Assembly: GCA_031271045.1 (NCBI GenBank) | Contig: JAISWO010000057.1 | Location: 1 to 34,031 of the forward strand | DNA: 34,031 bases | From: Tannerellaceae bacterium | Lineage (GTDB): Bacteria > Bacteroidota > Bacteroidia > Bacteroidales > Tannerellaceae | Reading direction: 5' to 3' | Made by a program: the position numbers and the translations under genes | In this document: positions 1-34,031 of the stretch, one piece after another | How the letters are laid out: the number at the start of each line of letters is the position of its first letter | Numbering within the stretch: position 1 is the first letter of the stretch | Notes under the pieces: generated by a model | What the model was told of the DNA's origin: nothing | Databases searched by the model: none | Seen by the model: only the letters and a program-made list of their open reading frames with translations

Positions 1-62
1 TGCTAAAGTCAAAGCTTTCAGATATCAGTTCAGAGGAGTAAGGGATATTCCTTTCTTTATTT

Positions 63-332
63 TTAGACTAACGAAACTCTTCGCCTGAAATTTTTCCAAC
101 CCGGTTTTCCAGTTGACCCGTTTTTGCGTATAAGAATAATTTCCTGTATCGTTTTTGCTCTCTCCGGCTGCAGCGCAACCTTAAGTCCTTCATAGATTTC
201 CGTGGAGGGATAGTCCCTTTTAAGACGTATAACCACCTCCTCTACCTTTTGCTCCGAGGCGCTCTTTATAGCGTTTTGTATAGCCTTTTTACCATTGTCC
301 GTCTGAGGGTGTTTCGCGTCGGAATAGCGCAA
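63..332 (-). CDS. Small orphan ORF, possible C-terminal nuclease-like fragment
   Basis: An 89-codon frame whose first possible start in this span is TTG. The frame stays open further upstream (at least to about 455), so there is no convincing start and it may be the tail of a broken gene. The protein is basic, with alternating helical and strand-like stretches (KAIQNAIKSA, VEEVVIRLKRDYP, TIQEIILIR). This pattern recalls the CdiA-C-like tRNA nuclease domains found at the ends of some phage head-morphogenesis and toxin proteins; that is inference from pattern only. It lies beyond the hairpin that ends the FHA/kinase operon, so it is probably not part of it. No partner or immunity gene is visible. 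Confidence 0.35.
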   Translation of the reverse strand: MRYSDAKHPQTDNGKKAIQNAIKSASEQKVEEVVIRLKRDYPSTEIYEGLKVALQPERAKTIQEIILIRKNGSTGKPGWKNFRRRVSLV

Positions 333-384
333 CGTCTTATAGAACGGAAAGGGAGGGCAGAATCGTATGCTGGGAGAAAAGGAA

Positions 385-434
385 GGTGCAACGACTTCCG
401 GATGAATTAGATTAGGAGCGGAAGTGGTTGCACC
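385..434 (-). terminator. Terminator hairpin ending the FHA/kinase operon
   Basis: Inverted repeat with 16-base arms at 385-400 and 419-434, one mismatch and an 18-base loop. Read on the minus strand it follows the stop codon of the last operon gene by about 20 bases and is followed by a pyrimidine-rich stretch (TTCCTTTTCTCCC). This fits an intrinsic terminator, although the loop is long and the T-run is interrupted. Confidence 0.6.
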
Positions 435-454
435 GGGAGAAAGAAAACGATGGT

Positions 455-982
455 TCAGGAATTAGCGGAGACGATCAGCCAGACGAGGCCGAAGATGATG
501 GATAGCGAAAAGATGATCCATCCGTTGGTGACGGCTGAGGGGGAGTATTTCGGCACCTTGCTGCCGTTCGGGAGCGTCCGCGACGAGTTGGCAAGGATGA
601 GGCCGAGGACTACTCCTAAGAGACCGCCCATCAAGGCGAAGAGGTATCCGAAGATGAGCAGGGCGGTGGGGTTGCCGTAGGCCTGCGGCGGACGGGCGGA
701 GGAGCCGTAATAGACCTCTTCGGTCTCGTTATTGGGAAGCAGGTTCTGTACTTTGTGCCACGGAAGGGGCTCAATGTCGGCCAGGAGGACAGAGTCGCCC
801 GGCATGATGCGCATATCACTCTGGTGAAGCATTATGCCATTGATACGTGTGCCGTTGGAACTGCTGTCACGGTATACGTATCCCTGGCCTTGCTTGAAAA
901 TATTAGCGTGCACACGACTTACACGCGGGTTGTTGATCACGATGTCGCAGGAGTCGTCCCTGCCGATTGTTATTACTCTCAT
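455..982 (-). CDS. FHA domain protein with two C-terminal membrane helices
   Basis: 175 aa. Residues 1-75 form an FHA phosphothreonine-binding domain: the GR of strand 3 at 7-8, S22 and H25 of the SRVHA motif, and SSNG at 41-44. A linker follows, then two hydrophobic helices at about 105-131 and 154-173. The FHA domain is expected on the cytoplasmic side of the inner membrane, where it would bind a protein phosphorylated by the two kinases encoded upstream. The FHA domain ends in a L-x-W motif (PLPWHK) also seen in other FHA proteins of this locus, which suggests they are paralogues. It is the last gene of the run, 18 bases after the S41 protease gene and just before a hairpin. The start is the ATG that begins the FHA fold directly. 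What the membrane part does is unknown. Confidence 0.85.
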   Translation of the reverse strand: MRVITIGRDDSCDIVINNPRVSRVHANIFKQGQGYVYRDSSSNGTRINGIMLHQSDMRIMPGDSVLLADIEPLPWHKVQNLLPNNETEEVYYGSSARPPQAYGNPTALLIFGYLFALMGGLLGVVLGLILANSSRTLPNGSKVPKYSPSAVTNGWIIFSLSIIFGLVWLIVSANS

Positions 983-1000
983 AAGATTGATGTGTATATG

Positions 1001-2389
1001 TTATTGGTAACTGTTCTTTGTCCGGTTGTCGATGTATCCGCTGATACGGCGGGCTGCACCGGGGACGGATTCGTCGAGCAAGCGGAGGCTGAGAGGGGTG
1101 CCGGGGAAGGCGTCTCGGAGAGAGACGCCTGTGATATGGGCGAGCGCCGTTTGGAGGAGAAGTTCGCGCGTATCGCCACGGTCGAAGAGGTCGGCGGCAG
1201 TGGATTCATCGACGTATATATCGGGCGTCAGGCCGGCGTCGGGCACGGTCTGGTGGAGGCTGTTGTAGTAGCGGAAGGTGATCGGTTGGAGCTGCCATTC
1301 GTACATGGGGCTGCGGATGGTCCAGGATCCGACGCCTTTGCCGGTAGAGGTGGCGCCGATGAGGGTGACGTCGATAAAAGGCGAGACGTTGTTGATGAGC
1401 GATTCGCTGGCGGAGGCTGTCTGGGCGGAGATGAGGAAAGTCAGGCGGTCGAGCGCTACGTTGCATCCGCCGACGACGCCGGGAGTGGGGAAGTAGAGCG
1501 TCTCTTCTTCACTGCCTGTTTCCTTCAGATACTGGGCGGCGATGTGTTTATTGAAAGAATGATAGCCGGAGACGGTTCCCAGTATTTCGTCGCGCAGCAG
1601 CAGGGCGGCGAAAAATTCGCAGATTGTGACGTGTCCTCCGCGGTTGTAGCGCAGGTCGATGACGAGGTCTGTGATTCCTTGTTCGCGGAAGCGTTCGAAG
1701 GCGGCCCGTAGCTCGGCACGATAAGGGTTGTCGAGCAAGCTCGATCCGTCGACAAACTCGTTATAGACGATATAGCCGACGGTATGGTCGCCGACGTGGT
1801 AAGTTGTATCGAGTTCGACGGATCCTCCGGCTTCGGGTTGGTCGTCGTCTTGCAGCAACCGGAGGGTTCCGGTGGGTCGGACGAGGCTGCCGGCGAGTTG
1901 TCCGGTCTCGATCGTGATGCTTTCGTTGTCTGTCAGCTTGGCCGGACGAAACCAATGTCCTCGCCGGAGGCCTGCTTTCCAGGCCGGCGAGCCGTGGCGG
2001 ACGGCAACGGTGCGGTTCCAGGCTTCGCCGCCGACGGTTTCGTAGGTCAAGTAGTCGATCCCGTAGTTGTCGTAAAGCGAGGAGCCGCTGAAACTCTCGT
2101 TGAGTTCGATCCACGAAAAGCGGTCGCCATCGTAAAGCAGGCTTTCGAAGAAGCGTTTCGGGTAGTCACCAAAGGAGAGCTCGTCCTCATCGGGCAAGTA
2201 AGCTTCCCAGAGATAGTCGGAACGCATCTGTTTGTAGGTCCAGCGATTCTGTTCGATGTCCTCTTCATCGTCCTCATCGTCTACGATTGTTTTCCCGCCT
2301 TCGAGTTCCTTGTCGGGTGCATCCTTATAGCATCCGCCCAGGAGGCCGGGCAGAAGCAGAAGGAGCAGATAGAGGTACGGACGCATCAT
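1001..2389 (-). CDS. S41 family (C-terminal processing) peptidase, lipoprotein
   Basis: 462 aa. A lipoprotein signal peptide ends in LGGC, with the lipidated cysteine at 20, followed by a very acidic stretch (DDEDDEED), so the enzyme is membrane-anchored outside the cytoplasm. A PDZ-like segment (about 120-180, SPAWKAGLRRGHWF) precedes the S41 protease core, which has VIDLRYNRGG at about 243-252. The catalytic serine is S326 in SASE and the lysine K351 in TGKGVGS. Their spacing of 25 matches the Ser-Lys dyads of E. coli Prc and plant CtpA. The family cleaves proteins near the C-terminus. Being co-transcribed with kinase, phosphatase and FHA genes is unusual for it and suggests a role downstream of that signalling. 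The substrate is unknown; the lipoprotein encoded 21 bases upstream is one candidate. M1 and M2 are both possible starts. Confidence 0.9.
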   Translation of the reverse strand: MMRPYLYLLLLLLPGLLGGCYKDAPDKELEGGKTIVDDEDDEEDIEQNRWTYKQMRSDYLWEAYLPDEDELSFGDYPKRFFESLLYDGDRFSWIELNESFSGSSLYDNYGIDYLTYETVGGEAWNRTVAVRHGSPAWKAGLRRGHWFRPAKLTDNESITIETGQLAGSLVRPTGTLRLLQDDDQPEAGGSVELDTTYHVGDHTVGYIVYNEFVDGSSLLDNPYRAELRAAFERFREQGITDLVIDLRYNRGGHVTICEFFAALLLRDEILGTVSGYHSFNKHIAAQYLKETGSEEETLYFPTPGVVGGCNVALDRLTFLISAQTASASESLINNVSPFIDVTLIGATSTGKGVGSWTIRSPMYEWQLQPITFRYYNSLHQTVPDAGLTPDIYVDESTAADLFDRGDTRELLLQTALAHITGVSLRDAFPGTPLSLRLLDESVPGAARRISGYIDNRTKNSYQ

Positions 2390-2410
2390 GGCAGGAGCAG
2401 CAAAAGTTTG

Positions 2411-3379
2411 TTACAACAAGTCGATGATGCGCAGGCTTTGCTGCGGGGCTGTGGGGTCGGGCCGTTCGTTGCGGACGTCCGGCAGGCTTTGCTGCGGGGC
2501 GCGGGTATCGGACTTGAGGCTCGTGGAGCCGGTCTGAACGTTGATCGTGAGGATCTGGTTGACGCCTCGATGAATGTTGAGGGTCGTGGAGCCGGATTTA
2601 ATCAGCTTTTCGTCGGCGGTAAAGGTTCCCCAGGTGAATTCAATTTCCGAGGGGATGTAATAGCGAGATTGGTAAAGGCCCGTGTATTCTTTTTTTACTT
2701 CGTACGTATAGCTCAGGACCGTGGCTTTATCGATCTTCCCCACCTCATCGTCGATGAGGTAATAGTCGGCGTCTCTGTCCCACTCATACACGAGGCTAGC
2801 CATCGTCGAAGCGTCCAGGTCGGTAAAATAGAACGTAACGAGGGCGCCGGCCGGTTTGACGTTCATCGTAAGCGATTGCGACTTCTCGATCTCGACCACT
2901 TCCTTTGTCACACCAAGGGCCTTGTAGTAATAACCGGCGTATCCCTGTTCCACGGCGCGCAGGTCGCGCAGGTTGGAAGTATTGCTGAACTTCCAGAACT
3001 CTAAGCTGATGTCATCGCCATTGACTTCCACGAGGTCAGCCGTTGCGACCAGGGTATATTCTCCGGTGTTCATGCTTTTCTTTACTTCCAACTTTTGGTA
3101 AAAGTCGTCGACGATTTGTGATTCCTTCTCCACTAAGGAGCCTTCGTCGTCGTAAATGAACAGGTTGATGCGCACACTATAATCGTCGTCATCTAATTCC
3201 CCGTTGGGAAAGTAGTCGACGCCATAGATGTCTACCAGATCCTTCACTACATTGCGCACGTCGACCGATACGGTGAGCTGATACTGTATGTCGACGTCTT
3301 TTTTATTGCCTTCTCCGCACGAAGTAAGCATTGCAAGGGCGATAAGGATGAGGAACACGGGTATATGTATCTTTTTCAT
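2411..3379 (-). CDS. Hypothetical lipoprotein with a repeated C-terminal tail
   Basis: 322 aa from the chosen start. The signal peptide runs through LAMLTSC with the lipidated cysteine at 21. An upstream ATG at 3406 would add nine residues before MKK and spoil the signal peptide, so I prefer 3379. The body is rich in beta-strand-like segments and acidic residues (GELDDDDYSV); I recognise no named domain. It loosely resembles the fimbrillin-associated or DUF4906-like lipoproteins common in Bacteroidales, which I cannot confirm. The last 30 residues hold APQQSL twice, from a 19-base direct repeat. It lies between an outer-membrane barrel gene and an S41 protease gene, suggesting a surface or periplasmic partner of either. 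Confidence 0.75.
   Translation of the reverse strand: MKKIHIPVFLILIALAMLTSCGEGNKKDVDIQYQLTVSVDVRNVVKDLVDIYGVDYFPNGELDDDDYSVRINLFIYDDEGSLVEKESQIVDDFYQKLEVKKSMNTGEYTLVATADLVEVNGDDISLEFWKFSNTSNLRDLRAVEQGYAGYYYKALGVTKEVVEIEKSQSLTMNVKPAGALVTFYFTDLDASTMASLVYEWDRDADYYLIDDEVGKIDKATVLSYTYEVKKEYTGLYQSRYYIPSEIEFTWGTFTADEKLIKSGSTTLNIHRGVNQILTINVQTGSTSLKSDTRAPQQSLPDVRNERPDPTAPQQSLRIIDLL
2431..2500. repeat. 19-bp direct repeat at the 3' end of the lipoprotein gene
   Basis: The same 19 bases occur at 2431-2449 and 2482-2500, exactly 51 bases (17 codons) apart. The lipoprotein therefore ends with APQQSL twice in the same frame. This looks like a recent in-frame duplication of the gene's tail. Confidence 0.85.
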
Positions 3380-3409
3380 TGTTTCTTGATTTACGGGATG
3401 AGACATTCT

Positions 3410-4042
3410 TTAAAACAGCCAGCCCAACGAGAGGGCGACGACATTATTTTTCCATTTCAGGTTGCCTGCCATGTCGGACAGTCCGAGTTGGTAGCGTATG
3501 CCGGCAATCAGTCCTAAGCGGCTTTCGTAGCCTGCGCCGACGCCTGCGCCAAAGTCTATACCCCCTTTGAGGGAGGAGAGGTCGATCTGTGCGCCTTCGA
3601 TGACGGTCGAATTGGCCGACAATTGGAGCAGGTATCCGAAGTATGGACCGGCCTCGACGTAGATGTCTTTGGTTGCATACAGCCTTGCCATGACGGGCAG
3701 GGTGATATAGTCGAACGTAATAGCCTCATCGTCGACAGCAAAGCCCTGGCGGGAGTATAGCAGTTCGGGCTGCAAGCCGAACCGTCCCGTTCCGACGGGC
3801 GACCCTTCATCTCGATAGCCGAAATGGAGGTTGGCAACGACCCCCAGGTGGAAGTCTGCCTTCATACCGGGAGAAAAATCCAGGTTTTCCTGTCCGTTGA
3901 TGATGTTAGACAGGTTTACGCCAGCCTTCACGCCGAAGGTGGTCTTAACAATGGGCGGCGCCGATGGCTTTCCTTGCGCGTAGGACGCGAGGCAGAGTAT
4001 GGACATCAGGCTTGTCATCAGGAGGAATCGATTTCTTTTCAT
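3410..4042 (-). CDS. Outer-membrane beta-barrel protein (PorT-like family)
   Basis: 210 aa. A signal peptide (about residues 1-22, ending ASYAQ) is followed by alternating amphipathic strands, for example TFGVKAGVNLSN, FGLQPELLYSRQG and YITLPVMARLYA, and the chain ends in a phenylalanine (SLGWLF), as expected of an outer-membrane barrel. The pattern fits the OMP_b-brl/PorT-like small barrels of Bacteroidetes, usually 180-250 aa. It sits 13 bases after the WG-repeat gene and shortly before the lipoprotein gene, so a small envelope block is embedded in the kinase/FHA operon. No specific function can be given. Confidence 0.85.
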   Translation of the reverse strand: MKRNRFLLMTSLMSILCLASYAQGKPSAPPIVKTTFGVKAGVNLSNIINGQENLDFSPGMKADFHLGVVANLHFGYRDEGSPVGTGRFGLQPELLYSRQGFAVDDEAITFDYITLPVMARLYATKDIYVEAGPYFGYLLQLSANSTVIEGAQIDLSSLKGGIDFGAGVGAGYESRLGLIAGIRYQLGLSDMAGNLKWKNNVVALSLGWLF

Positions 4043-4055
4043 GCTTTCCGTGTTT

Positions 4056-5540
4056 TTATTGGATTATTATTTGTTTGCTCAATCTTGCGGAGTCGGGTGT
4101 CAGAGGGGGCTGGGTGCTTTCCTGGCGTACGTTTATCCGCTTACTCTTGGATACCTGGGGCGATCCGGGTGGTTTGACCACGACGTTGACCGTCTGCATC
4201 GTCGCCGGTATGTTGAATTGCACCCTTCGCGACTCTCCTGCATCCATGCGGATGGTTCGTTTCTGGCTTCCAACCGATACATCCAAGCGGTCGACCGGTA
4301 TCGAAGACAGGTTCTCAAGCCTTATGTCGAGCGGATAGGAAGCTTGTCCGGCCTGTAGGAGGACGTTGTCTGCGGGTATGTCGATCCCAATGGCTGTGAC
4401 GCTCTTTAGGGGCACCTGTCTTTTGTCTTCGCCTACGGATAGTCCGTATTCGGAGATGGCCAAATGGAGCTCGCGTATCTCGACTGGGTCTTCACTGACC
4501 TTGTCGACAAGGAGTTTGTAACGGCTTTCCCCCCCTGGGGCGATGGAAGCAAGAGGCAGGGAGGGCTTTCCATTGAGTTTGACTTCAAGGTTTTCCATCT
4601 CTAAGGGCGAAGTGTTGCGGATGAGATACTCCAGCGGAGCGGGATGGCCGAAGACCGAGATGGCTGTATCCACCTCCAGAGCAAAAGCCAGGGGCGACTC
4701 CTGCCTGTGGGCTATGGCGCCGAAGCGACCGTTTGCGGCTTTGACAATGTCTAAAGCCTCGCCGTTCTTCCCGGCAGGGGGGATAAAGACGGTTCGCTCG
4801 CCCTGGGCCGTGACGAAGGCCGTTGCCCGGCTCTGCTGATCGAAGAGCAATTCGCCTTCTTTGCAAACCAGGGTCTTTTCTTTGTAACTCGCTCCGTCGG
4901 CAGGCGGCGTAATCTGGGGCAGGCGATCGCTTAATTCCCTTCCGCTGGCGTCTATATATCCCATGCTGTTCTTATACAGAAGGAGGGCCTTGCCTTCGTG
5001 GAATCCTAAGGCCCAGTAGATCTCTTTTTTCACGTTGGGCCGTACCATGGTCGCGCCGTTCGTACCGATGTAAAACCAGTATTCGTTCAATAGCACGGCG
5101 CCCAGTCCTTCGCTGAAGGGTTGTGCACTGATGTATTTGCAGTCAATGGCCATCTTGCCCGAGGCGTTGAGGTAGCCCCACTTCTTACCATTGGATACGA
5201 GCAACAGTCCATCGTTGAAGGTAGCAAAGCGGCTGTCTATTTTCAGCTTTTCCCTGACAGGTGTCAACTGCCCCTGGCGGTCGGCAATCGCAATCAGGGA
5301 ATGGTCGGCGGAGGCAATCACTCCCAAGCCTTCGCTGAATGGATAGACGACGTCGTATGCGGGCGCCAGGATCTCCTTTCCCCGATCAGTGGCATAGCCC
5401 CATTTGCCGCCGGACTGAACGGCCGAGATGCCTTCGGTGAAGGCCGAAATGCCTTCGTATTTCGGTTTCACCACCCACTGCGCCTTTTGGGCGGACAGTG
5501 GGAGGGTTGTCAGCAGGATTATAGGCAGTAAACGCTTCAT
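4056..5540 (-). CDS. Secreted WG-repeat protein with Ig-like C-terminal domains
   Basis: 494 aa. A cleavable signal peptide (about 1-17, ending PLSAQ) exports it to the periplasm or beyond. Residues 20-205 carry WG beta-propeller-type repeats, with KWGY at 46-49 and 120-123, FSEGLG at 68-73 and 142-147, and a degenerate copy at about 192-200. Residues 285-460 look like two beta-sandwich (CARDB/Ig-like) domains, such as PLEYLIRNTSPLEMENLEV and YPLDIRLENLSSIPVDRLDV. WG repeats generally bind other proteins. Between the FHA-protease fusion (15 bases upstream) and the barrel protein (13 bases downstream) it could act as a periplasmic adaptor, which is inference. It has no enzymatic motif. Confidence 0.85.
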   Translation of the reverse strand: MKRLLPIILLTTLPLSAQKAQWVVKPKYEGISAFTEGISAVQSGGKWGYATDRGKEILAPAYDVVYPFSEGLGVIASADHSLIAIADRQGQLTPVREKLKIDSRFATFNDGLLLVSNGKKWGYLNASGKMAIDCKYISAQPFSEGLGAVLLNEYWFYIGTNGATMVRPNVKKEIYWALGFHEGKALLLYKNSMGYIDASGRELSDRLPQITPPADGASYKEKTLVCKEGELLFDQQSRATAFVTAQGERTVFIPPAGKNGEALDIVKAANGRFGAIAHRQESPLAFALEVDTAISVFGHPAPLEYLIRNTSPLEMENLEVKLNGKPSLPLASIAPGGESRYKLLVDKVSEDPVEIRELHLAISEYGLSVGEDKRQVPLKSVTAIGIDIPADNVLLQAGQASYPLDIRLENLSSIPVDRLDVSVGSQKRTIRMDAGESRRVQFNIPATMQTVNVVVKPPGSPQVSKSKRINVRQESTQPPLTPDSARLSKQIIIQ

Positions 5541-5555
5541 CTCCGTCCGGCTGCA

Positions 5556-7103
5556 TTAGTTATTGGTCTCGTCGAGTATCTTCCGGATGTGTTTGGCCAA
5601 TATGCCCTTGCCAAAGGTGCTCGAACCGGTATATCCGCTGTTGATCACACCGACTAATTGCTTACTGTCGTTGAAGACAGGCGATCCGCTGGAGCCTCCC
5701 AGCAATTCGACATTGATGTCGAAGGAATAGGTCGATATGTCCCGTTGCAGATTGCCGGACTTGATAGTAGGCTTCAGACCGTCTTCATCGGGTCGGTAAT
5801 TCATGGCAGCACCTGCTGAATAGCCGATCGTGGTCAGCCGATCTCCTACCCTGAGCTTTTTATCTTCGGCTTCAGCTCTGGATACGTCGATAATCTTTTT
5901 CACGCTGGGGGGTAAGACCTTGTCGTTGATTTGCAGGATCGCCAGATCTATTTCGGGTTCGTTGCTTGTCTTGAGCACCTTGCAGGGTTCGAACTTTTCG
6001 AGCGATTCGTAGTACTTATTGTAGAAGCCAGCCCTAAGTGTAACGGTTCGTCCACGGATGCTCTTGATATTGTTGTTCCGTATCCGCCGGATGTTGGCCC
6101 GGATATAGTTGATATTCCGTTCGTCAATGATGTCGGTGTACCTCTGTACCTCTATGTCCTGTATGTTATTGAGGATATAAGCCATGTAGTTCCTTATATC
6201 GTCTTCCAGTTCCGGGGTGATGTATTCCCATGGAGTGGCAATATGTTTGTTGGTAACGATCTTTCCATCGTTTGACACAAAGAACCCTGTGCCCATACCG
6301 TCGAATGGTTCGGTACCTTCTATACCGGCCAATTGGGGTACGGGGCGTTCGCCGGCGTTCTTTCGCGGGGCCATTCCCAATTCAAACTTGCCGATGGCCT
6401 CGTCTTCATAAACGACCTCATAATAGAAGGCATGATAAATCATGGTCGTTGACGACTGATAGGCTTCCCATCCTCCGTCGGAGAAGGGCCACCATCCCGC
6501 CTTCCATCCAAATCCTCCCCATACGCCCAGCAGAACGATCAGCAGAACGGTGGCCGCCTTTGCGAAGGAGATCCGTGGCTTCCCCTTGATCAGTTTCCAT
6601 TCGAGCGGTTGCGTGTTGGCGAACTTGATTTTGTTTTTCCTCTTGACGGGATAGTCTTGATTGGCCGGGATACGGATGCCGTCGACAAATGTCCCGTTGG
6701 CGCTGTGATCGTTAATATACATCTTCCCTTTCGGGTCGATCTTGAGCGTAGCATGAAAGCGGCTGACGAGATAAGAAGGGTCGTTTATCTGTATACGGTT
6801 GTTCAGATGGGATCCGATCCCATACAAGCTCCATCCCGGAGGCAGTGGGGCGACAACGGGGATCTGGTTCCAATCCAAGTCAGCGACCCCTGCAAAGGTG
6901 ATTTTATCTCCCCTGTTGACGGACACTTCGGATTCCTTTGGTATCTTACGCCCTTTCAAGGTCGTTCCGTTGGTGCTGCTTTTGTCGGAGATGAAGACGG
7001 AACCGTCGTCTCCAATTCGTATTTCTGCGTGATAATCACTTACAGCGTGATTATTTATCACAATTTTATTCCCGGGATTTCTTCCAATGGTAATTAGTAT
7101 CAT
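5556..7103 (-). CDS. Double FHA, membrane helix and trypsin-like serine protease fusion
   Basis: 515 aa from the ATG at 7103; a TTG four codons upstream overlaps the previous gene's stop and is less likely. Two FHA domains come first (about 1-80, SSTNG near 43-47; about 85-170, SRFHA near 114-118 and SANG near 134-137). A membrane helix lies at about 180-197 (AATVLLIVLLGVWGGFGW), and a chymotrypsin-fold protease at about 265-510. The catalytic triad is H287 (TNKHIA), D386 (EIDLAIL) and S472 (GSSGSPV). The His-Asp spacing of about 100 residues is long for a trypsin-like or HtrA protease and holds an Arg/Asn-rich helical insert. I see no PDZ domain. With FHA in the cytoplasm and the protease beyond the membrane, phosphoprotein binding could control periplasmic cleavage. 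The gap to the preceding FHA gene is 8 bases. Confidence 0.9.
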   Translation of the reverse strand: MILITIGRNPGNKIVINNHAVSDYHAEIRIGDDGSVFISDKSSTNGTTLKGRKIPKESEVSVNRGDKITFAGVADLDWNQIPVVAPLPPGWSLYGIGSHLNNRIQINDPSYLVSRFHATLKIDPKGKMYINDHSANGTFVDGIRIPANQDYPVKRKNKIKFANTQPLEWKLIKGKPRISFAKAATVLLIVLLGVWGGFGWKAGWWPFSDGGWEAYQSSTTMIYHAFYYEVVYEDEAIGKFELGMAPRKNAGERPVPQLAGIEGTEPFDGMGTGFFVSNDGKIVTNKHIATPWEYITPELEDDIRNYMAYILNNIQDIEVQRYTDIIDERNINYIRANIRRIRNNNIKSIRGRTVTLRAGFYNKYYESLEKFEPCKVLKTSNEPEIDLAILQINDKVLPPSVKKIIDVSRAEAEDKKLRVGDRLTTIGYSAGAAMNYRPDEDGLKPTIKSGNLQRDISTYSFDINVELLGGSSGSPVFNDSKQLVGVINSGYTGSSTFGKGILAKHIRKILDETNN

Positions 7104-7111
7104 ACAATGTA

Positions 7112-7558
7112 TCAATTAAAGTTGTTATAAGATTCATATCGCAAGGCTGCTACGCCAGGCGCATTCAAACTGTCGGCGGGAAGTGTAAGCTCCCGCTCCT
7201 GCTCAGGCGTGCACTTACTACTCAGCAGGTAAAAAAGGAAGATGCCGGCTGCTATAAGGACAATAGCAATCAAGGAACCGATCAGCAACTTGCTTCTCTG
7301 CTTAGGTACCAGCGTCCAATCCAGTTCGACGGCATTGGAGAAGGAGACGGTATCCCCTCGTTTGACGGGATAGTCGACGTTGGAGGCTATCTTCACGCCA
7401 TTGACAAAGGTACCGTTGGAACTGTGATCGGCAATGAACATCTTTCCCCGGCCGTTTACTTTCAGGGTAGCATGGCGGCGACTTACCCGTTGCGTATGAT
7501 CTTGCAAGTGTATCTGACATTCTTCGCCGCGTCCGATGGTGTATTGTTTTGTACTCAT
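7112..7558 (-). CDS. FHA domain protein with one membrane helix
   Basis: 148 aa from the ATG at 7558 (MSTKQYTIGR). An upstream start at 7597 would overlap the phosphatase gene and add a tail without FHA character. The FHA domain covers residues 1-90, with GR at 9-10, SRRH at 26-29 and SSNG at 46-49. A single hydrophobic helix follows at about 91-112, then a short tail of about 35 residues predicted to lie outside the cytoplasm. The domain closely resembles the second FHA domain of the protease fusion encoded next, including an IADHSSNGTF/INDHSANGTF-type stretch and the terminal L-x-W motif, so the two probably arose by duplication. It may tether a phosphorylated partner to the membrane. Confidence 0.87.
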   Translation of the reverse strand: MSTKQYTIGRGEECQIHLQDHTQRVSRRHATLKVNGRGKMFIADHSSNGTFVNGVKIASNVDYPVKRGDTVSFSNAVELDWTLVPKQRSKLLIGSLIAIVLIAAGIFLFYLLSSKCTPEQERELTLPADSLNAPGVAALRYESYNNFN

Positions 7559-7575
7559 ATCTGATGTCTTTCTTT

Positions 7576-8430
7576 TCAGTGCATGACAAGTCCCCAAATG
7601 TTCAGGCCGATGGAGATGATTAATAAGATGGCCAATATCCCGATGATAATCTTGTTTTTCTTGTTCATTTGCGGTGGTATTTTTGAGTTTGTGTTTAATT
7701 CAATGAGTGCAGCTGTGAGGTTATCGTGCCCTCCGCCTTTTTCAATACCGAGGTTGTCAATTGTTTCCACGAGTATCTCTGCTGTTTTTTCGACGGACCG
7801 GTCTTTGCCGATGAGTTTGAGTATGTCTTTCTCGGGAGCGGCTCCGCATATCCCGTCACTGCACAGAAGGAAGCGGTCTCCTTTCAGATATGGAAGGTCG
7901 GTATTGATCTCGACTTCCACGTCGGGCTTGGTGCCCAGGGCGCGGAGAATGACGTTCGATTCGGCCGACAACCTTGCCTGCTCTTCGCTGATCCGGCCCC
8001 GGCGGACTAATTCAAAGACCATCGAATGGTCGAATGTGCGGAACACCTTGTCGGTTCCCCTGACCTGGTAGATCCGGCTGTCGCCCACGTGTGCGGCGGT
8101 AGCCTTATCGTCGTCGACCAGCAGGGCGACCACGGTCGTGCCCATTCCCTGCAATTCAGGATAGGTGCGGCCGGCCTGATAGACGGCGCTGTTGGCCTTT
8201 ATGATGGCGTCGGCCAGTATTTCGCCGGCGTCGTCGAGGGTTGTATTCGACACTTTATCCAGGATGGTCTCGACGGCGAGCTTGGAGGCGGCGCTGCCTC
8301 CTTTTGCCCCCCCCATTCCGTCGCAAACAACGACCAGATAGCCGTGTTCGGTAGGGCAACTACCGAATGAATCCTGATTCTCCGCCCTTCCGCCGGCGCG
8401 TGATAATATGCTTATTGTAAGATTATCCAT
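7576..8430 (-). CDS. PP2C family Ser/Thr phosphatase, tail-anchored
   Basis: 284 aa. The PP2C (PPM) metal-dependent phosphatase core spans residues 4-246. The metal-binding acidic residues are visible: D20 in ENQD, D37 in CDGMGG, D192 in SDG and D236 in GHDN; VGDSRIY is at 115-121. A C-terminal hydrophobic helix at about 259-281 ends three residues before the stop, so the enzyme is probably tail-anchored facing the cytoplasm. It would reverse the phosphorylation made by the two kinases encoded just upstream (7 bases separate it from the nearer one). Kinase, PP2C and FHA side by side is the core of bacterial phosphothreonine signalling modules such as those of type VI secretion, but no secretion genes are here. 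Confidence 0.94.
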   Translation of the reverse strand: MDNLTISILSRAGGRAENQDSFGSCPTEHGYLVVVCDGMGGAKGGSAASKLAVETILDKVSNTTLDDAGEILADAIIKANSAVYQAGRTYPELQGMGTTVVALLVDDDKATAAHVGDSRIYQVRGTDKVFRTFDHSMVFELVRRGRISEEQARLSAESNVILRALGTKPDVEVEINTDLPYLKGDRFLLCSDGICGAAPEKDILKLIGKDRSVEKTAEILVETIDNLGIEKGGGHDNLTAALIELNTNSKIPPQMNKKNKIIIGILAILLIISIGLNIWGLVMH

Positions 8431-8436
8431 CTGTTT

Positions 8437-9402
8437 TCAGATATTTAGAAGGATTAAAACCAAGGTGATAAGGAGTAAGGCAACGGCAATGATGCCGCCT
8501 GCCAATACCCATTGCGAATGGATCCCCTGCGAAGGTTGGATGGCCTGCAGGATGGCTTCTTTGAAGGCTTGGGCGCTTTGATAGCGGTCGGACTGCTTCT
8601 TGGCTGTGGCTTTCAGCAGGACTTTGAACAGGCGTGGAGGGATACATTTGTTGTGAGGCAGGTTCATGGTGATCTGTCTTTCCAGAATGTCCACATCGCT
8701 GCCGCCGGCAAAGGGGTTGACACCTGTCAGCAGTTCGTAGAAGGTGATACCTAAAGAGTAAAGGTCGGAGGTAGCATTGATCATATTCCGCTGGCCGGTG
8801 ATCTGTTCGGGTGGAGCGTATGGATAGGTACCGAAGCCGCGACCTTCGAGCGTTCCGAAGCTAATACCGTCGGAGGTGGCGATGCCCAGATCCATTATCT
8901 TTATATTCCTTGCGTTCTCTACCATGATGTTCGATGGTTTCAGATCTCTGTGCCATACGGGGGGATTCTGTGAATGTAGGCATGCCAGGGCGTCGAGCGC
9001 CGAACAGATCATTCGCGAAACGATGTCGGCGCGCATGGACAGCTCAATGCCGGTGACAAATTTGTCGATCGTCTCTCCCCTTATCAATTCGCTGACGATG
9101 AATACCGGTCCTCGCTGCCGGTCGAACTCGCAGTATCCCAGCATGCGAATCAGGTTCGGATGATTGATGGACAGGGAAGCTTCGTATTTAGCCCTGTCGC
9201 GTATTTGAGGATTTTCGGCATGACGGTTATATACTTTCTTGATGGCGACTTTCTGCTCCGGGTAATCGGCGCACCATCCTTTGTAGACTTCTCCCATGGC
9301 TCCGCTACCGATGCAAAACTCGTCGCAATGATAGTAGCTGAAGCGTTCGCCTTGGCTGGAGACCAGGTTTATCTTTTGTGCGTTGGATAATGACGTTCTC
9401 AT
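8437..9402 (-). CDS. Ser/Thr protein kinase, tail-anchored
   Basis: 321 aa. A complete Hanks-type kinase domain spans about residues 25-285: glycine loop GSGAMGEV at 32-39, lysine K55 in VAIKK, catalytic loop HRDLKPSN at 151-158, DLG at 171-173 in place of DFG, and APPE at 196-199. DLG is tolerated in many active bacterial kinases. A hydrophobic helix at about 298-321 ends the chain, so the enzyme is tail-anchored with its kinase domain in the cytoplasm. There is no extracellular sensor domain. Its ATG overlaps the stop of the previous kinase gene by four bases (ATGA), implying translational coupling. It likely phosphorylates itself and the FHA ligands of the same operon. Confidence 0.94.
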   Translation of the reverse strand: MRTSLSNAQKINLVSSQGERFSYYHCDEFCIGSGAMGEVYKGWCADYPEQKVAIKKVYNRHAENPQIRDRAKYEASLSINHPNLIRMLGYCEFDRQRGPVFIVSELIRGETIDKFVTGIELSMRADIVSRMICSALDALACLHSQNPPVWHRDLKPSNIMVENARNIKIMDLGIATSDGISFGTLEGRGFGTYPYAPPEQITGQRNMINATSDLYSLGITFYELLTGVNPFAGGSDVDILERQITMNLPHNKCIPPRLFKVLLKATAKKQSDRYQSAQAFKEAILQAIQPSQGIHSQWVLAGGIIAVALLLITLVLILLNI

Positions 9403-11504
9403 TGGATGTATTGCGTATAATTAAACGTTCGTACCATTTCGGCCAGCGGATAGCGGAGTTCGTCGTATATCCTTTTGCCGTTCTCCATCCGGTAGGGCAG
9501 TTGTTCTACTTTGTTCCTGGCCATTTCGAAGTAGGCTCTTGCTTCGTTGACGTTTCTTTCCACGCCGTTACCTTCGAGGTAATCCATTCCGATGTCGTAC
9601 ATAGCCAGATAGCTGTCGAAGTCGTAATCAAGGGCTTTTACGGTGTATTGATGGGAGAGGGCATCGTCTCCTTTGATGCGGAGTGATTGTTGGATGGCTT
9701 CGCTCAGGCTATTTTTCCGTTTCTCCTGATAGATGGCGCCCAATTGGCGGAAGGCGGGCGAGTAGTTTTTTTCAGCGGCTTTCTGCGTCCATTCGAAACC
9801 TTCCTTGTATTGTTGTTGTCCAATCAGCCATACCCCCAGGCGGTAGGCGGCTTTGGGGTATCCTTTCCCGGCGGCGAGGGTGAGCCATTCCATTGCTTTG
9901 TGGGGATTCTCTTTGTTGAGTATTTCGTACAGGGCGTATTGAGCGCGCGGGTAGCCTTGATTGGCGGCTGCTTCGTAGTACTCGACGGCGCGGGTAGCGC
10001 TTTGCGGCACTCCGTTACCGTTCATATACATATTGCCTTTTACGAACTGGAGTTCCGGGTTGTTGGCTTCGGCTCCCATGTCGATGATTTTGCCTGAGCG
10101 TTCAAAGTAACGGATGGCTTTGTCGTAGTCGGCTTCTACGTCGATCCCGTTTTGATAGATGTAACCGAGGCGGTATTCGGCCAGCTTGTTTCCCATCTGG
10201 GCGGCTTTGGTGGTATAATCGAAGCCTTTGCGGAAGTTTTTCGGCGCGCCGGTTCCTTCGTAGCTCATTTCTCCCAGGTAGTAGCAGGCGTCGGAGGAGG
10301 ATCGTTCTTCGGCCAGGCGGAATAAGGAGTCGGCTATGGCATATTCGGACTGGGTGTATGCGTCGACGGCCTGGGTGAGGAGTTCGAGCATTTCGACGGT
10401 TTGGGTGATGCTGTCGGTCGGGATGAGTCGGTTGGCTTCTTTGTATGCGTCGAGGGCGTCACGATAAAGGGCGACCGACATTCTGGAGGAAGCTTCGCGG
10501 AGGGTTTCTGCGTAGCGGACTTGTTTTGTTTCTTCGTATCGCCATATTCCGAGGGCGGCGGCGAGGAGGAGGAGGGCGCCGGCGGTAGCGGCGATCCATT
10601 TCTTCAGGGGTTGTGGTATGGGCGACTTGCCTTGTTCTATTCGTTCGAGGTCGACGATGAACTCGGTGGCCGACTGATACCTGGCGGCGGGATCTTTAGC
10701 GGTTGCCTTGCGGATGACGTACTGGAGCTCTTTGGGGATGAGTTCGTTGCGGGGGATAATTTGTTCGCGGTGTCCTTTGATGATTTCGTACATGGAGCCG
10801 CTGAAGGGGAGTTTGCCGGTGAGGAGTTCGAACAGCAAGATGCCGGTGGAATAGATGTCGGAGGTGACGTTGGTCAGCCAGTGCTTGCCTTCAGCCTGTT
10901 CGGGCGAGGCGTAGTTGATCTTGCCGATGAATTTTCCTTCGATTGTCCCGGAGGTGAACTCGCCATGATAGTCGGCGACTTGCTTTGCGATGCCGAAGTC
11001 GATGAGTTTGATTTTGCCGTCGTCGCAGACCATCACGTTGGAGGGGTCTATATCGCGATGTATATAGCCTTTGCTGTGTAGCATGTAGAGGGCGGCGAGT
11101 ATGCTTTTGACGATACGGATGGTTTCCGGCTGGGACAGGGCGCCGCGTTTGGCGAGTACTTTGTCGAGGGTTTCGCCCTGGAGGTATTCGCTGATGATGT
11201 GGGAGCGGGGTTTGCCGTCGCTGTCGGTTGTTTCGACGAAGCCATACATCCGGATGATGTTCTCGTGAACGATCTGGATGGAGGCTTCGCGTTTGGCCCT
11301 GGTGATGCTGTCTTCGGAGAGGTCTTTGAACAGGACTTTGATGGCGACGGGGTCGTACTTGCCTGTCTCGCTATGGACGAGTTTGCCTTTGAAGACGATG
11401 CCCATACCGCCTTTGCCCAGGATGCCGGCTTTGTTTTCGGGGTCAAATTCGTAGTAGCGGCTTAGCTTGGCATCGGCTTCGCTCTGTAGTTTTATTATTG
11501 CCAC
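9399..11504 (-). CDS. Ser/Thr protein kinase with membrane helix and Sel1 repeats
   Basis: 701 aa. The N-terminal kinase domain covers about 15-290: glycine loop GKGGMGIV at 30-37, K56 in VAIKV, HRDIDPSN at 149-156, DFG at 169-171 and ASPE at 199-202. The usual catalytic-loop lysine (HRDxKxxN) is an aspartate here, D153. A membrane helix lies at about 303-321. The rest, about 330-690, is helical, with Sel1-like TPR repeats from about 405 to 665 (for example AEYRLGYIYQNGIDVEADYDK). The Sel1 part is predicted to lie in the periplasm, where it could act as a sensor or docking platform. It is the second gene of the operon, 25 bases after the soluble FHA gene, and overlaps the next kinase gene. 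Confidence 0.93.
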   Translation of the reverse strand: MAIIKLQSEADAKLSRYYEFDPENKAGILGKGGMGIVFKGKLVHSETGKYDPVAIKVLFKDLSEDSITRAKREASIQIVHENIIRMYGFVETTDSDGKPRSHIISEYLQGETLDKVLAKRGALSQPETIRIVKSILAALYMLHSKGYIHRDIDPSNVMVCDDGKIKLIDFGIAKQVADYHGEFTSGTIEGKFIGKINYASPEQAEGKHWLTNVTSDIYSTGILLFELLTGKLPFSGSMYEIIKGHREQIIPRNELIPKELQYVIRKATAKDPAARYQSATEFIVDLERIEQGKSPIPQPLKKWIAATAGALLLLAAALGIWRYEETKQVRYAETLREASSRMSVALYRDALDAYKEANRLIPTDSITQTVEMLELLTQAVDAYTQSEYAIADSLFRLAEERSSSDACYYLGEMSYEGTGAPKNFRKGFDYTTKAAQMGNKLAEYRLGYIYQNGIDVEADYDKAIRYFERSGKIIDMGAEANNPELQFVKGNMYMNGNGVPQSATRAVEYYEAAANQGYPRAQYALYEILNKENPHKAMEWLTLAAGKGYPKAAYRLGVWLIGQQQYKEGFEWTQKAAEKNYSPAFRQLGAIYQEKRKNSLSEAIQQSLRIKGDDALSHQYTVKALDYDFDSYLAMYDIGMDYLEGNGVERNVNEARAYFEMARNKVEQLPYRMENGKRIYDELRYPLAEMVRTFNYTQYIQ

Positions 11505-11529
11505 CGGGGTATTTTATATGTAGGGTTGA

Positions 11530-12138
11530 CTAATAGCGGGTCTTATCGTTGGGATAGAGTTCGCGGTCGGTGTAATCGAAGTTGCCGGAGGGTTTGGAGG
11601 CAAAGTTTTCGGCTTTTTTCAGTCCGTATTCCCGGGCGTCGAAGAGGAAGAGGAGGAACTCGTAGTTGCCGAGGCGGATCTTGTCGAGGTTCTTGCACTG
11701 GCAGGGATTGAAGCCGATGTAGGTGTCGTTGACGAAGATGCCGTTTGAGGAGCCTCTTTCCATGATGCCGACGTTGAGGCGGTTGTTGTCGCCGGGGTTG
11801 CGATGGATGGCTAAGACGGCGTGGACTTTGCTAACGGAGAGTTCGTTGAGTACTATGTCACATTCGGGGCCTGATCCGATCAGGTTCTGTCCTTGTCGGA
11901 GGACCCAGTATTCGGCTTCTTCGGTACGGGAGACGGAGACGAGGAAGCCGACGAGGGGTTTGCCGGCGGAGGGTTCCGGCGCGGGAGCTGGGCGGCGGGG
12001 ATCTTCGACGCCTTGTATCCGGGTACCGGAGTGGGCGGGGGTTGTGTCGGGGTAGGCGTGGCCTGGGGTGGGTTGGTTGACTACGGTTCCTTCATTTCCA
12101 TTTTGGACGCCGGGAACGACGGTGCGATAATTTGCCAT
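11530..12138 (-). CDS. Soluble FHA domain protein, first gene of the operon
   Basis: 202 aa from the ATG at 12138 (MANYRTVVPG). An upstream start at 12213 adds a 25-residue Asn/Ile-rich stretch that overlaps the candidate promoter, so I reject it. Residues 1-60 are a proline-rich disordered leader with two TVV tripeptides (TVVPG and TVVNQ). The FHA domain spans about 63-165, with IGSG at 87-90, SVSKVHA at 101-107 and the phosphate-loop SSNG at 130-133. There is no membrane helix. The layout of a Thr-containing disordered N-terminus and one FHA domain recalls GarA/OdhI-type FHA switches, whose N-terminal threonines are kinase targets; whether this protein works that way is inference. Kinase genes follow directly. 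Confidence 0.87.
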   Translation of the reverse strand: MANYRTVVPGVQNGNEGTVVNQPTPGHAYPDTTPAHSGTRIQGVEDPRRPAPAPEPSAGKPLVGFLVSVSRTEEAEYWVLRQGQNLIGSGPECDIVLNELSVSKVHAVLAIHRNPGDNNRLNVGIMERGSSNGIFVNDTYIGFNPCQCKNLDKIRLGNYEFLLFLFDAREYGLKKAENFASKPSGNFDYTDRELYPNDKTRY

Positions 12139-12190
12139 AATTCGATGTGTATTGTTGTTAATATTGATTTGATTTATTATAGTATGGAAG

Positions 12191-12198
12191 CAAATGTA
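12191..12198 (-). promoter_or_regulatory. Candidate -7 box for the FHA/kinase operon
   Basis: TACATTTG on the minus strand matches the Bacteroidetes TAnnTTTG -7 box and lies about 53 bases ahead of the first operon gene. I see no good TTTG -33 element at the usual distance, so the call rests on the -7 box and its position. Confidence 0.5.
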
Positions 12199-12331
12199 TT
12201 GAATATCAGACAACCGGGAGGCTTCGTTTTTTATTCGGAGTGTTTATTCGGATGTTCTTGTGCATAAACCGGGAAAATTGATGTTTAATCTGCATAAATT
12301 ATTCAATCATTGTGTTTGAATTGCCTATATT

Positions 12332-12766
12332 TTATAGTATTTCCAGGAGTTCCCGTATCCGGCGGTAATAGAGGGAAGATACGCGGCAGTCGGCCTCTGT
12401 GGCGATGTGTACGTCGAAGAGGCAGTGGAGAGTCTTGTTTTCGATGCCCTGGAGGTGGGCGAGGTTGATGATGCAATATTGGTTGATCTGGACAAAGAGC
12501 GGAGACAGGGCGGTAATGCCGGCTGAAGTGACGGTGGAGCGCAGGCTATAGACCTTGTCGTCCGTGAGCCGGATCTGCCATTTGCGAACGTTTTTGTGGT
12601 ATTCGAATAATATGACGTCGTCGTACCGGAGCAAGGTGATACCTGTGATGGTTTGGATGGCGAAACGGCTGTTATCCTTTCGTTCTTCCGGATAGGCGCG
12701 GGGGATGATTTCCGGCATGGTTGCTGCGGATGCGCGGGTTGCTGGGGTGTTTTGTTCTTCTTTCAT
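12332..12766 (-). CDS. Stand-alone LytTR DNA-binding regulator
   Basis: 144 aa. Residues 1-32 are a variable leader and residues 40-143 a LytTR domain: beta strands around GITLLRYDDVILFEY, then FVQINQYCIINLAHLQGI at 91-108 and the terminal VSSLYYRRIRELL. LytTR domains bind direct-repeat sites in promoters and are usually fused to a receiver domain; here there is none, and no sensor kinase gene is adjacent. It lies about 190 bases upstream of the FHA/kinase operon on the same strand and may regulate it, or be regulated by phosphorylation from its kinases. Both ideas are inference. A TATTTTTG -7 box sits about 34 bases ahead of the start. Confidence 0.88.
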   Translation of the reverse strand: MKEEQNTPATRASAATMPEIIPRAYPEERKDNSRFAIQTITGITLLRYDDVILFEYHKNVRKWQIRLTDDKVYSLRSTVTSAGITALSPLFVQINQYCIINLAHLQGIENKTLHCLFDVHIATEADCRVSSLYYRRIRELLEIL

Positions 12767-12799
12767 ATAGTAACGTTGTCGGGGTCAATCGTAACGTTG

Positions 12800-12807
12800 C
12801 AAAAATA
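12800..12807 (-). promoter_or_regulatory. Candidate -7 box for the LytTR regulator
   Basis: TATTTTTG on the minus strand fits TAnnTTTG and lies 33 bases ahead of the LytTR start codon. No clear -33 element was seen. Confidence 0.45.
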
Positions 12808-12906
12808 TGCCGCCCGGATGGCTTGTAATACCCCACAAATGGTGACGCCGGTCATAAAAACGACGGCGTCTGTTATGGAAAAACCTTGTTTGGTTATTTA
12901 AATGGG

Positions 12907-12931
12907 CAAGCCCGGACATCGGCCGGGCTTG
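12907..12931 (-). terminator. Hairpin downstream of the pyridoxal kinase gene
   Basis: A perfect 9-bp stem (12907-12915 with 12923-12931) and a 7-base loop lie 26 bases after the kinase stop codon. Only a short, interrupted T-rich stretch follows on the minus strand, so terminator function is likely but not certain. Confidence 0.5.
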
Positions 12932-12957
12932 GTCTAAAAAACATGAAAATACAGGTC

Positions 12958-13818
12958 TTATACCAGATGGAGATCGTGCAGCAGGGCGGGGAAGCCTTGC
13001 TCGAAGTTGACGCCGAAACGGATGTCGGAACCGGCCTCATAGGTGCGTTGGATGCTGCCGGCTGTATAGCGGACGGCAATGCCGGCGGATTCGTGGAGGC
13101 TGAAGCCGTTCATCAGGCCGGCCAGCAGGGCGCTGGCGTAGACGTCGCCCGTGCCGTGATAGTAGCCCGGGATGCGGGCGGCAAGGTTGTATGCCGTCTC
13201 GCCGCTTTGGGAGTCGAAGGTGGCGACGCCTAATTGTGCATCGTCGAAATAGACGCCCGTCAGGACGATTTGCCGGGGGCCCAGGAGGCTGAGCCGATGC
13301 AGGAGGCCTTGTATGTAAGGCTTCTCGTAGGGGCCCGGGTGGTAGGATTCGCCCAGCAGCAGAGTGGCCTCGGTGATGTTGGGGACGATGATGCCGGCTC
13401 GCTCGCAGAGGCTTCTCATGCCGGCAGCAAAGGCGGGGGTGAAGATCTTGTAGAGCTCGCCGTTATCGGCCATCACGGGGTCGACCAGGATAAGGTTGTC
13501 CTCCCGGCGGAAGGCGTCGAAGAATTCTCCGACGATGTCTAACTGCTCGAAGGATCCGAGGAATCCGCTGTAGATGGCGTCGAAATGGAGGCCGAGCGAC
13601 TGCCAGTGGCGGGTGAAGGGGCGCATCTCGGAGGTGGTGTCGAGGTAGGTGTAGCCGTCGATGCCTCCGGTATGGGTGGAGAGGATGGCCGTCGGCAGGG
13701 CGCTGGCTTCGATTCCGGCGGCCGACAGGATCGGCAGGGCGACGGTGAGGGAACATTTGCCGAATCCCGACAGGTCGTGGATGGCGGCTACACGTTTGAG
13801 GGTTTGTTTGTTTTCCAT
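12958..13818 (-). CDS. pdxY: Pyridoxamine/pyridoxal kinase
   Basis: 286 aa, the usual length for PdxY/PdxK. It phosphorylates pyridoxal or pyridoxamine with ATP in the vitamin B6 salvage pathway, in the cytoplasm. Family marks: AAIHDLSGFGKCSL at about 11-24, HTGGIDGYTY, the phosphate/Mg region VDPVMADNG, and the ribokinase-type catalytic motif GTGDVYAS near residue 222. It starts 28 bases after the transketolase stop codon and is probably transcribed with it. Assignment to PdxY rather than PdxK or a hydroxymethylpyrimidine kinase rests on the opening motif and on overall resemblance. Confidence 0.9.
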   Translation of the reverse strand: MENKQTLKRVAAIHDLSGFGKCSLTVALPILSAAGIEASALPTAILSTHTGGIDGYTYLDTTSEMRPFTRHWQSLGLHFDAIYSGFLGSFEQLDIVGEFFDAFRREDNLILVDPVMADNGELYKIFTPAFAAGMRSLCERAGIIVPNITEATLLLGESYHPGPYEKPYIQGLLHRLSLLGPRQIVLTGVYFDDAQLGVATFDSQSGETAYNLAARIPGYYHGTGDVYASALLAGLMNGFSLHESAGIAVRYTAGSIQRTYEAGSDIRFGVNFEQGFPALLHDLHLV

Positions 13819-13846
13819 ATATTATATGTATGTCAAATATTATGTG

Positions 13847-15871
13847 TCAAATAAATTCTTTTACCTGGCGGTAAACATTTGCGGCCGTAAAGCCTAATTT
13901 TTCGTCGAGCACCTTGTAGGGCGCAGAGTATCCGAAGGATTCCAGGCCCCAGACGCGGCCGTTGGCTCCGGTCAGGCCCTCGAGCGTGACGGGCAGGCCG
14001 GCCGTCAGTCCGAAGACCTTCGTTCCCGGAGGAATGACCGACTCCTGGTAACGGAGGCTCTGGCTACGGAAGAGGCCTTCCGAGGGAACGGATACGATGC
14101 GCACGCTGATGCCGTCGGCGCGGAGCAGGGCGGCGCCTTCGACCAAGGTAGCTACTTCCGATCCGGAGGCGACGAGGATGACGGCGGGGTCGTCGTCGCT
14201 TTCGACAACGTAGGCTCCGCGAGCGGCTCCGAGGGCGGCGCGGTAGCGGTCGCCATCCGAAGGCAGGCCGGCAATGTTCTGCCGCGACAGGATAAGGCCC
14301 GTCGGGGTGGCGGTGTTTTCCATAGCCAGCTTCCAGGCAACGGTTGTCTCCGCCGCATCGGCCGGACGGAGCACGAGCATGGCGTTATGACCTTTGTGGT
14401 TCTTTAGCTTTTCCATCAGGCGGATCTGCGCTTCCTGCTCGACCGGCTCGTGGGTGGGCCCGTCTTCGCCTACGCGGAAGGCGTCGTGCGACCAGATGAA
14501 TTTCACCGGCAGTTCCTGGAGCGCCGCCATGCGAACGGCCGGCTTCATATAGTCGGAGAAGACGAAGAACGTCCCGCATGCAGCAATCACGCCTCCGTGG
14601 AGCGCCATACCGATGCAAAGGCAGGCCATTGTCAGCTCGGATACGCCGGCTTGGAGGAAAGCGCCGCTGAAGTCGCCCCGGCGGAGGGCGTGGGTTTGCC
14701 GGAGGAAGCCGTCGGTTTTGTCGGAGTTCGACAGGTCGGCCGAAGCGCAGATCATATTTTCCACTTTGGCGGCCAGCGCGCTCAATACGGTGGCAGAGGC
14801 AACGCGTGTCGCCTGGCCCGGTTTCTGTTCGATGGCTTCCCATTGGATGTCCGGCGTCCGGCCGTCGAACCAGGATGTCATCTTGTCTGCTTGGGCGGGG
14901 TTGGCTTTCGCCCAGGCTTCTTTCTGGCGGTAACGGGCGTCGGCGATCTCCTCGAGCTCGACTTTCCGGCGGGCATAGAGTTCGGCCACGTCGGGGAATA
15001 TGCGGAAGGGATCGGCGGGGTCGCCTCCCAGGTTGCAGACGGTTCCGGCAAAGGACGCTCCGGCAGCCGTCAGGGGCTGTCCGTGGGTGGATACTTTGTT
15101 TTCGTACGAGCTTCCGTCGGCTGCTACGGCTCCCTTCCCCATGAGGGTGGCGCCGATGATGAGGGTCGGCCGCCGGTCTTCGGCTTTGGCCTGGGTCAGG
15201 GCGGCGCGTATCTGGGCGGTATCGTTCCCGTCGATAGAGAGAACGTTCCAGCCCCAGGCCCGGTATTTGGCGGCGACGTCTTCGCTGCTTACTTCTTCCA
15301 CGGTGGTCGACAGTTGCACGTTGTTGGAGTCATAGAACAGGACAAGGTTGTCCAACCCCAGCGTCCCGGCGATACGTCCGGCTCCCTGCGATATTTCTTC
15401 CTGGATACCACCGTCGGAGATATAGGCATAGATCGTCTGCTTCATCTGATCGCCCAGGCGGGCCCGGAGGAATTTGGCGGCGATAGCGGCCCCAACGGCA
15501 TAGGTGTGCCCTTGCCCCAAAGGGCCGGATGTGTTTTCCACGCCCCGTGCGACATCTACTTCCGGGTGCCCGGGCGTCGGGCTATCCCATTGGCGGAAAG
15601 CGGCCAGTTCCTCCATGGTATATTTGCCGGTCAGCGCCAGGACGGCGTACAGCATGGGCGACATGTGTCCGGGATCGAGGAAGAAGCGATCCCTTCCCTC
15701 CCATTTCGGGTTCCGCGGGTCATAAACCAGAAACTCCGCGAATAAAACATTCACAAAATCAGCGCCCCCCATAGCGCCTCCGGGATGCCCGGAATTAGCT
15801 TTTTCCACCATCGCTGCTGCCAGGGTACGTATATTGTCGGCAGCCCGGTTCATTAAGTTCACATCGTTCAT
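13847..15871 (-). CDS. tkt: Transketolase
   Basis: 674 aa from the ATG at 15871; an upstream TTG at 15898 falls inside the promoter box. Thiamine-diphosphate enzyme of the pentose phosphate pathway that moves two-carbon units between sugar phosphates. Marks: SGHPG at 27-31, GPLGQG at 116-121, the cofactor/metal motif with SDG at 152-154 (usually GDG) and N183/N184, the conserved glutamate in VSELTMACLC, and GEDGPTHEPVEQ. All three domains (PP, Pyr and C-terminal) are present and the length is normal. The glycine-to-serine change in the GDG motif and IQEE in place of the usual MMEG-like sequence deserve note but do not remove the metal ligands. Confidence 0.95.
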   Translation of the reverse strand: MNDVNLMNRAADNIRTLAAAMVEKANSGHPGGAMGGADFVNVLFAEFLVYDPRNPKWEGRDRFFLDPGHMSPMLYAVLALTGKYTMEELAAFRQWDSPTPGHPEVDVARGVENTSGPLGQGHTYAVGAAIAAKFLRARLGDQMKQTIYAYISDGGIQEEISQGAGRIAGTLGLDNLVLFYDSNNVQLSTTVEEVSSEDVAAKYRAWGWNVLSIDGNDTAQIRAALTQAKAEDRRPTLIIGATLMGKGAVAADGSSYENKVSTHGQPLTAAGASFAGTVCNLGGDPADPFRIFPDVAELYARRKVELEEIADARYRQKEAWAKANPAQADKMTSWFDGRTPDIQWEAIEQKPGQATRVASATVLSALAAKVENMICASADLSNSDKTDGFLRQTHALRRGDFSGAFLQAGVSELTMACLCIGMALHGGVIAACGTFFVFSDYMKPAVRMAALQELPVKFIWSHDAFRVGEDGPTHEPVEQEAQIRLMEKLKNHKGHNAMLVLRPADAAETTVAWKLAMENTATPTGLILSRQNIAGLPSDGDRYRAALGAARGAYVVESDDDPAVILVASGSEVATLVEGAALLRADGISVRIVSVPSEGLFRSQSLRYQESVIPPGTKVFGLTAGLPVTLEGLTGANGRVWGLESFGYSAPYKVLDEKLGFTAANVYRQVKEFI

Positions 15872-15895
15872 TTCAAAACAATTTTTGATTTCCGG

Positions 15896-15903
15896 CAAAG
15901 GTA
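15896..15903 (-). promoter_or_regulatory. Candidate -7 box for transketolase
   Basis: TACCTTTG on the minus strand, a perfect TAnnTTTG match, 24 bases ahead of the ATG. A TTTG lies at 15920-15923, with a spacer of 16, shorter than the usual 19-21. Confidence 0.6.
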
Positions 15904-15997
15904 ACTAAAATTCATTCGGCAAATAACACCTCCGGTATGTCTGTATATCCCGGCTCTACATATTGGCTGCTTCCCGCAAAATAAATCTGTGAAAGAT

Positions 15998-16250
15998 CCT
16001 CCGGCGAGTCACGCCGGAGCTTCCGCAAGTCTGCGAAACCTTCCCGACGTCGTGCCGGAGCTTTCGTAAGTTTACACAACCTTCCCGACGCTGTGCCGGA
16101 GCTTTCGTAAGTTTACACAACCTTCCCGACGTCGTGCCGAAGCTTTCGTAAGTTTACACAACCTTCCCGACGTCGTGCCGAAGCTTTCGTAAGTTTACAC
16201 AACCTTCCCGACGCCGTGCCGGAGCTTTCGTAAGTCTGCGAAAGCTTCAC
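15998..16250. repeat. Tandem array of 41-bp units between nadD and tkt
   Basis: Six head-to-tail units of exactly 41 bases start at 15998, 16039, 16080, 16121, 16162 and 16203; a partial seventh runs into the nadD stop. The core is CTTCCCGACGTCGTGCCGG, followed by AGCTTTCGTAAGTTTACACA. Outer units differ in having AAGTCTGCGAAA at the end. Unit 1 carries a perfect 8-bp hairpin (15999-16006 with 16012-16019, loop AGTCA), which could serve as the nadD terminator. There are no spacers, so it is not a CRISPR. Apart from the transketolase promoter, nothing else is seen in the 385-base gap 15872-16256. Confidence 0.92.
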
Positions 16251-16256
16251 AGCGCC

Positions 16257-16850
16257 TCAAGGCTTGGCGGAGGAATCTTGAAGCTTGGCGAAGAGGTGCA
16301 GATAGGGGCGGAGGCTTTCGGGGAGGAAGAAGCGGACGTCGCGGCCCTGGCGGCAGGCTTGGCGGATGAAGGAGGAGGATATTTCGATCAGGGGGGAGTC
16401 TACCTGGCGGACATCCGGGTAGATGGGTGGGATCCGGACGTCGTATCCCAGGCGGGGGTAGATGAGGACGGGGTGGTGGTTGAGAATCGTTTGATAGTCT
16501 TTCCAACGGTCGATCAGTGCCCAGTTGTCGGCGCCCATGATGAGGTGGAACGCGTGCCCGGGCCAGGCTTTGCGCATCTCCCTGAGGGTGTCGGCAGAGT
16601 AAGAGGGACGGGGCATGGAAAACTCAAAGTCGCTGGCCCGGAACCTGGGGTAACCGTCGATGGCGCGCTCCACCATTTCGTAGCGGAGACGGTCGCCGAT
16701 CAGTTGGCCGCAGCTTTTGAGCGGGTTCTGGGGCGTGACTAAAAACCAAACCTCCTCCAGCCCTTCATACTCGCAGAGCCAGTTGGCCAGGGCCAGGTGC
16801 CCGATGTGCACGGGGTTGAAGGAGCCGGGGAAGAGGCCTGTCTTTTTCAT
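16257..16850 (-). CDS. nadD: Nicotinate-nucleotide adenylyltransferase
   Basis: 197 aa, normal for the family. It joins nicotinate mononucleotide and ATP to give deamido-NAD, the penultimate step of NAD synthesis. The nucleotidyltransferase motif [10 protein letters not shown] lies at 9-18 (HIGH at 15-18) and the C-terminal ATP-binding motif ISSSFIR at about 157-163. It starts 11 bases after the yicC stop, so the two form an operon. In Bacteroidales I expect a guanylate kinase gene (gmk) between these two; it is absent here. The gene ends directly against a 41-bp tandem array. Confidence 0.95.
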
Positions 16851-16861
16851 TACGCAAGGTT

Positions 16862-17734
16862 TCAGAGGACGTTCAATACTTGTTCTTTGATTTGTTCCAG
16901 TTCGTCTTTCATTTCTATCACGATCTGTTGCATGCCTGCGTGGTTGCTTTTCGAACCCAGGGTGTTGATTTCCCGTCCGATTTCCTGGGCGATGAAACCG
17001 AGTTTCTTGCCTTGCCCTCTCCCGTTGGCCATCGTGGCGACGAAGTACTGGAGGTGGTTGGTCAGGCGGCTCTTTTCTTCGTTCACGTCCAGTTTTTCGA
17101 TGTAATAGATGGTTTCCTGTTCGAAGCGGTTCTTGTCGTAGTCGGCGGAGAAGACTTTTTCCAGATTGTCGATGATGCGCGCCTTGATCTTCTCGATGCG
17201 TTCGCCTTCGTATTTCTCGATTTCGGTCAGTTTGGCGGCTATGTTTTCGATCTTTCGCGTAAAGAGCTTTTGCAGCATTTCTCCTTCCTGTGAGCGGAAG
17301 TCTTGCAGTTGTTGGATGGCCTGGTCGATGGCGCGTCCGACGGCTTCCTTTTCGGTTTCGTCTACTTCCGTTGCATCCTGTTTGATCACTTCCGGCATCC
17401 GGAGCAGCACTTGGAACCAGTCGGCCGGGAGGGCGATGTTTAACTTTGCGGCCACGTCTTTTATTTGCAGGAAATACGCCTCCAGGGCGGCTTGGTTGAT
17501 CTGCGTAGGAATGTCTTTGCCGATATATTCCGTTTGGATGGAAAAGTCCACCTTTCCGCGTTCGATTGCGGCCAGGAGGCGGCTGCGTATTTGCATGTCC
17601 ATTTCCTTGTAGGCGGGAGGGATGCGGGTCGTCAGATCCAGTTGTTTACTGTTTAGCGTTTTTATTTCGACCGTTACTTTTTTGTTGGGCAGTTCGGCCG
17701 TAACCTTGCCGAAGCCTGTCATTGATTGTATCAT
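16862..17734 (-). CDS. yicC: YicC family endoribonuclease
   Basis: 290 aa, matching the family. The N-terminal [10 protein letters not shown] is the family hallmark, and the C-terminal DUF1732 region is clear ([19 protein letters not shown], then a helix up to EQVLNVL). YicC proteins are RNases involved in RNA turnover and stress growth. It leads the yicC-nadD operon. The start ATG is preceded by a TATATTTG -7 box at 17753-17760, and it is divergent from tsaB with 98 bases between them. Confidence 0.95.
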
Positions 17735-17752
17735 AATATGCTATGTTTTGCG

Positions 17753-17760
17753 CAAATATA
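17753..17760 (-). promoter_or_regulatory. Candidate -7 box for yicC-nadD
   Basis: TATATTTG on the minus strand, a perfect TAnnTTTG match, 18 bases ahead of the yicC ATG. It implies a nearly leaderless mRNA. No clear -33 element. Confidence 0.55.
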
Positions 17761-17800
17761 CTTTTTTATTTCTAAACGCGCAGGCTGGCGCTTAAAAATG

Positions 17801-17808
17801 TACTTTTG
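17801..17808 (+). promoter_or_regulatory. Candidate -7 box for tsaB
   Basis: TACTTTTG fits TAnnTTTG, 24 bases ahead of the tsaB ATG, in the divergent yicC/tsaB gap. The -33 region shows no TTTG. Confidence 0.5.
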
Positions 17809-17832
17809 CGATTCTAATCAACGTATGCCCGT

Positions 17833-18519
17833 ATGTCGTATTTGTTATGTATTGAAACGTCCACTGCCGTCTGTTCGGTAGCCTTGTCGGTGAAAGAGGA
17901 AGTATGTTTTGAGCGAGTCTCGTTCGACGGCCCCTCTCATGCGGCCCTGTTGGGCGTCTTTGTCGAAGAGGCGCTGGAATGGCTTAGGCGCGAAGCCTCG
18001 GCGCTTGTCGCCGTCGCCGTCAGTAGCGGTCCCGGCTCCTACACCGGCCTGCGCATCGGCGTATCCTTGGCCAAAGGCCTGTGCTTGGGTTACGGTATTC
18101 CTCTGGTCAGCGTCCCTACGCTGGAACTCCTGGCTTCCGCAGTGATCCGTCGTGCGCCGGCGCCCGGCGCTCTTTACTGCCCCATGCTCGACGCCCGCCG
18201 GATGGAGGTCTACGCTGCCGTCTTCGACTCCGCCTGCCAGCCGGTGCGCCCGGTGGCGGCCGATATTGTTACGCCCGCTACGTACGCCTCTCTCCTTGCC
18301 TCCCATACGGTCTGTTTCTTTGGCGACGGAGCGGCCAAGTGCAAGGATGTCATCACCTCGCCCCGTGCCCTGTTCGTAGACGATGTGCATCCTCTGGCCC
18401 GGGATATGGCCCCTCTGGCCGCGAAACTGTTCCGGGCCGGGAAGTTTGAAGACACCGCCTATTTTGAGCCCTTTTATTTGAAGGAATTTATGCCCACCAC
18501 TGCCCGTAATAAGATTTAA
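17833..18519 (+). CDS. tsaB: tRNA N6-threonylcarbamoyladenosine (t6A) biosynthesis protein TsaB
   Basis: 228 aa, normal length. TsaB is an ASKHA-fold partner of TsaD, needed to add threonylcarbamoyl to A37 of ANN-decoding tRNAs. Marks: the N-terminal LCIETSTAVCSVAL and SSGPGSYTGLRIGVSLAKGL at about 64-83. It is a lone plus-strand gene among minus-strand neighbours, and its stop overlaps that of the HAD gene tail to tail. Its codons use more G and T at third positions than nearby genes such as rmlB. Confidence 0.95.
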   Translation: MSYLLCIETSTAVCSVALSVKEEVCFERVSFDGPSHAALLGVFVEEALEWLRREASALVAVAVSSGPGSYTGLRIGVSLAKGLCLGYGIPLVSVPTLELLASAVIRRAPAPGALYCPMLDARRMEVYAAVFDSACQPVRPVAADIVTPATYASLLASHTVCFFGDGAAKCKDVITSPRALFVDDVHPLARDMAPLAAKLFRAGKFEDTAYFEPFYLKEFMPTTARNKI

Positions 18520-19199
18520 CGCTCGCCTTCCGCGTCCCGGATGACGGATGCAAAATCCTGCGCAAGGGCGTCCATACTGTGAAAGAGTCTATGGGCGCCC
18601 TTGTCCCGCAATAGACTGTCGGGCAGCGGGCCTGTATTGACGGCGACGGTAAAGATGCCGGCGGCAACGGCCGATTGTATGCCCAGCGGAGCGTTTTCTA
18701 TCACAATAGCCTCATGAGCCTGGACGCCGGCTTTCGCCAGTCCCATTTGGTAAGGTTCGGGATGAGGCTTGCCGTAGCGGACGTCAAAGCCGGTCACCAT
18801 CTTTTCCCGTTGGAAGCAGCCGGGGAAATCATTGTTCAGTTGATCAATCAGGCTTTTTTGCGCGGATCCGGTTACGACCAGCGCATCCAGTCCAAGCCTT
18901 TTTACCTGTTCGAGCGCCTTGGCGGCTCCTGCCATCACCCGGCTGGTATTGATCCGGTTGAAGCAGTTTGTTTTTTCTTGGTAGATGACGGTCTTTTCTT
19001 CTTCCGTTGCGTTGCGTCCGAAGGTTTGGTTAAACAGGATGTCGAGCGTGCTTTCGCCCGTACGTCCTTCGTAGAGGTAGAAATCTTCCGGCGCGTATTT
19101 CAGATGATATTTGTCCGATGCTTCCGACCAGGCACAAACATGAAACGGCATCGAGTCATACAGGATGCCGTCCATATCAAATAATACTGCTTTGATCAT
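18516..19199 (-). CDS. HAD superfamily phosphatase (beta-phosphoglucomutase-like)
   Basis: 227 aa. A haloacid-dehalogenase hydrolase of subfamily IA: nucleophile D8 and acid D10 in [10 protein letters not shown], a helical cap at about 17-85, the motif II threonine in VVTGS, the motif III lysine in [10 protein letters not shown] and motif [14 protein letters not shown]. In motif IV the first acid is a glutamate followed by asparagine, where many relatives have ED. The substrate is probably a small sugar phosphate; this cannot be read from sequence. It overlaps the pgi stop by four bases (ATGA), so it is coupled to sugar-phosphate metabolism genes. Confidence 0.9.
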
Positions 19200-20542
19200 T
19201 GCAGGCGTGCTTTGATTGCTTCGGATTCTTTTTCGTATCCGGGTTTATTCAGCAGGGCAAACATATTTTTCTTGTAGGCTTCTACGCCGGGCTGATCGAA
19301 GGGATTCACTCCCAGGAGGTAGCCGCTGATGCCGCAGGCTTTTTCAAAGAAATAGAACAGTTGGCCGATGTAATAAGGAGTCACGGCGGGGATAGAGATT
19401 CTGATGTTGGGAACTCCTCCGTCTACGTGGGCGAGGCTTGTGCCCAATTCCGCCATTTTGTTTACTTCGTCCACTCGTTTGCCGGCCAGGAAGTTCAGTC
19501 CGTCGAGGTCGGCCTGATCGGTGGGAATGACGACCGTATGGTTGGGATCGCCGACCGATATGACGGTTTCAAAAATGGTTCGTTCGCCTTCCTGTATCCA
19601 TTGTCCCATTGAGTGCAAGTCGGTCGTCAGGTCGACGGCGGCGGGGAATATGCCTTTGTTTTCTTTTCCTTCGCTTTCGCCGTAGAGTTGTTTCCACCAT
19701 TCGGCGATATAATGAAGTTTGGGATGGAAGTTGGCCAGTATTTCCGTCTTCATTCCCTTCCGGTATAGTTCATTCCGGGTGGCGGCATAGATGGCGGCTA
19801 TATTATCGGCAAAAGGAATGTCTTTTGCTGTGGCTTTTTCCATGTCTGCGGCTCCGGCGACGAGTTCGCGGATGGAGATCCCGGCTACGGCAATGGGGAG
19901 CAAGCCTACGGGAGTGAGTACGGAGAAGCGTCCGCCGACGTTGTCCGGAATGACGAAGGTGGTGTATCCTTCCTGGTCGGCCAATGTTCTGAGGGCTCCT
20001 TTCCGGGCGTCGGTAACGGCGATGATGCGTTGGCGGGCTTTGTCGGGTCCGACGGTGTCTTCCAATTGTTTCTTAAGGATGCGGAAGGCGAGGGCGGGCT
20101 CGGTTGTTGTACCCGATTTGGATATATTGATGAGTCCGAATTGTTTCCCTTTCAGAGTTTCGCTCAGTTCGTAGAGGTAGTCTTCGCCGATCTGATGTCC
20201 GGCATAGAGGATGAGCGGGTTCTTGCGTTCTTTGAGCAGGAGGTCGAAGCTGTTGTTCAGCGCTTCGAGAACGGCTTTGGATCCTAAGTAACTGCCGCCG
20301 ATTCCGATAACGACTACGATCTCACATTCCGAGCGAAGGCGTCCGGCGGCTTGTTCGATGGCCGTCAGTTGTTCGTCGGTTGTGGCGGAAGGCAGATGCA
20401 GCCAGCCTAAGAAATCGTTTCCGGCGCCGCTACTGTTGTGCAGGGCGTCTATGCTTGCTTTTGCCTTTGTTTCCCAGGCGTTGATTTGTTCTTGGGTGAC
20501 GAATCCCAAGGTCTTGTCGATGTTAATAGTAATACTTTTCAT
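19196..20542 (-). CDS. pgi: Glucose-6-phosphate isomerase
   Basis: 448 aa, the short bacterial type. It interconverts glucose-6-phosphate and fructose-6-phosphate in glycolysis. Marks: [19 protein letters not shown] for the sugar-phosphate site, [16 protein letters not shown], and the C-terminal family block [16 protein letters not shown]. It starts 14 bases after gpsA ends and overlaps the HAD gene by four bases, so lysS-gpsA-pgi-HAD read as one unit. Confidence 0.97.
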
Positions 20543-20556
20543 AATGAATTTATGCG

Positions 20557-21555
20557 CTATTTGAATGTTTCCGTCAATTGGTGAATAATGGCGGTGGGTG
20601 ATTCTTTTTCGTAGAGGATGCTATACAGGGCGTCCAGTATGGGCATACTGACTTTATATTTTTCGTTGTTTATTTCGCGGATACATTTTGTGCCGTAGTA
20701 GCCTTCGGCTATCATTTCCATTTCCAGTTGTGCGATTTTCACGGAGTATCCTTTTCCGATCATGGTGCCGAAGATACGGTTCCGGCTGAAGCGTGAATAG
20801 GCTGTTACTAACAGGTCGCCCATATAAACGGAGTCGGATATGTCGCGTTCTACGTCGCCTACGGCATCCACGAAGCGGCGCATCTCCTGTATGGCATTGG
20901 AAAGGAATACGGCCTGGAAGTTGTCTCCGTATTTCATTCCGTGACAAATGCCGGCGACGATGGAGTAGACGTTTTTCAGTACGGAGGCGTATTCTATGCC
21001 GGTCACATCCCGGCTGAGGGTATTTTTCAGGTAGGGATTGCGGAATACGTCGGAGAGGGGTTTTATCTTTTCGATGTCGAGACAGCCGAGCGTGATGTAG
21101 GAGAGGCGTTCCAGGGCAATTTCTTCGGCATGGCAGGGGCCGCCGATGACGGCAATATTGTCGGCCGGCACTTTGTAGTATTCGGCAAAGTAATCGGTTA
21201 TCAGCATATTTTCGTCGGGGACGAGGCCTTTGATTGCCGAGACGACGAGCTTGTCGTGCATCGGGGTCTTTATTTTTTTCAGGTGTTGCTTCAGGAAGGG
21301 GGATGGGGTGGCGAATATCAGCGTGTCGGAGTCTCTGATGACTTGGTTGATGTTGGAATAAAACCGGATCCGGCTGGTGTCGAACTTGACGCTTGTGATG
21401 TAGCTGGGGTTGTGCCCCAATTTCTTGAACTCGTCGATCTGGTCGGGCCGGCGCATATACCAGTGGAGTTTGTCTTGCGTCGAAAGGACGATCTTTGCCA
21501 GCGCCGTAGCCCAGCTTCCTCCTCCCATGACGGCTATTTTCCCGGGCAGTTTCAT
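20557..21555 (-). CDS. gpsA: Glycerol-3-phosphate dehydrogenase [NAD(P)+]
   Basis: 332 aa, normal length. It reduces dihydroxyacetone phosphate to sn-glycerol-3-phosphate for phospholipid synthesis. The N-terminal Rossmann motif reads [13 protein letters not shown] at about 11-23. Other marks are [18 protein letters not shown] with the active-site lysine, [11 protein letters not shown], and [20 protein letters not shown] in the C-terminal helical domain. It follows lysS by only four bases. Confidence 0.96.
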
Positions 21556-21559
21556 GGTT

Positions 21560-23092
21560 TCATTCTTTTTCGGTGTTTACGTTCCATTCCGGACGCATCT
21601 GTGGGAAGAACAATACTTCCTGTATGCTTTCCTGTCCGGTGAGGAACATCACTAAGCGGTCCATTCCGATGCCCATTCCGCTGGTGGGCGGCATTCCGTA
21701 TTCCAGGGCGCGCAGGAAATCCTGGTCGATGAACATGGCTTCGTCGTCGCCTTTTTCGGTCAGTTTCAATTGCTCTTCGAAGCGCAGGCGCTGGTCGATG
21801 GGGTCGTTCAGTTCGGAATAGGCGTTGGCTATTTCTTTGCCGCAGACCATGAGTTCGAAGCGTTCGGTCAGTTCCGGGTTGTGACGGTGCTTCTTGGTAA
21901 GCGGCGACATTTCTACAGGATAGTCTGTGATGAAGGTTGGGTGGATGTAATTGGCTTCGCATTTGTCGCCAAAGATGGCGTCTATCAGTTTGCCTTTGCC
22001 CATTGTCGGGTCCTGCTCCACGCCTAATTGGCGGCATACCTGGCGCAATTCGTTTTCCTGCATGCCGCGGATGTCGATGCCGGTATTTTCGAGGATGGCG
22101 TCTATCATGGTGATGCGTTTGTAGGGGGCTTTGAAGTCTATTTCTTTGCCGGCATAGTTGACGCGTGTCGTCCCGTTCACGTCGAAGCAGATTTTTTCCA
22201 GCAGTTGTTCGGTGAAGGACATCATCCAGTTGTAGTCTTTATAGGCTACGTATATTTCCATGCAGGTAAATTCGGGGTTGTGCGTACGGTCCATTCCTTC
22301 GTTGCGGAAATTGCGGCTGAATTCATAGACGCCTTCAAATCCTCCGACGATGAGTCGTTTGAGGTAGAGTTCGTTGGCGACGCGCAGGTAGAGGTCGATG
22401 TCCAAGGCATTGTGATGGGTGATGAAGGGTCGGGCGGTGGCTCCGCCGGGGATGCTTTGCAGCACGGGGGTGTCGACTTCCAGGTAGCCCCGGTTGTTGA
22501 AGAACTCGCGCATGGAGTTGAATATTTTTGTTCGTTTGACGAAGATGCTTTTGACGTTTTCGTTCACGACGAGGTCGACGTAACGCTGGCGGTAGCGTTG
22601 TTCGGCGTCGTTGAAGCCATCATAGACGACGCCGTCTTTTGTTTTTACGATCGGGAGCGGGCGGAGCGCTTTGGCCAGCAGCGTGAGGCGTGAGGCATGA
22701 ATCGATATTTCCCCCATCTGCGTGCGGAACACATAGCCTTCGATGCCGACGTAATCGCCGATGTCGAGCAGCTTTTTGAAAACCGTATTATACAGTTCTT
22801 TGTTTTCCCCGGGGCAGAGGTCGTCGCGCGAGATGTAGATTTGTATCCTTCCTTCGGTGTCTTGCAATTCCATAAACGAGGCTTTTCCCATGATACGGCG
22901 GCTCATGATACGTCCGGCGATGCTTACGCGGCGTTGTTGGGGATCTTCGTCTTTGAATGATTGTTTTATTTCTTTTGAATAGGCATTGGTTACGTATTCG
23001 GCGGCGGGATAGGGTTCTATTCCCGTTTTGCGTAACTCTTCGAGGCTGTTACGCCTGATTATTTCCTGTTCACTTAGTTCTATTGGATTCAT
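21560..23092 (-). CDS. lysS: Lysyl-tRNA synthetase, class II
   Basis: 510 aa from the ATG at 23092 (MNPIELSEQE). The frame stays open 150 bases upstream through the promoter, but that stretch has no family resemblance. It charges tRNA-Lys. The N-terminal OB-fold anticodon-binding domain (about 50-150, SIAGRIMSRRIMGKASFMEL) is followed by the class II core, with motif 2 FRNEGMDRTHNPEFTCMEIY and motif 3 GMGIGMDRLVMFLTG near the end. It is the first gene of the lysS-gpsA-pgi-HAD run, with a TACCTTTG -7 box about 30 bases ahead of its start. Confidence 0.97.
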   Translation of the reverse strand: MNPIELSEQEIIRRNSLEELRKTGIEPYPAAEYVTNAYSKEIKQSFKDEDPQQRRVSIAGRIMSRRIMGKASFMELQDTEGRIQIYISRDDLCPGENKELYNTVFKKLLDIGDYVGIEGYVFRTQMGEISIHASRLTLLAKALRPLPIVKTKDGVVYDGFNDAEQRYRQRYVDLVVNENVKSIFVKRTKIFNSMREFFNNRGYLEVDTPVLQSIPGGATARPFITHHNALDIDLYLRVANELYLKRLIVGGFEGVYEFSRNFRNEGMDRTHNPEFTCMEIYVAYKDYNWMMSFTEQLLEKICFDVNGTTRVNYAGKEIDFKAPYKRITMIDAILENTGIDIRGMQENELRQVCRQLGVEQDPTMGKGKLIDAIFGDKCEANYIHPTFITDYPVEMSPLTKKHRHNPELTERFELMVCGKEIANAYSELNDPIDQRLRFEEQLKLTEKGDDEAMFIDQDFLRALEYGMPPTSGMGIGMDRLVMFLTGQESIQEVLFFPQMRPEWNVNTEKE

Positions 23093-23119
23093 CGTATGAT
23101 CGTTTTGTATAATACTGCG

Positions 23120-23127
23120 CAAAGGTA
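23120..23127 (-). promoter_or_regulatory. Candidate -7 box for lysS
   Basis: TACCTTTG on the minus strand is a perfect TAnnTTTG match, 27 bases ahead of the lysS ATG. The -33 region lacks a TTTG. Confidence 0.55.
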
Positions 23128-23229
23128 TAAAAACTTTTTCGATATGCCTGTCCCGGCAACGGGGATGGCAAACTTTTGCGGCGCCGCCAACCGGCTGCAA
23201 ACTTCCGCTTCCCCGGAATGAGCCCCTTC

Positions 23230-23500
23230 GATCCCGCCGCAAAAAGTTATTTCATGAAACGTGCTCATTTGATCCCGCCGCAAAAAGTTTTTCCATGAAA
23301 CGCGCTCATTTCATCCCGCAGACAAAAAGTTATTTCATGAAATGAACTCATTTGGCCCCGCCGCAAAAAGTTATTCCATGAAATGAACTCATTTGGCCCC
23401 GCAGACAAAAAGTTATTCCATGAAATGCGCTCATTTGGCCCCGCCGCAAAAGGTTATTCCGTGAAATGAACTTATTTGACCCCGCTGCAAAAAAAAATTT
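23230..23500. repeat. Second tandem array of 41-42-bp units, upstream of lysS
   Basis: Units start at 23230, 23271, 23312, 23354, 23395, 23437 and (partial) 23478, giving periods of 41, 41, 42, 41, 42 and 41. The shared core is CCCGCCGCAAAAAGTTATT, then CCATGAAATGAACTCATTTG. Units with CCGCAGAC in place of CCGCCG are the ones one base longer. Units are contiguous with no spacers. The array fills most of the 487-base gap 23093-23579; the stretch from the lysS promoter to the array (23128-23229) and the A/T-rich 23500-23579 show nothing else. Confidence 0.92.
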
Positions 23501-23579
23501 CAAATACATACAATAAAATAATCGACCACTCGTTTTTACAAAAGAACGAAACAAATGAATCCTTTAATAATATAAAAGT

Positions 23580-24737
23580 ATGAAAGCAATAGACACTAAA
23601 TTGAGCTTTGTTGGCAAACTGCACAACAGCGAACATTTCGAAATGCACGAAGAAATCAACCAGGGCGTAGCAGGAAAAGAAGAGAAACTGGGTGATGTCC
23701 TTCCGCGGTGGAACTCCTATGTCGCCCATTTTCATGTGGAAGACGATATCTACAAACGAGCCGCCAAATCGGTGGAGACGAAATACCTGCACGGCCTGGA
23801 CCACGATCGCAGGGATGTGTTCCGCATGTTCCGAAAGCGAAACGATGCGGCATCCGTCAGCTTCGACCCCGTCGAAAAAGCCGCCGCCGAGAAGCTGACG
23901 GAAGTGATCGAAAATTATAAGAACATCGCCACCGGCTCGTTGGTCGATGTGAGCGCCCTGGCTTTCAATATGATCCAGACGCTCCGGTTGCCCCGCTACG
24001 CCGCCGCCGTCACCACCCTCGCCCTCGGCCCGGCCGTCAACAAACTGGAAGAACTCAACGAAGAATTTAAAGCCCTCTACGTCGAACGCGCCGAAAACAT
24101 CAACGCCGCCACCGATCTGGGCGCCATGAAAGACATCCGCCCCAAGACGGACAAAGGCCTGGCCCTCGTCATCGAAGGCGTGAACGCCCTCTACGTCTCG
24201 GCCGTACTCGCAGGCAATACCGCCCTGGCCGCCGCCCTGGAAGAAATCATCGACCTGATCAACTCCATCATCCGCCAATACCGTCGCATCTACGCCCACC
24301 GCGCCGGTTCCGCCGGATCCCCCGACAAACCCGACGACGACACAGACGACGACACCGACATTGTCCCCTCTGTTCCTTCCTACGCCATTGCCGCCCAAGG
24401 CGTCACAGACGGATCGACAATGTACGTCACCCTCGCCGATCCCGACTCCGCCGCCGAACTTTTCGCCCAGGCCGTCGGCAGCACCCTCATTCTCCTGTTG
24501 GATCCCGAAGCCGAAGTCACCCGTTTCGACATTTTCCCCATCACAGGCCTCGAACTCTCGCAAGAAAGCGGCTCGACAGACAAACCCATCGGTCTGAAAG
24601 TCGGCCCGCAAGAAAACAGCATCTTCGACGTCCCCACCTACAACGCCGGTCCCTGCACCGCCTGGGTCGAAAAAGACGACCTCATCCTCGCCCACCTCAC
24701 CGGCGCCTTCTACCCCGGAAGCATCACCAACGACTGA
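23580..24737 (+). CDS. DUF6261-like Bacteroidales protein with acidic linker
   Basis: 385 aa, no signal peptide. Residues 1-240 are helical and start with an MKAIDTKLSFVGKLHNSEHFEMH-type opening (shown here for orientation) that I associate with the DUF6261 family of Bacteroidales; this is recognition by pattern, not a search result. A Pro/Gly and Asp-rich linker at about 244-262 (DDDTDDDTD) leads to a C-terminal beta-rich domain of about 120 residues that I do not recognise. Codons are strongly C-ending. It lies between a 41-bp tandem array and a long hairpin, with no obvious promoter box. Function unknown. Confidence 0.75.
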   Translation: MKAIDTKLSFVGKLHNSEHFEMHEEINQGVAGKEEKLGDVLPRWNSYVAHFHVEDDIYKRAAKSVETKYLHGLDHDRRDVFRMFRKRNDAASVSFDPVEKAAAEKLTEVIENYKNIATGSLVDVSALAFNMIQTLRLPRYAAAVTTLALGPAVNKLEELNEEFKALYVERAENINAATDLGAMKDIRPKTDKGLALVIEGVNALYVSAVLAGNTALAAALEEIIDLINSIIRQYRRIYAHRAGSAGSPDKPDDDTDDDTDIVPSVPSYAIAAQGVTDGSTMYVTLADPDSAAELFAQAVGSTLILLLDPEAEVTRFDIFPITGLELSQESGSTDKPIGLKVGPQENSIFDVPTYNAGPCTAWVEKDDLILAHLTGAFYPGSITND

Positions 24738-24748
24738 AAGTAACCAAA

Positions 24749-24808
24749 CAGGAATTGCCGGATAAAGAAAAAGATCTTCGGGCCCTTTTCCTTATCCGGC
24801 AATTCCTG
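24749..24808. terminator. Long perfect hairpin between the DUF6261-like gene and rmlC
   Basis: A perfect 17-bp stem (24749-24765 with 24792-24808). One A-C mismatch inside, it continues for five more pairs (24767-24771 with 24786-24790). It begins 12 bases after the preceding stop codon. No T-run follows on the plus strand, so it is either an unusual terminator or an mRNA-stabilising or mobile-element-derived palindrome. Confidence 0.55.
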
Positions 24809-24885
24809 TCTCCCAAAACCCCGACCCCTTGCCCGTTTGAAGGAAAAAGACTTAATTTGCATCCCAAACAGAACAATAACACACA

Positions 24886-25437
24886 ATGAAATACACAGAA
24901 ACATCCATTCCCGGAGTCTGGATCATAGAACCTGAAGTATTCGGCGACTCCCGGGGATACTTTTTCGAAGCTTTCAAACAACAAGAATTTGAACATCACG
25001 TCGGCCCCGTACAATTCGTACAGGAAAATGAATCCCGGTCCACTCAAGGCGTACTTCGCGGACTCCACTACCAGGCCGACCCCTTCCCGCAAGCCAAATT
25101 AGTGCGCGTCATCCTCGGCGCCGTACTCGACGTAGCCGTCGACCTGCGCCCCGGATCGCCAACCTTCGCCCAACACATCGCCGTCGAACTCTCCGCCGAC
25201 AACAAACAACAACTCTTCATCCCCCGCGGATTCGCACACGGATTTCACGTACTGAGCCCCGAAGCCGTCTTTACCTACAAAGTCGACAACCTCTACAGCC
25301 CCGCCGGCGAACGAACCCTGCGCTACGACGACCCCGCCTTCCGTATCAACTGGCAAATACCGGACGGACAATCGCCCATCCTCTCCCCAAAAGATCAGCA
25401 GGCGCCCCGTCTCGGACAAGAAAACCTCAACAAATAA
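24886..25437 (+). CDS. rmlC: dTDP-4-dehydrorhamnose 3,5-epimerase
   Basis: 183 aa, normal length. It epimerises dTDP-4-keto-6-deoxyglucose at C3 and C5 on the way to dTDP-L-rhamnose, for cell-surface polysaccharide. The cupin fold shows the catalytic H61 in RGLHYQ, the lysine at K71 (QAKLVRV), FIPRGFAHGFHVLS at about 111-124 and the acid Y131. rmlB follows after 33 bases, but rmlA and rmlD, the other two pathway genes, are not in the window. Confidence 0.96.
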   Translation: MKYTETSIPGVWIIEPEVFGDSRGYFFEAFKQQEFEHHVGPVQFVQENESRSTQGVLRGLHYQADPFPQAKLVRVILGAVLDVAVDLRPGSPTFAQHIAVELSADNKQQLFIPRGFAHGFHVLSPEAVFTYKVDNLYSPAGERTLRYDDPAFRINWQIPDGQSPILSPKDQQAPRLGQENLNK

Positions 25438-25470
25438 AAACAATCACCCAACCCCATTCAATCCACCCAC

Positions 25471-26580
25471 ATGAAAACGTACCTCGTCACCGGAGGCGCC
25501 GGATTTATCGGAGCCAACTTCGTAAAATACCTGCTCGCCACTTACCCCGACATACAAATCCTCGTCCTCGACCTGCTCACCTATGCCGGCAACCTGAAAA
25601 CAATCGAAAACGACCTCCAGCCCGGACGATGCGAATTTGTCCAGGGCGACATCGCCGACCGCGCCCTCGCACAAGCCCTCTTCCAACAGTACAACATACA
25701 ATATGTCGTCAACTTCGCCGCCGAAAGCCACGTAGACCGCAGCATCGACAACCCCCAGCTCTTCCTGACAACCAACATCCTCGGGACGCAAAACCTGCTC
25801 GACGCCGCCCGCCGCGCATGGACCACCGGAAAAGACCCCGACGGATACCCCGCCTGGCGCAACAACGTACGCTTCCACCAAGTATCCACCGACGAAGTCT
25901 ACGGTAGCCTCGGCAACGAAGGATATTTCACCGAAAACACTCCCCTCGACCCCCGAAGCCCTTACAGCGCCTCCAAAACAAGCGCCGACCTCTTCGTCCG
26001 CGCGTATGCCGAAACCTACAAAATGCCCGTCACCATCACCCGATGCTCCAACAACTACGGCCCCTATCACTACCCCGAAAAACTCATCCCACTCATCATA
26101 CAAAATATCCTCGCAGGCAAACCCCTGCCCGTCTATGGACAAGGAACCAACGTCCGCGACTGGCTCTACGTCGAAGACCACTGCAAAGCCATTGACGCCG
26201 TACTCCACCACGGACGCAACGGCGAGATATATAATGTAGGAGGACATAACGAAAAACAAAACATCGAAATCGTCCGCCTCACCATCCGAACCATCCACCG
26301 CATCCTCACCGAACAACCCGCCCTCCGACAAGCCCTCAAACGCAAAGAATACGACAACGACGGCAACCTGCGCATCGACTGGATCAACGACGACCTCATC
26401 ACCTTCGTACAAGACCGCCTCGGTCACGATCACCGCTACGCCATCGACCCCGCCAAAATAACCCAAGAACTCGGCTGGCAACCCGAAACCCGCTTCGAAG
26501 ACGGCATCCAGAAAACCATCCGCTGGTATCTCGACAACCAACAATGGGTAAGCCACATTCTCGCCAAACCAATGATGTGA
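25471..26580 (+). CDS. rmlB: dTDP-glucose 4,6-dehydratase
   Basis: 369 aa. This extended short-chain dehydrogenase/reductase makes dTDP-4-keto-6-deoxyglucose, the substrate of the enzyme encoded just upstream. The NAD-binding motif GGAGFIG is at 8-14, the catalytic STDEVYG at 139-145 with D141/E142, and the YxxxK pair Y165/K169 in SPYSASK. The substrate-binding RCSNNYGPYHYPEKLIP follows at 191-207. Third codon positions are mostly C, which is the cause of long antisense open frames here. It is co-transcribed with rmlC. Confidence 0.96.
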   Translation: MKTYLVTGGAGFIGANFVKYLLATYPDIQILVLDLLTYAGNLKTIENDLQPGRCEFVQGDIADRALAQALFQQYNIQYVVNFAAESHVDRSIDNPQLFLTTNILGTQNLLDAARRAWTTGKDPDGYPAWRNNVRFHQVSTDEVYGSLGNEGYFTENTPLDPRSPYSASKTSADLFVRAYAETYKMPVTITRCSNNYGPYHYPEKLIPLIIQNILAGKPLPVYGQGTNVRDWLYVEDHCKAIDAVLHHGRNGEIYNVGGHNEKQNIEIVRLTIRTIHRILTEQPALRQALKRKEYDNDGNLRIDWINDDLITFVQDRLGHDHRYAIDPAKITQELGWQPETRFEDGIQKTIRWYLDNQQWVSHILAKPMM

Positions 26581-26595
26581 AACCATAAAAAATCA

Positions 26596-26603
26596 TACCT
26601 TTG
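26596..26603 (+). promoter_or_regulatory. Candidate -7 box for proS
   Basis: TACCTTTG, a perfect TAnnTTTG match, 28 bases ahead of the proS ATG and 15 bases after the rmlB stop. The -33 region has no TTTG. Confidence 0.55.
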
Positions 26604-26631
26604 CCCCCCGTCACAATAAAAAAATAAAACA

Positions 26632-28113
26632 ATGGCAAAAGAACTCAAAGAACTTACCTCAAGAGCAGAAAATTATTCACAATGGTACCAGGACCTGGTA
26701 ATCAAAGCCGGCCTGGCAGAAAACTCCGCCGTCCGCGGATGCATGGTCATCAAACCATACGGATACGCCATCTGGGAAAAAATGCAACGCGCCTTAGACG
26801 ATATGTTCAAAGAAACCGGACACGTAAACGCCTACTTCCCCCTGTTGATCCCCAAATCATTCATGAGCCGTGAAGCCGACCACATAGAAGGCTTCGCCAA
26901 AGAATGTGCCGTCGTAACCCATTACCGCCTGAAAAACTCCGCCGACGGAAAAGGCGTCGTCGTCGACCCGGCAGCTAAATTAGAAGAAGAACTCATCATC
27001 CGCCCAACATCGGAAACCATCATCTGGAACACCTACCGCAACTGGATACAATCCTATCGCGACCTCCCCATCCTCATAAACCAATGGGCCAACGTAATGC
27101 GTTGGGAAATGCGCACCCGCCTCTTCCTCCGCACAGCCGAATTCCTCTGGCAAGAAGGACACACCGCCCACGCCACCCGCTCCGAAGCCGAAGAAGAAAC
27201 CCTCCGCATGCACAACGTATATGCCCGCTTCGCCGAAGAATTTATGGCCATGCCGGTCATCAAAGGAAGAAAAACAGAAAGCGAACGCTTCGCCGGAGCG
27301 CTCGAAACATACACCATCGAAGCCATGATGCAAGACGGCAAAGCCCTGCAAGCCGGCACCTCACACTTCCTGGGGCAAAACTTCGGCAAAGCGTTCGACG
27401 TCACCTTCATCGACCAGGACGGCAAAACCGATTACGCCTGGGCAACCTCCTGGGGAGCCTCTACCCGCCTGGTAGGAGCGCTCATCATGGCACATTCCGA
27501 CGACAACGGCCTGGTATTACCCCCCCGCCTGGCGCCCATACAAGTCGTCATCGTCCCCATCTATCGCAACGCCGAACAACTGGCGCAAATCAGCGCCAAA
27601 GCAAACGCCATCGTCGCCAAACTAAAAACCTTAGGCATCACCGCCAAATACGACGACGCCGACAACCGGAAACCCGGATGGAAATTTGCCGAATACGAAC
27701 TGAAAGGCATCCCCGTCCGCCTGGCAATCGGAGCCCGTGACCTGGAAAACAACACCATCGAAGTCATGCGCCGCGACAAACTGGAAAAAGAAACCCTCCC
27801 GTGCGACAACATTGAAACATACATCCAAAGCCTCCTCGATGACATCCAGCACAACATCTACCGCAAAGCCCACGACCATCGCGCCTCTCACATCGTCAAT
27901 GCAGACACCTACGAAGAATTTAAAGAAAAGATAGAAGAAGGCCTCTTTATCATGGCACACTGGGACGGCACGCCGGAAACCGAAGAACGCATAAAGAACG
28001 AAACCAAAGCAACCATCCGTTGCATCCCCCTCGAAGGCGACAAAACCCCCGGCCGCTGTATGCTAACCGGCCAACCTTCCGCCTGCCGCGTCCTGTTTGC
28101 CAGATCGTATTAA
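26632..28113 (+). CDS. proS: Prolyl-tRNA synthetase (archaeal/eukaryotic-type)
   Basis: 493 aa. This class II synthetase charges tRNA-Pro. Marks: motif 1 region [27 protein letters not shown], motif 2 region [20 protein letters not shown], the [10 protein letters not shown] block of motif 3, and an anticodon-binding domain from about 300. The length and absence of the large editing insertion place it in the short type found in archaea, eukaryotes and many Bacteroidetes rather than the E. coli type. It has its own promoter box. Confidence 0.96.
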
Positions 28114-28160
28114 CAGCAGCGGTTTATTCCTCCGTTTTATAGCAGACTTTGTACAAGCCT

Positions 28161-28186
28161 CTGACAACCCCCGGAGGGGTTGTCGG
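28161..28186. terminator. Hairpin between convergent proS and fucosidase genes
   Basis: A perfect 9-bp stem (28163-28171 with 28176-28184) and a CGGA loop, extendable by two pairs (one a T-G wobble). It lies about 50 bases after each convergent stop codon and could terminate both. No strong T-run follows on the plus strand. Confidence 0.55.
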
Positions 28187-28241
28187 TGTGCAATGTCGCG
28201 TCCATTCTTGTTGTTTTATTGCGTAAAGATTGCGTATCCTT

Positions 28242-30674
28242 TCAGTCGAATGTCAGGGCGAGGGTATCGCCGGCGCGCAGGGAGACTGTCAGGCTGTTGT
28301 GGATGACGGGGAGCGAAAGGGGCTTTTCGTTCAACATGATGCGCAGGTGGGCCGTGCCAGGGGGGAGTTCGATCTCGTAGCTGTGGGAGGCGGTGGCATG
28401 GAGGGTCGCTTCGGTGGGGCGGCCGTTCTGCCAGCGGGCGGATACTTCGGCGCCTCCGGGTACTTTGAGGCCATAGAAACTGCCATCCTGCCAGGCCGCC
28501 GGGATGGCGGGGAGGAGGCGCAGATGGCCGGCATGGCATTGGAGGAGCATCTCGGCCAGGCCGGCGGTGGCGCCCAGGTTGCCGTCGATCTGGAAGGGAG
28601 GATGCATGCAGAAGAGGTTCGGCGCTGTGCCTCCGCCTTCGGCCCGGTAGCGGCGTCCGTCGTAGCGGAAGGAGGGCGTCAGCAAGTCACCCAGCAGTTT
28701 GTAAGCATGTTCGCCATCGTGCAGGCGCGCCCAGAAGTTGATCTTCCAGGCCATCGACCAGCCCGTGCTTTTGTCTCCGCGGGCTTCGAGCGTACGGCGT
28801 GCGGCGGCGGCCAGGTCGGGGGTATGGTCGGGGGTTATTTCGTTGCCGGGATAGAGTCCGTAGAGATGGGAGACGTGTCGGTGCTGTGGCTCAGCCTCAT
28901 CGAAGGGTTCGAGCCATTCCATGATTCGTCCGTCGCTCCCGATGGCGGTTGGCATCAGGCGGGCGCTTTTGTCGGCCAGTTCGCGGGCGAAGGCGGTGTC
29001 GACGCCCAGGATGGAGGCGGCCTCGATGGTGTTGGCAAACAGTTCGCGTACGATCTGGTTATCCATCGTCGATCCGGCGCATACGTGGACGGGGTGTCCG
29101 TTGAAGAGATAGGCGTTCTCGGGCGAGGTGGTGGGCGCCGTCACCAAGTAACGGCTGCGCGGATCCTCCACCAGCATATCGGCGAAGAAGAGGGCCGCGC
29201 CGCGGATGACGGGGTAGACGTCTTCGAGGTAATTGCGATCCTGCGCGTAGAGGTAATGATTCCAGAGGTGGGCGCATAGCCAGGCGGCCGACGTATTGGT
29301 AGCGCCCCACGAAGGATGTTCGCCCGGAGCGGTAAACTCCCAGGGATTGCCGAGGATATGAGTCACCCATCCGCGGGCGTCGTAATAGACCCGGGCCGTT
29401 TGTTCGCCGCTGGGCGCTTGCTGTTTGGTCCATTCGATCAAGGGAAGATGAAGTTCGGAGAGGTTGGTTACTTCGGCGGGCCAGAGGTTCATCTGGAGGT
29501 TGATGTTGAGGTGGTAGTCGCCGTTCCAAGGCGTCTGTATGGTGTTTGCCCAGAGGCCTTGGAGGTTGGGCGGGAGGAGTCCGGGGCGGGTGGAGGAGAT
29601 GAGCAGATAGCGTCCGAACTGAAAGTAGAGGGCGATGAGCGAGGGATCGTTCCGGTCTCCGGCAAAAGCCTCGAGGCGGCGGTCGATCGGCAGGTCTTCC
29701 CTCCCGCTCTTCCCCAGATCCAGGCCGGCGCGTCCGAAGAGGCTTGCGTAGGCGTCCGTATGCTCGCGGCGGAGGGTGTGGATGTCTTTTGCGGCGGAGG
29801 CGTTGAGCAGGGCGGTTGTCCGGACGTCGGGGTCGTGTCCGAAGTAGTCGGTCGCCATACTGACGAGCAAGATAGCCTCGGAGGCATCCTGGACGGAGAG
29901 GGTCGTATCGGATGCCGACAGCCTTCCCCCTTGGGGCAGGACGAGCCGTATGCGGGCAACGTAGCGCATACCCTGCCCATCGGTACCGTTATTAAGCTGT
30001 CCGCGCATGATCAGGTCGTTGCCTGAGGTCGTCGTTTCGTAGCGCTCCGGGCGGTTCATGCCGACGGTGAAGTTCAGCGCTCCGGCTGCGTCGGCCGTCA
30101 GACGGACGACGCCCAGGTCGGCGCCGAAGGAGGTGAACGCTTCGCGGGTATAGCGCGTCGCGCCCCGGCGGAAGGAGACAGTGGTGGCGGCCTCTTCGAG
30201 GTTAAGCTCCCGGCGGTAGGCGGAGATGCTGTCGCCCGTCTGCGGGTAGGCGTAGTCCAGGGTCAGGCGTCCCAGCAGTTGGTAGCTGCCGTAGGGGACG
30301 TTCGCCCCTCCCCCTCGTCCGCTGCCTTCGCCTTTGCACACGAAGGTTTCGTACATGAGCGCCTGCGCCTCGTCGTTGCGTCCGGCAAAGAGCAGACGCC
30401 GGATATGCGGCAGGTAGTAATGAGCGTACGGATTGGCAGCATCCTGTTTGCTGCCCGACCAGAGGGATATTTCGTTCAGCACGATGGATTCCCTGTCGAT
30501 GCCGCCGTCGGGCATCATGCCGATGCGTCCGTTTCCGAGTGGGAGCGTCTCTTCCCATATTCGTGCGGGGGCGTCGAAATGATAGGATAGAAACTTCCCC
30601 CGGTCTGTTTCCGGCAGGAAGGTACATCCTGTAAGGAACAGGATGAGCGTGGAGGTAAGATAGATGTTTTTCAT
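28242..30674 (-). CDS. GH95 alpha-L-fucosidase, lipoprotein
   Basis: 810 aa, typical for glycoside hydrolase family 95, which inverts configuration while removing alpha-1,2-linked fucose (or galactose) from glycans. The lipoprotein signal peptide ends LTGC (cysteine 17). The N-terminal domain opens with WEETLPLGNGRIGMM at 40-54. In the catalytic (alpha/alpha)6 barrel, N390 and N392 of YHLNINLQ correspond to the N421/N423 pair, E519 in TTSPENAY to the general acid and D697 in FQIDGNLG to the acid partner of the Bifidobacterium enzyme; these are assigned by motif. No SusC/SusD or regulator genes are near, so it is not inside a visible utilisation locus. An ABC exporter gene lies 51 bases upstream. 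Confidence 0.93.
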   Translation of the reverse strand: MKNIYLTSTLILFLTGCTFLPETDRGKFLSYHFDAPARIWEETLPLGNGRIGMMPDGGIDRESIVLNEISLWSGSKQDAANPYAHYYLPHIRRLLFAGRNDEAQALMYETFVCKGEGSGRGGGANVPYGSYQLLGRLTLDYAYPQTGDSISAYRRELNLEEAATTVSFRRGATRYTREAFTSFGADLGVVRLTADAAGALNFTVGMNRPERYETTTSGNDLIMRGQLNNGTDGQGMRYVARIRLVLPQGGRLSASDTTLSVQDASEAILLVSMATDYFGHDPDVRTTALLNASAAKDIHTLRREHTDAYASLFGRAGLDLGKSGREDLPIDRRLEAFAGDRNDPSLIALYFQFGRYLLISSTRPGLLPPNLQGLWANTIQTPWNGDYHLNINLQMNLWPAEVTNLSELHLPLIEWTKQQAPSGEQTARVYYDARGWVTHILGNPWEFTAPGEHPSWGATNTSAAWLCAHLWNHYLYAQDRNYLEDVYPVIRGAALFFADMLVEDPRSRYLVTAPTTSPENAYLFNGHPVHVCAGSTMDNQIVRELFANTIEAASILGVDTAFARELADKSARLMPTAIGSDGRIMEWLEPFDEAEPQHRHVSHLYGLYPGNEITPDHTPDLAAAARRTLEARGDKSTGWSMAWKINFWARLHDGEHAYKLLGDLLTPSFRYDGRRYRAEGGGTAPNLFCMHPPFQIDGNLGATAGLAEMLLQCHAGHLRLLPAIPAAWQDGSFYGLKVPGGAEVSARWQNGRPTEATLHATASHSYEIELPPGTAHLRIMLNEKPLSLPVIHNSLTVSLRAGDTLALTFD

Positions 30675-30686
30675 GGTGTGTGGTAT

Positions 30687-30716
30687 GTCTGTATATTTAA
30701 TGTCTATATATTTAAT
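30687..30716. repeat. 15-bp direct repeat ahead of the fucosidase gene
   Basis: GTCTGTATATTTAAT at 30687-30701 is followed immediately by a copy with one change at 30702-30716. The pair sits just upstream of the fucosidase start in the 51-base gap after the ABC exporter gene. It is a short duplication, possibly a regulatory site. Confidence 0.7.
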
Positions 30717-30725
30717 GTGTAGGGT

Positions 30726-32567
30726 TCAGAAGCTTTGCATATCGCAGAGGCGTTTGTAGTATCCGTCGAGGGCGAAGAGTTCTTCGTGCCTTCCGCGTTC
30801 GACGATCTGTCCCTGGTGCATGACGCAGATTTCGTCGGCCCGACGGATGGTCGACAGGCGGTGTGCGATGACGATGGTGGTACGGTTCTGCATCAGGCGT
30901 TCGAGGGCTTCCTGCACCAAGCGTTCCGATTCGGTATCGAGCGCCGAGGTTGCCTCGTCGAGAATGAGGATAGGCGGGTTCTTCAGTATGGCGCGGGCGA
31001 TGCTGATGCGCTGTCGCTGTCCGCCGGAGAGCTTGCTTCCGCGGTCGCCGATACCGGTCTGGTAGCCTGCTTCAGTGGCCATGATAAACTCGTGTGCGTT
31101 GGCGATACGGGCGGCATTCTCTACCTCCTCCTGCGTGGCGGTGTTCACTCCGAAGGCGATATTGTTGAAGAACGTATCGTTGAACAGGATGGCTTCCTGG
31201 TTGACGTTCCCCATCAGGGAGCGCAGATCGTAGAGGCTTGCCTGTCGGATGTCGACGCCGTCGATGGTGATGCTTCCTTTATCGACGTCGTAAAAGCGGG
31301 GCAGCAGATCGACCAGGGTGCTCTTGCCCGAGCCCGACTGTCCGACTAAGGCGAGGGTTTTTCCTTTCTGCACCTCCAGGTGAATACCTTTGAGGATCCA
31401 ATCGTTCTGATAGCGGAACCATACGTCGTTGTAGACGATCCGCTCCTCCAGGTGGATGGGCTGTGGATGTTCCGGATCGTTGATGTTCGATTCGGCCATC
31501 AGGATCTTGTCGATGCGTATCATGGAGGCCAAGCCTTTCTGTACGGCATAGGTTGCCTTACTGAGGTCTTTGGCCGGATTGATGAGGCTGTAGAAAATGA
31601 CTAAGTAGTAGATAAAGGTGGCGGCGTTGATCGAATTGTCGTCTTTCAGGATCAGGCTGCCTCCGTACCACAGGACGATGGCGATGGCGACGGTTCCGAG
31701 GAACTCGCTCATGGGGTGCGACATCTGCTGCCGGCGGTAGATGCGGTTGGTGGTCTGCCGGAAGGTATCGTTGCTTTTCTCGAAGCGTTCGCGGATTTTC
31801 TTTTCAGCGTTGAAAGCTTTGATGATGCGCAGGCCGCTGAGTGTTTCTTCTACCAAGCTCATCAGGTAGCCCCATTGCTCCTGCCCGACCAGCGACTTCC
31901 GTTTGAGGGTCTTTCCCACCTGCCCCATGATGTAGCCGGCAACAGGGAGGAGGATCAGGACGAACAAGGTCAGCTCCCAACTGATGATGATCATGCCGGC
32001 CAAGTAAATGGCGATCAGGATCGGGTTTTTGAACAGCATATCGAGTGAACTCATGATCGACGTCTCTATCTCGTTCACGTCGCCCGATACGCGCGCCAGG
32101 ATGTCGCCCTTGCGTTCTTCGGAAAAGAAACCCAGCGGCAGTTGGGTGATCTTCCGGTTTATCCGGTTCCGTATGTCGCGCACCACGCCGGTGCGAATGG
32201 GTATCATGGTAAAGAAGGCAAGATACATGGAGGTTACTTTCAGGAAGGTCATCACCACCAGGAAGACGCCCAGGATGATCAGGGTGAACGATCCGCCCTG
32301 TGTTTCGATCAGGTCGCTCACCAGGGCAAAGAAGTTATTCTTCAGCACGTCGGGCAATTCCTTCCATGCCTCCCACGATCCGCCCGTCCAGCTTACATAC
32401 GTATAGACCTCGTCGTCGGTCTTGAACAGTATATTCAGGATCGGTATGATCAGGGCAAAGGAGAAAAGATTCAGTACAGCCGATAAGACATTGAACAGGA
32501 TGTTCAGGGTCAGGTATTTCTTATACGGTGGGATAAAGCGCCTTAGGATGCGAAGAAATTCTTTCAT
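30726..32567 (-). CDS. ABC exporter, fused membrane and ATPase domains (MsbA-like)
   Basis: 613 aa from the ATG at 32567 (MKEFLRILRR); an upstream TTG gives an unconvincing 12-residue extension. Six membrane helices in residues 1-330 are followed by the nucleotide-binding domain: Walker A VGQSGSGKST, signature LSGGQRQRISIARAIL, Walker B ILILDEATSALD and the H-loop histidine in IVIAHRLSTI. The layout of a half-transporter that works as a homodimer fits lipid A/lipid flippases such as MsbA and many multidrug exporters. The substrate cannot be told from sequence. The fucosidase gene follows after 51 bases. Confidence 0.94.
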   Translation of the reverse strand: MKEFLRILRRFIPPYKKYLTLNILFNVLSAVLNLFSFALIIPILNILFKTDDEVYTYVSWTGGSWEAWKELPDVLKNNFFALVSDLIETQGGSFTLIILGVFLVVMTFLKVTSMYLAFFTMIPIRTGVVRDIRNRINRKITQLPLGFFSEERKGDILARVSGDVNEIETSIMSSLDMLFKNPILIAIYLAGMIIISWELTLFVLILLPVAGYIMGQVGKTLKRKSLVGQEQWGYLMSLVEETLSGLRIIKAFNAEKKIRERFEKSNDTFRQTTNRIYRRQQMSHPMSEFLGTVAIAIVLWYGGSLILKDDNSINAATFIYYLVIFYSLINPAKDLSKATYAVQKGLASMIRIDKILMAESNINDPEHPQPIHLEERIVYNDVWFRYQNDWILKGIHLEVQKGKTLALVGQSGSGKSTLVDLLPRFYDVDKGSITIDGVDIRQASLYDLRSLMGNVNQEAILFNDTFFNNIAFGVNTATQEEVENAARIANAHEFIMATEAGYQTGIGDRGSKLSGGQRQRISIARAILKNPPILILDEATSALDTESERLVQEALERLMQNRTTIVIAHRLSTIRRADEICVMHQGQIVERGRHEELFALDGYYKRLCDMQSF

Positions 32568-32674
32568 TATGATACAGGATTTTAATTTTAATTTGGCCCG
32601 CAAGTTAACTCTTTTTCCCGTATATCGTATCAGTGCGCAAACCTCATGATCATCAACACGAACGGTCTTTGTCG

Positions 32675-32833
32675 CTATTGTTGCTTTGACAGTGAAGCGA
32701 GGGCGTCCATTTCAGGGAAATATTCTTTCAGGAAAATCAACACCGCATTGCGGCCATCACGTTGAAAAAAGACACGATTATTCCTACATTTGGCGTCAGA
32801 GAAGCCCTGGGTAAGAAATGCGCCGGGAACGGT
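32675..32833 (-). pseudogene. Possible remnant of a protein-coding gene (C-terminal end)
   Basis: A 52-codon open stretch without a start codon ends in TAG at 32675-32677. Its translation looks protein-like (FSDAKCRNNRVFFQRDGRN, then VLIFLKEYFPEMDALASL). Immediately upstream the reading appears to continue in another frame (VEDLRKTLLNRSRRISYPG), which suggests a frameshifted gene end. I do not recognise the family. The stretch shares the gap with the promoter of the ketopantoate reductase-like gene, so chance is possible. Otherwise the 349-base gap 32568-32916 shows no gene. Confidence 0.3.
32785..32792 (+). promoter_or_regulatory. Candidate promoter of the ketopantoate reductase-like gene
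   Basis: TACATTTG fits the -7 consensus and GTTG at 32761-32764 stands 20 bases before it, close to the TTTG -33 element. It would give a leader of about 115 bases. Confidence 0.5.
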
Positions 32834-32916
32834 TCAGCAATGTTTTTCGGAGGTCTTCGACCGGGCTGCTGCTTTTCTGGCCTGACAAAAAATGTTTATG
32901 CAAAATACTTGGAGTT

Positions 32917-33846
32917 ATGATAAAGAAAACAAACTATTTAGTAGTAGGAACAGGCGGCGTGGGAGGAAGCATCGCCGGATTCCTCGCGCTTGCGGGCAAA
33001 GATGTAACCTGTATCGCTCGCGGCGCTCATTTACAGGCTATCCGCGAATGGGGACTGAAATTGAAATCCGACTTGAAAGGTACGCATTACCTCAAAATAT
33101 CCGCCTGCACTTCCGAAGAATTTACAGGCAAGGCCGATGTGATTTTTGTTTGCGTAAAAGGATATTCCCTCGAATCCATTGCCGGTTTGATTCAAAAAGC
33201 CTCGCACAAAGATACGTTGATTATACCTATCTTAAATGTTTACGGAACAGGCGATAAGATTCAAACGATGGTGAATGGCGGAACAATGGTGCTTGATGGC
33301 TGCATTTATATCGTTTCGTTTGTTTCCGCTCCGGGCGAAATCACCCAAATGGGAAAGATATTCCGGTTGGTGTACGGCGAAAGAAAAGGGACGGTTGTTC
33401 CTCCTCAAAAAATACAAGCCGTTCAGGCTGATTTGATTGAAAGTGGCATCAAAGCAGTAATTTCCGAAGATATTAATCGGGACACTTTTATCAAATGGTC
33501 ATTTATTTCCGCAATGGCGCTTACAGGCGCTTACTTCAATGTGCCGATGCGGGAAATACAAAAAGCCGGTGAAGAACGTGAAATATTCATTGGACTGTCG
33601 ACCGAAAGCGCCGAAGTCGGACGGAAGCTGAATATTCCTGTTCCCGACGACTTGGTCGCTTATAATCTCAGAATATTGGACAGTTTAGACCCAGACAGCA
33701 CGGCTTCCTTACAGAAAGATATTGCCAAAGGGCATGAATCCGAAATAGATGATTTGCTGTTCAATATGATTCGGATGGCGGAAAAGAGTGGAATTAAAGT
33801 GCCTGTTTATCAAAAGGTTGCTGAAAAATTTGTGTGCTTAAAATAA
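32917..33846 (+). CDS. Ketopantoate reductase-like protein (ApbA/PanE family)
   Basis: 309 aa from the ATG at 32917, chosen because GGAG (32911-32914) precedes it and the Rossmann fold starts at once; the frame is open upstream to 32818 without family character. PanE reduces ketopantoate to pantoate with NADPH in coenzyme A synthesis. Residues 9-16 give VGTGGVGG; N107 and the lysine K193 are conserved, as is E276 in SEID. The two asparagines expected four and eight residues after the lysine are I197 and A201, so the substrate may differ from ketopantoate. Base use is more A/T-rich at third positions than neighbouring genes, hinting at transfer. A riboswitch follows but belongs to the next gene. 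Confidence 0.87.
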   Translation: MIKKTNYLVVGTGGVGGSIAGFLALAGKDVTCIARGAHLQAIREWGLKLKSDLKGTHYLKISACTSEEFTGKADVIFVCVKGYSLESIAGLIQKASHKDTLIIPILNVYGTGDKIQTMVNGGTMVLDGCIYIVSFVSAPGEITQMGKIFRLVYGERKGTVVPPQKIQAVQADLIESGIKAVISEDINRDTFIKWSFISAMALTGAYFNVPMREIQKAGEEREIFIGLSTESAEVGRKLNIPVPDDLVAYNLRILDSLDPDSTASLQKDIAKGHESEIDDLLFNMIRMAEKSGIKVPVYQKVAEKFVCLK

Positions 33847-33860
33847 AAGCAGTATCTTTG
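33829..33860 (+). promoter_or_regulatory. Promoter upstream of the cobalamin riboswitch
   Basis: TTTG at 33829-33832 and TATCTTTG at 33853-33860 are separated by 20 bases, matching both elements of the Bacteroidetes primary-sigma promoter. The -33 element lies inside the end of the preceding gene. Confidence 0.75.
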
Positions 33861-33887
33861 CGTCCGACAAAAAAGTTCTTTTACATA

Positions 33888-34031
33888 CAGCCGCTAAGGT
33901 GTTCCGCTCTTCGCGGAATTAAAAGGGAACCGTGTGAAAATCACGGACTGTCGCGCAACTGTAAGCTCTAAAGCAGTTCTGTACAAACATGCCACTGTCA
34001 ATTGATGGGAAGGCGTATGGAATAGAGTAAG
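33888..34031 (+). ncRNA. Cobalamin riboswitch, truncated by the window end
   Basis: The conserved parts appear in order: AAAAGGGAAC at 33921-33930, the paired CGTGTGAAAATCACGG at 33931-33946, the B12-box core GACTGTCGCGCAACTGTAA at about 33946-33964, GCCACTG at 33991-33997 and GGGAAGGCG at 34007-34015. The window ends where the CCAGGAGACC-like closing part should begin, so the 3' end is missing. It controls the next plus-strand gene, probably a cobalamin uptake (TonB receptor) or synthesis gene, which lies outside the window. Confidence 0.92.

Follow-up and report, generated by a model that had tools for sequence, protein, structure and literature searches.

A conserved kinase, phosphatase and FHA gene block linked to predicted envelope proteins, mainly in Bacteroidales

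What is controlled by a set of Ser/Thr kinases, a phosphatase and FHA proteins that is encoded in one run with predicted envelope proteins? To our knowledge, few outputs have been assigned to the Hanks kinases of Bacteroidota. The window analyzed here is the entire 34,031-base contig (C61) of a 2.79-Mb assembly that is 88.5% complete, and it carries such a run on its minus strand (455-12138). The first-pass annotation described eleven genes and read them as a phospho-relay controlling envelope proteolysis or surface assembly. No description of this gene set was found in the open-access literature, judged by title and the start of the abstract.

Gene content and relation to known systems

All eleven ORFs are present, and the annotated domains are backed by Pfam, which finds two protein kinases, one PP2C, Trypsin_2, Peptidase_S41, WG repeats, an OMP barrel and five FHA domains across four proteins. 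The order is FHA1, PkA, PkB, PP2C-TM, FHA2-TM, FHA-FHA-TM-protease, WG, OMP, lipoprotein, S41 and FHA5 (Table 1), with TM segments called by hydropathy. The catalytic motifs of PkA, PkB and PP2C are intact. The gaps had been given as under 26 bases, and with the longest ORFs they range from -22 to +25; the -22 gap is due to a TTG start and becomes +17 when the ATG at 7558 is used instead. The FHA1 ATG at 12138 is aligned across four same-genus genomes. The -7 box annotated ahead of the operon corresponds to the -7 consensus TAnnTTTG and is kept in the same four genomes. The hairpin annotated after the operon is also found, though the T run 3' of it is weak. Generic scans were near chance for both sigma-70 promoters (13 found vs 9.6 expected) and terminators (17 found vs 15.6 expected). 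Because the window is a whole contig, a contig end is close to the operon on its 3' side. Base composition gave no signal of recent transfer, as GC content is 0.538 in the operon and 0.55 in the remainder of the contig.

Table 1. Positions in the window of the genes, sites and signals discussed in the text
Feature	Position	Strand	Basis or remark
LytTR DNA-binding protein without receiver domain	12332..12766	-	Pfam PF04397
-7 box TACATTTG	12191..12198	-	likely operon promoter; TAnATTTG conserved in 4/4 same-genus genomes
FHA1, soluble FHA protein, Thr-motif N-terminal tail	11530..12138	-	FHA domain; no TM by hydropathy
tail site 1 TVVPG	12109..12123	-	T-x-[VIFY]-[PQ]-G motif in FHA1
tail site 2 TRIQG	12010..12024	-	T-x-[VIFY]-[PQ]-G motif in FHA1
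PkA, Hanks kinase, TM 303-321, Sel1 repeats predicted periplasmic	9399..11504	-	Pfam; hydropathy
PkB, Hanks kinase, C-terminal TM	8437..9402	-	Pfam; hydropathy; kinase motifs
PP2C phosphatase, C-terminal TM	7576..8430	-	Pfam; hydropathy
FHA2, FHA then TM, complete pThr pocket	7112..7597	-	likely ATG start 7558
FHA-FHA-TM-HtrA-like serine protease	5556..7115	-	Pfam, predicted fold; database start 7103
WG-repeat protein, signal-peptide-like N-terminus	4056..5540	-	PF14903; N-terminus read directly
outer-membrane beta-barrel	3410..4042	-	PF13568
lipoprotein (LTSC lipobox), predicted Mfa2/fimbrillin fold	2411..3406	-	lipobox read directly; model
S41 peptidase, lipoprotein-like N-terminus	1001..2389	-	Pfam; N-terminus
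FHA5, FHA then two TM segments	455..982	-	Pfam; hydropathy
terminator-like hairpin	385..434 (about)	-	-23.3 kcal/mol, z -6.8

Two known systems combine similar parts. The threonine phosphorylation pathway of type VI secretion (T6SS) consists of the kinase PpkA, the PP2C phosphatase PppA and Fha, and the TerY-P triad consists of vWA, PP2C and kinase proteins. The block resembles the T6SS pathway in that a membrane kinase, a PP2C and a putative FHA reader of pThr are encoded in one cluster, and its FHA proteins match TagH, below the cut-off of that model. However, it differs in having two kinases, membrane-anchored FHA proteins and an envelope cassette. It shares a PP2C and kinase pair with TerY-P, but FHA proteins are found instead of vWA. 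The annotation had noted the absence of tss genes and of a vWA protein, and this is borne out by Pfam scans, in which no tss family was found among the operon proteins and no vWA family among the eleven operon proteins and LytTR. Since these parts are missing, membership in the T6SS and TerY-P families was rejected. The TssC model (PF05943) also gave 0 matches in the window's own 88.5% complete assembly; the positive control for this model was E. coli rather than a Bacteroidales TssC.

The protease and the lipoprotein were modeled. The protease domain is predicted to have an HtrA/Deg fold behind the membrane span, and the top Foldseek matches of the model include Deg1, Deg9, DegP and HtrA1. 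The H-D-S triad is conserved in 79 of the 79 loci described below. The protein is thus similar to DegS/HtrA in its membrane anchor, predicted fold and triad, but no PDZ domain was found by Pfam, and the part predicted to be cytoplasmic contains two FHA domains. The 331-aa lipoprotein matches 0 Pfam families, PF08842 included, and its lipobox Cys is invariant in 17 of 17 lipoproteins. Its model, built from 17 sequences with a mean pLDDT of 76, predicts a two-domain Mfa2/fimbrillin fold, and the Bacteroidales adhesin and fimbrial proteins matched by Foldseek have query TM-scores of 0.31-0.52. The lipoprotein signal and the predicted fold resemble those of type V pilus proteins (Mfa2, Mfa3, FimA family). 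In contrast to the anchor and tip proteins of that pilus, the block lipoprotein has no PF08842 match, and neither a shaft or tip gene nor another fimbrillin family was found among the operon proteins by sequence families. The PF08842 members of the same assembly are all on other contigs (C29, C48 and C60).

Conservation and variants of the block

Does the block hold together in relatives? The contigs of one genome per species (84,980 species) were scanned with an alignment of 49 FHA-protease homologs as the query; a scan of the same contigs with a single protein had given no relatives, whereas the alignment succeeded. Pattern matches were found in 322 stretches, 168 of which encode relatives, and the best 80 of the 168 were kept. 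L087, a locus of 3.3 kb, gave no protease call that qualified, and the counts are therefore over the other 79 loci, in which the protease is present by selection and the other genes are unselected. The same-strand run around the protease contains another FHA gene in 76 loci, a PP2C gene in 75 and a kinase gene in 74. A 438-aa family, for one tested member of which Pfam gave no family, is present in 58, followed by WG (39), OMP (22), lipoprotein (18) and S41 (10). The genes of the envelope tail form a strictly nested series in the 79 runs: S41 occurs only where the lipoprotein does, the lipoprotein only with OMP and OMP only with WG. The lipoprotein is absent from 61 runs and S41 from 69. The annotation had treated the block as a unit, and the kinase, PP2C, FHA and protease genes do stay together in relatives; scattering was not seen in the 79 loci. 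The linkage of the block genes is real and specific.

The loci are mostly labelled Bacteroidales (Prevotella, Phocaeicola, Alistipes, Muribaculaceae), and others are from Flectobacillus, Pseudarcicella, Saprospiraceae, Cytophagaceae and Flavobacterium. Three MAG contigs are labelled Spirochaetaceae, Ruminococcus and Pseudoflavonifractor. Hanks kinases are also encoded in the Prevotella and Phocaeicola loci, and in Phocaeicola massiliensis the order from FHA1 to WG is retained at 28% protease identity. A locus of Candidatus Azobacteroides (L010) has the protease, WG, OMP, lipoprotein, S41 and final FHA genes arranged as they are in the window, with a single kinase and no FHA2 found. A second arrangement, protease-FHA-PP2C-kinase, is present in ten loci, several of which carry an extra kinase of about 1,256-1,282 residues.

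The block is accessory. Of 18 genomes of the genus, several of which are incomplete, four encode PkA. Among 60 genomes drawn near the window, its own included, three have the full-length protease and 31 have some match to the protease query, mostly to FHA alone. Across the order the full-length protease was found in 5 of 294 genomes, with five candidates scored per genome; seven had a match, two of these partial. This order sample overlaps the 80 loci, as G275, G141 and G260 are L015, L019 and L035 (100% identity).

Variation is also seen within the genus. Three genomes (G001, G003 and G004), which are 86, 72 and 87% complete, have LytTR, FHA1, PkA, PkB, PP2C, FHA2, WG, OMP, lipoprotein, S41 and FHA5 but no protease gene between FHA2 and WG. 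Three of the four same-genus block genomes thus have no FHA-protease gene; the HtrA-like protease was therefore rejected as an obligatory output, and proteolysis by that enzyme is not the sole output. Neither the protease arm nor the lipoprotein/S41 arm is obligatory. Strong matches to the lipoprotein were found in 6 of the 60 near genomes, every one inside the block, and weak matches (E 3e-7 or worse) in 15 others. Is the lipoprotein strictly module-bound everywhere? It is nearly so; of four matches in the 294-genome order sample, the one in G112 (E 2.8e-23), which is 26% identical to its closest member, stands alone. The same idea was rejected for S41: its close copy (50-54%) is confined to these four of the 18 genus genomes, but 15 of the 18 have a paralog of 30-35% identity elsewhere.

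The FHA1 tail and its candidate readers

The N-terminus of FHA1 is a low-complexity tail ahead of the FHA domain. The motif T-x-[VIFY]-[PQ]-G occurs in this tail at least once in 54 of 65 FHA1 proteins and at least twice in 28. Composition shuffles of the 65 gave means of 0.87 for at least one copy and 0.009 for at least two, with maxima of 5 and 1, and because the FHA1 sequences are all related these shuffles overstate independence. At the first motif position Thr was counted 82 times, Ser 0, Ala 1 and Lys 1, although these tails contain more Ser (430) than Thr (312). The strict motif is missing in eleven FHA1 proteins. Four of these are from loci with the second arrangement (L071, L077, L086 and L089), and near forms such as TIIAG, TVITG and TQIPD were seen by eye in the other seven. 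The motif was first picked by eye from the same 65 sequences, therefore 51 further FHA1 homologs were fetched. It is present in 45 of the 51 and twice in 21, and shuffles gave a mean of 1.0 and a maximum of 7. The first position in this set is Thr in 67 cases, Ser in 2, Pro in 5 and Gly in 2 (12 letters counted). The other genes of these loci seldom encode it.

FHA domains prefer pThr over pSer. The strong bias for Thr over Ser is what selection by an FHA reader would be expected to produce. Which FHA domain could be the reader? The FHA2 pocket is kept in 63-64 of 64 sequences (Arg 63, Ser 64, His 64, Asn 64, with one gap at Arg). In FHA1 itself, 29 of 65 FHA domains retain the pocket Arg, with Ser at this position in the window, and the Arg is present in 49 of 79 first FHA domains and 6 of 79 second FHA domains of the protease. 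As the FHA2 pocket is kept and those of FHA1 and the protease often lack the Arg, the residue pattern points to FHA2 as the best candidate reader of the FHA1 tail, acting in trans. No FHA2 was detected in L010, L011, L014 and L040, loci that had been selected for the protease. FHA2 is present in the three genomes without the protease.

A possible phosphothreonine switch and its alternatives

The proposal made here starts from gene content, gene order, conserved linkage and the motif and pocket statistics, all of which were observed directly. We give about an even chance to the reading that the kinase-phosphatase-FHA set switches through Thr phosphorylation of the FHA1 tail and likely controls the downstream envelope proteins. 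PkA, a predicted sensor through its periplasmic Sel1 repeats, and PkB would phosphorylate the T-x-[VIFY]-[PQ]-G sites, and PP2C would reset them. Residue conservation suggests that the pThr tail may be bound in trans by the membrane-anchored FHA proteins, FHA2 first, and by the FHA-TM-protease and FHA5 in genomes that have them. The bound proteins could then cluster at the inner membrane and relay the phospho-state through it, so that in some genomes it would reach the HtrA-fold protease that is predicted to be periplasmic. The output suggested by linkage would be the processing or assembly of an outer-membrane complex that includes WG, the barrel, the fimbrillin-fold lipoprotein and S41. On balance, we favour a phosphothreonine switch centred on FHA1 and membrane FHA proteins, which would likely act on a surface complex, partly through the HtrA-type protease. 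The annotated phospho-relay stands in part: the predicted fimbrillin and HtrA folds fit it, but the protease is not the sole output. A broader claim, that these loci represent a novel form of inside-out signalling to the envelope, is tentative and still doubtful. In this view the kinases would mark a soluble FHA hub with pThr, the mark would be read on the cytoplasmic side by membrane-anchored FHA proteins, and its state would be relayed via their membrane spans to an HtrA-type protease and a dedicated fimbrillin-fold surface complex. If true, cytoplasmic Ser/Thr phosphorylation would directly control periplasmic proteolysis and surface assembly in Bacteroidota, with the FHA-membrane-HtrA protein wiring the first directly to the second. 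Since the module has a writer, an eraser, a predicted single-residue site, predicted readers and linked envelope partners, the role of Ser/Thr phosphorylation in these bacteria is testable.

Could the output be transcription instead? Phosphorylated FHA1 or the kinases would then act on the upstream LytTR, and the envelope genes would be merely targets in the same operon. The receiver-less LytTR gene does head the block in all four same-genus genomes that hold it, and a LytTR gene heads a sister cluster on contig C46, where it overlaps an FHA gene by 4 bases; LytTR adjoins the FHA gene in 20 of 21 fetched loci of the sister type, the exception being outside the family. In G027 the genes just upstream of the block encode a histidine kinase and a response regulator resembling LytTR, and in six Prevotella-type loci (L029, L032, L034, L036, L045 and L083) a LytTR-like match is upstream on the other strand, so that a transcriptional output keeps some probability. 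However, 193 bases and the conserved -7 box separate LytTR from FHA1, and LytTR is probably transcribed on its own, as a regulator upstream of the block. The tail motif is present in 0 of 9 LytTR-labelled ORFs, and one weak search pass detected no LytTR gene heading the module loci outside the genus, which does not support it as a universal module part. We consider this explanation unlikely. An intramolecular switch, in which the pThr binds FHA1's own FHA domain and thereby releases or blocks a soluble target (e.g. a metabolic enzyme), with the envelope genes as passengers, is suggested by the anatomy of FHA1, a short protein with Thr in a tail ahead of its FHA domain. Such a tail, and its binding to the protein's own FHA domain, is described for GarA, OdhI and Bdellovibrio DgcB (PMC6733907). 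FHA1 differs in that its sites are repeated and its own pocket is often degenerate: 36 of 65 loci, this one among them, lack the Arg that FHA2 has in 63 of 64. In addition, the block has separate membrane FHA proteins with intact pockets. The nesting and linkage of the envelope tail also argue against passengers, and a switch of this type seems quite improbable.

The two remaining explanations give the block a more general task. The kinases could be an envelope-stress or cell-division set of the PknB/Stk1 type with loosely related neighbours, and their best NCBIfam match is indeed the Stk1/PknB PASTA family, below cut-off. No PASTA domain was found by Pfam, the set is accessory within the genus and its partners are specific, which makes a general set very unlikely. 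The thought of an anti-phage defence system comes from PADLOC, in which 10 of the 12 proteins were scanned and matches were obtained for kinase, PP2C and protease only; the kinases match the PD-T4-6 and MAD6 models and the protease weakly matches RT-Protease models. However, these look like generic matches to kinase and protease domains, Pfam found no nuclease among the operon proteins, and the barrel, lipoprotein and WG parts fit defence poorly. Defence is regarded as extremely unlikely.

The sister cluster on C46 encodes LytTR, an FHA protein, a zinc-ribbon FHA protein, PP2C, a kinase, a 328-aa protein, an Fn3/Kelch protein and a patatin. Pfam models give three Pkinase, two PP2C_2 and seven FHA matches for the 88.5% complete assembly, and all of them are in the operon or in this cluster. 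With the operon and the C46 cluster, the genus has at least two FHA circuits that are encoded next to a receiver-less LytTR gene and genes for predicted envelope proteins. The LytTR gene, the FHA1 tail motif and the C46 cluster are additions to the first-pass annotation, in which they were unlisted.

Gene families within and beside the module

A family of proteins of about 438 residues is found within the same-strand gene run around the FHA-protease gene at 58 of the 79 loci with a qualifying protease call (from the best 80 of 168 relatives). The one member scanned had no Pfam match. The window differs in that FHA5, its last gene, occupies the block end in place of this family. At L044, L051, L063, L071, L077, L078, L086 and L089 the second module arrangement, with the order protease-FHA-PP2C-kinase, includes a kinase roughly 1,256-1,282 residues long, and in the one scanned, that of L044, the Pfam family matches are confined to residues 70-322.

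In the second kinase/PP2C/FHA cluster of the window's assembly, the sister cluster, an FHA gene overlaps the LytTR gene, and this LytTR-FHA pair was seen again in 20 of the 21 loci fetched. Upstream of the block and on the opposite strand, L029, L032, L034, L036, L045 and L083 have a LytTR-like match, close to which lies a gene that bears no label and encodes some 640 residues.

Coordinates of the features discussed
Feature	Location	Coordinates	Content
Sister cluster	L008 (G000:C46)	3939-14293	LytTR, FHA, zinc-ribbon FHA, PP2C, kinase, 328-aa protein, Fn3/Kelch protein, patatin protein
~438-aa family, example member	L009	21161-22477	
Lipoprotein C-terminal end	Window	2414-2431	RIIDLL

The lipoprotein C-terminus

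The window lipoprotein terminates in RIIDLL. By eye, about 6 of 17 relatives have a similar terminus, [RK]-x-x-D-L-[LI] or a near form, and the tail around this end is otherwise unconserved. Three PF08842 (Mfa2-type) genes are located outside the window in the same assembly, on contigs C29, C48 and C60 of G000.

Host and replicon labels

Module pieces also lie on L070, L087 and L088, MAG contigs that carry the labels Spirochaetaceae, Ruminococcus and Pseudoflavonifractor and are possibly mis-binned Bacteroidales contigs. The L009 record (OY726067.1), called a plasmid, may be a chromosome piece, because ORFs judged by eye to resemble TCA-cycle enzymes adjoin the module.
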